From: Sphaerolaimus hirsutus
Lineage: Eukaryota; Nematoda; Chromadorea; Monhysterida; Sphaerolaimidae
DNA: 64,000 bases
Direction of reading: 5' to 3'
Assembly: GCA_964036195.1 (NCBI GenBank)
Contig: OZ038456.1
Coordinates: 1,674,001 to 1,738,000, forward strand
Position numbers and translations under genes: made by a program. Shown here one piece after another: positions 1 to 64,000 of the stretch (the first letter of the stretch is position 1; every line of letters begins with the position of its first letter). The notes under the pieces were generated by a model. The model was not told the origin of the DNA, made no database searches, and saw only the letters and a list, made by a program, of their open reading frames with translations.

Positions 1-47
1 CACATGAATGAGCTGTTTTGAAGGTGAAAACATAAAAGGTATGAAAA

Positions 48-260
48 TTAGCGATTTTGAGCGAAAATCAAGGCAAAATTTCTCAAAATCTCTCCAGATA
101 GGTAGATAGCTGGCCGATTTGGGTGATAGATAGCCAAAAATTGCCTCCTGGATAGATAAATAGATAACTGAGCGGCCTTCAGGATAGATAGATAGCTGGC
201 AAATTTGGGGGAACCCCCCCCCCCCCCCCTACCCCCCCAACCCAGCCAAACCCCTGAGTA
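48..260. repeat. F repeat with GATA microsatellite and C run
   Basis: GATAGATAGATAGCTGGC units plus C runs after a GATTTTGAGCGAAAAT lead. Same design at 4440-4660, 5850-6190, 7007-7140, 14940-15100, 18590-18770 and 40690-40830. No end structure identified. Confidence 0.6.
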
Positions 261-268
261 CACATAAT

Positions 269-1445
269 TAACGATGGCAAAAAAAGATTCGAAAATTCGA
301 AAATATTTTCGAATTTTAGAATTTTTTCATAATTTTCGAATTTTTATTTCACCCCGGGAAAAAACACTTAAAAATCGATTTATTTTTCAAAAAATTCGAA
401 AATTCGAAAATTCAAAAATTCGAAAATAGTTTTCGAATTTTTCAGGTGATTCAAGGCGACAAACCACACTCTTAAGTTCAGTGTGCTAAATAAATCGACA
501 TTAGATATGCGGTGGGTCTGAAAACGCCTGATGTAATGAAAAAAATCCATTGAAATCGCGTCCGTCTGCAGCTGCCGCGAAGCCCGAGTCCGACACATCA
601 GTTGAGGAACTGAATGCACAGAGCTGCCAGAACAATTAGAACCGCGGCACTCTACTTCCGCGGAAACAGACGCCGGACCATCAAAAAAATTGTCTGACAT
701 ATAAGTCCACATACCGTATTTCCTCGATATATCCCCCTCGTTTGACCCCCCCCCCCCCTCTCGAGACCACTATGAGACAATCACCCCCCCTCGAAATACC
801 CCCCCCCCAAATTGAGTGTAAAGGGAACGTACACAACAAAAACTGTAGTTTGTGTTCTGTGTAATGCAGAACACACGTTAAAACAATGTCGGTGTCACGT
901 TAGAAGAGTGTTTATATTTACCATATACATATTAATATTAGTCTACAGAACCTTATATATGTCAGTTATTGTTGCATTTTACTAAATACCTCAGCGTACA
1001 TTACAAACAACGAATTTGTACTGGGATTTCAAAAAAAATTTCTGGCGAAATAAACCCCCCTCGAAATACCCCCTCTTTTAACCCCCCTCTCGAGACCACT
1101 ATGAAACAATCACCCCCCGGGGGTGTTTCGAGGAAATACAGTAAGTATTTCTACCATTTGTCATGTTAAAGTGACGTGAAATTGTCATATCATGCTTCAC
1201 TTAAAGTGAAATTACAGTTAAAAGGGGCTCTAAACATGAAAGCAGTCCGAATACTGTGTTTCAGGCTTAAAATTCAATATTTTTCTTAAAAAATTCGAAA
1301 ATTGACAAAAAAGATTCGAAAATTCGAAAATTAAATTCGAAATTTGAAAATTAATTTGGGGAAAAATTTGAAAATTCGAAAATTCATTTTAGAAAAAACA
1401 CTTAAAAATTTGAATACTTTTTTTCTGGGGGGTTTGCCATCGTTA
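269..1445. mobile_element. hAT-like element G, copy 1, with TSD CACATAAT
   Basis: Ends TAACGATGGCAAA and TTTGCCATCGTTA. The 8-bp duplication CACATAAT at 261-268 and 1446-1453 is perfect. Body is AAATTCGAAAATTCG repeats plus a minus-strand coding-like segment (380-712) and a family A element at 712-1143. 8-bp duplications indicate hAT-type transposition; no transposase inside. Confidence 0.85.
712..1143. mobile_element. Family A element (CCGTATTTCCTCG ends)
   Basis: Full-length type, about 430 bp, flanked by TA. Ends CCGTATTTCCTCG and CGAGGAAATACAG; long C runs alternating with TCGAAATACCCC, then an AT-rich core (TGTGTTCTGTGTAATGCAG) common to full copies. No gene. Confidence 0.8.
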
Positions 1446-1692
1446 CACATAATGCAGATATTCATAAATATAATTATTTCTATGGAGATTTTGCTGAGCC
1501 AACCAAGTGTTTCCAAGAATGTTTACATAAATATGTTGCTATCTATGTATATTTTTCACAAAATGGTCAATTAACAGTGAACGCAGTGGAGTGCATGAGT
1601 TTGTGCCTTGCATCGAGCATGGCTTCTATTGCAGAGAGTTTTGTTTGTACAGTCTCATGTGACTGATCAGTGATCCGGCTGGTGTGGTTGCA

Positions 1693-2445
1693 GTTAGAGT
1701 TCAAACGGGACCGCGGTCCCGGTACATGGTTCGGCGAAAAGTCGGGACTGGGGCGGTCCCGGTCCCGACACCCCGGTCCCGGTCCCGACACCCCGGTCCC
1801 GGTCCCGACATTTGAAAGACAGTCCCGGTCCCGACCACCCAGTCCGGGTCCCGGAATTTTTTAGTGGTCCTGGCAAGAGATGAAAAATATTGTAGGAGAA
1901 GGTTAATACATTGATAGTGGTGTTTTACACGGTGGAAATACGGTGTGGAAGCACAGTGGCTAGATATTTTTTACCACACTAGCATATCACAGCTTATTTT
2001 TACATGGTCCCCCGGTTAGTGATGTGAAAAGCGCCAGGACGTTGGCGCCAAGCGCCATGGCGCTTTTGCGATCCCCAGCGCTAAGCGCCAATAGCGCCAT
2101 GGCGCTTTTGCGACCCGCAGCGCCAAGCGCCAATAGCGCCTGGCGCCAGAAGCGCCATGGCGCTTTTTGCTTTGGCGCTAGCGCCATGCGCCAGCGGCAG
2201 ACATTTTGTTCCTGGCGCTAATTGAAAGTAGCGCCAAGCGCCAGAAGCGCCATGGCGCTTTTCAAGGGCATGGCACCAAGCACCAATGGCGCCACAGCAT
2301 GGTAGCGCCAAGCGCCAAAAGCGCCATGGCGCTTTTACATCACTAGTCCCGGTACATGGTTCGTCAAAAAGTCGGGACTGGAGTCATTAGAAAATTCTGG
2401 TCCCGGTCCCGGTCTGAAAATCTGGTCCCGTTTGAACCCTAGTTG
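1693..2445. repeat. CCGGTCCCGGTCCCGACA repeat with GCGCC block inserted
   Basis: Outer inverted words TTCAAACGGGACC and GGTCCCGTTTGAACCC; arms of (GGTCCC)n. An AAGCGCCATGGCGCTTTT-rich block (2019-2345), bounded by AGTGATGT / ACATCACT, sits inside. Related outer repeats: 48613-48770 and a decayed copy at 17400-17480. Confidence 0.7.
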
Positions 2446-3158
2446 CAGTGGGCTAATGTTCTGTCCGCACACATTACATACAATGCAGAAATACATAAAT
2501 GCATATCTCAACGTTTTTCTGTCATATGTGTTTGGTTTTATGTTTGGTGACTGACAGAAAACATAAGTGAATGGTATGGCTTTTTGATGTGGTGGCGGTT
2601 TGTTGATTTGGTGATTTTTTGAAGTTGTGAAGTGTTTTTTATTGGCTATATATCTATTTATGCATGAAATAAATTTTATAATTCATAATCATCCTGCCCC
2701 CAGTAAGTTTGACTCTTGATACCATTTTCTCAATTTTTGAGTATGTATAAACACATGCGTGTTTACTGTGTACAGTGCCTAACATTTTCCTTGTGACAAA
2801 AATGGCTTTCATAAGTATCTTTTCAAGTAAGACAGATATCTTTCCAATTCTTAGGTTTTAGAAATTAGACAGTTTTTACAATAAGGCGCGAACCAATTAA
2901 AAATTACACACGTGGTCGTTTATTCAAGAATATACGGTAGTTTTTTTCTGCGTACAACTTCTCAGACTTCCCTGAAATTTTAAAAACCCATTTAGCATTT
3001 CCAGTTTAACTACTGATATCTAATACGCAACTGTTTTTTTATAGCGGATGGGTATTCAAAACATATTCTCTGCATTTTTATCCAACGACAACAACCCATT
3101 CGATTGACAGACTTTTTCGTAAAGCATATAAAAAACGGCACTTTAAATTACATTAATC
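2446..3158. other. No gene recognised
   Basis: AT-rich, no long frame and no element ends that I can pair. Confidence 0.5.
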
Positions 3159-3161
3159 CAG

Positions 3162-3353
3162 GTGGCAGTCCCAAGCCCTGTAAAGTGTAAAGTAAAGTGT
3201 CAAATGTAAAGTCTAATGCAATGTAAACTGTCAATTGTCATGCAAAGTTCAGTAATAAAATCTTTTCTTTTTTGTTTTGATTGACACTTTACTTTGCATT
3301 TGACTTTACATTTGACACTTAACTTTACACTTTACAGGGCTTGGGACTGCCCC
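3162..3353. mobile_element. Family D element, intergenic copy
   Basis: Palindrome beginning GTGGCAGTCCCAAGCCCTG, flanked by CAG at 3159-3161 and 3354-3356. This fixes the family's ends and 3-bp duplication independently of the receptor intron. Confidence 0.82.
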
Positions 3354-3356
3354 CAG

Positions 3357-4049
3357 ATCTGTCACACTCACAGTGTATGCACATCACGTGCTCACCTATC
3401 CCGAGTGCGTTTGACACGCGTCACGAGTTTTGCGAAGCACTTGTGACAAAAATAGGGTTGGAATTTGAATGATAAATGATGATATTTTATTGAAAAGGAC
3501 TATTCTTTTGTATTCAATATTGAATCATTGATCGATATCCAAATTTCTGAAAAAGTGTCAGATATTTCAACGTCAAAATATCGAGATATCATACCGGATA
3601 TAGGATATCGAACATAGACATTTCGATATCAATAACAGCGTGAAAAATATGCAATATCCGATCTCGATATCAAAACCTCATGTTGTTGCAACTCCACTAG
3701 CCACTGAATGTGACGTATGTCAAGCTTTTTGTACTTGCCGGGAAAACGATATTTTTCTCGCAATTTCCAGCACTTTCAAGTGCATTTTTGTAGGAAATCA
3801 AAGTTACAAGAAATTTTTCACCCCCCCCCCCCATCTCCGCACAAATTTTCGCAAAATTGCCCGCCAATGTCAATGTTAATCTATTGAGGCATTGATGGTC
3901 ATGCAATTGTCTTCGGCCAAGTGCAAAGTGGGAAACTGTCGGGGGGCGGATTCAATTTGAATGTAGGGCGCGCGTAGGGCGCCCGACAGCCGCATAAGCA
4001 CGTCAAATTGTGCACGGACGTGTAGCAAAGGTGTCCACCAGACCGGGGA
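3357..4049. other. No gene; ATATCGATATC-rich stretch
   Basis: 3520-3680 repeats GATATC/CGATATC words in inverted order, a probable decayed palindrome. 3640-3879 is open for 79 codons but shows no protein character. Confidence 0.45.
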
Positions 4050-4222
4050 GGGTCAGTCTCAGACCCTATAAAATGTCAAATGTCATTCAAAGTGTCCAAA
4101 GTCATGTAAAATGCCCGGTAAAGTGGCAAAACGCCATTTTATTGGCCATTTTACATGACTTTTGACACTTTGCATGGCATTTGATATTTTACAGGGCATT
4201 TTACAGGGTCTGGGACTGACAC
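4050..4222. mobile_element. Family D element
   Basis: Same core as the intronic copy (AGACCCTATAAAATGTC and complement). Ends diverged; duplication not clear. Confidence 0.72.
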
Positions 4223-4941
4223 CAAGGGTATTCCAGATTTTGATAGCAAATCGCTCCTCTGGGTGGATAAAGTGCTGAATTTTTTTTTTTTTTTTTGGGG
4301 GGGGGGGTTGTTAGGTTGCGGTGGTGTAAAATATAGGCTTTTTCAAAGTGTATAATGCAGAAAGGAGGTAAATTTCTTTAAAAAAGGTAAAATAGCAAAA
4401 ATTAGGCCTTGTACCAAAAAAAAACTGAAAAAGGAATCAAGGAACATGAATTATTGATTTTAAAGGTGAAAATCTATAAAAATATATGAAACTTAGAGAT
4501 TTTGAGCAAAAATTAGAAAATTTCTCAAAAATCGCCTATGATAGATAGATAGCAACCCGATTTAGGGAGAGGGGTGGTGTTCAGGGGATAGTAGCCAATA
4601 AAATTGCCTCCATTATAGATAGATATCTGGGCAATTTGGCAACCCCCCAACCCCCCTTTCCTACCCATGATGTGCACCATTCCAGCCCTTACTCGCGTGT
4701 AGGGCACCTTACGTTGTAATTGAACTTGGTTCCAGCAGTGCGAATACTGTAATCAGTTCTTTTCGTGTCTGATTGATTAGAAATAAGCCGTGGCTGCACT
4801 CTGCGGGCTGTATGGTATGCATTTTTCTGAAGGAAACACTCCTGCATGGCGCCATTGTTAGTGAAGTGAAAAAAGTTCCAGAAAAAAAGAGTGAATCCAG
4901 GAGAAACACATTTGTCGCTTGTATGCTACACTTTTTTACTT

Positions 4942-5322
4942 TACCGTATTACCTCGAAATACCCCCATGGGGGTTTAATTATTCGCTACAAAATTTAAGG
5001 AGGGGGGGGGGTTAATTCGAGAGGTGAGTTATTACTTCGTCAGAGATTTTCGTAAGGATCGTAGTAAATAGTGCATTTGCTTATCAAAAACAGGTGTCCA
5101 AACAGGATATATTTGGGATAAACGTAGATAGCTACACAAACTATGTCTATGTGTAGCTGTGATGCAAGCAGTAATAAATACATCATGTACATTACATACT
5201 TGGTGTACATCATTCCGGAGGGGGGTATTTCCAGGGGGGTTGTTATTTCCCCAGCCCATTTTGAGGGGGGTTAATTCGAGGGGGGGTTATTTCAAGGGGG
5301 GATAATTCGAGGTAATACAGTA
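4942..5322. mobile_element. Family A element
   Basis: TACCGTATTACCTCGAAATA to GAGGTAATACAGTA. The core differs from the 712 copy (ATGTACATTACATACTTGGT). Confidence 0.78.
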
Positions 5323-5607
5323 AGTATGTTTTTGTGAAAGTGCGGACATAAGTATCTCGCTCTCGCGTTATCGACTAAGACATAAGTAATTTTGGACGCA
5401 TACTTTGCGGTCCGCCGTAGACGCAAGCCTCCATTTGAAGCACATTGCGTGGAAATGCTAGTTCGATGTGCAATGTCTTGCAAATGTCTTATAGTGCCCA
5501 GGTGCAGTTTTTGGCTCGCCGTACATATGTAATGTATTCGTCGTGTGATTTAGAAAACAAGTGCTATGTATTTAGAGAACTTGTTTTTGCTTGGTTTATT
5601 TTTTATG

Positions 5608-5804
5608 TATACTCGGCGGACCGCAAACTATGTGCAGAATCCTACCATAATTTAATGAATAAAATCTTGTGATAAATTTCGTAATTAATTGTTCCGCGGT
5701 AAAAACGAAATGTTATGATGAAAAACTGTCGAATTTTTGGTTCATTATTCAGATGGGTTATGGTAGGTTTCCATACTAAGTGTGATGTCCGCCTAGTATA
5801 CGTA
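5608..5804. mobile_element. T element, intact copy
   Basis: TATACTCGGCGGACCGC to GATGTCCGCCTAGTATA, about 197 bp; arms CATAATTTAATGAATAAAAT / CATTATTCAGATGGGTTATG. No gene. Confidence 0.72.
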
Positions 5805-6196
5805 GGTAAATAATTATACCTGGGTGAAACCATGATGTGTTTTAGGCGGGGTAAACCCGGGGTCTCCAAGATTTTGGCCCTCGCGGGAGCTGGATAGATA
5901 GAAAATCGCTCCTCGGGAGGGATAGATAGCTGAAAAAAATATCTGGGGGGGCTGGGGGGGGGGCTCGCGGGGGCAAAATATATAGGCTTTTCCAGTGAAT
6001 AGAAGGTCGAAAGGGGAAAAAATCGCTAATAATCGGTTAAAAGTGGCCAGAAGTATGTTTAACATAGCTAAAAACAGGCATATAACCATGCATATAGCCG
6101 GAGAGCACGATTTTGAAGGTGAAAAACTATAAAAATGTGCAAAAATTGTTGATTTTTAGCGAAAATTGGGGCTAAATTTATCAAAAACCACTCCTG

Positions 6197-7006
6197 GTGC
6201 CGGTTCCGCAAGTGGACAAGTTAAGAGTTAAAAGTTAAGAGTTGAGTAAAAAGACAAATGGCGAGTTAAGAGTAAAGTTAAAGTTTTAGAGAAAAGTTAA
6301 AGTTTAAGAGAAAAGTTAAAATTTAAGAGAAAAGTTAAAAGTTGAGTTAAAGGTTAAGAGTTGAGTTAAAGGTTAAAAGTTGAGTTAAGAGTTAAAAGTT
6401 GAGTTAAGAGTTGAGTTAAGAGTTAAGAGACAAGTGGAAAATGAAGGTAAAAAAATATAAAAAAATAAAAATATGAAATTGGTATCGATACGGCTGTTCG
6501 CTGGCATGGTGCCAATGTTGTATGCACGTCATTTGAAAATAACGTATCCAAAAAAATTATCGCTAAAAAAAGAAAAAATCGCCGAACGTTGTTTCGAAAT
6601 GGCCATGCGGGGACAAAATATGATTGAAGATCAGCGTATCGCGCTTCTGCAACGAATGACCCATTTGTCTTTTAAATCAACTTTTAACTCATCTTTTAAC
6701 CTTTAACTCAACTCTTAACATTTAACTCAACTTTTGACTCAACTTTTAACCTTTAACTCAACTCTTAACTTTTAACTCAACTTTTGACTCAACTTTTAAC
6801 CTTTAACTCAACTCTTAACTTTTAACTCAACTTTTGACTCAACTTTTAACCTTTAACTCAACTCTTAACTTTTAACTCAACTTTTGACTCAACTTTTAAC
6901 CTTTAACTCAACTCTTAACTTTTAACTCAACTTTTGACTCAACTTTTAACCTTTAACTCAACTCTTAACTTTTAACTCTTAACTTGTCTACTTGCGGAAC
7001 TGGCCC
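6197..7006. mobile_element. Family E element with expanded arms and internal cargo
   Basis: Ends GTGCCGGTTCCGCAAGTGG and complement. Left arm AAGTTAAGAGTTGAG repeats; right arm a 50-bp tandem array. Between them, 6473-6706, is a non-repetitive 77-codon open stretch (MVPMLYARHLKITYPKKLSL and on). E ends resemble D ends (GTGCCAGTnCC), suggesting a shared transposase. Confidence 0.72.
6700..6985. repeat. 50-bp tandem array (CTTTTAACCTTTAACTCAAC type)
   Basis: About five to six near-identical copies of a 50-bp unit made of TTTAACTCAACT/TTTTGACTC words, forming the right arm of the E element. Copies are more alike than the left arm is to them, so the array expanded after insertion. Confidence 0.8.
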
Positions 7007-7574
7007 CAGATAGATAGATAGCTGAGCGATTTGGGGGGGTCTTTGTGGGTAGTAGCGAAAAATTTTGCCTCGGGATAGATAGATAGCTGGCGGATTTGGG
7101 GGGGGGCAGCCCCCCCCCCCCAGCCCCCCCCCTAGGAGACCCCTTGGGGTAAACTCCACGTTTCTCAACGTGCGGAATGTGCACGAAATGAGAGTTTTCT
7201 GGCTCGGACAGTGAGAAATAAACGAAAAAGATTGTTTTTAGACCGAAATCGGCCATTATCCAATACAAGGGTGCGGGTGGTGCTATACACGGGGATGGCA
7301 GCTTATGTGTACATATACCTGCCATGTTAGAAATCATGGGGGTTGGTAGAGGGTGTCTTGTCAGAAATTATGGTAGCGTACCGCAAAATTGGAAAATTTT
7401 CCACACGGTATGAAAATTTAGTACGGTAATGCTGCGATTACGGCTCGGGCGTAAAATTGACCAGGCGTAAAATTGATTTTGGACGTAAAATTTATTACAG
7501 ATGAATGGATAAAGATACAACATTGTTATTTCAGTCAAAGAAAGCTTAGATGCAGACGTTCCTTGTGTCCAAAG

Positions 7575-8808
7575 TAACGATGGCAAACAGTCAAAAAAAA
7601 AGTATTTAAATTTTTAAGTGTTTTTTCTGAAATGAATTTTCGAATTTTCGAATTTTTCTTCAAAATAATTTTCGAATTTCGAATTTAATTTTCGAATTTC
7701 GAATTTTCGAATCTTTTTTGGCAATTTTCGAATTTTTTTGGCCAGTTTTCGAATTTTTTCAAATAATTTTCGAATCTTTTTTGAAAAAAATTGAATATTA
7801 AGCTTTAAACACAGAATTTAGACTGTCTTCATGTTCTGCTCAGTTGTTATAACCTTATTTTAACCATAAATTAGCATTAAAAATGGACGAAGGAGTTATG
7901 CAAACCAGTGTGCTGCTTCATTTAATTCACACATTGATACATTTAATTCGCCAACAGAGTGAAGGCAATAAAAACAACAATTTAAAAGTTGGCATCAAAT
8001 AAAATATCAGCAAAAAAATACAAAAATGGCATCAAATACCATATTATATTTTCAGAGTGGAAACTGGGGGGGGGGGTTAAACGAGGGTGGGTATTTCGAC
8101 GGGGTGTATTATTTAGCCAGAAATTTTTCGAAATCCCAGTACTAAATTGTTGTTTTTAGGTAACACAGATGTCAAAAAATGCAACAAAAACTGCCATTTA
8201 TAAGACTCTATATACTTATATAAGTACGTAGATGGTACTAAATTAGATGGTACTAACGTAGATGGTACTAACGCCATTTATAAGACCCTGTTCTAAACAA
8301 CACAGTCATTGTTTTTGATGTGTGTTCTGTATTTCCCAGATCACAAACTGCATTACGTTCTCTATACACCAAATTGGGGGGGGGGGGGGTGGTATTTCGA
8401 GGGGGGTTTATAAATGTATAGTGAAAACTTTGAGGGGGTATTTCGAGGGGGGGGGGATATTTCGAGGAAATACAGTATAAAAAAACGGATGCGTCGAAGT
8501 CCGCCTCTTCCGCCGTGGATGACATTTCAACGTTTTTTTGTTACGTTTCGCTTTTCGATACGCGCCGAGTATCAATCGTTGATTTATTTAGCACGTTGAA
8601 CTTAACAGCGTTTTTTGTTGCCTTGAATTCCCTAAAAAATTCGAAAACTATTTTTGAATTTTCGAATTTTCGAATTTTCGAATCTTTTGAAAAATAAATC
8701 GATTTTTAAGTGTTTTTTCTAGGGGCGAAATAAAAATTCGAAAATTACGAAAAAATTCGAAAATTCGAAAATGTTTTCGAATTTTCGAATCTTTTTTTGC
8801 CATCGTTA
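7575..8808. mobile_element. hAT-like element G, copy 2, with TSD GTCCAAAG
   Basis: Inverted relative to copy 1. Ends TAACGATGGC / GCCATCGTTA, duplication GTCCAAAG at 7567-7574 and 8809-8816. It also carries a family A element (8037-8477) at the matching place and the same coding-like segment (about 8480-8697, plus strand). It interrupts palindrome W, whose intact arm preserves the empty site. Confidence 0.87.
8037..8477. mobile_element. Family A element inside G copy 2
   Basis: Left end mutated (TACCATATTATATTTTC), right end GAGGAAATACAGTA; core related to the 712 copy (GTGTGTTCTGTATTTCCC). Confidence 0.75.
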
Positions 8809-9454
8809 GTCCAAAGCTCATGAGTTTATTTCAATCGTACCGGGAGTTATGAATTTGAGCACAATTTTTTCAATTATACGCTGTAAGTTGCGTAAAATTA
8901 GGGTGTAAAATTAACAAAAATTGCGCCAAAATTCATAACTTCTAGTACAATTAAAATAAACTGATGAGCTTTGGACACAAGCAACATCTGCATGTGCGCT
9001 TTCTTTGACTGAAATTACAACACCATATCTTTATCCATTCACCTGTAATTAATTTTACACCCAAAATCAATTTTACGCCAGGTCAATTTTACGCCCGAGC
9101 TGTAATCGCAGCATAACCGTACAGTCTCCTGCAAAATGAATATAGCATTCCGTATTTCCTGTTTTCCGACATAAATAAATATTTACCACATTAACTGCAT
9201 TACATTATGACTGCATAATCATAATAATCACGCAACTGAAGGCAGCCGCTCTGGTAAAATAATAATCATTGAACAAACCAAAGCCATAAATCTAAGTTAC
9301 TGACTCTGCAGATACTTAAAAGCTTTGTTCTTGATCACCGAGCACTGTAAAATGTAATATTTACTTCGTACGGTTTAATTAACAATTTGAATCGCTCACC
9401 CTAACATGGACCCTGTCAAGTGACAAGTGACAAGTAAAGTTTCGAATTGTCGGC

Positions 9455-9855
9455 TAGTCATTTAAAGGCGCCAGCACCGGTGCTGGTGCGGTGCGCTTTC
9501 AATCCACTGTCATCATTTTAATCACTGCATCAAAGCGATCGCCACATCATTTGATCATTTTAGGCGTTTGACCATCAAAATCGATAGAGAATTCATGGAA
9601 AAATGCAGTTTCGAAGAAGTGGCCACTAAGAAACTACCCGATTATTACTTCGGAACCGCCAGCCCGGTGCGGTGCTTTTCGGTGCTAGCACCGGCAGTCG
9701 GACGGTGCCCCTCCGGTGCCGGTACCTTTTTTTGCGAATGGTGTCGGTGCGGTGCGGTGAGCCTTGTTGCCGGTGCCACGTGCACTTTCTGAGGACTGGC
9801 AGGGGGTGCCGGTGCGGTGTGGTGCCATATTTCCCGGTGCCCTTAACATCACTAC
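9455..9855. repeat. GGTGCCGGTGCGGTGCGG repeat
   Basis: GC-rich (GGTGCC)n arms around an AT-rich centre (9500-9655); ends TTTAAAGGCGCC and CCTTAACATCACT resemble the 2019-2345 block. Non-coding. Confidence 0.6.
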
Positions 9856-10198
9856 CCTGCACCAAATGAGCAACCAATAAAGTTTCTTTATTGCGAATAT
9901 TCATAAAAATTTCCAGTGAAAATGTGACATGAATTTGAAACTTTTCCTTCACTTCTCGACGTTGACATTATGCGAAATCGGCCCCTTATGAAAAATGTGA
10001 TTGATTTATCCGGTAATGTCACTTGATCCATAAAATATGATTGGTTTAAAATGAAAATGGCGCATATTGCCCACGGCGCCATGTGCAGTTGCTGTTGTTT
10101 TTAAGCCTACGATAAGTCTGCTTCAGTTGAACAATGGAAATTTGTTCTAAAGAATTGTGATGTTCCTTGTATGTAGACCTTGAATTTCTGGAAGTAGA

Positions 10199-10634
10199 TA
10201 CCGCATTTCCTCGAAATACCCCTCCCCTCGTTTGACGCCCCCCCCTCTCGAGACCACTATGAAACAATCACCCCCCCCCTCGAAATACCCCCTCCAGATT
10301 GAGTGTAAAGAGAACGTACATGACAAATACTGCAGTTTGTGTTCTGCGTAGTGCAGAACACACGTTCAAACAATGTCGTAATCACGTTAGAACAGTGTTT
10401 ATACCATCTACGTACTACTATTAGTCTACAGGAGTCTATACATGTCAGTTATTGATGCATTTTTCTACCCCAGTGTACATCACAAACGACGATTTTGTAC
10501 TAGGATCAAAAAAATTTCTGGTGAAATAACCCCCCCCCCTCGAAATACCCCCCCCCCTCGTTTAAACCCCCCCCCCCTCTCGGGACCACTATGAAACAAT
10601 CACTCCCCGGGGGGTATTTCGAGGAAATACGGTA
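10199..10634. mobile_element. Family A element
   Basis: TACCGCATTTCCTCGAAATA to GAGGAAATACGGTA; nearly colinear with the copies at 712 and 60234 (TTGTGTTCTGCGTAGTGCAG). Confidence 0.8.
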
Positions 10635-10753
10635 GTCCTATTTTTAGTGATTCTGCGCTCATTCACATGTTTTTAGACGCTTTGCCACATGCGCCGGAAT
10701 TTTTCTTTATTTATGTAAAATACCTAATCTCTACGCCCCCTCACATATGCTTA

Positions 10754-10862
10754 CAGGGCTGTATACAAGGGGGGCGTTTGGGGGGGGGGCTCAGCCCCCC
10801 CCCCGTTCGCCGGTTTCCGTAAACAAGCACCCCCCCGCCCTAGAATCCTGGATACGTCACTG
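10754..10862. mobile_element. hAT-like element X, short copy, TSD TATGCTTA
   Basis: 109 bp, ends CAGGGCTGTATACAAGG and CTGGATACGTCACTG, perfect duplication TATGCTTA at 10746-10753 and 10863-10870. Internal long G and C runs (GGGCTCAGCCCC). CAGGG ends are typical of hAT elements. Confidence 0.88.
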
Positions 10863-10870
10863 TATGCTTA

Positions 10871-11909
10871 TGTAGTAATTAATTGTACACATTTTGTTTT
10901 TTTTTCCAGTTTATTTTGTAGTGAGTTCAATCAACTAGTACGCTTAGCAGTGCAGGAGGCATAGGGGATTTTGAGGGTATTATTTTAGGGGGGGGGGGGG
11001 TCTGCCCCCGAGCACGTGCTAATAACTAAGGAACGGCTTGGTAGAAAATGTTGAAATTTTGATATATTATGGTTTCAGGTCGGGGCTAATTACAAGTCCG
11101 AGGAAATTTTGCTACGACACCCCTGACTGGAGATAGGGTGTATGGCAGGAGGGCGCCCGTGTGTCTGCACTACATGAAAAAATCTCTCATTATGAGCGCA
11201 AATATAAAGAAAATTTAATTTTGACAAACAGAAATTCAAAAATGATAATTTTTCCCAAAAAAATTTTTTTTTTTTTTGGGGGGGGGGGTTTAGAATAGAA
11301 CAGTTGGCAAAAAAATAAAAAAATTGTGAATAGTTTATAAATTTTTGGAACATTTTAGTTGGCATGTAAGTGCAAGGAAAATAAACGCACTGTGGTGGAA
11401 AAAATAAGGTAAAAATTAAAAATGAGTGAAGACATACAGCACCAGTTTGAAAGCTGTTGCGCTACATTCTTAAACACAATTACAATTGGAAAGTTTCAAA
11501 ACTTATATAGAAAACATTTAAAAACTCAAAATTTTATTAAAAGTTTATAAATTTCGAAATTCAAAAATGCTACAGGAATAATTCAAAAATGCAGAAATTA
11601 ATTGAAGGAAAACACTTGAAAATTAAAATAAATAAATTTTCATGCAGTTTCCCATCGTTATCTGCATTCTGGCGCCCCTCTGTCTGCATTCAAGAAAACC
11701 CAGACTGCAGTCTTACATTATCTTCAATTCCTCCATTATTGCATGCAATCAGCACAATGCATTATTTATGTAAAAAGGTGTTGAATTTTTGTTGCCCGAC
11801 GCATTTTTTCGCGGGTAACCCGATTTATTTACTTTTCGGGCCGCGCTAAATCGACATTTACCGCGCTAAATATAATCACTGATAAAATTAATCGGGTGTC
11901 GCTCCCAGA
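10871..11909. other. No gene; G-type fragments
   Basis: Long T and G runs (11267-11290) and AAATTCAAAAATG tracts as in family G; one G-type end near 11655. Confidence 0.45.
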
Positions 11910-12052
11910 CCGGACCGTTCGAAATGCCTTGTAAAATATAAAATGTCATGCAAAGTGCCAAAAGTCATGTAAAATTCCCCGTAGAATGGCATTGCATGAC
12001 TTTTGACACTTTGCATGACACTTGACACTTTACAGGTTCCGGGAATGGCCCC
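11910..12052. mobile_element. Family D element, degraded
   Basis: Palindromic AAAATGTCATGCAAAGTGCC core with altered ends (CTCCCAGACCGG / CCGGGAATGGCCCC). Confidence 0.6.
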
Positions 12053-12255
12053 TGGTGGCCTGAAAAACTATTCGGGCCAATTATATTTAGTTAATGGAAT
12101 GCGCCAGCTTTTGTTCCTTTTCGTTCCCGCAATCTTACATTGCCCAGCGAGCCCCGGTATTTGCCTGTAAATGCTCCGGCTCCCGTAAATACCTGAATAC
12201 CTTGCGTTGCACCTTGAATATCCCATTGAATACCTTATTACCTCGCCCCCTCGCC

Positions 12256-12513
12256 TTGAATACCCCCATTGAATACCCCTCGAATACCCCCATTGAATAC
12301 CCCTCGAATACCCCCATTGAATACCCCTCGAATACCCCCATTGAATACCCCTCGAATACCCCCATTGAATACCCCTCGAATACCCCCATTGAATACCCCT
12401 CGAATACCCCCATTGAATACCCCTCGAATACCCCCATTGAATACCCCTCGAATACCCCCATTGAATACCCCTCGAATACCCCCATTGAATACCCCTCGAA
12501 TACCCCCATTGAA
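12256..12513. repeat. 24-bp tandem array GAATACCCCCATTGAATACC
   Basis: Nearly 11 perfect copies of a 24-bp unit (the named 20 bases plus CCTC). Divisible by 3, so long chance frames appear on both strands (MGVFEGYS and NTPIEYPS repeats). Flanks hold degenerate copies (12210-12255). The unit resembles family A vocabulary (CTCGAATACCCCC), so it may be an expanded A fragment. Confidence 0.9.
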
Positions 12514-13023
12514 TGCCTCCACAGCAGTGGAAAGCAAAGCCGTTAATCGCAAAAAAATTTACCTTCGGCAAAATTGTAATTTTATCCGCGGACGTTATGT
12601 TATGCATTTTTCTTTGTAAATACGTTCGTTGCACTCGAATCCACCTTTTCCTTTTTTAAATATTTATTGTGAAAGTGCATACATAAGTATCCTGCTCACG
12701 CGTTATCGACTACAACATAAGTAATTTTGGGTGCATACTTTGTTCTCCGCTGAGTATAGGATGTTTTTCTCATCCACTGTTTTTGTTATTTGTTGGTAGG
12801 GGGTGGATTACGGTTGACAAGCGATTTTATTTTAAAAAGTCCGCTTTTTAGAACTGCAGAATCCGATTTTTTTGAAATAGCCATCAAATTTTTAGTAGTT
12901 ATGCAATAGGTAAAATGTAAACAGTTTGTGTGCAAGCATGCAGTTTCACATGTTGAATAACTGTGCTGCTTGTATTGACCCACCATCTTCTGAGTAAATC
13001 GCCAACTTACCTATGTAATTTAC

Positions 13024-13224
13024 TAGGTATACTCGTCAGATCGGAAAGTATGTGCAGAATACTACCATAATTTAATAAATAAGATCTTTTAGTTTAATTT
13101 TGTAATTTATTATTCCATAGTAAAGATGGAATATTATGATGCAAAAACTGTATAATTTTTTGTTCATTATTCACATGGTTTATGGTAGGTTTCCATACTA
13201 AGTGTGATGTCGTCCAAGTATAAT
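13024..13224. mobile_element. T element
   Basis: GTATACTCGTCAGATCGG to GATGTCGTCCAAGTATA, colinear with the 5608 copy. Confidence 0.7.
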
Positions 13225-14561
13225 CAATTTAGTCACAAAAGTTGCTGGCTGAGCAAATGGTTGATGTGCAATTCAATCAGACAATACATCCACTGAATCA
13301 GTATTGTATTTAATAAGAGACACAGAAAAGAGTATTAAGTTTCGGCTATTCACATAGGCCCCGGCGGGGGACCGGTCCCCGGCAAAAAATAAATTTTTTC
13401 TTAAGTCAATCATTGGTGTGTATGGGTTGATGCATGTTAATTAGGTGAATTAACACCAAATTAGCATGCACAAAATTTCTGCAAGTCGGTTTCACCCGCC
13501 GATGCATATTTTTTTGGGGGTGTACAAATTTAGTTTGATTTGTCTCAAATTTGGCATGCGTGTACTCTTTCGTTTAATGAGTTCGCATGCCAAATTTGAG
13601 ATTAGAGCGGTTAGTGAGTTGTATTTTTTTACACTTCGATTTTCGTTGATCACTGTATTTTTGTATAGTGATCGAAATCCCAGTCAGGGACAAAAATTCT
13701 TTGTTTACTGAAAAAAAAATTTCTCTCCGGGAACGTTTGGCCCTGGTCGGGGCCATTTCTATTGCCACCGGGGACCGGGCCCTGGTGGGATTTCGATCAC
13801 TATACAAAAATACAGTGAAATTTGTCTCAATACAAGGTATGGTGTGATGCAGTTAACTTCCTGTTCCTAGCTTGTGAAAATGAAAAATTCACAACAAAGT
13901 GCAGAAAATGCTGCTTGAGTTTGGTGCATAGATGATGCTCTTTTAATGAGCAAAAGCCTATTCATTCAATCAAGTGCCTGTTCATTTGTTGCAATCAACA
14001 TTAAATGAATTATCAAATAAAACCTCTAAACATGTATTAATACATCAATGATAGTGTTGTTTAGATTTGAGAAAAATTCTCTGGAGTGAATTAATGAGTT
14101 AAAAATATGATGTCTACAAGACTACAATCTGTACAGTATTTGATTCACACCATTTACTTATTTTTGATTTTACTTCCATAATGTTTTTTCAGATAATTTT
14201 TGCCACCATACAATGATAATATTTAGTTTTTCACCAAATTACTGAATAAATTTTCCATTTTTCCATATTTTTCCATATTTTTTTCTTCTTCTTAAATTAA
14301 CAGTCAACAGTATATCAACCTTTTATGTGAGTGCAATTAAATATTGTTAGTGCACCTGCACCCACAATGATCACAACAACATTTTTCCTATGCAAGTCAT
14401 TATTTTCTCTGATCTATTTGAAGTGCATGTAGGCACACTTTGCACTGGGTTTTACCCACACAATACCATGAATTTAGTCAGTGCATTGTTGGCATTCTTT
14501 GCATTTGGGGTGAATAGACACTGTATTTGTAGACATATTGTCCGCAAACAGATTTGATCTT
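13225..14561. other. No gene; AT-rich spacer apart from the 13651-13817 element
   Basis: Short inverted CAAATTTGGCATGCGTG words at 13546-13610; otherwise unremarkable. Confidence 0.45.
13651..13817. mobile_element. Short palindromic element with 30-bp perfect ends
   Basis: CACTGTATTTTTGTATAGTG continuing through GATCGAAATCCCA, and exact complement. The centre is (GGGCC)-rich. Confidence 0.75.
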
Positions 14562-14564
14562 CTG

Positions 14565-14781
14565 GTGCCATGTAAAAGACCCTTTAAAGTGTCAAGTGTA
14601 TCCTACTATTATTTTAGTGTATCCAAATCTTATGTTTTTTGTATCCAAACCTGACACATGACATTTTACAGGGTCGATTACATGACACATGACATTTTAC
14701 AGGGTCTTTAACATGAGACATGACATTTTACAGGGTCTTTTACACTTTACAGAGTCTTTTTACAATGTCTGGGAGTGGCAC
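14565..14781. mobile_element. Family D element
   Basis: Ends GTGCCATG and TGGCAC, with CTG flanking on both sides (14562-14564, 14782-14784). Body repeats ACATGACATTTTACAGGGTC, plus a short ATCCAAATCTTATG motif shared with the copies at 40215 and 56893. Confidence 0.75.
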
Positions 14782-15584
14782 CTGGTCTGCGGTTTTTTTT
14801 AGCTGATTGAATCCACAACCAAACCTGCAGGACTTCATCAGCTGATCAAATCGAACACATTATTGCGGAGTAGTTATTTTCCCCTTGTTTTCATGGCTTT
14901 TCATCAAATTCCCTGGCGTAAATAGCATCCCTTTCTGTAGGGGTCTCAAATGGGGGGTAGTTGGGGTGAGGACTGGGGGGAGGGGGTTACCCCCAAATTG
15001 ATCAGCTATCTATCTATCCCGAAGGCATAATTTTTGCACCCCCCCCCCACGCCCAGCAGTCTATCTCTCCTGGGGGTCCTCCATTAATTTTCCCTCGCTT
15101 TTCTTTTACACGTAAGGCGCGTATTGATTGTTGCTTGCATTGTTGCTTTTAAGTGCGTGTGGTAAGCTGTGAATCATCCGAAGAAGTGTATTGTGTTTTT
15201 ACCGTATTACCGTATACCGTATTTCCTCGAAATACCCCCATCTCATGGGGGTTTATTTTTTCGCCAGCAAGTTTTGTGGTCAGCCAGCAGGTCAAAAACT
15301 GCGTTATTTCCAGAGTTGCGAAAGTGTATTTACACTTACCCGAAATACCCGGGTAAATGGGTATTTATATTTACACTTACACTTACACTTTCATAAAATA
15401 CCCATACACTTTTTTTACACTTTCCTGAGCAAAATACCCGGGTACAGAAAGTGTATTTTTTTCTTTCAGATGGCCCTGTTTTATGCTTTTGAGAAAGCAT
15501 AAAAAAGGGTCCTGTACAAAAAATAACTGCACAGTGCACACATGCAGTTAAGGAATTACGGCCGGAATTATGCAGCCTAAGGCC

Positions 15585-16490
15585 GGAATTAGAGCTCAGC
15601 GTCGATTCGACGTGAAATGATGACGTGAAATGTCGTCGTGAAATTAATTACACGAGTGTGGATCATGCTACGGGTCTACAATTTTCTAAGGATAATATAT
15701 GAATCAATACCTTAAGCTGCGTTTACACTGCGACTTGTGCCGACAATTTTAAAAAGTGAAAAAGTTCCATAATTTTGGAAAAAAGTACCATATTTGCAAA
15801 AAAATGCAGTGAAGTATACTCACCAGTTAAGTGCACTCACATGCCAATTTGCAGATAAATCGTCCATGTCGTTCCAGAGTTATAAGCATTTCAAAAAATA
15901 TTCCGCTTGTCGGTTCGCTTTTTTGGAAATATTTTTCAAATGCTTATAACTCTGGAGCGACATGGACGATTTATCTGCAAATTGGCACGTGAGTGCAGTT
16001 AACTAGTGAGTATACTTCACTGCATTTTCTCGCAGATATGGAACTTAATACCAAAATTATGGAACTTTTTCACTTTTCGAATTGTCGGCACAAGTCGCAG
16101 TGTAAACGCAGCTTTAATCGTGTCCAATACTGAGTGTTATCAGCCACAACTAGAGCGAATTGAAAAATTCAATTTTTATCATTCCACGTCATCATTTTAC
16201 GTCAGGGAACAACTTGACATTTCACGTCAGACTATTGCAAGCAATAGTCTGACGTGAAATGTCGAGTTGTTCCCTGACACTCTGACGTGAAATGATGATG
16301 ACGTGAAATGATAAAAATTGAATTTTTCAATTCGCTCTAGTTGTGGCTGATAACACTCAGTATTGGACACGATTAAGGTATTGATTCATATATTATCCTT
16401 AGAAAATTGTAGACCCGTAGCATGATCCACACTCGTGTAATTAATTTCACGTCATCATTTCACGTCGAATCGACGCTGAGCTCTAATTCC
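15585..16490. mobile_element. Long palindrome M, interrupted by element N
   Basis: Arms begin GGAATTAGAGCTCAGCGTCG. The left arm is interrupted at 15716-16113; the right arm is whole. Centre near 16237 (ACTATTGCAAGCAATAGT). About 504 bp without N. GACGTGAAATG words repeat along the arms. No gene. Confidence 0.85.
15716..16113. mobile_element. piggyBac-like MITE N with TTAA duplication
   Basis: Ends GCTGCGTTTACACTGCGACT and complement, TTAA on both sides (15712-15715, 16114-16117). The intact right arm of M (ACACGATTAAGGTATTG) shows a single TTAA at the mirror position, proving a clean insertion. TTAA duplication is diagnostic of piggyBac-type transposition. Confidence 0.88.
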
Positions 16491-16795
16491 CGCTTTATGC
16501 ATTGAATGTATAAAATATGGCAAATGTACAAACTAGCACTATCTCAGTACCTTTGATCAGTACGTTCTACAGTTTCATCATACTTTTGTAAAAAGGGCAA
16601 GATCAATGGAAATTCACTAGCTGGACACAAAGTCAACTGGCATTGACATTTGCTGCATGTCCATTCTTGCATTTAAGCAGTGTGTATCGCATTGCTTAAT
16701 CAGTAAAATATCAACACTGAAAAAGTGTCATTGTTAGGGAACTTCATACCACTACAGTATTTTTTACAGTACGAAATGTTTCATAAAAGGCAGTA

Positions 16796-16890
16796 AAATG
16801 TGAAATTGTACCCATACTCAACATTTGGAAAGTGTATTTACGCTTACACTTACACTTTCCAAAAATACCGGTATTTTAACAACTCTGGTT
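16796..16890. repeat. AAGTGTATTTACGCTTACAC right arm of Q
   Basis: Imperfect TTACACTT/AAGTGTA repeats pairing with the left arm at 15318-15470. The same words recur at 41441-41530 in a fragment beginning ACAGTTGTTAAAGTG. Confidence 0.6.
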
Positions 16891-17041
16891 ATTTATCATG
16901 TATTTACATTCTCTTCACACTCAACTTGGGTGGGATGGGGGTATTTTGAGGGGGATTTAGTATTTCCCCATCTAGCTCAGACGTGGGGGTATTTCGAGGG
17001 GGGGGGGGTAATTCAAGGGGGATAATTCGAGGTAATACGGT

Positions 17042-17878
17042 AGTTCTGTTTATAAGTTTTAGTATCAATAAATTAATGCAGATGCATTCATATTGACTTT
17101 CGAAATACTTGAGCCAGTTTTCGCAACAAGAACATGCAATTTCTGCCAGAGAACATCGCAAATACCTAGTTGATAAAATGTGATTAATCAGCAAATACAA
17201 AAATTAATTACTTTCAAAATTGAAGATAACCATCTTTCATGCTTTTCCAAAGCTCTACAGTGATTAAATTACCACAGTACACTGGCCATCATTTTATAAA
17301 TACATGTTTATAGCTTTTAATTTCATCTGTCTCCCTCAGTGGTGATTTCGAAGAAAAATATGACTCAATCCAAAAAAAAAACAAATGTCAAACTTTTTTG
17401 GCCAAAATTCCGATCCCGATCCCGAAAATTTAAAAATTAAACAATCCTGACCCCCAAAATTCAATCCCGTTTGAACCATAGTTTGGTGTATTTAGTACCC
17501 CCTGAAAAAAACTTTGAACACACATCACATTTCTATTAAATTGTTTAGTAGATTAATGTGCCCTTCCCCTTGCACACAGACAGTGTAATTAATTAATCGC
17601 TTTCTAATTACTCTGGTAAATTATTGAAGGGCAGCCAGCGACAAATAATTCAACTTAACACCGCGAAGGTGTAGCCCAGTTAAAATTGGAATTTATTTTG
17701 TGGGCGGAGCTAAATATTTCGGCTGTCTAAGCGATTCCACGCTATTGCACAAAATTGATATTCCTGTTTCCGAGTTTTGGAAACTCCCGTTTCCGTGATG
17801 AAAGGTAAGCTGGGTTGCGTAGACTTTTTACTGAATTTTGCGACGTTCCCATGTGTATACCGAAAAATATTACCTATT
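17042..17878. other. No gene recognised
   Basis: AT-rich; 17400-17480 is a decayed CCCGATCCCGA repeat. A 135-codon frame starting 17777 overlaps the B/C elements and is not credible. Confidence 0.45.
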
Positions 17879-18385
17879 TACCGTATATACTCGAATACCG
17901 TATTTCTTCTAATAGAAGAGCGCCGTTCTAATTTTTTCGTCAACTTTTTTACCTGCTGTTCTATTAGAGGTGCCGTTCTATTGGAGGCTGCCGTTCTGTT
18001 TTTTCACCAGTACTTTTCAGACATTTTTCATTTGAACATAGTGTTTTTAATGAAAAATGAACAACATTTTACTATCAGAGCATCAATTCAAACAAAACCA
18101 AATGTTGAAATAACCCTGAATCATAGTTCTGAACACCTTGGATGTTTTCTAATATTTGTGTGTTCTGGCACTCTTCCAACGTAATTTCTACCTGCCGTTC
18201 TGTTGGAGGTGTCGTTCTATTGGAGGTATGCCGTTCTATTAGATGAAATACGGTATGACCCCCTTGGATAACTCACTCCCTTGAATATTAACCCCTGTTT
18301 GCCGAGTGGGCAAAAATAGGTAATTCCCCCCTCAAAAACTCTGACAAAAATAATTCCCTGGGGGTCTTATTCGAGGACATACGGT
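17879..18385. mobile_element. Family C element with family B nested inside
   Basis: C ends TACCGTATATACTCGAA and TTCGAGGACATACGGTA. B at 17896-18255: TACCGTATTTCTTCTAATAG to AGATGAAATACGGTA, with repeated GCCGTTCTATTGGAGG. B inserted right after the C end. Confidence 0.75.
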
Positions 18386-18767
18386 ATATCTAAATTTGTT
18401 TTTCTTTGCGGTGCATGGCTACGGCATTTATCGCAAATTTTTCTGGTATTTTTTTGATCAAAAGTGTAGCAGTTGATTGAACTTACTACAAAATGTTAGA
18501 ATTTTGTGCAAAGTATGCGGCTCGCCCGCTCAGTACAACGAGTTACCTTTGTGAAATCGCTGGAAAAATACGTATTTATATAACCGAGCTATAAATGTAG
18601 CCGAAAATAGCGATTTTGGAATTTAAATTTTTCGAAATGGCGCAAAGTTGAGTGATTTTGAGTAAAAATATAAGAAAATGTTTCGCTTGTTTGTTTGTTC
18701 GTTTGTTTCAGGGGGGGGGGGTCAGGGGATAGTAGTAGCCACAAATTTTCCCTCGGATCGGAATATA

Positions 18768-18895
18768 TACCGTATTACCTCGAATTATCGGTACGAAAAT
18801 TCCTGACGAAATAATAACCCCCCTCGAATTAACCTCCCCTCAAATTTTGCTGGCGAAATAATAAACCCCCTGGGGGTATTTCGAGGTAATACGGT
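18768..18895. mobile_element. Family A element, short
   Basis: 128 bp, TACCGTATTACCTCGAATTA to CGAGGTAATACGGTA. Confidence 0.75.
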
Positions 18896-19497
18896 AGATA
18901 GCTGAGCGGCATCCGAGGGGTGGCACAGCCTTCATTGGATACTTATTGGAATTGGATATATCGTGTCCAAAAAAGTGTGAATAGCGCTATGAATTTTTCG
19001 GTGTTTTAGTCAATTTGACATGGCACTTTATGACCAAATTGAGTTGAATAGCTGAAAAATCTAAATCACTGTAAACCACGGATTATTCATGCTGATTTTT
19101 GAACACGATGGTGATATTTATTGTTATATTAAAAACTTGCTTCATGACAAAAATGTTCAGAGTTATATTCATCCGTTCTAACGTAATTAATTTGATGTGT
19201 AACTTCAATTTTCAATTCAGCGAAATTTTTCATTATGCCATAACTTGGGCTTGACATGCAATGATCCATTCCATACTGATAGATGACTCATATGTAATTT
19301 CTCTTTTTTTTAAACATTTTTTATGGGTATATTTCACAAATGACCATGCACAAATTTTTAAACTGGGATTGTGATTACCTAGTTTGTCATATTTGTGGTG
19401 TTTGTCTGAATAAGTACAAATATGATAATAATTACTTCTTTTTTTAAAAACAATCCCATGAAAATCAGCAAAAATTTAAGCATGCCGCCAGGTCCAG
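18896..19497. other. No gene recognised
   Basis: Unique AT-rich sequence without paired ends. Confidence 0.45.
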
Positions 19498-19671
19498 GGG
19501 CCAGTTCCGCAAGTAATAAAATAAAGAGTAAAAAGTGAAGAGTAATGTAAAATGATTAATGGTAAGCAATTTTTTTTAAGTTTTAGGTCCGAATCCCTTT
19601 TTTTATTAAACATTTATCGTTATTTTGCGTTTGTCTCTCTATCATTTACTTTTTACTTGACAAATGGCCAC
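19498..19671. mobile_element. Family E element, decayed
   Basis: Begins GGGCCAGTTCCGCAAGTAAT; ends near TTGACAAATGGCCACC. Arms are AAAGAGTAAAAAGTGAAG. Confidence 0.55.
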
Positions 19672-19952
19672 CTGGAGTATTTCTGCTATATTTAGTTGTC
19701 ACAGTAAAATTATCTACAATTTCTGCCATGCTAATTTGCATGTCATTTCTGCTAAGTGCAAAAATTAGTCTGAAAGCATGCAGATTAGAAATTCCGTGCT
19801 AATTGGCAATGTGTCAGACAGACAGGATACTTGGGGATTGGACACCCATTTTCAGTGTATAATTGTTTGATTAGAAGGCTTTTATCACCTTTTCCGACAT
19901 TGATTTTACGATTTATATCGCAAACTATTGGTGGCTCCAGATTTTCGACCAT

Positions 19953-20130
19953 GTGGCAGTCCCAAGTCCTGTAAAGTGTAAAGTAAAGTGTCAAATGTTA
20001 AATCAAATGCAAAGTAAACTGTCAATTGGCAGGCAAAGTTCAGTAAAAAAAATTTTTCTTTTTGTTTTGATTGATACTTTACTTTGCATTTCACTTTACA
20101 TTTGACACCTTAATTTACACAATTTACAAC
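19953..20130. mobile_element. Family D element, right end decayed
   Basis: Begins GTGGCAGTCCCAAGTCCTG; arms of AAGTAAAGTGTCAAATG. The right side runs into ATTTACAACTTACAC repeats and lacks a clean terminus. Confidence 0.65.
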
Positions 20131-20318
20131 TTACACAATTTACATTTGACGGAAATACGGTATACTTTCCTACAACGAATATTCTTATAGATGTATTTTC
20201 CCAGCAGAACGAAAATACTTCCTTATGCGTGTTATATCATAAAATTCATCGGAGTGGGCGAAAAACGCTTCACTTCACAAAGTTCCACCGTATTCTAATC
20301 AAGCTTTATTTGGCTGAT

Positions 20319-21616
20319 TGTGATGAAGCCACCGAAATCAGCGTCTTCTACCACCGAATCCGGCAACTCCAAGACCGTAGTGAGAAACGGCCTTTAGAGT
20401 GGTTGATTTCCCGTTGTAGCCGAACGTCCACTTGTCGACAGCCAGGTTGAGTTTATTTCGTAGTTGTGTGTTGAGAAAGGGGGTTCGAATTGTTTCAGGT
20501 ACTTTATTTGATCAGATACAGCCAAATATAAAAGCGCAAAGCCTAGCGAGCTTCCTAGTCGAAGTTTCTATCGCTAGCTTATTTTCGTTCAGAAGCTTGG
20601 GGTCCGCAGACTGAAGTAAAAACTCTCAAAGTAGCTAAGACACGGAAATCACATATAGAAAAACAACTACAGTAATTTCCTAATACAAATGCACAAATAA
20701 GACATAAATGCAACAAATTAACACATCTAGCCGAAACAGTTGCCTTATACTGCGCGTGCATACATTCAAATAATTATGGTAAAGAAATACCAGGTACAAA
20801 TTGGGCTAATGGAAAAACTATTAATCTTGAGGCGCGAAGTCGGCAAACTCGGCCGATTTACTAATTTGCTTCAATTTGTCAGAAAACATTGACGCACATT
20901 GGAACTAATAAATTAGGGTTTGAAACTGTAAATAGTAGTGCAAATGTTCCTAATGACGTAAATAGAATAAGGTATATTCAACATGATAATAATAATCACT
21001 TCCTGGAAACGTATGTTGAATAGTCTAGCAAATTGGGACTTATTTGAGGTAAATGGGTATTGTAATTGAGCAGAGTTTATAATATATTCAATTGAGCAAG
21101 GTATTATAATTATTAAGTAAATATAAATAGTTGTGAACAGGGTTATGACAATTATACCTATGCGAAGGGCTTTGTAAAGTAAATGCTAGTTGCACGCAGG
21201 GCACCATTTCTCCATTAGGACGCTGGCCTAGATAATTACGCAGCACGTAAATATTTACAAGATTTGACTTTTGTAAACTGCAAGTAAACTATGCAAATGT
21301 ATGTATAATCATGATCAGAAAATTACGGCGAGTTGAATGAGCCTAATTTTATATTAATACACCTAATAATAACATATTTGACCTTTTAACCTAAACATTC
21401 CACATAAACCTATCAATAACTTATAGAGCACTTTCCTAATCGAATATTCTCCATGGGTAAATAATATAGTGCAGGAAATACAATTTGATATTTTGCGTGG
21501 TAAATAAATATAGTGCATGAAAAGTAAAATAGTGCAAATAAGTAAATGTGCGAATATGAGCCTAATTATCAATTCTCTGTATTTCTTTATCCATCCATTT
21601 TGCCACGGTCAGCACA
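20319..21616 (-). repeat. 3' LTR of the BEL/Pao element
   Basis: 1298 bp, same length as its partner. Candidate polyadenylation signals (AATAAA on the minus strand) lie at about 20449-20454 and 20506-20511, near the downstream end as expected. The stop codon of the coding frame is 42 bp inside its boundary. Confidence 0.95.
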
Positions 21617-21658
21617 CTCCGGGCGGAAGAGTTGCTGCACCCCGTTGTTGCAGCAACG

Positions 21659-24220
21659 TCACATGCTGGTGGTGGTGGGCGCCAAAGTGATGAGTGGCGT
21701 TTCCACAGTCGCCTCGGTGGTGAACGTGGTCGTGCGCGAAGTCGTGGGTGTGCGTGAAGTTGCAGGTCCGGTTGTTGGTGATGCCAACGCCGACCTAGCC
21801 TGATGATGAAGCAGGTAGTTGCCCGTGTCGCTTCCTGCGCGTTCGCGTGAGGTGAATTTGCGAATATCGGGCATGTGAACACTGTCTCTGTTCCTGGCTC
21901 TGACTTGTCCTTCATCAGCTGAACTTTCATCTGGTTGAACGTATGTTGATAGTGACTTTGCCATTCTGTCCTCGGTTTCTGCTCTTCTGGCAAATCTGAC
22001 GGACTGTGTTGAGTTGGATCTGGCTCTCCTCTTGATTGCTGGTCTCAACTCTGTCTTGCGCACTTTTCTTTGTGGATAATTGGTCTCTTTCTGAGTTGAT
22101 TTCTTGATAGTGTATCTGATGGCTCTGAAGCATAGCCATATGCATTTGAATGGACACACTATGCATTTCCATATGCATGTGTATACACACGGTGGAATCA
22201 CTGGTTTCCCTGTGGCAATCCTCCAATTGTACCACAGGTATCCTGCAGCTACAATTCCGGCTATCAGGATTGTGATCCCCAGCAGCATTGCGATTGTGTT
22301 GATGATCACTTGAAAGGGTCCTTTCAGCATTCCTCCCATAAAGTTGGTGTATCCTTTTGATACTCCAGATATGTAGTGACCATATGCTTTGCCGATTCCT
22401 GCTGCCGTCTGTCCAATTCCAGCTCCAATGCCTTCTATTGAATTTCTGATCACTCTGGGATCCAATGACATATCTGCTGTGTAATCGATCAACTGGTTCT
22501 GCACATGCTCCAAATTCTGTAATCTCTGAATCTGGCCTCTGACATCCATGAAATTGGTCGCTCTGTTGACAATGTTGGTGAACAGGTGAGGCGCATCAAA
22601 CGTGAAGGCCTGCCATTGTCCTTTCCATGTCATTTCGATTGGAGTCTCTGTGACATGCACCATTCCATGTGCGGACTTCCACTGTCCATGTTCATTTCTG
22701 TACAGGTGCGGTGTGGTGTGGCTGCAATCCTCTTCTGGTGATTTCTCCACCAAGTCTCTGCTGCCTGGGCTCTTGAACCACAAGGGCCCGTCTTTGTCCA
22801 ATCTCATTGGTGTGTACTTGTAACATGTCTCTCCCACTTTTCCTGTCTGATAAATTATGTATGGCTGCACTTCCTTGCATTCCCAAAACATAATTGCTTC
22901 TCCAGCCCATTCTGCATGAACATCCTGTCTTCCCAGCATGGCTCGAATCCCCAGTGTTGGATCGATGCGGAAAAGCTGAGTCAACATGTCCAGCTGGTTC
23001 TTGCGAAGTTGACATAGCTGATGCCATACAATCGCAAATTGTGCCTGAGTCATTTCTCTGACTACATGTTGCAGGAACTGAAACTTGGAGTTTCTGTCGT
23101 CCAATCTGGCATACAATGTTCCACTGATTGTCGACTCTCTTGCCTCCACTATCTTTCCTGGCATTGCCCATTCCACAGGCACATCTTCTCTTCTGTCAAA
23201 CTGGATAAATACACCTCCTTGATCGGTGTAGTATGTGTCTCCTGGAACACATTCTGAGCCAATTGGCCTCTTTGTCTTGTTGCTGTGGGAGTATGCTGCT
23301 TGCAATTTTGATACAATAATTGTCTGGCCAGATATCTCTGATTTGAATCTGCCAATTCTCTCATATGCACATTGATGCTTGAAGTTCTCTGTATCCCACA
23401 CTGTAATTCCATAATTGTGGTCTCTGCAATGTCCCATCATGGCTCTGCACTGGCTGAAATCTTGCAAGTCGCTGATTACAGTCTTTCCATCAAGTGAAGC
23501 CACGGTTCCTTCTTCCATGTAGAAGTTACTGACGACATTTTCTTTGTCATGACAACACCATGAATATTCCACATTCAAGGTCTGATTGGTTGTCCACACT
23601 CTGGGCTCCATTTCCACCAAAGGTGTTCCTCTGAACATCTTGTGAATTCTTGCATAGTTACAGGCTACCACGCCAACTTGCTGGTATTTCTCAAAATTGC
23701 CTGTAATGCCTTTCGCTCCCCAGAAACTGGTGTGTGTGATGATTTCTTTGATTCTGATGTAGCATCTGTATGCTTTCTCTTTCTGTGGAATCTGTCTCTG
23801 TGCATAAAGTGTAACTTTCATTGCCTTGACAAAATTCCTTGGTGGGATATGGCACTGCACTTCTTCAGGAACTGTAAGCGCATGTCCATGCCTTCCACTG
23901 GTGCAAATCTGATACTTCTGGCTTTGTGAACTGATCACTTGTTCCACAGGATGATCCTTAATTGCATCCTTGAATCTCTCATAAGTCTGCATTTCTCTGA
24001 CAGATTTTGGTGGCCATTCTGAAGGCAAAGGCGGCAATCCGTGATGCGCTGCCAATGATGGTGGCCTTACTGTCGAGGTTTCTAGAACGTATGTTCTGGA
24101 AAATACTTCGCTGTAAGCTTTGCCGGCTTCTCTCAGCGTTGCTGACTCTGACACGCTTGTCAGCATCAACACCATGCACAACATTCCCATCACCAGACTG
24201 CTGGTGGTTGCTGTGGCTTT
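21659..24220 (-). other. Envelope-like glycoprotein region, possible class III fusion type
   Basis: About 850 residues. A hydrophobic stretch near residues 2064-2087 (LVMGMLCMVLMLTSVS) looks like a signal peptide within the polyprotein. A Cys-rich ectodomain with N-glycosylation sites (NQT, NKT) follows. A Gly-rich stem (GIGAGIGQTAAGIGKAYG) precedes one transmembrane segment near 2696-2724. The tail of about 190 residues begins with a Cys/Trp-rich patch (possible palmitoylation) and is basic. The part with LCQLRKNQLDMLTQL and IRAMLGRQDVHAEWAGEA reminds me of glycoproteins of jingchuviruses and other negative-strand RNA viruses. That family call is a recollection and unverified; the topology is what the sequence shows. 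Confidence 0.65.
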
Positions 24221-27200
24221 CCCTGTCGCACTCCTCAGGACTCTATCCGATGCTGAGTTCCTCTGAGCAGGGTTTTGAACAGGGTTTGATACAGAGTCTC
24301 TGTTTGAGCTCTGATTTCTGACATGTTTCTGGACAATTGCTGGGTCCAGTAGATCCACTTTGACTGTCACTGCTGTCTCTGGGATATCCATTGTCTTTGA
24401 ATTGATTTCCAACGGATACAATTGATTGAGTGGCCTGCTGACCACATTTCTGTTGGCAGTTCTGACTTTTGCTGAGCGAATCTGTCCATCTTTGCTGGGC
24501 TCTAACTGCTCGATGCGACCCATCCTCCATGCACCTCTGGGCATGTTCTCTTCATAAATCAGCACAACTTCATTCACTTTGGGTTCTTGAGTCGCTGTCA
24601 ATCTGCCATGTTTGTGTGTCACCTGAGTCCTTTCCCTCAAGCTCGGGATATACTCTTGATGCCACAAGTCCCAAAACTTATCCAAAGTTTGCTGGGTTGT
24701 CTCCCAATATTTCTGCAGTTTCGCTGCGTTATCCATTCTGGGCACAAATTCTCCATCTTTGTCTGCGTCAAACTGTGGTGCTCCAATTTGACCTTCCCCT
24801 GTCAGGAAGTCTTTTGGCGTCAGCACTCTGAGGCTCTTTACATCACCATAGATGTAAGAGATTGGCCTGCTGTTGATCACTGCTTCGACTTCTGGCAGAA
24901 GTGTCAACAATTCTTGCAGGGTTAACATTCTGTGCCCCACAGCTGCCTTGAAATGTTTCTTGGTGATACCCACCATTCTCTCATAGACACCTCCCTGCCA
25001 TGGTGCCATAGGAGTAGTCATGTTCCATTGGATTTGTTGTTGTGAGCAGTAAGTCTGTACTGCTCCACTTTTGACCATTTCTTTCCATTCTTTCCCAGTA
25101 TTAATGGCCTTGTCAGTGCTTGTGCTGAGCACTTTCTCTGTCAATTTGAATTGCGTCGCATTGTCTGAAATCACTGCCTCAGGCTTTCCGCGCCTGGCGA
25201 TGAATCTCCTGACTGCATTCAGGAATTCTTGTGCTGTCATGTCCAGCACACTTTCCAGGTGAACTGCACGTGTCACCATGCATGTGAATAAACAAATCCA
25301 CATTTTCCTGTGATCTTTGTCCACTTTGTACCAAACTGGTCCCAAATAATCCAAGCCCGTGTACTGGAACGGTCTGGCTCTCTGAACTCTGGTTTCTGGT
25401 AAATCTGGCATTGGTGGAAGCTGGTACGGCTTCGCTCCCAATTTCTTACAGGTTGGGCAGGTTCTCGTCACATTGTAGATTACCCGTCTGCCCTGTGTAA
25501 TCCAGTACTTTTGTCTGATCGCTGCCAATGTATGTTGCACTCCTGCGTGCATCAACTTCTCATGCTGGTCTCTGACGATCAACTGAGTCACTGTAGCCGT
25601 TGCTGGCAACAGTATGAGTGGCACTGTGACCTCCTGTGGGTCTGTATGCTCCATTCTGCCGTGGCACTTCAGGATTCCATCCTGATGCATTTGCACATTG
25701 AGCCATTTGATCAACTGCTGGTCTGCAGCTGCTTTCTTGCCATCCTGGCTGTCTTTGCTGTGGCCTGTTGCCAGAATCTTTACCACTCCTTTGTAATGAT
25801 TCTGTTGCGTCACTTTGATCCAATATTTCCACGCACTCTCTCTCTCTTCAATACTGATAATTCCCTGTGGTTTTATTGTACCACAGATACTTTTCATGAT
25901 TTCTGACAATCCATTCTGACTGTCATTTTTGCTGCGCTTTTTGTGTATCTGTCGCACAAATCTCATCACGTATACTGTTGCATCCAGTAACTTTGTCAGT
26001 GATGAGAATCTCTGAATCTCAATTCCCAATGGGTTGCTTTGCTTGCTTTCATCAGCTTGCACATTGCTGGCATCTGGGTCACTGACCACTTGCTGTGTGG
26101 CGCCCAGGTAAATTGGACTGGCTTTTGGGAACTTGAGCTCTTCTTTCTTGATTTCTGCCATTACTTCTGGCGTGACTGGCTCCACTTTTGGCTCTGGCCA
26201 CTCTCCAGTCATTAGCCATTCTGGCCCCTTCCACCACAGGTTACTGCCTTCCAACTTTGACATATTCATGCCTCTTGTGGCCATGTCAGCTGGGTTCTCC
26301 AGTCCTGCGATGTGTCTGATGTGCATGTTCTCTGTCTCACTCTGAATTTTCCTGATTTCATCCAATCTGTTTTTGACAAAACATGCCAGTGGCTTCGCTG
26401 TTGTCAGCCACTTCAGACAACAGGTTGAATCTGACCATACAACTGTTTGACTGAATTTGACATCCTTGAGCTCTTTGTGAATAAACTTTGACATTCTGCT
26501 GCCAATCAACATTGCTAACAATTCCAGCCGTGGAATTGTCACTTCTGGTTTCTTTGGAGCGAGTCTCAATCTGGAGTACAGCAGGCTTGATGTGCCGCTG
26601 TCATTTTCTGTTTTCTGGCATATGTATGCCGCTGCGCTGTATGCCATTGCTGAGGCATCAACAAAGATGTGCAGTTGTGCATCTGCACCACTCTGATAAT
26701 TCAGATTTCTGTTGAACTTGATCTGTCCAACCTTGAGCAATTCTATCTCTAATTGCTGCCAAATTGCTGTCTGTTCCTCAGACAGGGGAGTATCCCACTC
26801 TTTGGCACTTGGTCCTGAATGCCATAACGTTTGCAAAAATCTCTTTGCTGGCAGTAGGACAGGACTGACGAGTCCCATTGGATCAAAACATCCCGCAGTC
26901 ACCTTTGCAACTGTCCTTTTCGTGGGAAGTTTGATTTTCTGGTCAGTTTCTGATAACTGTGATTGCTGAACTGTCTTTGGCGTTTTCAGCCACATCTGGT
27001 CGCTCTCTGTGTCCCATTTCATTCCTAGGACTGTTGTGACAATTTCCTTGGCCACATCTGACTCTGCCAATTGCCAAGTAAAGCTCTTATTGTTGCTGTT
27101 CCATTCTCTCAGATTCATCTGTGCCTCTGTGAACAGCACTTTGGATTCCTGGTACAATTCGATTGCTTTCTGCTCTGTGTCCACACTGAGGATCAAATTA

Positions 27201-30200
27201 TCCACATACAGATTTTCATCGATCAATTTTGCATTTTCTGTGCCAGCTTGATTCAAGTGGTATCTGACTGTCAGCGCCAGCAGCGCTGGGCTGCAGATTA
27301 TACCAAATGGTACTCTGGCAAATCTGTAAATCTGAATGTTGTCCTCCATGGATGGTTTCGTGGGATCCTTGTACCACAGAAATCTTGTCACATCTCTGTC
27401 ACTGTCCTGCAGACTAATCTGCAGAAACGCTTTCTCTATGTCTGCGACCAGGGCGATTCCATGCAACCGGAATCGCATCAGCATCCCTACCAGCTGTGGT
27501 AGTATCACTGGACCGCGGTACATGCACTCATTCAAGCTTGGCATGCCTGGCGGTTTCGCTGAGGCATCATATACCTCTCTGACCTTTGTGGTAGTTTTCT
27601 CTGGCGTTATCACTGGTTGATGAGGCAATATATGGAACTTTCTGCCATCCATAATATCCTCTTGAACTTTCTCAATCACTCCTTGCTCCTCTTGCGTTTT
27701 CATGATTGTCTGAATTTTCTCCAGTAATTCTGGGTCTCTCTTGAGCCTGTTGGTGAGGTACCTGAACCTCTTGAACGCCATTGCTTTGTTATCTGGGAGT
27801 TCATGCAAATTCGGTTTGTACATGAACTTTACAGAGTATCGTCCATCTGGGTTTCTCTGTACACTCTCATTGAATTGCTTTATGGCCTCATCATCCTCGA
27901 CGAGGTCTGGCTGATCCATTATGCCAATGGTATCCAGTCTATCCATGTCTTTGACATTTGGTACAGGAGCAACTGACAACGGTGCTTCCTCGTACCACTT
28001 TTCTCTCTGAATTTGATGCACAATTGTGTTGACAACCACTGGATATGCACCATCCGTGGTCCATTGATTTCTGTTGCTCGTCAGCTGCCCACCTCCCATC
28101 AGCAATCCCAATTCTGATGGAATGACATACAATCCTGACGGAAGTCTGGTGGTGCTGGTGTTTCTGGACATCAAGTCCCAGAAATAATTCAAGCCCACTA
28201 TAATGTCTGGCTTGAACTTGCACTCTGTCCCTTTGTCCTTGGGAATTCTGTCTGCAAAGTAACTCTCATCCGGGAAGTACTTCTGCAGGTACTTTTCGTC
28301 CTGTTCTGACACAGGCACTTTGACTTGTTCTGTGGTCAACGTCGGGACCACATCAGCCACCATATCAACTTTCTGGCCATTTCTGAGCCGCATTCTGAAT
28401 TCCACTTGCTGTACTACTTTATAGTGCGGCTTTTCATTTCCGAATGTGTACACCTGGATGTGGTGTTCACCTGTACTCTTCAAATTGAGTTTCTTGGCCA
28501 CTTTCTCTGACATGTATGTTCCTTGGGATCCTGTGTCCAGGAACGCTTGAATCTGTAGTGGTGGCTGTTCAGGCTCCATCTCTGTATCCATTTCTGAAGC
28601 CTCAATCACGGTTCTGGCTGTCATCAACATTGACATATTCCTGTTTACTGACAGGTTCACTGACGTATTCTGTTGCTTTGTATTTGGTTCTGTGACCACT
28701 GTGCTGGATATGGTCTCTGTCTCTACCACTTCTGGTCCAGCTTCTTCCACAGTGACACAATTCACTGTGGCCTTTCTCTGTTGGCTCTGTGCTAGTCGAC
28801 CGGCCGTCGGCACAGACTTTCTGCCATTGTTTGCTGATTGCTGGCCATTCTGTTGACCATTCGCTCTGAACGCTGGAATTTGCCGTCCAGCATTTCCATT
28901 GCCATTGTCACCAAATTTCTCTGGGCACACCGCAGTGTGGTGCCTATTGGACTTGCAATAGAAGCAACTTCTCGTAAATTGACATTGATTCATGTAATGC
29001 CCTTTCTGCAGGCATCTCAGGCATCGCTCTGCCTTTGACAAAATCACTCTCCTTTCTCTGGCAGTTTTGAACTTTGGACACTTATCGTTAAAGTGTAATT
29101 GCTGTGTGTCATTGCAGAACACACACGGCCTCCCAGGATTCATAAATCCAGCCTGTGGTGCACTCTGACCATTCTGGATCACAGACATGCTCCCTGTGCT
29201 GGTCCTTGGGTTCTCTGGCCCTCTGAATCGATTCCCATTGCCTTGGAATCGATTATTGAATTGCTGTGCGCGTGGATTATTCCCGAATCCCTGGCGCGAT
29301 TGCTGAACTGGTGCCTCAGTTTGCTGTGCGTGCTGTACAGCCTCACTGAGCGCTAGCTGCTTGCCAAACAGCTTTCTGAATATCTCCACTGTCAAGGCTT
29401 CCTCAGTTCCCTGTTCCTTCTGGATTTCTCTGAGAACCTCGGGTGGCACTTTCTGTTGTAGCTGGCTCAACAGCATTGGATGTTCCACTGATTCACCCAG
29501 TGACTCCAACTGCTGGAGCAGTCTTTCAATTGCATCGAACAAAATTCTCATATCCTGACAGGTATTTCTGGCCTGTCGCAGCTTCATGATATTACTCATC
29601 AGCGTGTTTCTGACCACAACTGGCTGGTCATATCTCTTTTTGAGCATTGCAATTGCGGGTGCATAGTTCTCTGCGGTAACACTCAATCCACTGATCATGC
29701 CAAATGCTGAGCCTTTCAGCAAGCTCCTCAAGTATGAGAACTTGGAAATGTCCTCCAAATCTGTCCGATTGTGGATGTGGGATTCGAACATTTGCCACCA
29801 TGATCGAAATTTGACAATTTCCCCAGTAAACTGTTCCACTTCTAGTTTCTGTAATTTGACGCTCTTTGCTGTGGTTGCATTGGTTGAACTGGCTCCCGGA
29901 GCAGCTCCCTGAGCTGTCAGAGCCATCTGTGCAGCCATCTGCTGTATGAATGCTGTATTGACTTCATACATGGTATTTCCGCTCTGTTGCTGGATCATGT
30001 CTTGCAACTCTTCAATGTACACATTCATGGCTACCACTTTCTGTGTCACCAAGTCTGACATATTTGCATATTCCTCATATGAGTCTTGGTATATCTTCTG
30101 TTCTTGTTCCATCTGGTCGGGTTCGTCAATGTCCTTGACAATATCCCTCCATGCGTCAAATTGAGTTTTCACTGCATTCATTGCACTTTCCAATTTTGCA

Positions 30201-30397
30201 CCCTCCTGTTTGACAGATGCAATCACTCTTCTCATCTCTGTTCTCTTATCATCCTTTGATGCTTCCGCAAATAGTTCCAGGTCATACTTGGCAAATTCTC
30301 TTGCCAATCTACTTTCCACCCTGTGCTTTGCTGGCCCCAGGGTCTTTCTGATGTGACCCGTTGGCGAAACCATTTTCGCTGATGAATTTTCCTTCAC
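21659..30397 (-). CDS. Gag-Pol-Env polyprotein frame, 2912 residues
   Basis: One unbroken frame, unusual because gag, pol and env are commonly separated by frameshift, stop or splicing. Approximate residues: Gag 1-500; protease near 620 (DTGSQ); reverse transcriptase 925-1140 (YVDN near 1063); RNase H 1242-1340; integrase zinc module 1610-1660 and core 1675-1815; C-terminal integrase domain to about 1995; Env from about 2060 to 2912. The first Met (MKENSSAK) is followed closely by a second (MVSP) at residue 9, either of which could start. No premature stop, consistent with the near-identical LTRs. Env would need a spliced mRNA or processing by signal peptidase from the polyprotein. Confidence 0.93.
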   Translation of the reverse strand: MKENSSAKMVSPTGHIRKTLGPAKHRVESRLAREFAKYDLELFAEASKDDKRTEMRRVIASVKQEGAKLESAMNAVKTQFDAWRDIVKDIDEPDQMEQEQKIYQDSYEEYANMSDLVTQKVVAMNVYIEELQDMIQQQSGNTMYEVNTAFIQQMAAQMALTAQGAAPGASSTNATTAKSVKLQKLEVEQFTGEIVKFRSWWQMFESHIHNRTDLEDISKFSYLRSLLKGSAFGMISGLSVTAENYAPAIAMLKKRYDQPVVVRNTLMSNIMKLRQARNTCQDMRILFDAIERLLQQLESLGESVEHPMLLSQLQQKVPPEVLREIQKEQGTEEALTVEIFRKLFGKQLALSEAVQHAQQTEAPVQQSRQGFGNNPRAQQFNNRFQGNGNRFRGPENPRTSTGSMSVIQNGQSAPQAGFMNPGRPCVFCNDTQQLHFNDKCPKFKTARERRVILSKAERCLRCLQKGHYMNQCQFTRSCFYCKSNRHHTAVCPEKFGDNGNGNAGRQIPAFRANGQQNGQQSANNGRKSVPTAGRLAQSQQRKATVNCVTVEEAGPEVVETETISSTVVTEPNTKQQNTSVNLSVNRNMSMLMTARTVIEASEMDTEMEPEQPPLQIQAFLDTGSQGTYMSEKVAKKLNLKSTGEHHIQVYTFGNEKPHYKVVQQVEFRMRLRNGQKVDMVADVVPTLTTEQVKVPVSEQDEKYLQKYFPDESYFADRIPKDKGTECKFKPDIIVGLNYFWDLMSRNTSTTRLPSGLYVIPSELGLLMGGGQLTSNRNQWTTDGAYPVVVNTIVHQIQREKWYEEAPLSVAPVPNVKDMDRLDTIGIMDQPDLVEDDEAIKQFNESVQRNPDGRYSVKFMYKPNLHELPDNKAMAFKRFRYLTNRLKRDPELLEKIQTIMKTQEEQGVIEKVQEDIMDGRKFHILPHQPVITPEKTTTKVREVYDASAKPPGMPSLNECMYRGPVILPQLVGMLMRFRLHGIALVADIEKAFLQISLQDSDRDVTRFLWYKDPTKPSMEDNIQIYRFARVPFGIICSPALLALTVRYHLNQAGTENAKLIDENLYVDNLILSVDTEQKAIELYQESKVLFTEAQMNLREWNSNNKSFTWQLAESDVAKEIVTTVLGMKWDTESDQMWLKTPKTVQQSQLSETDQKIKLPTKRTVAKVTAGCFDPMGLVSPVLLPAKRFLQTLWHSGPSAKEWDTPLSEEQTAIWQQLEIELLKVGQIKFNRNLNYQSGADAQLHIFVDASAMAYSAAAYICQKTENDSGTSSLLYSRLRLAPKKPEVTIPRLELLAMLIGSRMSKFIHKELKDVKFSQTVVWSDSTCCLKWLTTAKPLACFVKNRLDEIRKIQSETENMHIRHIAGLENPADMATRGMNMSKLEGSNLWWKGPEWLMTGEWPEPKVEPVTPEVMAEIKKEELKFPKASPIYLGATQQVVSDPDASNVQADESKQSNPLGIEIQRFSSLTKLLDATVYVMRFVRQIHKKRSKNDSQNGLSEIMKSICGTIKPQGIISIEERESAWKYWIKVTQQNHYKGVVKILATGHSKDSQDGKKAAADQQLIKWLNVQMHQDGILKCHGRMEHTDPQEVTVPLILLPATATVTQLIVRDQHEKLMHAGVQHTLAAIRQKYWITQGRRVIYNVTRTCPTCKKLGAKPYQLPPMPDLPETRVQRARPFQYTGLDYLGPVWYKVDKDHRKMWICLFTCMVTRAVHLESVLDMTAQEFLNAVRRFIARRGKPEAVISDNATQFKLTEKVLSTSTDKAINTGKEWKEMVKSGAVQTYCSQQQIQWNMTTPMAPWQGGVYERMVGITKKHFKAAVGHRMLTLQELLTLLPEVEAVINSRPISYIYGDVKSLRVLTPKDFLTGEGQIGAPQFDADKDGEFVPRMDNAAKLQKYWETTQQTLDKFWDLWHQEYIPSLRERTQVTHKHGRLTATQEPKVNEVVLIYEENMPRGAWRMGRIEQLEPSKDGQIRSAKVRTANRNVVSRPLNQLYPLEINSKTMDIPETAVTVKVDLLDPAIVQKHVRNQSSNRDSVSNPVQNPAQRNSASDRVLRSATGKATATTSSLVMGMLCMVLMLTSVSESATLREAGKAYSEVFSRTYVLETSTVRPPSLAAHHGLPPLPSEWPPKSVREMQTYERFKDAIKDHPVEQVISSQSQKYQICTSGRHGHALTVPEEVQCHIPPRNFVKAMKVTLYAQRQIPQKEKAYRCYIRIKEIITHTSFWGAKGITGNFEKYQQVGVVACNYARIHKMFRGTPLVEMEPRVWTTNQTLNVEYSWCCHDKENVVSNFYMEEGTVASLDGKTVISDLQDFSQCRAMMGHCRDHNYGITVWDTENFKHQCAYERIGRFKSEISGQTIIVSKLQAAYSHSNKTKRPIGSECVPGDTYYTDQGGVFIQFDRREDVPVEWAMPGKIVEARESTISGTLYARLDDRNSKFQFLQHVVREMTQAQFAIVWHQLCQLRKNQLDMLTQLFRIDPTLGIRAMLGRQDVHAEWAGEAIMFWECKEVQPYIIYQTGKVGETCYKYTPMRLDKDGPLWFKSPGSRDLVEKSPEEDCSHTTPHLYRNEHGQWKSAHGMVHVTETPIEMTWKGQWQAFTFDAPHLFTNIVNRATNFMDVRGQIQRLQNLEHVQNQLIDYTADMSLDPRVIRNSIEGIGAGIGQTAAGIGKAYGHYISGVSKGYTNFMGGMLKGPFQVIINTIAMLLGITILIAGIVAAGYLWYNWRIATGKPVIPPCVYTCIWKCIVCPFKCIWLCFRAIRYTIKKSTQKETNYPQRKVRKTELRPAIKRRARSNSTQSVRFARRAETEDRMAKSLSTYVQPDESSADEGQVRARNRDSVHMPDIRKFTSRERAGSDTGNYLLHHQARSALASPTTGPATSRTPTTSRTTTFTTEATVETPLITLAPTTTSM
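24380..28600 (-). other. Pol region: protease, reverse transcriptase, RNase H, integrase
   Basis: The aspartic protease has AFLDTGSQGTYMS. Reverse transcriptase has VADIEKAFLQISL, RVPFGIICSPALL and ENLYVDNLIL (YVDN in place of YVDD). RNase H shows FVDASAMAY, PRLELLA and WSDSTC. Integrase shows the H-H-C-C module ending CPTCKKL, then catalytic D in GLDYLGP, D in ISDNATQF and E in GGVYERMVG, with 62 residues between the last two. The long spacing fits BEL/Pao. The C-terminal part (LIYEENMPRGAWRMGRIEQL) is the DUF5641-like tail. All key residues are present. Confidence 0.9.
28897..30397 (-). other. Gag region: helical N-part, DUF1759-like domain, zinc knuckles
   Basis: The N-terminal 150 residues are charged and helical. 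Residues about 183-330 (VEQFTGEIVKFRSWWQMFES and on) are the DUF1759-type capsid region of BEL/Pao Gags. Zinc motifs follow: a C-rich CVFCNDTQQLHFNDKC near 423, then two canonical CX2CX4HX4C knuckles, CLRCLQKGHYMNQC and CFYCKSNRHHTAVC, near 458-490. Gag binds and packages the RNA. Confidence 0.88.
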
Positions 30398-31565
30398 TGT
30401 TTCTCTTTATAGTGCGTCGCCTGTGACGCTTGGGACGCTTCTCTGCGTCTTTCTGTGTAGTGCTCTGTGCACCACGGATTTGTTGTGCCACGCACAATAC
30501 CAATGCAGTCCTACAGGCCCCTGACGTGTTCTCACGCGTTGACCTTTACTGCACTGGCACCAGGTGTGTTCCTAAAGCCCCTGACGTGATTGTTTACACG
30601 CGTTGACTTCAACACACCGGTCAAATCTACCTGGACAATAAACAATTTATTTGCCCAGCAGTGTGCGCCCAAAGAGGGTCCGTACACACTCTTTCTGAGC
30701 GCTCTGGCGCTCTTTCTGGCACGCCTGTGTGCCTTGTGACCACGCCGGCCACTTGCTTTCCTGAGCGGCTCCTGTGCCGCTGTGCGCAGTGCTGCGCTTG
30801 CCGTGTCACCTGTGACACGTTTCTGTGCACTCTGGTGCACTTTCTGATTCTGGGCAGTGTTTCTGTACACTGCTCTGCAATTGCGCCTGTGCAATGCAGA
30901 ATTTCTGGCACTTTTATGCTGTCTGATCTGATGGTACCGAGCAGGCACAGCGTGTATATTTGATGGGAGCTCCGCAAAGCTCCTACACGCTACCAAGTAT
31001 CCTAATACTTGGTTTTCAAATCCACTCTCTGTCAGCTACAGCCCTCTGTCAGCTTCAGCCCTTTGTACACTGATACCCCTACTTTTGCACTTCCGAGGTA
31101 TGAGTCCACTCTTACCCAGTGGAGCGAGGGACCTCCGCGAATGCCCAAAAACAGCCCTTTGACTAGCGTGGCTCTGTGGCGATCCTGTCTCCGTCAGGTC
31201 ACCCTCCCTTGGCATAGGAAGGACGTGCGAGCGGTCACTGGCGTCCGGATGTCCAGGAGCGTCCAGCGAAAGTTTGACCACCGTCCGACAATGACTCCTT
31301 GTCAAATGCCGGTGCCGCCCAGCGTCTAGCACCTTGCCAGAGCACTGGTGAAAGCTGCCAGGCTTGTCAGAACTCCAGTGTCCTCCGCGCGTGAGCGTAG
31401 AACCGCTCCCAGGATGTAGACAGGAGTGCCGTGACTTTGGCACAATGCTGTCTGCAAATCAACAGCCAACTCTCAGCCAAGGCCAATTGATGTTTAGCAG
31501 GACTTTTGAAGTTCTGCCAACTGCCGCACAATGTCCGTTCCGGCTTGGTGATAGCACAATGTCAT
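30398..31565 (-). other. Untranslated leader of the BEL/Pao element
   Basis: About 1.2 kb between primer site and gag start, GC-richer than the flanks and full of imperfect CTTTCTG/GCGCTC repeats. It contains an open minus-strand frame of 154 codons at 30532-30996, rich in Arg/Ala/His, overlapped by a 116-codon frame in another phase. Neither resembles a known protein; they may be chance frames in biased sequence, or a small upstream gene. Packaging and dimerisation signals would be expected here but cannot be read by eye. Confidence 0.6.
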
Positions 31566-31589
31566 GCAATCACCCTGCTCGCTGCGCCA
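31566..31589 (-). promoter_or_regulatory. Primer binding site candidate
   Basis: Directly after the 5' LTR the minus strand begins TGGCGCAGCGAGCAGG. The TGG start is what is expected opposite a tRNA 3' CCA. I could not assign the tRNA. No purine-rich tract is obvious next to the 3' LTR. Confidence 0.55.
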
Positions 31590-32887
31590 TGTGATGAAGC
31601 CACCGAAATCAGCGTCTTCTACCACCGAATCCGGCAACTCCAAGACCGTAGTGAGAAACGGCCTTTAGAGTGGTTGATTTCCCGTTGTAGCCGAACGTCC
31701 ACTTGTCGACAGCCAGGTTGAGTTTATTTCGTAGTTGTGTGTTGAGAAAGGGGGTTCGAATTGTTTCAGGTACTTTATTTGATCAGATACAGCCAAATAT
31801 AAAAGCGCAAAGCCTAGCGAGCTTCCTAGTCGAAGTTTCTATCGCTAGCTTATTTTCGTTCAGAAGCTTGGGGTCCGCAGACTGAAGTAAAAACTCTCAA
31901 AGTAGCTAAGACACGGAAATCACGTATAGAAAAACAACTACAGTAATTTCCTAATACAAATGCACAAATAAGACATAAATGCAACAAATAAACACATCTA
32001 GCCGAAACAGTTGCCTTATACTGCGCGTGCATACATTCAAATAATTATGGTAAAGAAATACCAGGTACAAATTGGGCTAATGGAAAAACTATTAATCTTG
32101 AGGCGCGAAGTCGGCAAACTCGGCCGATTTACTAATTTGCTTCAATTTGTCAGAAAACATTGACGCACATTGGAACTAATAAATTAGGGTTTGAAACTGT
32201 AAATAGTAGTGCAAATGTTCCTAATGACGTAAATAGAATAAGGTATATTCAACATGATAATAATAATCACTTCCTGGAAACGTATGTTGAATAGTCTAGC
32301 AAATTGGGACTTATTTGAGGTAAATGGGTATTGTAATTGAGCAGAGTTTATAATATATTCAATTGAGCAAGGTATTATAATTATTAAGTAAATATAAATA
32401 GTTGTGAACAGGGTTATGACAATTATACCTATGCGAAGGGCTTTGTAAAGTAAATGCTAGTTGCACGCAGGGCACCATTTCTCCATTAGGACGCTGGCCT
32501 AGATAATTACGCAGCACGTAAATATTTACAAGATTTGACTTTTGTAAACTGCAAGTAAACTATGCAAATGTATGTATAATCATGATCAGAAAATTACGGC
32601 GAGTTGAATGAGCCTAATTTTATATTAATACACCTAATAATAACATATTTGACCTTTTAACCTAAACATTCCACATAAACCTATCAATAACTTATAGAGC
32701 ACTTTCCTAATCGAATATTCTCCATGGGTAAATAATATAGTGCAGGAAATACAATTTGATATTTTGCGTGGTAAATAAATATAGTGCATGAAAAGTAAAA
32801 TAGTGCAAATAAGTAAATGTGCGAATATGAGCCTAATTATCAATTCTCTGTATTTCTTTATCCATCCATTTTGCCACGGTCAGCACA
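31590..32887 (-). repeat. 5' LTR of the BEL/Pao element
   Basis: 1298 bp. Only two base differences from the other LTR were seen by eye, around 31924 and 31989, so insertion is recent. In element orientation this LTR drives transcription leftward. No clear TATA box was identified. Confidence 0.95.
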
Positions 32888-32889
32888 CT

Positions 32890-33104
32890 GATGCACACAC
32901 TAGTTTACTAACAGTAAACTAAGAATTTGCTAAACTCATTTCTCGGCTTCTGAGCGCATCTGAGTTTACCGAAATGAGCTGTTCGTCAACTGCAGTTAAC
33001 GAAGATTGAAAATAACACATTCCGGTAAACTCAGATGCGCTAGGAAACTAAAAAATTAGTTTACCAAATTCTTAGTTTTCCATTAGTAAACTAGTGTGTG
33101 CATC
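32890..33104. mobile_element. Family J palindrome next to the retroelement
   Basis: GATGCACACACTAGTTTAC and complement. The LTR element inserted at its left edge: CTGAT is both LTR duplication and J flank. Confidence 0.75.
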
Positions 33105-33369
33105 GGCATTTGGCTGATTCTACATTGGGTTTTGTACTTGGACTACAGGGTTGGCAAAAACTCAGGAAAAAAATTACATAAAAAATTGAAGAATGAAATA
33201 AAATAATGAATAAAAAAAATAATAAAAAATTTTTACATTTACGATTGTAGTAAAGTGTATTTTTATACAATCAACTCCGTAATACAACTCAAATTTTTAT
33301 TGGATGGAACATTTTGATTAACAGAAAATCCATTAAAACCAGTTTTCCTCTAAATTTTTAAGCGATTTT

Positions 33370-33578
33370 GATATACTCGCCGGACATCAGAATTAGTATG
33401 GAAAACTACCACAACCCATCGGAATAATGAAGAAATCTATCGAAAATTTATACAGTTATTCATCACAATATTTCGTTTTTACAACAGAAAAGAATTTTAC
33501 GAAATTAATTACAAAATTTTTTTCATTTAATTTTACTAGGATTCTGCACATACTTTTCGGTCCACCCAGTACACTAAG
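33370..33578. mobile_element. T element
   Basis: ATACTCGCCGGACATCAG to TTTCGGTCCACCCAGTACAC, inverted relative to the 5608 copy. Confidence 0.7.
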
Positions 33579-33817
33579 TAAAATACTCAAGAAATTTTGC
33601 AGTCATTTTGAGAAATTTGCAATTACTCATTCAAAAGCTACAGTGACACTGAACTAGGAATGCAGAGAACATTGAGTAAACATTCATAAAATGATCTTTA
33701 CGACTTTTCTATGTGAAACTTTATGTTCATTTACCAAGGCCAGAAATTAGGTAGACCATTTTGAAGCACATTTTTACGACCTTCGGGCATGTTGCTATTG
33801 GACATATTTAGTTCATT

Positions 33818-34233
33818 TACCCTATTACTTCGAAATACCCCCAGGGGGTTTATTATTTTGCCAGTAAATTTTGAGAGGGGTTTATTCAAGGGTGGTGTAA
33901 AAACATTTGCCAAAAATTTTACGAAATTCCACATACTCTGACGTAGAAAAATGCACCTATGCCAAAGATGTATAAGTGTTTATGGACTTATATAACTGTA
34001 TATAGGTAGGTATTTATGCATAAACCATGCCCTAACGTCCCTCAGTCATTAGTTTGAACGTGTGCTCTACATTACTATACTGATCACAAACTGCGGTATT
34101 TGTCGTGTACATCCTTTTTACACTCTATTTGGGTGGGGGTTTTTCGAGGGGGTTTATTATGTTCCCAGCAAAATTTTAGGGGGTATTTCGAGGGGGTGTT
34201 TATTCAAGGGGGTTAATTCGAGATAATACGGTA
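33818..34233. mobile_element. Family A element
   Basis: TACCCTATTACTTCGAAATA to TCGAGATAATACGGTA; core TGATCACAAACTGCGGTATT. Confidence 0.75.
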
Positions 34234-34343
34234 TTTCACATGCCTGACTTTGTGTTCTAAACTGCGCACATATCACGACGGGAATAGAATTTTTATGTGA
34301 CAAATATCACTAGGTACGTTGATACCGCTTATAGATCATAAAT

Positions 34344-34440
34344 ACCGTATTTTTTTCTGATACATGAGCGCCGTTCTGTTTTTTCCGTCAACTTTTTTAC
34401 CTGTCTACGATTGCAGGTGCCGTTCTACTTCTTTCACCCA
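34344..34440. mobile_element. Family B fragment
   Basis: TACCGTATTTTTTTCTGATA then GCGCCGTTCTG; right end missing. A similar fragment lies at 37568-37690. Confidence 0.6.
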
Positions 34441-34872
34441 TTTTTTCCACATTTTTCATCCAAACGTATTATTTCAAATGATTCAAATAACTTTATGTCA
34501 AGTGACAAGTAAACTTGGTAAACAACCACCAATGGTAATTTGTAAATATTATACCTATGTGAAATTGCGTGCCTACGTGCAAAAATTTGCAAAATACCCA
34601 GTGCATACTGCATAAGTACAATTTTTTTGGCTGTTTGAATAAAAACGCTTTCAATGCTTGCGTTTAAAACAACGTTTATTAAACCTTTGACAAACACCGC
34701 CTATCCCTAATGTGACGACATTTTTTTGCAACACATGCAATGCAACGTTTTAGCATAGTAAAATATCAAAGGCATAGAGCGTCTGAGATGGGTATTAATT
34801 TTTTTAAACAAAACATAAGTGTTTAGAACTATGTTTTCATGGGTACTTTTCAATGTGACCAAAGACATAATG

Positions 34873-35246
34873 CAGGGGGCGCCCCCCCCGTTCCCAGCGG
34901 GGACCTGAAAAAGTCAAGGAAAATCCTGGTTTTGTAGCAAGTTTCTGGGTGTTATGCAAAAAAATTTGCCGTCCTACAGGGGCATTATGGAAAATCGGTC
35001 CCTATACTCCCAATTCCCTCTAAAATACACAGAATGACGTAAATACCTGTCGCTGTACATTATGTACATGGTATATTTACATACACATCAGCGGTTTTTA
35101 GCGCCAGTGCCAACACCAATGGCGCCATAGTGTGACGCCTACGAATGGCGCCACACTATGGTCTCATTCCTGCTCCATGCAGCTAAATTTTAGGGGGGGG
35201 GGGGGCTGAGCCCCCGTACATAAACAAAAATCCTAGATACATCCCT
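34873..35246. mobile_element. Element X, third copy
   Basis: Shares with the long copy the ATTTACATACACATCAGCG and GCGCCAGTGCC blocks and the right end CTAGATACATCCCTG. Left end tentative; no duplication seen. Confidence 0.6.
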
Positions 35247-35439
35247 GCATGAGATTATTTACCACCTAATTACGTGTATCTGTACATTGCATGACACAGA
35301 GTACTTTAATTATTAAGTGACAAATTCCTCCCTCCATTGCTTCAAATCGTTTCTGTTCAAAAATATCTGAGACAGTTCAGATTGGAGTATAAACATTGAA
35401 GCATTCAAGCAAAAAACTGTTGATTTTGCGTGTTTTCCA

Positions 35440-36097
35440 GACACCGAATACCCCCCGGGGGTGATTGTTTCAGAGTAAGAATTTTTTTTTTGGGGGGGGG
35501 GGTCATACGAGGGGGTATTTCGAGGGGGGGGCTTATTATTTCGCCATAAATTTTTTGAACTTCCAGTACTTATTTGTCGTTTGTAACGTACGCAGACGTA
35601 GAAAAATGCAACAATAATGTCATGTATAAGAGTCTATAGACTTAATGTAAGTATGTAAAATAGATGGAATAAACCCTGTCATAACGTATACTCGGCGAAC
35701 ATGATACTCTGCCCTCGCACTGATTTATGTCTCGTGTTGGAAGCGTGCCAATGATTGTTAAATCATGCGATTCCCATAAAACGATGGAACAATTATCGAT
35801 GTGAATCCGTTAATGAAAAACATTAGAGCAACAATCAATTTTGTCATCTTTTTATGAAACTCGCACGTGTTAACCATCGTTGGCACACTTACAGCGGGAA
35901 CCACGCGTGCAAGGTGTAAAGTAACCGGAGTATAACTTGTTTGTCATTGTTGTTTTTAGCGTGTGTTTTGCATTGCCCGGATCAGAAACCGCATCTATTG
36001 TCATTAACGTTCCCTTTACAGTCAATTTGTGGGAGGAGGGGGGGTTAATAAATTCATAGTGGCCATTTTGAGGGGGTTATTTCGAGGAAGTACGGTA
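35440..36097. mobile_element. Family A element with a T-type insertion
   Basis: Left end weak (CACCGAATACCCCCCG), right end CGAGGAAGTACGGTA. A T-type element at about 35688-35933 (TATACTCGGCGAACATG to CCGGAGTATA) splits the core. Confidence 0.65.
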
Positions 36098-36574
36098 TAT
36101 AAATTACCATATTTCGTCGAATTACCCCATGAATAAGACATTTTTCCTAAAGTATATATCGATTTGGCCCAATTTCAGAATGCCATATGTTGAGAAAAAA
36201 TTTTTATTCTACATACGGTATATCCTCGAATAAGACCTCAGATGAATTATTATTTGGTGAATTATGTGAAATCCTTTTTTATCCAACCCCTCCGTGTGAC
36301 TTCCTGAAATGCGAACTTCTCACTGGAATTTGGAACACCCCTCAAAGGCTACAACGTGGCGATTTTGCCGCGCTCAAATAACCCGATTTGCAATTGCAAA
36401 TGTTTGCGTGCGCGCATCCCTGGGCTATTTGGTGGACGTTTGCCGGAAAATTGTGGCGTGCATTTTCGGTATTTACTGGCGCACGCTGAAATTTCGGCCG
36501 CATTTTACGTGCGGAAGTAGTTTTGAAAATTTTGACAGAAAACAGTTTTGTAAACATGACGCATGAACTGAATG
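36098..36574. other. No gene; moderately GC-rich unique sequence
   Basis: 36300-36560 is less AT-rich than the surroundings and keeps an 85-codon frame, but no motif is recognisable. Confidence 0.4.
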
Positions 36575-37190
36575 GCGGCCCACACACTACTAGTTGACAT
36601 CGCTGTGCGACACGTGAAGCCGAAATTTGAGTTGACACAACCCAGTTGACACAACACTGTTGACACAACACAGTTGACAAAACCCAGTTGACACAACACA
36701 GTTGACTAAACCCAGTTGACACAACTCAGTTGACACAGCCCAGTTGACACAACACATTTGACACAACCCAGTTGACACAACCCAGTTGACATAACCCAAT
36801 TGCCACAACCTAGTTGACACAACCCAGTTGCCACAACCTAGTTGACACAACCCAGTTGACACAACACCTATGACACAACCCAGTTGACACAACACAGTTG
36901 AAACAACCCAGTTGACACAACCCAGTTGACATAACCCAGTTGCCACAACCCAGTTGACACAACCCAGTTGACACAACCCAGTTGCCACAACCTGGTTGAC
37001 ACAACCCAGTTGACACAACACAGTTGACACAACACAGTTGACACAACCCAGTTGACACAACCCAATTGACACAGCCCAGTTGACACAACTCAGTTGACAC
37101 AACCCAGTTGACATAACCCAGTTGCCACAACCTAGTTGAAACAACCCAGTTGACACACATTTGTCAACTAGTGTGTGGGCCGCCGATGGG
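36575..37190. mobile_element. Family J element carrying a 15-bp tandem array
   Basis: GGCGGCCCACACACTA and TAGTGTGTGGGCCGCC ends with GTTGACA just inside. The interior is almost all 15-bp CAGTTGACACAACCC repeats (36630-37165). Confidence 0.8.
36630..37165. repeat. 15-bp tandem array CAGTTGACACAACCC
   Basis: More than 30 units with variants (ACAC/CCAC/AACACAG), higher-order groups visible. Since 15 is a multiple of 3, all minus-strand frames stay open and read CQLGCVNWVVSTG-like chance peptide. Confidence 0.88.
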
Positions 37191-37961
37191 GGCAGCGCTG
37201 CACAATGCAAATGTCTACATGTTTAACTGTTTGTGAGCTGTCTTGGAAATCTATCAATCAGTGTATTCTAAATACTTAGCAGTGCATTTTGGCTGGCACT
37301 TGCTTCTAACGGGGCACGTTTGACCGCAGGGGAGGGCAGATTGGCTGCAGTGATTTCACAATTTCATGTCAAAATTTTCATGGCCCAGCAAAGTTTTGAT
37401 GGCTGGATATTTTTCAAGTGTGTACTCTATTGGGACTAGAAAATACTGACATTTCTCCGAACTCAGGCTCGGGATTATAAATAAGTCAAGTTATTTGGTG
37501 ATAGTCAAGTGACAATTAACAAGTATTTTACTGACACTTTTGCTTTTTTTAGGCTGTCATTGACCAATGCCTTATTTCTTCTAATAGGAGAGCACCATCC
37601 TATTTTTTTCAAGCTTTCACTTGCCGTTCTATTGAATGTGGCGTTCTATTGGAGGTGTCGTTGTGTTGGAGGCTGCCATTCTATTGTTACACAAATTTGT
37701 TCACACTTTTTTTCATTTTAATATTGTTTTGTTTGAATTGCGGATCTTATCAAGGTTGTTTACTTAAAAAAAAAATATACATCTTCTAACACAACGTTTC
37801 CAACTCTTGAATCGTCCTTGCGCACCATCAATTTTCGGCATATTTTTGTGACTGCTTGGCACTCTTCCAAAATAATTTCCACTTACCTTCTAATATTATG
37901 TACCGTATGTACCGAGCTTTTCAGATATACTGTAAGAAAAAACGTACTTTTAATAAACATA

Positions 37962-38224
37962 TACCGTATTTCCTCGATTACCCCCGGAGGGTTATTTTTT
38001 CAGAGTGAAAATTTTGAGAGAAAAACGTGAAAAATGCAACAATAACCACCATTTATAAGTTTTTACAGCCTTATATAAGGATGTAGATGTTATAAACGAT
38101 GTTCTAACGTAACACAGTAAGTGTTTTGAACGTCTGTTATGCATTTCCCGGACCACAAATTCATAGTGCCCATTTTGAGGGGGGTATTTCGAGGGGGGGG
38201 GGGATAATTCGAGGTAATACGGTA
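37962..38224. mobile_element. Family A element flanked by a 37-bp direct repeat
   Basis: TACCGTATTTCCTCGATTAC to GAGGTAATACGGTA. TATACTGTAAGAAAAAACGT plus 17 more bases occur on both sides (37926-37962, 38223-38259) with one mismatch. Confidence 0.78.
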
Positions 38225-38775
38225 TACTGTAAGAAAAAACGTACTTTCAATAAACATATATTCAAATATCAATTGTACCACGTTCAAATGATGCTTATTG
38301 GCCTTTCATAATCCAAAGAGTTACGCACAAAAACCTTATTTGCCTGCTTAAAATCGGCAGTTAAGCCACAGCCAACTGCACAGAACTTAGTGCATGACTT
38401 TTCCAATGTACAGTTCGCATTTTTATTTCATTTGTGAGAAAAAAGTACTGGCATTAGCTTTTAAATGTGCCTGCCTGAATGCCAACTTGAAAGTTGAAAT
38501 TGAAAGTCAGCTCATAAAATCTTGAATTTATTTTTCTCTTTTTTTGTGTGACGCGATAATGCGGCAACGCGGAACTCTGAAACTATTTTTATTGGTTGGT
38601 TAGAATGAATGCCGAATAATTTATTAGAAGGCTCAAAATTAGTATTAGAAAGCGCCAACGTGAAAAAATGGCGGTACGTTGGCCATGGATCATGGCGTTT
38701 TGGCCATATTAAAAAACTGCCGTCGATTTTTGCTCTAAAATGACACCAGTTTCACATGTCGCCGTGCCTTGACGA

Positions 38776-39274
38776 CAGAGTTGTTAAAAGTACCGAACTT
38801 TCTTCAAAGTATACGTAAACGTAACGTATTTATTTTTTACTCACTCCCAGAGTACAGAAAACGTAAAGTAATTATTTTTTACTTTTACTCATGAGTAAAC
38901 ATGAGTAAAATACTTTCCCCCTAGAAAACGTAAAAGTAATTATTTTTTCGGAATTTTGCCCCAATTTTATTCCAAATCGCTAATTTTCGTACCTTTTTGA
39001 CAATTTTTACCTTCAAATTCACTAGTTCGTGTGTTTTGTGCCTATTTTCAGCAATTTTTTTCCTATTTGTCGTTTTTTCTCCTTTCTTCCCCATCTATGC
39101 CTTGAAAAGGCCTATAACAAAGCCTATCTGAAATACGTTTTCTGTACTCAAGTACTTTTAAAAGTATACGTAAAAGCAAGTACAGGTACTTTTTCCAAAG
39201 TATACGTAAACGTATTTACTCAGTACTCGAGTATACGTACTTTTTGAGTAAACGTAAATACGTATTAACAACTA
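38776..39274. mobile_element. hAT-like element P, copy 1
   Basis: Ends CAGAGTTGTTAAAAGTACCG and TTAACAACTATG; arms of TTTACGTATAC/GAGTAAACGT. Flanks CTTGACGA and CTTCATGA agree at 6 of 8, an eroded duplication. Confidence 0.68.
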
Positions 39275-40214
39275 TGCTTCATGAATGATACAAAACGCTA
39301 TTTGTCCAGAAAAATATGCAAAATAATATGCCCCAGCTCCGGACAGACACATTTATTGTAGGTTGCTAGTCAGACATTAAGAATTTAAGAAACAAAATAT
39401 TTTAACGAAACCAAACTACCTATTTACAAGAACATATCTGTAATTTAGTCTTTTGTAGATATTCAAAATCAAATCAGTCATCTGTTCATTGTAATTAACA
39501 TTGAAAAATCATCAATTTTCCGGAAAAATAAATAAATATAATCTCTTAAAAAATATGATCACACCCCATCAGAAAAAAATAATTACATATAATCTCAAAA
39601 AAAGATGATCACACCCCTTTCCAAAAAGCAGGAAAAAATATAAATAAATATAAATACTTTTCAGAGATTTTCTAATATTTTTAAGCAGCTCAGAAACCAT
39701 CTCACAAAAATATAGGTAAACTAATGAAATATCATTGGAAAATCTTGAATAAAAAAAATAAATTTATTTTGATACATTTTTATATTTTTCAATGCTAATT
39801 ATGATTGTGTTATCGTGCTAAGGGCCAAGGCGTTACATAAAATTGCGCCATCCTTTAAATACTGGAGTAGGTATTTGTGTGATCTGTGGCTGCTGTAAGG
39901 AACTCATTTGTCAAGTGGCATGCACCTATCACTTCTAGGTGACCTTTTTAAGATCTATTTCAGTTTTTTCATTGATATAAATAAATTTTATTCTTAAGTA
40001 AGAGAGAAACATTCAGAGATTAGATAGAACAGGCGTTTTTTTCATTTTTACATTTAATATACCTACCTATCTTACTTTATAACATATTTTCCATGTATGG
40101 AAGTTTCCTGGAAGTTATACGGTAATTAACTGCTCCCCCCTGGACGGCATAACGCTTTTTGTTATTCTTGCAAGCATTTAGTTACAAAAAGAACTATGAT
40201 CCCAGTAGTAAGCC
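39275..40214. other. No gene; very AT-rich spacer
   Basis: Two copies of AAAAATATGATCACACCCC-like words at 39548-39615; nothing else. Confidence 0.45.
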
Positions 40215-40440
40215 ACCAGGGGGCACTCCCACACCCTGTAAAATACCCTGTTAAGTGTAAAAGACCCTGTAAATTGTCATGTGTCATGTAAAAAAACCTC
40301 TAAAATGTCATGTGACATGTAAAAGACCCTGTAAGTGTCAATAGTCATGTAAAAGACCATGTGAAGTGTCATGCGTATCCAAATCTCATTTAATCGTATC
40401 CAATTCGTATGTTTTTGTATCCAATTCTTATGTCAAAAGG
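40215..40440. mobile_element. Family D element, partial
   Basis: Begins GGGGCACTCCCACACCCTG after CCAG; tandem TAAAAGACCCTGT and ATCCAAATCTTATG units. No right end found. Confidence 0.6.
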
Positions 40441-40928
40441 TAAGTACGAGTACGAAAATACATGATGATTTGATTTCGTTCCAGCTTCCAGCCGCCATCT
40501 TGCTAATAATGAGCTTGACCTAACAAAATTTCAATAAACTATAAAATAATTTTGAGGATTTCGGCTTAAATAGTTCCGCCGCTTGCAGCTTTTGCTCCCA
40601 TTAGACCAAGTACATTCTGAATTGAATTATGGATTATCCCTAGGAATTACAGAGCTTCCAAGGCAAAAGGCTCCGGCTACCATGAGTTTGGTCAGTTGTG
40701 TCAATGGGGGGGGGCATTCGGGGGTCTCCAAGATTTTAACCCTCGGGGGGTTGGATAGATAGCTGAGCGGCCTCTGGGATAGATTTGGCGGTTGGGGGGT
40801 AACCTTCCCCCCATTGGAGACCTCTGGGGGGGATTATTCAAATTGATTAGTTGCGATGGCGTGTTGATTGTAAAATCAGCCGTAAGTCGGGATAATGGCC
40901 CTACACAGTACTCAAACTAGTTGATAAC

Positions 40929-41216
40929 GACACCAAATGTCAACTGGTTCCGATCCCAATTCAAAGCTTGCTGATAAATATCTATCTGCTAGGCTGGCAT
41001 GAAGTAAATATACCGTATTTCCTCGAAATACCCCCAGGGCACCACGGGGTTTATTTTCTCAGAGTTGAAATTTTAAAGGGTGGGGGTAGGTGTATTTCGA
41101 GGGGGGTTAATTCAAGGGGGTATTTCGAGGAATTGTGTATTCAATAATACATTACGTAGTGTTATTCGTCAATAACCTTTGAATTGGGGTTGGAACCAGT
41201 TGACATTTGGTGTCCT
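40929..41216. mobile_element. Palindrome with a family A element in its centre
   Basis: Arms ACACCAAATGTCAACTGGTT and complement. A short A element (41011-41139, CCGTATTTCCTCGAAATACC) occupies the middle. Confidence 0.68.
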
Positions 41217-42759
41217 TGTCTTGGTGTAATCGCGACCATAATATTTAATTCCTTAGTTTCCGCCTTTTTTCAACCTATTTGATTCAACTAAAGCATTTTA
41301 GCAGGCAGGCTTTATATATACAAACAATGGTGATGCACAAAATTTGCTAGACACATGTGTAGTTGCAGTTGATGTTGGGAAGGATTACTTTTGCATGGAA
41401 GAACATTGTACATTTGGATTGACTGGGGGCAAGTGGTCACCACAGTTGTTAAAGTGTATTTACTTTTACTTAAAGTGTATTTTTCTTTCATACATTTTAC
41501 ATGCAATTTCATAAAATACATTTTCCATTTCTTCCACATAAATACTAGATTACTATTTTACATATTAACTGTAACATTTTTCAATAGTTCTTCAATCTGT
41601 GATTTATGTAACAACTTACAAGTTGTTGGAAGCCAATGAATGAAAATTTAAAATGAGTAAAATGCCTGCCCAAACCGATATTTATGTCATATCAGCAAGA
41701 AGTGTAAAGACCTGGTGAATATTTAAAGATTATTCAAATTATTATTTAAAGATATTTAAGAAGGAATAAAAAGCCTGGTGAATATTTAAAGCCAGCTGAT
41801 TTAAAAACATCTAAAGTCAACCTTTTTGAAATTTTCACTCATATTTAGGTAAATTTTCAGTAAAATCTTCAAAAAAACAAAAAAAACATTTCACTTACTA
41901 AAAAGTATGTTTACATATTCCTAAGTTATAATACCTGCTTCATAACATTTTGAGTATTTTGGCATTGACTCAAATAATCTCAAATAAAAATAAATAAATA
42001 ATCTCAATTTGTGTTTTTACTTTATCTATTATTACTGTATTTACTTTATAAAAAAGTAGTGTACTTTTCACAACTATAGTAGCCTGTGGCTGTAGCATTG
42101 CATTGTGGTGTGGTTGTGAATATTTCCATATTGTGTTGTTTGTTTGATCGCCCCCCACCAAGCTATTTAGGTGTTTACAATTGACTTTATATGTGCTACT
42201 AATTTAGGGTTCAAAATTCTGTCTGGCTGAAGTTTTTGGAGACATAGGTACTTTTATTTTTTTGGATTTTGTGGATCATCGTTTGGGCTTTCCTTTGTGA
42301 TTTCGAACATGTGAATGGTTGGATGAGAAAGTTAGAAATATTACAGAGAAGATTGAAAAATTTGGCATGGGGTCAAATAAAAAACATATCGTCGCAGGGT
42401 ATTTATTTCATTTAACTTACCGGTATTAATACATTCAATCGAGTACTTCAATATGCATTGGGCGGCAGGCAGTGATAATATTTTGTTTCAGATAGGGTCG
42501 GGTGGGAGGGACTATATCACAAAATAATATTGAAAAACCTGTGTACCTTACACGTTGTCTACGAATTTAGGTAGTACTTTAATTTGAAAAATCATTTTTT
42601 CTAAAAAAATCAGGTGAACAAGGTGAAAATTATGAAAACTGAAATAGATACGTAATTTTCAATTAGCCTTTATGTATCATTCTCCAGCTGCCGTTGAATT
42701 TATAAGATGAAGTAATTGGTTTTGGTGCAAGCAGTTTGTTAAAAATAGCTTGCTTGCAC
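41217..42759. other. No gene recognised
   Basis: A P/Q-like fragment at 41441-41530 (AAGTGTATTTACTTTTACTT); otherwise AT-rich unique sequence with GGTGAATATTTAAAG repeated at 41711 and 41773. Confidence 0.45.
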
Positions 42760-43191
42760 CATAGTTGTTAATACGTATTTACTTTTACTCGATAAATACG
42801 TATACTCGAGTACAGAGTAAATACGTTTACGTTTCCTCTGAAAAAAAGTTTCTGTGATTTTAAAAGGCATGGAAGGGAAAAAAGGACGAGAATATGCAAA
42901 AAATAGTGGAAACTAGTCGACAATGGACATATTGACACATATATAGGCAATAAGCGCTTAAAATAGGCAAAAAGTTATAAAAATTAGTGGTTTTGAGCGA
43001 AAATTGGGCGGATTTTCTCAAAAATACTCACATTTACGTTTTCCAGGGAAAAAAGTACGTTTACTCACGTTCACTCTTGAGTAAAAGTAAAAAAATTACT
43101 TTACGTTTTCTGTACTCGGGGGTGAGTAAAAAAATAAATACTTTACGTTTACGTATACTTTAAAAAAAGTTCGGTACTTTTAACAACTCTG
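42760..43191. mobile_element. hAT-like element P, copy 2, TSD GCTTGCAC
   Basis: Inverted relative to copy 1. Perfect 8-bp duplication GCTTGCAC at 42752-42759 and 43192-43199. Centre contains a GATTTTGAGCGAAAATTGGG-like segment shared with the F repeats at 48 and 6130. Confidence 0.82.
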
Positions 43192-43936
43192 GCTTGCACA
43201 CGTTTTTCAATAATTTTTTTGCATAAATGAATGAAAAGTATGGAGTGCAGGTCAGGTTCCTTTTGTTGAATTGGCAAAATTGTTGTGTTGAATAACTTTT
43301 AGCTGTTCAGATACTCAAATCAACAATTTTGGTTGTCAGTATTGCTGAGCTGAAATTGTTTTGGCTTTTTGTATATTCAATTCAGCAATTTTGGTGTTCA
43401 CTTATTAAATATTTTCTCAAAAATTCAGCTAGACAATTGTTACTTCTGCAGTACTCTTTTACATACCACTTATAAATAATGTAAATCACAGTGTATTAAG
43501 CAGCTTTCTGATGTACAATTTACTGAGTTGCCAATTTGATTGAAAATTTTGATGAATATCAAAAATATCATGAGTACATGTGCAGTCACTAAATTTGTCA
43601 ATTATCTAATTATCATTTTTGTCAACTAGTTGTCAGTCAAAATTTAGTTGACAGAGAAAATTGGAACATAAAATGTCAACTAGTGTGTATTGCCATTCTA
43701 TACACACATTTACACAGAGTGATGTGTTCATGCGAGGGGATATATTTGTACCTGCATGTGTGCGTGCGCTTGGCAGGTTAATGTTGTATGACCAAATGAG
43801 AAACGACAATAATTTATGGTGCATGGTGCCTTTTGCATTGCGCGGTTTATAATGCTTGACATGTGAAATTGAAGCCAGCCAAGCATTTAGTGACGCAGTG
43901 CATTGTACTCAGACGTGTCTAGGGGGGGGGGTAAAG

Positions 43937-44158
43937 GTGCCAGTTCCGCAAATTGAGAAGTGAGAAGGAAAATGGTAAATGCGAAGTGAAATGAGAAGTG
44001 AGGAGTGAATTGAGAATAAAATTGGCAAAAGCGAAGGAAAAAAATGAAATAAAAAGTAATTACCCTTTGCTTTTGCCAATTCCCGTCTCAATTCACTTCC
44101 CATTTCTCATTTCACCACGCATTTGCCATTTTACTTCTCAATTTGCGGAACTGGCCCC
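43937..44158. mobile_element. Family E element
   Basis: GTGCCAGTTCCGCAAATTGA and complement; arms GAGAAGTGAAAT. Palindromic, no gene. Confidence 0.75.
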
Positions 44159-44760
44159 TAGACCGATGTAAATACCATACTTTTTCAGCCTATCCAACTA
44201 TTTCCCCTACTGTCTATGGAGTGCCCACATCCATTGTCAAAGTTTCAGTTTGGACTTTCTGATGCATTTCATTGAGTGCATAAATTAGATATATTTGAAA
44301 TCTGTAATTCTTTTTGAAAGTTGCCCCTGGATTGATTTTAGAACCGCATCACATGTGACACTTGTAAGTGACACATCTTTTCATAACGGAAAATTATCTC
44401 TCATTTAACTTGTCACTTTACATACCACTTGTCATTGTCACTTGTCACTTTACATACCACTTGAATATAATAACTCCACTTGTATCTTAACCACTTTATC
44501 AATTGACACTTGTTTCACGCAAAATCGCGCTACCGAATCTGATGTATTTGACACATGCGAAATGAACTCGCCCCCTGCACAAGTTCATTTCCAGCCATCT
44601 CTAGGAGAATAAATGCGAGCTTGTTGGAATCTTCATAATTGCCCCGCCCCGCGTACCGGATTAAATGCTATTTATATTTAAATATGTATGCGAGTTGTGA
44701 ATACACATGCGACATCCCTATTCCAGTGCAACCCCTTGAGTTGGAAAACGTCGCTGCGCT

Positions 44761-45299
44761 ACCGTATAAGCTCAAATAACCCCCCCCCCTGGAGTCATGT
44801 TTTTTAGGAACTTTTTTTGGCTGTCAGAAAACTGAAAATTTGTGAAAAACACTTTTCCAGAATGTAATTCACATATTTACATACTAAATAAATATCGCAT
44901 AAATACAGTATTACCTTGAATTATCCCCCTTGAATTAAACCCCCTCGAATTAACCCCCCCCCCCCTCAAAATGGGCTGGCGAAATGATAAACCCCCCTCG
45001 AAATACCCCACTTCCGGAATGATGCACATCATGTATGCAATGTATTTACATGATGTATTTATTACTTTTAAAAATCGCAGCTTCACATGGACTAGTTTCT
45101 AGGTATCTACGCAGCTAGGTATCTACGTTCTTATGTCCCAATATATCCTGTTTGAACATATTTATTACTTGTTTTCGGCGATTTACGACGATTCTTACGA
45201 AAATTTCTGACGAAATAATAGAACCCCCCTCGAATTAACCCCCCTCAAATTTTGCTGGCGTAATAATAAACCCCCATGGGGGTATTTCAAGCTCATACG
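44761..45299. mobile_element. Family A/C elements, degraded
   Basis: TACCGTATAAGCTCAAATAA at 44761, TACAGTATTACCTTGAATTA at 44906, and a right end GGTATTTCAAGCTCATACG near 45297. Two overlapping or nested copies. Confidence 0.6.
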
Positions 45300-45721
45300 T
45301 CACACATTCTTTTAAATACCCAAAAGTGAGTACGTTTAGTTTGTACTCACTTTCAAACCACGTTTTGTCTATCCGAATTCCGCACATCCAGTGCGAATAC
45401 AATACTATTCTCAGTGCAGAACCAAATTGCTCTGAAACTGTGAGCTGGGCGCTTTGTGTACATGTAAACACCGAGCATTTGATAAAAATTTCCCACGATG
45501 TGCCGCGCTGACACCCTGCTGGGACGGTGGGAAAATAATCTTTAAAAATACTTTTTTGATTTTGTTTTTTTCTAAAACCATTCAATTTCAATTTCACTTC
45601 TATTTGATTTTTTTGATTTTCAAATTTTTTATACTTATTTCGAAACAGCTTTTTCTTCTAGAAGGACTTTCTTGCTATTATTGGTCTGGTGCATATGTTT
45701 TTGCCGTTTCCAGATCGTTTC

Positions 45722-45975
45722 GCATTCACAGCAAATAATGTGCTCGTGAAGTGCACTGAAGTGGTCTGAAGTGCTGTGATCAAACTTCAGAGCCTGATCA
45801 CGCCTGATCACCGATGGAATGCACTTCACTGACACTTCACGCATATTATTACTAAATTGTTTACAGAAATAAAAATTCTGAAATTTGTGAAGTGCGTTGA
45901 AGTGCCTGCGAGCATCTGCGTGAAGGCACTTCACCTCAGATCACGGCAAATCACCAGCGCATTTTTGCTGTGATT
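45722..45975. mobile_element. Palindromic element K
   Basis: CACAGCAAATAATG / TTTTTGCTGTG ends; arms GTGAAGTGCACTGAAGTG and CCTGATCACGCC. Confidence 0.65.
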
Positions 45976-46043
45976 GGAGCGTCCTGGATGATCAGTGGGT
46001 TTTCAGCCATGTGATATAAGCTGAAATTAATTAAAGTGTAAAA

Positions 46044-46252
46044 TTTTACTGTGAAATTGATTACGTAAAAGTGGATCCAGTCCTTATCCATCTCTCAATA
46101 ATGTGCAAAACTCTACATGCACGGCCCACCATTTACAGAGTTTTCGATTTTTTGGTGAAATTCCTATGTAAAATCAGTTGGAAAACTTAAGGTTGGTGAC
46201 ATTTATAATCATCTACTTTTATGTAATCAATTTCACAGTAAACTTTTATCCT
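46044..46252. mobile_element. Palindromic element L
   Basis: TTTTACTGTGAAATTGATTA and complement in long arms; loop 46090-46190. Confidence 0.65.
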
Positions 46253-46316
46253 CAAATTTTACGTGGAGCTGTAATTCCAGTGCATATACCCCCGCTGAAA
46301 TCTCACAATCAAGGAA

Positions 46317-46527
46317 GATCAATTGGCCCTGCTCACACTAGTTTTCACACGAAATTTCAAAAACTCATAAATGAGCTTTGAACGTCTTTGAGTTTTCCAG
46401 AATGAGTCATTTTTAATCTCTGTCAACTGTAGTTGACGGCCACCTCATTGTAGAAAACTGAAACGCGTTCTAAGCTGATTTGTGAGTTTTCGAAATTTTG
46501 TGTGAAAACTAGTGTGCGCAGGCACAT
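46317..46527. mobile_element. Family J element
   Basis: GGCCCTGCTCACACTAGTTT and complement, ATT on both sides. Centre TCTGTCAACTGTAGTTGACG. Confidence 0.75.
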
Positions 46528-47026
46528 TGGGAGACGATCCTGAAACGGCAAAAACTTTTGCACCAAGCCAATACTTTAGACACATCTACACCTGTTTATT
46601 TTTGCTACTATTCAATCATGGAATTCATTAGATTCATTCCTTTTGTTTTTCTTTGTATGTTGGCATTTTCGACCCAATATACTCTTAAAAATTTGAAAAT
46701 AATTAAATATTTCTGATTTTGCCATCGTTACCGGAATGTCACACATTTGTGGGGGGAAAATGACACAGTCCAAGTGCATACATAAAAATGGATAATTATG
46801 AGATTTTAAAAACTTTTTTGCTTCCGAGAATAACTGTTTTGGGTCGCGATTTTCCAAAACTCCTTTTCCGGCTATGAAAACCCGCAATTGAAGGAACTTG
46901 CTGAATCCCCAGTGTCAGCATTTCACGACGGAATTCTTGTTTTAGATCCATGCAAGTTGTCCAGTCCGGTTTTCGCGTTTTTGCGTAGCATTCAAAAATG
47001 TCGATCATAACGTAAATACTAGGGGT

Positions 47027-47323
47027 TACCGTATTACCTCCAATTGGAGGTATTCCTTCAAGTGATTTCGTCACTTTTTTACTGTACCTTCAATTAGAGG
47101 GCGCCGTATATTCGAGTGTATTTTCATTTGGCAACGGTTTTTACAATTTTACTCGGGTTGGGCACGCAGCCAGTTGTGCCTTATATTGGGGGTAAATATA
47201 CCTTCAGTTGGAGGTATGGCTTTTATTTATTTCGCCACGTTCAAAAAGGTGAAAAATTACACCTTCAATTAGAGGGTACTTTATATTGAGGGTATTATAC
47301 CCTCAATTGGAGGTAATACGGTA
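47027..47323. mobile_element. Family Z element (CCGTATTACCTCCAATTGG ends)
   Basis: Same CCGTATTACCTC end as family A but the interior is CCTTCAATTAGAGG repeats. Flanked by TA. Confidence 0.75.
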
Positions 47324-47436
47324 AATGGCGCCGCCATGGCGCTGGCGCTTTTTTACGCCTTCACTGGCACTGAATGATTGTAATTTTGCTTTGCTATGTT
47401 TTAAAACGAAAACAATGGGTCTATGAGTTGATGCAA

Positions 47437-47947
47437 TTGAGGCGTCCAATTCTAAAAGTCGACAAGTCCAAAATATGAAAATTTCGAGTTAGGCCCGGAA
47501 ACGTCATCTGGGGCTACTTCTGCACATTTTTCATCATTTTCCATAAAAAAATTTTTGACCTCACATGCCCATATGTCAAAGTGCCAAATTTGACATTTTT
47601 TGGGAAAAATGCAAAAAGTTTGGGCAAGAAGTCGACAAGTCCACTTAGTTTTGGGCTAAAAGTCGACAAGTCCATCCTCCGCTTCCTTTTTTTATTGGAA
47701 AAAACGCAAGAATTGTGAAAAGTCCACTGTGGACTAGATTTCTAAAACGCAACAAGTCCATAATTTTCCCATAAGGCAGCCTCGGCTTCCCCGGGAACAA
47801 AAATGTTCTCGCGTGCAAGAAGTCGACAAGTCCATTTCCCTCCCAAAAACAGTTTTGCTCTAACCGAATGGAATTTTATGGACATCCCATCTTTCACATA
47901 CACGTTGAGAGCAGGGGCTGAGAATTTGACACTTTATTGTCAACAAA
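47437..47947 (+). repeat. S repeat with AAGTCGACAAGTCCA motif
   Basis: Starts TTGAGGCGTCCAATTCTAAA and ends TTTGACACTTTATTGTCAAC, with five AGTCGACAAGTCC units. A shorter copy at 55252-55427 keeps both ends but deletes the middle. Confidence 0.7.
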
Positions 47948-49546
47948 TTTGAAAGCTTGTAACATCAATAAAAACGCTCAAAACGCATCTTATTAAGTTA
48001 AGTAGCTATTCTAAATTAAGCTTTTTTGTTTTTCTCAGTTAGGTATTTCGGTTACACTGCCACACCATCCAAAAAATCACAAGACAAAAATGTGCGCATG
48101 ATAATAATGCCAGGAAGTGTAGTGCGTCACAAACATGCCACATAAATACCCGCACTGCAGTCTCAGATAAAAAACACCAGGCTCCATTTTTTATTCCACA
48201 AGCTAAATACTCTACTTCCCCGTAATACCCCCAGGGGTAATTTTTTATAGTGCAAATTTTGAGGGGATATTTTGAGAAAAGCGGTTTTAAAACGAGTTTA
48301 AAAAAATAAAAGCGGTAAAAAAAATAAAAGCGGTTTTAAAAAGAGCGCTGGCTGGACATCCCCTCCCTACATACTTATTATTCCACCCCCTACGCAGGCA
48401 AAATAACCCCCGTTAGGGCACAATGCCCTACCCCCTGCCCCCGGGGGAGCCCAGCCAAGGCGCCGCCGAACTCACCAACGCAAACTACAGTAACCCGCTG
48501 AATAATTTCGCTTTGGTTGGAGGGTCGGCCACTCAGAGTTCTAGTTTGCCAGTTTTTAGTGGTTAGTGTTGCCGTTTGGTTGTTTTTTGTTGAGCTTTAG
48601 GATTTGATGTAGGGCTCAAACGAGACCGCGGTCGCGGTACATGGTTCGGCGAATAGTTTGCACTGGGGCGGTCCCGGTTCCGACACCCCGGTCCCGGTCC
48701 CGGTCCCGACATTGGAGAATTTCTAGACCCGGTCCAAAAAACTGGTCCCGTTTGAACCCTAATTTAATGGATTGGATTTCGGACGAGATGATTCACTCAA
48801 TGATGTTGACATCTGGTATAAATATTTACGTATGTGAAAAAATCTATTTTTGTGTTTTTCTAGTGGTGAAAAAAAAATTCGGGAACTCAAATCGAGACGA
48901 AAAAAATTCTAATACATTTTCGAATTTTCGGAATATGTTTTCGGAGCCTACTTTTCCACCGAAATTCAAAAAAATTTAACAACGCAAATTTTAGCATTGA
49001 ACGCATTTGAGTTTATTACAGTGGTTGACGGACGCCTCATTCCAGTGAACTTAAATGCCTTTAAAGTTGTTTTATGCGTTTTCTAAATTCTTTTCTTAGA
49101 AGTTTCTATAGAAAACCATTTCGGTGTTTCTGGGTCATTACAGGGCCATTATGCATTCTATGTTCTTTTTCAGCCACACACGAAAATGCACTTCTGCACC
49201 AAATTTTAGAGGATCTACGCGTTAATTTCAGTGCGTACAGAACCAAATTGAAAATGTCAGATACTACGACAGCCGCAGCCATGTGTGTATATTTTTTTCA
49301 GATTGTGATTTTTGAGTATTATCTGATCAGATTTCTACGCTTTGATTTTTATTGAATGAGCAATGTGACTAGAAAAAACCTGACTTTAGAATTTCTAAAA
49401 CCGGTCGCCCAAATGTTCTTGTTTGATAAATATGACGTCAGAATTTTAGAACCCAATTACAGTGATTAAATTTAAATTAAATTAAATTTCTAATTGAAGA
49501 ATATTCCAGCACCTGAAAAAATCCCATAACAATGTCATTTTTTCAG
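47948..49546. other. Sequence upstream of the receptor start
   Basis: Contains an A fragment (48205-48290) and a CGGTCCCGGT repeat (48613-48770). 49074-49355 is open for 93 codons with no recognisable protein. The promoter and 5' leader of the receptor could lie here or further left. Confidence 0.4.
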
Positions 49547-49788
49547 CATGGTAACCAATATATCTACGAGCACTTTTACTGACCAAATCACATCCACTAC
49601 AATGGAAGAAAATCAGGAAAGCGGTGAATTTTGGCACATTGCCATCACTGTGCTTTTTGGCACCGTTTTGGCATTGCTCACCTCTGGGGGCAATTTATTG
49701 GTGATGTTTAGTATGAAAATCGACAAGAAATTGCAGACTATTAGCAATTATTTTTTATTTTCTCTCGCCATTGCCGACGTGACTATTG
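49547..49788 (+). CDS. Receptor exon 1: N-terminus, TM1, TM2 start
   Basis: The ATG at 49548 lies two bases after a strong acceptor (TTTTTTCAG, ending 49546). The 5' leader is therefore joined by cis-splicing, or by spliced-leader trans-splicing if this is a nematode. The short extracellular N-terminus has an N-glycosylation site (NIS) near residue 4. TM1 covers about residues 27-50 with the conserved GN. The exon ends in TM2 (LAIADVTI) with one base left over before GTTGGT. Confidence 0.9.
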
Positions 49789-52700
49789 GTTGGTGATTTT
49801 TTGGGGTATTTTTTTATGCGGAATTGTTCTTGTGGGCTTGCAAAAAAAGATGTACCTAGGTAGATCGTTTTGAAAATGCTTTGAAATATGATTTTGTAAT
49901 GTCTAGAATTGTATATACTGTATTTACACGAAAAATTCTCCTGGGAAATTATTTTGCATAGGACTTTTTGTTGGGTTTCAATTCACCTCACGAAATTGGC
50001 ACAAAAAAAAACGAAACTTTTTTGTTCAAATCGGACACAATAAATTGATCATATTCTTAAACATCATATCCATCAACATCAGCCGGGAGGGGGGGGGGAT
50101 TCAAGTGGGAGGGGGGAATTATTCAAGCAAACACTGTAAATAAGTATATACATCCACACACCCCCCCCCCCCCCCTAGGTCTAATCTCGATCCCCCTGAT
50201 GACCGTGTACACTGCGATGAGCTCGTGGGAGCTGGGCTACTTCATGTGCCAGCTGTGGCTGTGCGTCGACTATCTCATGTCCAATGCGAGCGTGCTCAAT
50301 CTCTTGCTCATCAGCTTTGATAGGTTAGGGGGGTTGGGGGGTTTGGGGGGTTGTGATTGTGATTTTTTGAGGGGTAAGTGTTTTTTGTATTTATTTACCT
50401 ACCTAGGTGAAGGAGTTAAGTGAATGGCGTAAATCCTAGGATGAGTCAGTCTCGAACGACTCCTCACTTTGAATACCCTAAATTTTCGAATAAGACCCCA
50501 GGGGAGTGATTTTTTTATCAGAAGTTTTTAAGAGGGAGTTATTCAAGAGGGGGGGTTATTCGAGGGGGGTTATTTGTTTCTCACCTCGCCAACAGGGGGT
50601 GTTATTCAATGGGAGTCTTATTCAAGCATTTGCGGTAACTCTTCTATGTTTGTTGAGTCGGTAAAATATACTGCCCCCCTCTTTGATGGGTGGGAAAGTC
50701 GTCACGTCGCATGCATAAAAATACTTTTTATGTAAATGATTAATTGTGTGTTCTGCAGGGACCGTCCCGAGGGACTTATCCACGATTTTTTAGCGATAAG
50801 GGACAGATATTTTTGTTACACAAGTTTTTTTTTTTCTGCACACAGATACTTTTCGGTGACCCGGCCGCTCACTTACCGCCCCAGACGGACGACTAAAAAA
50901 GCACTCACAATGATCGCTTCCACTTACATAATTTCCGTTCTGCTGTGGCCCCCTTGGATTGTCTCCTGGCCGTATATTGAAGGTTTTTTTCATTTTGAAC
51001 AATAATTTTTTCTTGAGTAAGCCCTGAAAATACTGTAGTCGATAGTGAGCCCAGAAAAGTACCGTATTACAGAATGTTGTAATTCTTCTCAGAATGTATT
51101 TTCCCGTCATGAACGGGGTTCAATGAAAGGGGTTCTTAGAGGCCATTATATGAATAAATAAGTTTATTGCTTTTTTAGGTATGCCCTTCTATTAAATAGA
51201 AGAAGTACGGTATTTCAGAACATACCGTATTTCCTCGAAATACCCTCAGGGTTTTTTCAGAGTGAGAATTTTGAGGGGGGTTAAACGAGGGGGGTATTTC
51301 GAGGGGGTTTATAAACTCATAGTGTCCATTTTGAGGAGGGTATTTCGAGGGGGGTTTATAGACTCAAAGTGTCAATTTTGAGGGGGGGGGGGTATTTCGA
51401 GGGGGGTTTAAAAACTCATAGTGTCCATTTTGAAGGGGGGGGGGGGTATTTCGAGGATATACAGTATGTGAAAAAGCTGACTACCCCCTATCACAGGTCG
51501 ATTTGCGGTGCAATCAAATGAATGCATGGTGCAATTTATCAAGACTAATGCAGTTGCCACCATAGGCACCGCGTTGGCAGCTTTTTACTTACCCGTGGCC
51601 ATTATGGTATTTTTGTACGCCAGGTGAGTGCTTTTGTTATTTGTGGGCTTAGAATCGTGCAGTTACTGTAGGAACAAAGGGCGTGCCGCAGTGGCTGCTA
51701 TTTTTCTATGATAAACCATAACAGGAGTGCATCTCCAGCAGTATAGTCTACTATCGGAAAGCCTTACGATGAAATCTACCATATTCCATCTGAATAAAGA
51801 AGCAGACGTTGAATTATGTCCCAGGACATTGATCCCACTTTTGGTTAATTTGATGCACAATTTCTTATGTGACTTTATTCATCAAAATATGGTATCCTTG
51901 ATGGTATTTATAGCGCTATGTCCGTTCAGTATACTACGTTTTCATGAAACCAGCTGATTCACAATCACCGTCCCGCTAATTACCTACAAACAGTGCAACT
52001 TTACCGCACCGTGAACGAAGTTTACCGTACTGATCCCCACCGGCACCGTATTATCCGCCCCAACAAATTTCCCGCGCCACCGCGCAGAGTCTACCGGGTG
52101 ACCAAAGTGCGCCAGCGGGAGTTCGCGAAAATGACCGCCTCCGGTCAGACTAGCCAGTCCGGTCCGGCGAAAGCCGGTACCGGTACCGGTTCCGGTTCCA
52201 ACAAGTCTCGGTCGACTGTGTTGACCATTGGTCAACACAGCGTCGTGGCCGCTAGGAGTGAGAGATACGCTGGCGCGGCGCCAAGTGGCCCCAGGAAGGT
52301 TGACTTTGGGCTTGGATTTTGATGGCTTGTGTTTTACGGTTCTTGGTTTTATGGCCGAGTTTCGGACATGTTAATGGCGTTTTTAAAAACACGGCGATCA
52401 AAAAAACAGTCTGCTTCAGCCATTGTTAGCGCCAGTTCCGCAAATTGAAAAGTGAGAAGTAAAATCGCAAAAGCGAAGTGAATTGAGAAGTAAAATCGCA
52501 AAAGCGATATGAATTGAGAAGTAAAATGGCAAAAGCGAAGAGAAATTACTTTTTATTTTTTATTTTTACTTCGATATTGCCAATTCAGTTGCCGTTTCAC
52601 TTCGCCTTTGCCATTTCACTTCTCACTTCTCATTTTGCGGAACTGGGGCCAGTTCCGCAAGTGGAAAAGTTAAGAGTTCAAATTTAAGAGTTGAGTAAAA

Positions 52701-55700
52701 TGACAAATGACAAGTTATGAGTAAAGTTAAGAGTTAAGAGTTGAGTAAAACGACAAATGATTTTACTCAACTCTTCACTATTAACTTTACTCTTAACTTA
52801 TCATTTATCATTTTACTCAACTCTTAAGTTTTAACTCTTACCTTTTCCACTTGTGGAACCGGCACCTGGTCCCAGATCTATGGTGTCTGCTATTTTAGCA
52901 CTGTGGGGGTCTAAGTGGGTTGTCTGAAAAACATGTATTTATTGCATTTCGATGCACACGCCACGCGCCCAATCTTTTAACGATAATTCCCGCCTTCTTT
53001 GTTGACAACTGCCGATTTCGCGCTTTGTCCCGCTATAAATATATTTATAAAAGCTGACAAACGTAATTAAGCAAAATGATAAGCGATAAAAACAAAATTT
53101 TCAGCGACCTTACTCGACACCTTTCTTATCACTTTTTCCCGTCACATCTAAAAAAATGCAAAAAAAACAAACAAACAAAAAACCCTTTTCTCATCACTTC
53201 TTCCCGTCACATCTAAAAAAATGCAAAAAAAAATATAAAAAACCCGCCCCGCCCTACCCAGACCTCAGTGGCCCTATCGCCCGACGACGGAAACTGCGGC
53301 GGGTCGCTGAACAACGGCTTGCATGGAGGGCATTTAGGGCGGCCCGCCCGCAAGGGGTCTCTGGTGGCCTTGGTTAGGCAACCCCCGGGGAGTAGTAGAA
53401 GGACGTTGGTTTGAGTTTGAGAGTGATTTTTTTTTGCTTTTTGTGTGTTTGTTTATACCGGATGTCTTCGATATACACCGCTCGAAATACTCCCCCCCTC
53501 CCCGAAATACCCCTCCCCCTCAAAATGGACACTGAGTTTAGCACCCCCCCTCGAAATATCCCCCCAAACTGAGTGTAAAGAGAACCTCAATGTATTTAGC
53601 GTAAATGAAGTATTTTATCATTCATTCTATAGCTGTCAGCGGGATGTGAAGATGACTCATACCGTATTTCTTCTAATAGAACGGCATGCCTCCAATAGAA
53701 CTGCAGGTTTTGGCACTGTTTATCACCCACGACAAAAATAGAACGGCACCTCCAATAGAATGACTCCAAAACGTTGAAAATAGAACGGCACCTCCAATAG
53801 AATGACTCCAAAACGTTGATGACAAAAATAGAACGATAGAAGAAGTCTTCTATTAGAAAAAAAACGGTAACTTATATTCTTCCAACATTTTATTTAAAAA
53901 ATTTCTCGCTCCCCCAATCCTCTCAAAACCAACCAATCAACCCCCCAACTTCCCTTGGCACACTGCCAGGTCGCATTCATCGTGGTCGTCGCCGCCGTGC
54001 AGTCGCACCAACAGCAAATTGGTCCGCTTCGCAAGGGGAGACGCGCAGCAACGCCACGGAGCCTGCCAGCCTGACCAGGGGAGTCAGGCTCACGTGCTGG
54101 CGCCTGACCAGATGGATGATGGTTGGTGGGGGGGGGGGTTCTAGAAGGGGTGGTTTTTGGAAATATACATACCGTATTTGCTTGAATATACCCCCTCCTC
54201 GAATAATCCTCCCTCAAAAAAGTCTGACGGAATAATAATCCCCCAGGGGGATTATTTGAGCAAATACGGTACTTAAATATAATCTCAGAAAATCTCTCAA
54301 AGGTTCAAATTAAATTGAATCTCTATGAAAAACGCAGAGAAAATAAAAAGTAAATATAAAAATATAAATGAGAAAAATTCGCATAAAATAAATATCATTA
54401 AGTGTCTCCGGAAAAACTGGGAGAAAATGTGAATAAACTCGGCAGACATGAAAGGAATCAGTGATTCGGCCCTTACGTACCAATTTTTAATTTCGTTAAA
54501 ATTGTTAAGTTTATTTTGAATTTTAATGAATGCATTCCAATCGATTCATGGTAAATCTTATTCAATCCGACGTTTTATGCGAGAACAGGATAAACTGGAC
54601 ACGCATATTGTCATATGAAAGCAGATAACAAGGTATTTTATTGTAACAGTCCGGACAAATTCCAACAAAAAAGTACGTATGTGTGCGTGCGATAGAACAA
54701 GGGAAGAACGACCCTGTACACTGTACACCACTAGCGAAATCTGGATCGTTTTGAAAATCTAAAAAATGCTCTGAATAACATAAAATGCTCACTATGTTCG
54801 TAATAATAAGAAATTATCGTATATATATATAAAGTGTAGATCTTAAATTCAAATTTCGACAGTGACGTTCACTTATCTAATTGAAAAATTTGTTGATGGT
54901 CACCCCTACGCATGAAATACGAGTGTCAATAACAATGAAATTGGGTTCGAATGGCACTTGTACAAAAATTCGTTAGACCATTGACTCGCATAATGTCTGC
55001 CGAGTTTACCTACCTAAATATAATATTTTTTCTACCTACCTAATAACCTACCTACCTATGTCTTCCTAGAATACCTACCTATTTATGTCTCCCAAGATTT
55101 TTAGAATGCTAAGTCGGACATGCGGGGCCCCGCATTTGTGACTAACGTCGAAAAACATCAGGGATATTTGTATGTAAAAATATCAGAAAATAAAAAAATA
55201 TCAAATCAATATTTATTTATATTTTCTCTGGCTTTTCTAAGAAAAATAAAATTGAGGCGTCCAATTCTAAAAGTCGACAAAAATGTTCTCAAAAAGTGCA
55301 CAAAGTCGACAAGTCTATTTCCCTCCCCAAAACAGTTTTGCTCTGACCAAACGGAATTTTATGGACACCCCATTTTTCACATATAGGTCGAGAGCAGGGG
55401 CTGAAAATTTGACACTTTATTGTCAACATGTACAACTTACCGTATGGCCCTGAGTGTAACTCCCCCAATTATAGTGCCCGGGGCACTATACATTGCAAAA
55501 AGTTCCAATGGCCCTACACACACTAGTTTTCACCGTGACCGATGTGAAAACTGAAATGGCCACATGGCGACATCCAGCCTACTCTTTTTGTATGCTTTAT
55601 GTGCTTTAGTTTTCAAATTTTCAAAGTTCAACTTTCATTAAATCAAATTCAAATTTAATTTAAATAAAATCGTTCAACCGTGTTCATTAATTTGCATTTG

Positions 55701-58700
55701 AAAAAAATTCAGTTTTCACACATGTCACGGTGAAAACTAGTGTGTGTAGGGCCAATAGTCCATTAACCCCCCAGGAAATTCCATCGGGCCGATCCACGAG
55801 ACAGACGAGCAGTGTGCCGAGTGCCTAGCGGAACTGCGCCGCGGCGACACGCTGCCGCCAGTTTCAGGCACGGCTGTGGTGCCTACAATTTTAAGGCCCC
55901 TGGCTGCGGTCTGGTTCTGTTTGAGGTCCCTTGTGGATAGGTTGGTGGATTGTGATTTTTGACTGGGGGGGGGGGGGTTGTGATGGTGTGATGTAAATAG
56001 GTGTTAGGTTGGGAGGGATATAAGATCCTATTCAATACCGAATGTGAGGCTGTGAGATTAGCGTTCCAAGAATCGGTGATTTTGAAAAAATATTTATATA
56101 TATATTTTCACAAAATCTCTCAAAAATAAAATTATATTTAATCTACCTGAAAATATTAATGATTTTTTTATATTTTCTTCACATAAACTAAATATAATAT
56201 AATCTCTCTGAAAAACTCGGGAAAAAAACATAAATAAATTTTATTTTATTTAAAAATGTATAAATTTCCCTAGATATTTTGAACGCCAAGTGAGACATTT
56301 ATTGCCAAGTGAATTTTTTACGCAATAATAATTTAAAATGTAAATTAATTTATTTACTTAATTCAATCCCTTCCCATCCCAGAATCTTCACACGCCAGCG
56401 GTACCCCAGGGGGGCATCTAGCTGCGGCGGCGGGTTCACAGCCACGAGCGCCGCGTGCGACTGCCACCAGGTGCCAGTCCCAGACCCTGTAAAATGTCCT
56501 GTAAAATGTCAAATGTCATGCAAAGTGTCAAAAGTCATGTAAAATGCCCTGCAAAATGTCAAATGTCATGCAAACTGTCAAAAGTCATGTCAAATGCACT
56601 GTAAAATGTCAAATGTCATGCAAAGTGTCAAAAGTCATGTAAAATGTCCTGTAACGTGTCAAACGTTTGCCATTTTGCAGTGCATTTTACGTGACTTTTG
56701 ACACTTTGCATGACATTTGACATTTTACATGGCATTTTACAGGGTCTGTGACTGCCACCAGGACGCGAACTTGCTCAGCCCCGTCGACGCGGGCACCAAG
56801 CTGGCGCACATGCACGCCCCAGCCGAGCAGCCCTTGTTGTTGCAGGTAATTTTTGTTTTGATGTTGTTTTTAGGGTAAGGCTAAGTGAAGTAGGGGGCAG
56901 TCCCAAACCCTGTAAAGTGTAAAGTAAAGTGTCAAATGTAAAGTCAAATGCGAAGTAAACTGTCAAATGCAAAGTAAAGTGTCAAATGTAAATAAAGTCA
57001 AATGCAAAGTACAATGTCAAATGTAAAGTAGTGTCAAATCTAATTTTTTGTATCCAAATCTTATGTCAAAATGTATGATTTGGATATAAAAACATAAGAT
57101 TTGGATACACATTTGACACTTTACTTTGCATTTGACTTTACATTTGACACTTTACTTTGCATTTGATACTTTACTTTGCATTTGTCTTTACATTTGACAC
57201 TTTACGTTACACTTTACAGGGCTTGGGATTGCCACCTGGGATCCCATTGTGTAGTAGTTGGTTGAACTCATATTCGGTGGACATCACACTATTATGGAAA
57301 CCTACCATAACCCATCTGAATATGGCACCAGAAATTATACAGTTTTTCATAATTATTTTTCGTTTTTACTATGGATGGAGTAATGTACACTATCGTGCAG
57401 AATAGTTGAGACTTTTCACACATGAGAAACAGTAGGCTGGGGGTCCACCGCATTTTTTTGCTTCCCAATTTCTTGTCCCTTGTCCAATTTTGGTGCCATT
57501 TGAGTATGTTGGGGTTTGATGCTGTGGCTACTACGAAAAAAATTTGTTTGCTCAAATAATCCCCAGGCCCGAGATAAGGGGGGTCTATAAAAAGATGGTC
57601 AATAAATATACAAAAAATGGGCAATCTGGATGAGTGTCTTTGAAGCTTAATAACTCAACCATTTCTGGGCTGATTTGAATCATTCAACACTTAAAATGCT
57701 CGGGACAACCTGCAGATTCTATTTTTGTGGTCAGTTTAGTGATGTCTAAATTCCGTATGTCGATTTGACCCAGTTTTTGAACATGAAAAAATAATTTTTT
57801 TGAATATGCTCTCATATTCTTTAGACAATGAGGATTCATTTAAAACAAAAATGAGTTCAATATCTCTTTCCAATCAAAAGTGATGGCACTTCAAAGTTTT
57901 CAATGGTGTCTAAATATTTTACGCTTATTTTACTAGGGTTTGCAGCATGTAAATTTTGTTATTGAACAGTCTATAACATACTTAAGACAGAGAGAATTAA
58001 TATGACAAAAACATTTTTCAATATCTCGTTCCAATCAAAAGTTATAGCACTTACAAACTTACATCTACATTCCATCCAAAATAATTGCACATTACTCATT
58101 CACAGTTGGGCCAACTTTTCTCCCTAATAGAGCAAAGCCAAAACCTCAAATTTACACACCAAATAGCCCCACTCAGTAGTATGCCTACCCCCATTTCTGA
58201 GTTGTTGGCTATGGATGCAAAACTGCAGCAAAAAATAAATAAATGCCACATTTCCATATATGCTTTGCCATATGCTGTTCATGCTTAGAATGTTTCTTGC
58301 TGCACACAGAGCTCAGCGATGCAGGCAAGCAGTTGCCATGGTGAAAAATTTGTTAAAAAATGAATGTATGAATTGGATATAGACTGTAAAGTGAGATACT
58401 GGGTGGCTACTGCCCAAAACAAGAAAAGTCTCAACTATTCTGAAACATGAAAAAACTGAGTTAATATGTTTGGGCACTAGGAATATACACAGATGTGAAC
58501 TCGGGGGGCGGTCATCCCGGGCATGTGTAGTCAACCCCCCAGGGTACCCATGTATAGTAAACTCGACGGACATTATGGAAGTCAATGCTCTACGGGATTT
58601 TCGTACAACTGCGTATATTCGTAGTTGGCACTCATCCAAGTTACCGTTTGAGAGAATGTTACCCAGTATGAAAGATGCAGGATTTCCGTCTGCGTCACCA

Positions 58701-61700
58701 AAAATGGCTGCGGAATGCGATTAAGCGAACGCAATTGGTCGCTAATGGCGGCGCACACACGAGTTGACACACATGTTGATTTAATTGGATACCGCGGTCA
58801 TTTTTGTTGACGAGAGCGGAAATCTAGCGTCTTTTACCTCATTCGTATTCAACGCAAAGGTAACTTGGATGCACTGGGAAGTTCATACGTTCTTTTTTGA
58901 AGGAATTCGTCGAGACTGTGACGATAAGATCCGACCTAAGACCTTACAATCTGACTTTCTATAACGATTTGTTGGATAGAATCAAAAGTATCGTGAACCG
59001 AATGGAATCCGTCCATTCAAGTTCGAATTAAAAAAGATACGTCATTGGTAACCAAGGGCCGAATACCTGATTCGTTTCATGTCTGCCGAGTTTATCCAAA
59101 TGTTTTGCATATCAACCATTTCAAAATTCTGGCAACATAAATCATGCAGCACAAAAAGTCTCAACTATTCTGCACGGTAGTGTATTACGAATTTTATCAC
59201 AAGATTTTTTCATTAATTTATGGTAGGATTCTGCACAAAAATTTGCGGTCCGCCCAGTATACTACAAAATTTTTGTAGCAAGTTTAATCAATTAGGTACT
59301 ACAATTGGTCGATTTAACTAAATATGGCCCAAAAAGCGAAGAAAACTTGTGCAGTACGGAACATGTTCAGGGAGTGAATAAGTTTTTAGGTAATTTGGGA
59401 CATTTAATTTCACTTAAAGTCAAACAAAAATCAGTGAGGACGTTTTCACCCACCGAACTACATAAACTTATCCCCCCCTCTGTGCAGTTTCCAGACTGGA
59501 TACTTTTATATACTACATAATTGGTAAGAAAAGTACTCGAGTATTCTGAATTACATTCAACCCATAAAGTACCCGATGCTCGATACCCACGAGTACAAAA
59601 GTACCCGATACTCAATACCCAAACCTCACCCAAATTCCCCACAGGAGGAACCCGACGACTCCTGCAAATCGAGTCCCAGTTCGAATGCGCGAATGCGCTC
59701 ATCCACAAACAACTACGGAATTGGCAACGATCCAAAAATGCAGCACCACGAAAATGATCAGAAAAAAGTGTCTCCCAATGTGGAGCACCATGTAAAAGGG
59801 CGGGTGCACAGGGCCGTGGCGCCTGTGAACAGCGGTACCACTGATTTGACCACTGGAACTGAAGGAAGTGGTTCCGTGTTTGATCCTGGTGAGTGGTTTG
59901 GTTACTTTGGGGCTAATTAAGCACTTTGTAAAGTGCCCTGTTAAGTGACAAATTTCTGATTATGCGCACTTCGAGGTAAAAGGTCTGTTTACAGTGAACC
60001 AAATGGCAACTGAAAGTAAATTTGCCCAGTTTACATATTTTCTGAAATTTGAAACTTTGACTGACATTTGTCACTAGCGACTAGAGTACTTTAACAATAT
60101 TCGGTGTACAAAAGTTTGATTTCATTGGAGATTCGCGTTGTTTGCATTAGTCAATTAAAGTTTCTGTGCTATACATAACTGGAAAAGAAATTATTTTTCA
60201 GCGTGGGATTGTGAAAGCGGTACCTTTACCGTATACCGTATTTCCTCGAAATACCCCCCGGGGGTGATTGTTTCATAGTGGTCCCGAGAGGGGGGGGGTT
60301 AAACGAGGGGGGTATTTCGAGGGGGGGGGTTATTATTTAACAAGAAAATTTTCGAAAACCAAGTACGAAATTGTCGTCTGAAACGTACGCAGACGTCGAA
60401 AAATGCAACAAAAACCGCCATTTATAAGGTTCTGTAGACTAATATTAGTATGTAGGTGGTATGTACACTGTTCTAACGTGACACCGACATTGTTTTAACG
60501 TGTGTTCTGCAGTACACAGAACACAAACTACAGTTATTGTCATGTACGTTCCCTTTACACTCAATTTGGGGGGGGGGTATTTCGAGGGGGGGTGATTGTT
60601 TCATAGTGGTCTCGAGAGGGGGGGGGGTATTTCGAGGAAATACGGTATTCTAAACTAGCCGTCCTTGAACAAATCCCTAGTATCCCCCGGGGATTTAGAG
60701 GGGGATGGGTAGTGTTGGGAAAAATCCAAAATAATCCACATACCGTATTTCCTCGAATTACACACAGGGGGTTTATTTTTTCAGAGTGGAAACTTTGAGT
60801 GGGGGTTTTTCGAGGGGGATATTATTTCGCCAGAAATTTGCGTAAATGTCGTAGTAAAGAATGGGCTTTTACATACCTAAAACTGGTAATAAACGTCACC
60901 AAACAGAACGTATTAGAGCATACAAATGTAGAGGGCTATACAATACAAACTACTCAATGGATAGCTACGATGAGATTTGGCCCCAATAAATATTATACAT
61001 CATGTACATTGTATACACGATGTACCTCATTCAAAAGGGGGGGGGGATATTTCGAGAGGGGGGGGGGTATTTTTTCCTCAGCTCCGAAACAGCATTTAGG
61101 CCCATCATGCCCATTCTCATTCATAGCTAATTCTACCCATTATGCATCTAGACCGATTACTCACGAGTACTCGGCGCAGGGCCGTATCCAGGGGGGGGCG
61201 GGGGGGGGGGGGGGGCTGCAGCCCCCCCCCCTCCCGGGCTGAGACAAAAAAGTGACCGGAAAATGGCACTTCTTCAACGTCAGCGTAAAAAAATTTTGCG
61301 CGCAGGCGCGCATTTTTCACCAGACGTGATGTATTATCTACAGATTTGCTCCCTGTGGCCGAAATCGTTACAAAATTACTCAATTGTGTGCTGTTTGCTG
61401 TATTTGTATGTATATTTACATACATATACAGCGTTCCAAGGCGCTGGTGCCATGGCGTTGCGCCTACTAATGGCGCCAGCGCCATGGCGCCATTCCGCCA
61501 CTGTATACGTAAAATGTTAGGGGGGGGCTGAGCCCCCCCCCCCCCCGCTCGCTGGCCTCCGTAAACTAACAGCCCCCCCGCTCGAAAATTCTGGATACGT
61601 CCCTGACTCGGCGGAGCGCAAAGTATGCGCCCAAAATTATTTATGTCTCTTGGTCGATAACGCGCAAGCTGGACACTTATGTATGCACTTTCACAAAAAA

Positions 61701-63490
61701 GAAAAATATTTTTTAAAGAAAAAGGCGGAGTCGCGTACAAATAAGGAATGTTTGTTCCCATCATGTTTTTTCTTTTTTGCTGGAATTATTTTTATTTTAT
61801 TTAGGATGACGTCATGATGGAGTGTTTCCTACAGAAAAATGCATAGCATGCGGTCCACCGAGTATACAGTAAAAACAGTAGTTACGAGTAAAAATTATTT
61901 ATGTGTATGTTTACTTTTAAAAAAGTTCAGTACTTTGAACCACTCTGGTTAGATGCATAATTTGTCTCGATGCATAATGGGTAGAATTAGGTGCATGATG
62001 GGCCTAGATGCATAATCGGTTTAGATGCATAATGAGTCCTACTCGTTTATTCAAGGGGGGGGGGTATTTCGAGCAAATACGGTAATCTCAAACCCCCAGT
62101 CACAGGTCTACTTTCACCGCAATATGGCTCAATCCGCAAACGGACAAATTCCACATTATCACAAAGACGCAGGGCTTCAGCCATGGATTTGACCAGAGAA
62201 ATGGTGGCTGAATTGCAGGCTGAATTGAGAGCGCATAGAATGGCCTTGATCGCCAGGGAAAGTGGCAATGTTCCTGGTTGGTTTTTGGTTTGGTGGCTGA
62301 TTGATGGCAAACTGCCTGAAAAGTTGTTTTAATTGTTACCTTTTTGTATAATATTCGTAAGAAGCATTTTCGAATTTTCGAATTTTTACAAAAATAAACT
62401 ATTTCTGATTGAGTGGCTAGACGACTGTCTAGCAAAATCAATTAGTCTTCAACTGATCTTCGACTCATTAATAATTCAAATTTCGAATTTAGCTTTCGAA
62501 ATTTCGAATTTTTGAATCTTTTTGGGTAGTCTTCGACTTTTTGGCAGTTTTCCTATTTTTCAATAGTTTTTGAATTTTCAAATTTTTTTGTCATCGTTAC
62601 TCAGTGGTCTTCCTGTAATATCTATCACCTTGTAAATTGTAATATCACCCTGTAAATTGTAATATCACCCGAGGTATTCACGAAATGGCGCCATGGCCTT
62701 GGCGCCATTCGATTTTTAGCGCCCAGCGCCATTTCAACGACATATACGGCAGTGATTACCCTCACGACTGGCGCCATTTGGCTCGGTGCCCATTTTGTGC
62801 AAAATCAAATTTTTCCATTCTCGCAGGCCATTGCGTGGCCGATGGGCAACTGCACGATGGCGCACGTGCGCAGCACAAACAGCAGGCTATTGTCAGAAAA
62901 ATGGTCCACACTGACATTGATTGTAAGTGACTGTTTTTGTTACAGAGAAATTGGGTTGGAATATTTGGAGGAATCTACTTTAAGCCGAAGTTACAGCATA
63001 ACGGTGATACGACAAATAAAACGTCACCATTAAATCCATTATTTTCATGTTTACTAGTTTTTTAGTGAAAATTAATGTTCAATACTCGAATTTGGATGAA
63101 AAAATTTTCATATGGGAGATGTTAAATTCGAATTTGAATGAAAAACTTTCGATGAAAAATGGTCCGCCGACAAATCAATTTCACGGTGATGCCCTAAAAT
63201 CAATTTGTCGTGTTTCGTTTCGATGGAGTGTTTCGTTCGAAAAAAAATGCATAGCATTCGGTCCGAGGAGTATTTATATCCGTTCCTACTTCTCTAGTCA
63301 CTTTTCCACTTGTCCACGGCCCCTGCTGTATTATTCTCAAATTTCGGTAAATAATAAATATGCAAATGATAAAACTACTTTTGCAGGCAATGAACAAGTG
63401 TCTCCAAACAGTAAACAAGCAGCATCAAACAATAAAACCTACACAGTTCTCATACAACTGGATAGTGTCAGCAGTGCTCACTCCACTAGT
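49548..63490 (+). CDS. gar-3: Muscarinic acetylcholine receptor-like GPCR, 14 exons, 3' end beyond window
   Basis: Rhodopsin-class receptor, most like invertebrate muscarinic receptor GAR-3; by family it couples acetylcholine to G proteins at the plasma membrane. Exons: 49548-49788, 50179-50323, 50846-50982, 51497-51623, 52088-52298, 53262-53404, 53970-54121, 55775-55940, 56383-56470, 56762-56845, 59645-59888, 62106-62276, 62827-62922, 63387-about 63490. All introns are GT-AG and every junction phase matches. Visible: TM1 with GN, TM2 with LAIAD, the TM3 ligand aspartate in [13 protein letters not shown] at the exon 2/3 join, WPPW in TM4, and AAFYLP in TM5. The third cytoplasmic loop begins [10 protein letters not shown] and exceeds 450 residues. 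It ends in TYTVLIQLD, a motif I recall in the same loop of GAR-3 and vertebrate M receptors. TM6, TM7 and the stop are not in the window. The TM exons are secure; exons 6-13 rest on phase continuity and composition. Confidence 0.88.
49917..50138. mobile_element. Family C-like element in receptor intron 1
   Basis: ACTGTATTTACACGAAAAAT to TTATTCAAGCAAACACTGTA. Intron 2 has a similar one at about 50470-50639 (TTCGAATAAGACCCC to CTTATTCAAGCATTTGC). Confidence 0.6.
50179..50323 (+). CDS. Receptor exon 2: end of TM2, TM3 to the Arg of DRY
   Basis: Begins with two bases that complete the split Gly codon. It encodes the rest of TM2, the TM3 cysteine for the extracellular disulfide (MCQLW), the amine-binding aspartate (CVDY) and [15 protein letters not shown]. 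The acceptor is preceded by a run of 15 C and TAG. The exon ends inside the Arg codon of DRY, two bases left over. Confidence 0.93.
50846..50982 (+). CDS. Receptor exon 3: DRY tail, second cytoplasmic loop, TM4
   Basis: Starts with A, completing Arg, then [19 protein letters not shown] (intracellular loop 2) and TM4 with [13 protein letters not shown]. This is the segment most like muscarinic receptors in general and GAR-3 in particular. It ends one base into a Gly codon. Confidence 0.93.
51060..51211. mobile_element. Family B-like element in receptor intron 3
   Basis: TACCGTATTACAGAATGTTG to TAGAAGAAGTACGGTA; followed within 12 bp by the A element at 51223-51466. Confidence 0.6.
51223..51466. 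mobile_element. Family A element in receptor intron 3
   Basis: TACCGTATTTCCTCGAAATA to CGAGGATATACAGTA; internal triplication of AACTCATAGTGTCCATTTTG units. Ends 30 bp before exon 4. Confidence 0.78.
51497..51623 (+). CDS. Receptor exon 4: second extracellular loop and TM5
   Basis: Encodes [18 protein letters not shown] (loop cysteine that pairs with TM3) and TM5 with [18 protein letters not shown]. The donor is a consensus AG|GTGAGT, leaving two bases of the next Arg codon. Confidence 0.93.
52088..52298 (+). CDS. Receptor exon 5: start of third cytoplasmic loop
   Basis: One base completes Arg, then [15 protein letters not shown], the TM5/loop junction that contacts G protein in this family. 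A low-complexity Gly/Thr/Ser stretch follows. The acceptor GCGCAG is the only one nearby giving both phase and homology. The donor AAG|GTTGAC is inferred; the frame stops soon after at 52321. Confidence 0.85.
52431..52865. mobile_element. Two family E elements, end to end, in receptor intron 5
   Basis: 52431-52648 (AGTTCCGCAAATTGAAAAG arms) abuts 52646-52865 (AGTTCCGCAAGTGGAAAAG arms). The joint GGAACTGGGGCCAGTTCC is itself a palindrome, so the second inserted at or beside the end of the first. Both fill most of intron 5 and carry no gene. Confidence 0.75.
53262..53404 (+). CDS. Receptor exon 6: third-loop segment (inferred)
   Basis: GC-rich open segment after CTACCCAG, phase 0, reading [10 protein letters not shown] onward to SSRR. 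The chosen donor AC|GTTGGT leaves two bases and matches the GTTGGT donors of exons 1, 7, 8 and 12. No homology recognised; the support is phase, splice sites and composition. Confidence 0.65.
53660..53869. mobile_element. Family B element in receptor intron 6
   Basis: TACCGTATTTCTTCTAATAG to AAAAAACGGTA, with four ATAGAACGGCACCTCCAATA units. Confidence 0.75.
53970..54121 (+). CDS. Receptor exon 7: third-loop segment (inferred)
   Basis: Follows ACTGCCAG. One base completes the previous codon, then [20 protein letters not shown] and a Gln/Asp-rich stretch. Open for 50 codons in a GC-rich island; the other two frames are not consistent with the neighbours. Ends at GATG|GTTGGT. Confidence 0.68.
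54170..54271. mobile_element. Family C element, 102 bp, in receptor intron 7
   Basis: TACCGTATTTGCTTGAATAT to TTTGAGCAAATACGGTA. Minimal, near-perfect palindrome. Confidence 0.75.
54434..55008. mobile_element. Element V, copy 1, in receptor intron 7
   Basis: TAAACTCGGCAGACATGAAA to AATGTCTGCCGAGTTTA, 575 bp. Shares CAGTGATTCGGCCCTTACG and TTAAATTCGAACTTGAA-type words with copy 2, inverted. Confidence 0.72.
55252..55427 (+). repeat. S repeat, internally deleted, in receptor intron 7
   Basis: Same start, end and TTCCCTCCCCAAAACAGTTT segment as the 47437 copy. Confidence 0.7.
55511..55753. mobile_element. Family J element in receptor intron 7
   Basis: GGCCCTACACACACTAGTTT and complement, AAT on both sides. 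Ends about 20 bp before exon 8. Confidence 0.8.
55775..55940 (+). CDS. Receptor exon 8: third-loop segment (inferred)
   Basis: Follows CCCCCCAG directly after a J-family element. The two opening bases restore Gly, then [20 protein letters not shown] and a Pro/Val-rich part. Donor GATAG|GTTGGT at 55940; GAG|GTCCCT at 55925 has the same phase and is a possible alternative. Confidence 0.68.
56383..56470 (+). CDS. Receptor exon 9, left of the transposon-derived intron
   Basis: Follows CCCATCCCAG. The first base completes Arg, then [18 protein letters not shown] to DCHQ, ending phase 0 at CAG|GTGCCA. Reading on without splicing enters the family-D element and stops. The last 12 bases (GACTGCCACCAG) are identical to the 12 bases just before exon 10. 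Confidence 0.68.
56471..56758. mobile_element. Family D element forming intron 9 of the receptor
   Basis: Ends GTGCCAGTCCCAGACCCTG and its near-complement (17 of 19 match). Body of palindromic AAATGTCATGCAAAGTGTC repeats. CAG at 56468-56470 is repeated at 56759-56761 as target duplication. The element plus one CAG equals the intron exactly. No internal gene. Confidence 0.85.
56762..56845 (+). CDS. Receptor exon 10, right of the transposon-derived intron
   Basis: 28 codons, phase 0 at both ends: [20 protein letters not shown] to LLLQ, then donor CAG|GTAATT. Composition matches exon 9, from which it is separated only by the D element. Exons 9 and 10 look like one ancestral exon split by insertion. 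Confidence 0.68.
56893..57235. mobile_element. Family D element in receptor intron 10
   Basis: Ends GGGGCAGTCCC and GGGATTGCCAC; long AAGTAAAGTGTCAAATG arms and a central ATCCAAATCTTATG palindrome. Lies 47 bp after exon 10, so two D copies sit within 800 bp in this gene. Confidence 0.72.
57388..59182. mobile_element. Tc1/mariner-like element U in receptor intron 10
   Basis: 1795 bp. Ends CACTATCGTGCAGAATAGTT and CTATTCTGCACGGTAGTG, flanked by TA (57386-57387, 59183-59184). It interrupts a T element. No transposase frame survives that I recognise; it contains V copy 2. Confidence 0.78.
58558..59094. mobile_element. Element V, copy 2, nested in U
   Basis: TAAACTCGACGGACATTATG to TTTCATGTCTGCCGAGTTTA. 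Third layer of the stack V in U in T within one intron. Confidence 0.72.
59645..59888 (+). CDS. Receptor exon 11: third-loop segment
   Basis: 81 codons plus one base after TTCCCCACAG, starting [20 protein letters not shown]; Ser/Asn-rich and hydrophilic, as expected for this loop. The donor CCTG|GTGAGT is consensus. The phase matches exon 10 across a 2.8-kb intron loaded with transposons. Confidence 0.75.
60234..60647. mobile_element. Family A element in receptor intron 11
   Basis: TACCGTATTTCCTCGAAATA to CGAGGAAATACGGTA; full-length type, colinear with 712 and 10199 (inverted). Confidence 0.8.
60741..61080. mobile_element. Family A element, right end lost
   Basis: TACCGTATTTCCTCGAATTA, core TACATCATGTACATTG as in the 4942 copy. 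Confidence 0.65.
61177..61605. mobile_element. hAT-like element X, long copy, TSD ACTCGGCG
   Basis: 429 bp, ends CAGGGCCGTATCCAGG and CTGGATACGTCCCTG, perfect duplication ACTCGGCG at 61169-61176 and 61606-61613. It carries a GGCGCCATGGCGCC-type block. It landed in the end of a T-type element. Confidence 0.9.
61606..61866. mobile_element. T-type element split from its left end by X
   Basis: ACTCGGCGGAGCGCAAAGTA to GGTCCACCGAGTATAC. The interior shares AAATTATTTATGTC and TCGATAACGCG with 5335-5410 and 12670-12760, a T subtype. Confidence 0.62.
62106..62276 (+). CDS. Receptor exon 12: third-loop segment
   Basis: Two bases complete Gly, then [20 protein letters not shown] and a helical, charged stretch ([18 protein letters not shown]) that could form a short coiled coil. 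RRRAS is a plausible basophilic kinase site. Ends CCTG|GTTGGT, one base left over. Confidence 0.75.
62338..62597. mobile_element. G-related fragment
   Basis: TTCGAATTTTCG-rich stretch ending GTCATCGTTA, after exon 12 in intron 12. Left terminus not found. Similar G-type ends occur at about 11650-11660 and 46718-46731 without a traceable partner. Confidence 0.5.
62827..62922 (+). CDS. Receptor exon 13: third-loop segment
   Basis: Acceptor TTCTCGCAG; two bases complete Gly, then [20 protein letters not shown] to HTDID. Donor T|GTAAGT is consensus. His/Gln-rich; phases agree with exons 12 and 14. Confidence 0.75.
63387..63490 (+). CDS. Receptor exon 14: distal third loop with TYTVLIQLD motif
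   Basis: Acceptor TTTTGCAG. The codon split with exon 13 becomes Cys, then [20 protein letters not shown] and [23 protein letters not shown] matches a short conserved motif in this loop of muscarinic receptors, which ties the distal exons to the TM exons. The donor is uncertain: several GT within 63460-63490 are usable, and the frame stays open past them. Confidence 0.75.
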
Positions 63491-63549
63491 CTGTTTTTTT
63501 GTGTTTTTGGAGCTGTTTTTTCTACAAAATTTTTTTTCCATTTAGATAC

Positions 63550-63861
63550 TTATCGTATATACTCGAATAATCCCCCTGGGTACTTATTTTTTTGTGAAAC
63601 TTTTTTTTTTTTGGGGGGGGGGGGGGGTTATTCGAAGTGGGGAATTATTATTCCGTCAAAAAATTTATGGACTGATTTCATGAAACATGCTTTTTTACCA
63701 AATAACATGTAATTTTAGTTCAAATTAGATGCAAAAACTATATCACATGCCTTAAGGGGGGTTTATACAAGGGGGAATTATTTTTTAATCACTCATCGAA
63801 GAGGGGGGATTTATTCAAGGGGGAATAATTCAAGGCGGGGGAATTATTCGAGTATATACTA
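63550..63861. mobile_element. Family C element after receptor exon 14
   Basis: TATCGTATATACTCGAATAA to TTCGAGTATATACTATG, with long T and G runs. Confidence 0.65.
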
Positions 63862-64000
63862 TGTCATTTCTAAAATTCAAATTTCATTGGGCGCATTTTG
63901 CTTCCATATTTTATCGTCAATAATATTATTCATTCATATTTTTACACGAAAATCAATGATATTGCATTTTTGTAAAACTACAACTATTCGGGGGGGGGGG

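Follow-up and report, generated by a model that had tools for sequence, protein, structure and literature searches.

Where animals acquire new introns from is still unsettled, and intron 9 of a predicted receptor gene raises the question at a single locus: was this intron created by a transposon that jumped into an exon? The gene lies in a 64-kb stretch of DNA (the window), and the earlier note on this DNA had claimed that intron 9 is exactly one element, with the element's own GT as the donor and the duplicated CAG as the acceptor. The first claim proved true, and the second was borne out for the predicted sites in the sequence. The gap between exons E9 and E10 plainly is one element plus CAG: a 288-bp palindromic MITE (copy I9) and one copy of the duplicated CAG fill the 291 nt from 56471 to 56761, with nothing further. 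The order is the E9 end GACTGCCACCAG, a predicted splice boundary, the element from GTGCCAGTCCC to GACTGCCAC (288 bp), then CAG, the second predicted boundary and GACGCG, the start of E10; thus, both element boundaries are both predicted splice boundaries (Table 1). Introns of the I9 type would start with GTGNCAGTC and end with GACTGNCACCAG.

The intron carries both parts of the signature of DNA transposition, TIR and TSD. The arms of I9 measure 100 nt and are 91% complementary; when aligned, they differ at eight of 96 positions. The direct repeat around I9 extends over 12 bp, as the exon side repeats nine element-end bases beyond the CAG (nine of nine bases examined). The inverted-repeat score of the intron ends was 49, and the other 12 introns of the model scored 5-10, within the ranges of their shuffles; intron 9 is the only one of the 13 with inverted ends and also the shortest, and no second introner was recognised among the introns of the receptor gene by this measure.

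The host gene, on the + strand, looks like a muscarinic acetylcholine receptor gene. TM1-TM5 are encoded by E1-E4 and the start of E5, and the third intracellular loop by E5-E14; TM6-7 are absent from the gene model, and none were found within the 64-kb window. E1-E5 matched the Pfam family 7tm_1 (E 3.3e-43). Among 60 solved-structure matches listed of 755, rows 1-31 (one of them a chimera) were all muscarinic receptors. The protein search with the receptor scored 7993 candidates, 669 of them at E <= 0.001, and the top ten among the matches listed were nematode proteins with 60-72% identity over 31-40% of the query. In two trees (31 and 16 rows), the receptor grouped with the nematode rows against the arthropod rows with 100/100 support; in the 16-row tree, a branch just outside the nematodes was not rejected (p-AU 0.059). 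The tree rows were drawn from the 120 listed protein matches, a set not known to include tardigrades, horsehair worms, priapulids or other ecdysozoan phyla.

The exon ends were chosen by hand with the reading frame in view. E7-E13 form an unbroken phase chain in this model, and the uncertain 3' ends are those of E6 and E14. The E6 donor, GGG/GTCTCT (slash, splice boundary), scores -4.3 and was picked to preserve the frame; an earlier placement of this end was rejected because it breaks the frame, and E6 has no contact with E8-E11. One base 5' of the receptor start codon, at 49538-49546, TTTTTTCAG was noticed as a possible trans-splice acceptor, a feature that suits nematodes. Neither Rfam families (at gathering score) nor tRNAs were detected within the window.

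Table 1. Features of the receptor locus, the MITE family and a further repeat, in positions of the window.
Feature	Position	Strand	Remarks
Receptor gene, exons E1-E14	49548..63446	+	hand-built model; predicted
E9	56383..56470	+	88 nt, start phase 2, end phase 0 in CAG
E9 end GACTGCCACCAG	56459..56470	+	12-base repeat of element right end + CAG
First CAG of target duplication	56468..56470	+	retained as final exon bases
MITE copy I9	56471..56758	+	288 bp, palindromic; terminal GTG is the predicted 5' splice site
Second CAG of target duplication	56759..56761	+	gives AG of predicted 3' splice site
E10	56762..56845	+	84 nt, starts and ends in phase 0, GC3 27/28
Copy A	3162..3353	+	flanked left and right by CAG; one end GTG, the other GGG; no gene noted alongside
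Copy B	4050..4222	+	closest to I9, 86% over 163 columns; flanks GGA, CAA; duplication not seen
Copy E	11896..12051	+	flanks CGG, CTG
Copy G	14565..14781	+	flanked left and right by CTG (reads CAG on - strand); both ends GTG
Copy C	19953..20128	+	right end not found
Copy D	40220..40442	+	right end not found; left flank GCCACCAG; GGG end
Copy F	56894..57235	+	within intron 10, 48 nt past E10; passenger, no intron alone
GCCAC(CAG) flanks	40208-40219, 12052-12063, 56459-56470		
ACCGTATTTCCTCGAAATACCCCC repeat copies, examples	4945-5320, 51220-51465, 60230-60650, 62060-62085		

Eight copies of the family (A, B, C, D, E, F, G and I9) were found in the 64 kb by a blast search of the window with four copies and by reading of the ends. 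They are short, have no long reading frame, bear inverted ends and occur in multiple copies, as is usual for MITEs. The TIR pattern, with up to two mismatches allowed, matched the window nine times, with none expected from shuffles. The right end of copy E (12051) was set by its fit to the other ends, with 12052 as the alternative; the left end of copy G was placed by eye, 20 nt outside the blast match; and a 60-bp match at 52446-52505 was left out of the copy count. The GTG start and CAG duplication claimed earlier for copy A were found as described, and its other end is GGG. One exact pattern of the element end gave no matches in either of two public sets, viral_contigs and genome_contigs, which says little because these sets hold only viruses and bacteria/archaea. 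The flank of copy B at 3962-4049 has a GC content of 0.62 and open frames on the - strand and is possibly an exon of some gene; no exon was recognised in it.

The flanks of the family point to a CWG target. Nine of 14 scorable family ends abut CWG, and after exclusion of I9 this holds for seven of 12 (binomial p 1.5e-8; triplet frequency in the window 3.0%), or for six of 12 (p 5.7e-7) when the right end of copy E is set at 12052. As the two ends of one copy are not independent, the count was also made per copy, again without I9: CWG stands at one end or both in five of seven copies (p 1.4e-5), and in four of seven with E left uncounted (p 3.7e-4). Identical CWG pairs flank three of the six two-ended copies (A with CAG, G with CTG, I9 with CAG), and do not flank B, E or F. 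The TWA duplication of canonical PIF/Harbinger elements was seen at none of the 14 ends. The element itself ends in GTG in nine of 14 cases and in GGG in five; four of the six two-ended copies (A, B, E, F) have one end of each kind, and G and I9 have GTG twice. Beyond the CAG, GCCAC mirrors the element end at three of 14 ends (D, E and I9) against 0.014 expected from uniform bases, a pattern that was spotted first and tested afterwards and that is reduced to two ends without the adjusted end of E. These flanks suggest that insertion prefers targets resembling the element end, e.g., GCCACCAG. Some Harbinger elements have a palindromic target around CACCWGG.

Our preferred explanation, which we regard as probable, is a gain of the introner type, in which the MITE inserted into a single 172-nt exon and is now spliced out. 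In this scenario, a non-autonomous MITE would land at a CAG in that exon and the transposase would duplicate the CAG. The terminal GTG, directly behind the first CAG, would then form the 5' splice site CAG/GTG and the second CAG the 3' splice site, and the spliceosome would remove exactly the element and the duplication, restoring the old message in any reading frame. Since the intron equals element plus duplication to the base, it was probably created by a transposon jump, and its origin by insertion into an exon, which we infer to have been whole beforehand, is well supported.

The weighing of other explanations begins with the exons. Were E9 and E10 not exonic, the element would merely lie in a larger E8-E11 intron beside GC-rich non-coding DNA, a reading that we consider unlikely. 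No homologue that would speak for the exons of the variable third loop was found: a protein search with the spliced stretch from the E7 end to the E12 start gave 170 candidates, none at E <= 10. Moreover, the gene model is hand-built and predicted, and five of 15 GC-rich islands in 49000-64000 overlap no exon (ten do), but four of these five contain G or C runs of 9-16, and the longest runs in the E9 and E10 islands are 6 and 4. The earlier note was also right that the flanks are GC-rich and join in frame and that the unspliced frame stops: the flanks have GC contents of 0.69 and 0.68 vs 0.39 for the element, and two of three frames are open in the joined exons and none in the unspliced stretch, with stops in every + frame of I9. 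The 172 joined bases staying open are not special alone; in a control with five other copies, the joined flanks had one open + frame in A and one in F, and two open - frames in B and one in F, with none on either strand in E and G. Against non-exonic flanks stands the agreement in phase from E7 to E13. The end of E8 (phase 2) and the start of E11 (phase 0) both pick the same one of the two open frames (the other is frame 2), although this agreement is not fully independent because the frame was taken into account when the exons were drawn by hand. In the chosen frame, E9 has a GC3 of 25/29 (p 0.016) and E10 one of 27/28 (p 0.0002, both from base shuffles), and in both exons the other two frames give lower values. 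Along the receptor gene, GC3 points to coding sequence only in places: p fell below 0.05 in four of the 14 exons (E1, E2, E9 and E10) and was 0.09-0.25 in E3-E8 and 0.34-0.91 in E11-E14. The AG before E9 and the GT after E10 lie in contexts resembling the other splice sites of the gene. E9 and E10 are the shortest exons barring E14, whose end is not set, and joined they measure 172 nt, with the other eleven at 95-244 nt. We took E9 and E10 as coding on the combined evidence of frame, GC3, splice-site position and GC islands, which point the same way.

With E9 and E10 accepted as exons, the insertion could nevertheless be spliced poorly or not at all, and the locus would then be an allele truncating the receptor ahead of TM6-7, as would any retained intron 9 with its stops in all frames; we judge this reading rather unlikely. 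Scored with matrices built from the other 12 introns of the model, the donor of intron 9 is weak (0.4; 25% of all GT sites equal or exceed it), and the acceptor GACTGCCACCAG outscores approximately 91% of the AG sites across the gene region. With 30 nt on each side, the RNA of intron 9 has a predicted folding energy of -174.8 kcal/mol (z -16.7; none of 100 shuffles was as good), and in the predicted fold the 5' and 3' sites base-pair with each other at the hairpin foot. So stable a hairpin over both sites could hinder splicing and, together with the weak donor, suggests that splicing is possibly incomplete. On the other hand, CAG/GT and CAG/ stand exactly at the positions needed, the frame is open from E10 to E13 of the model, and the differences between the arms indicate a copy that is not brand new, if the arms began alike, in a flanking frame that is still intact. 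We regard splicing of intron 9 at the predicted sites as likely. It is very improbable that an old intron took in the element and later shed all of its own bases. Copy F does show that a member of the family can land inside an intron, yet it retains the 48 nt of intron 10 on one side and more than 2 kb on the other, and at intron 9 two deletions would be required, both ending precisely at the element ends and leaving CAG on both sides.

The rule stated earlier for the whole family needs correction. That rule takes the donor from the element's GT at the left and the acceptor from the duplicated CAG, and holds that either orientation works because the ends are inverted repeats. The predicted splice sites do arise in this way at I9, but across the family splicing would require both that the target read CAG in the sense strand and that the 5' end be GTG. 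Either orientation would do for I9 and G, which have GTG at both ends; copies A, B, E and F, which combine GTG and GGG, would not work both ways. Since the duplication is CWG, an insertion should be spliceable only on the strand that reads CAG; copy G, for instance, is predicted to be able to splice on the - strand only. With CAG/GTG as donor and the second CAG as acceptor, two bases would decide intron formation. As predicted from the sequence, a T at the second position of the element end makes a donor and a G does not, and an A in the middle of the target, on the sense strand, makes an acceptor and a T does not. If GGG is the original end of the family, as is usual in NuwaI elements, GTG may be the step that turned it into an intron maker. 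In the one gene model examined, the family yields one of 13 introns. A family with a splicing outcome predictable from two bases would make the transposon route directly testable, through intron counts and RNA from a single genome.

Both the intron and the element family have counterparts among described systems. The available sections of the introner survey of Gozashti et al. (2022, PMC9860276) report only two groups with introners among animals and land plants, both of them animals, with copepods named. Intron 9 resembles the introners described there in that an element with TIR and TSD spans the intron end to end, and it resembles the class in their Fig. 2C in that the element brings the 5' site and the duplication gives the other (PMC9860276). 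It differs from the Fig. 2C example, Chrysochromulina, with its 4-bp TSD and no TIR, in having a 3-bp CWG duplication and a palindrome over its full length; and unlike the introners in these sections of the survey, it is so far one such intron in the one gene model examined, in a receptor that groups with nematodes (PMC9860276). The CWG duplication fits the NuwaI group of the PHIS superfamily (Harbinger-like). As far as the available text of PMC4482050 goes, NuwaI elements have a CWG duplication and TIRs that usually start with GGG, and their hosts are 12 bony fish, a beetle, a crustacean, a mollusc and an anthozoan, a nematode not being listed in that text. The present family shares with them the CWG duplication and an animal host; its ends start with GGG in five of 14 cases and with GTG, the form that would make a splice donor, in nine, and its host groups with nematodes (PMC4482050). 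Autonomous elements of the NuwaI type carry a DDE transposase and a Myb/SANT protein; no transposase was noticed here. For Caenorhabditis, the accessible part of a 2022 study of 104 nematodes states that source sequences were not found for intron gains (PMC9169325).

What is apparently new here is the host group; the mechanism was already known. No title on a nematode introner was retrieved by the literature search, which covered few subscription journals and preprints. In the tunicate Fritillaria, Henriet et al. reportedly described in 2019 MITE-like introns that derive from short inverted-repeat elements and are largely non-canonical; an origin from such an element in an animal is shared with I9, which differs in its canonical, predicted GT-AG sites. 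We tentatively propose, as a possibility that we still find doubtful, that a nematode or close kin carries a NuwaI-derived introner family in which the change of GGG to GTG was the donor step and the A or T of CWG sets the strand of the intron. If true, intron formation by this family would follow a two-base code that can be read from the DNA, in a phylum without identified sources of new introns.

Several other repeats were seen in the window. The - strand at 21659-30406 holds one open frame of 2915 codons, which resembles a BEL/Pao-type retrotransposon with gag, protease, reverse transcriptase, integrase and an envelope-like end. Large inverted repeats at 52639-52872 and 6194-7009 have a common TTCCGCAAGTGGA end and apparently represent another MITE family. 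Several copies of a repeat centred on ACCGTATTTCCTCGAAATACCCCC and containing extended stretches of G or C were noticed by eye in introns and elsewhere. Finally, the tandem repeats at 12135-12546 and 36590-37222 form long repetitive open frames, with units that are GIQWGYSR-like and, on the - strand, CQLGCVNWVVST-like.
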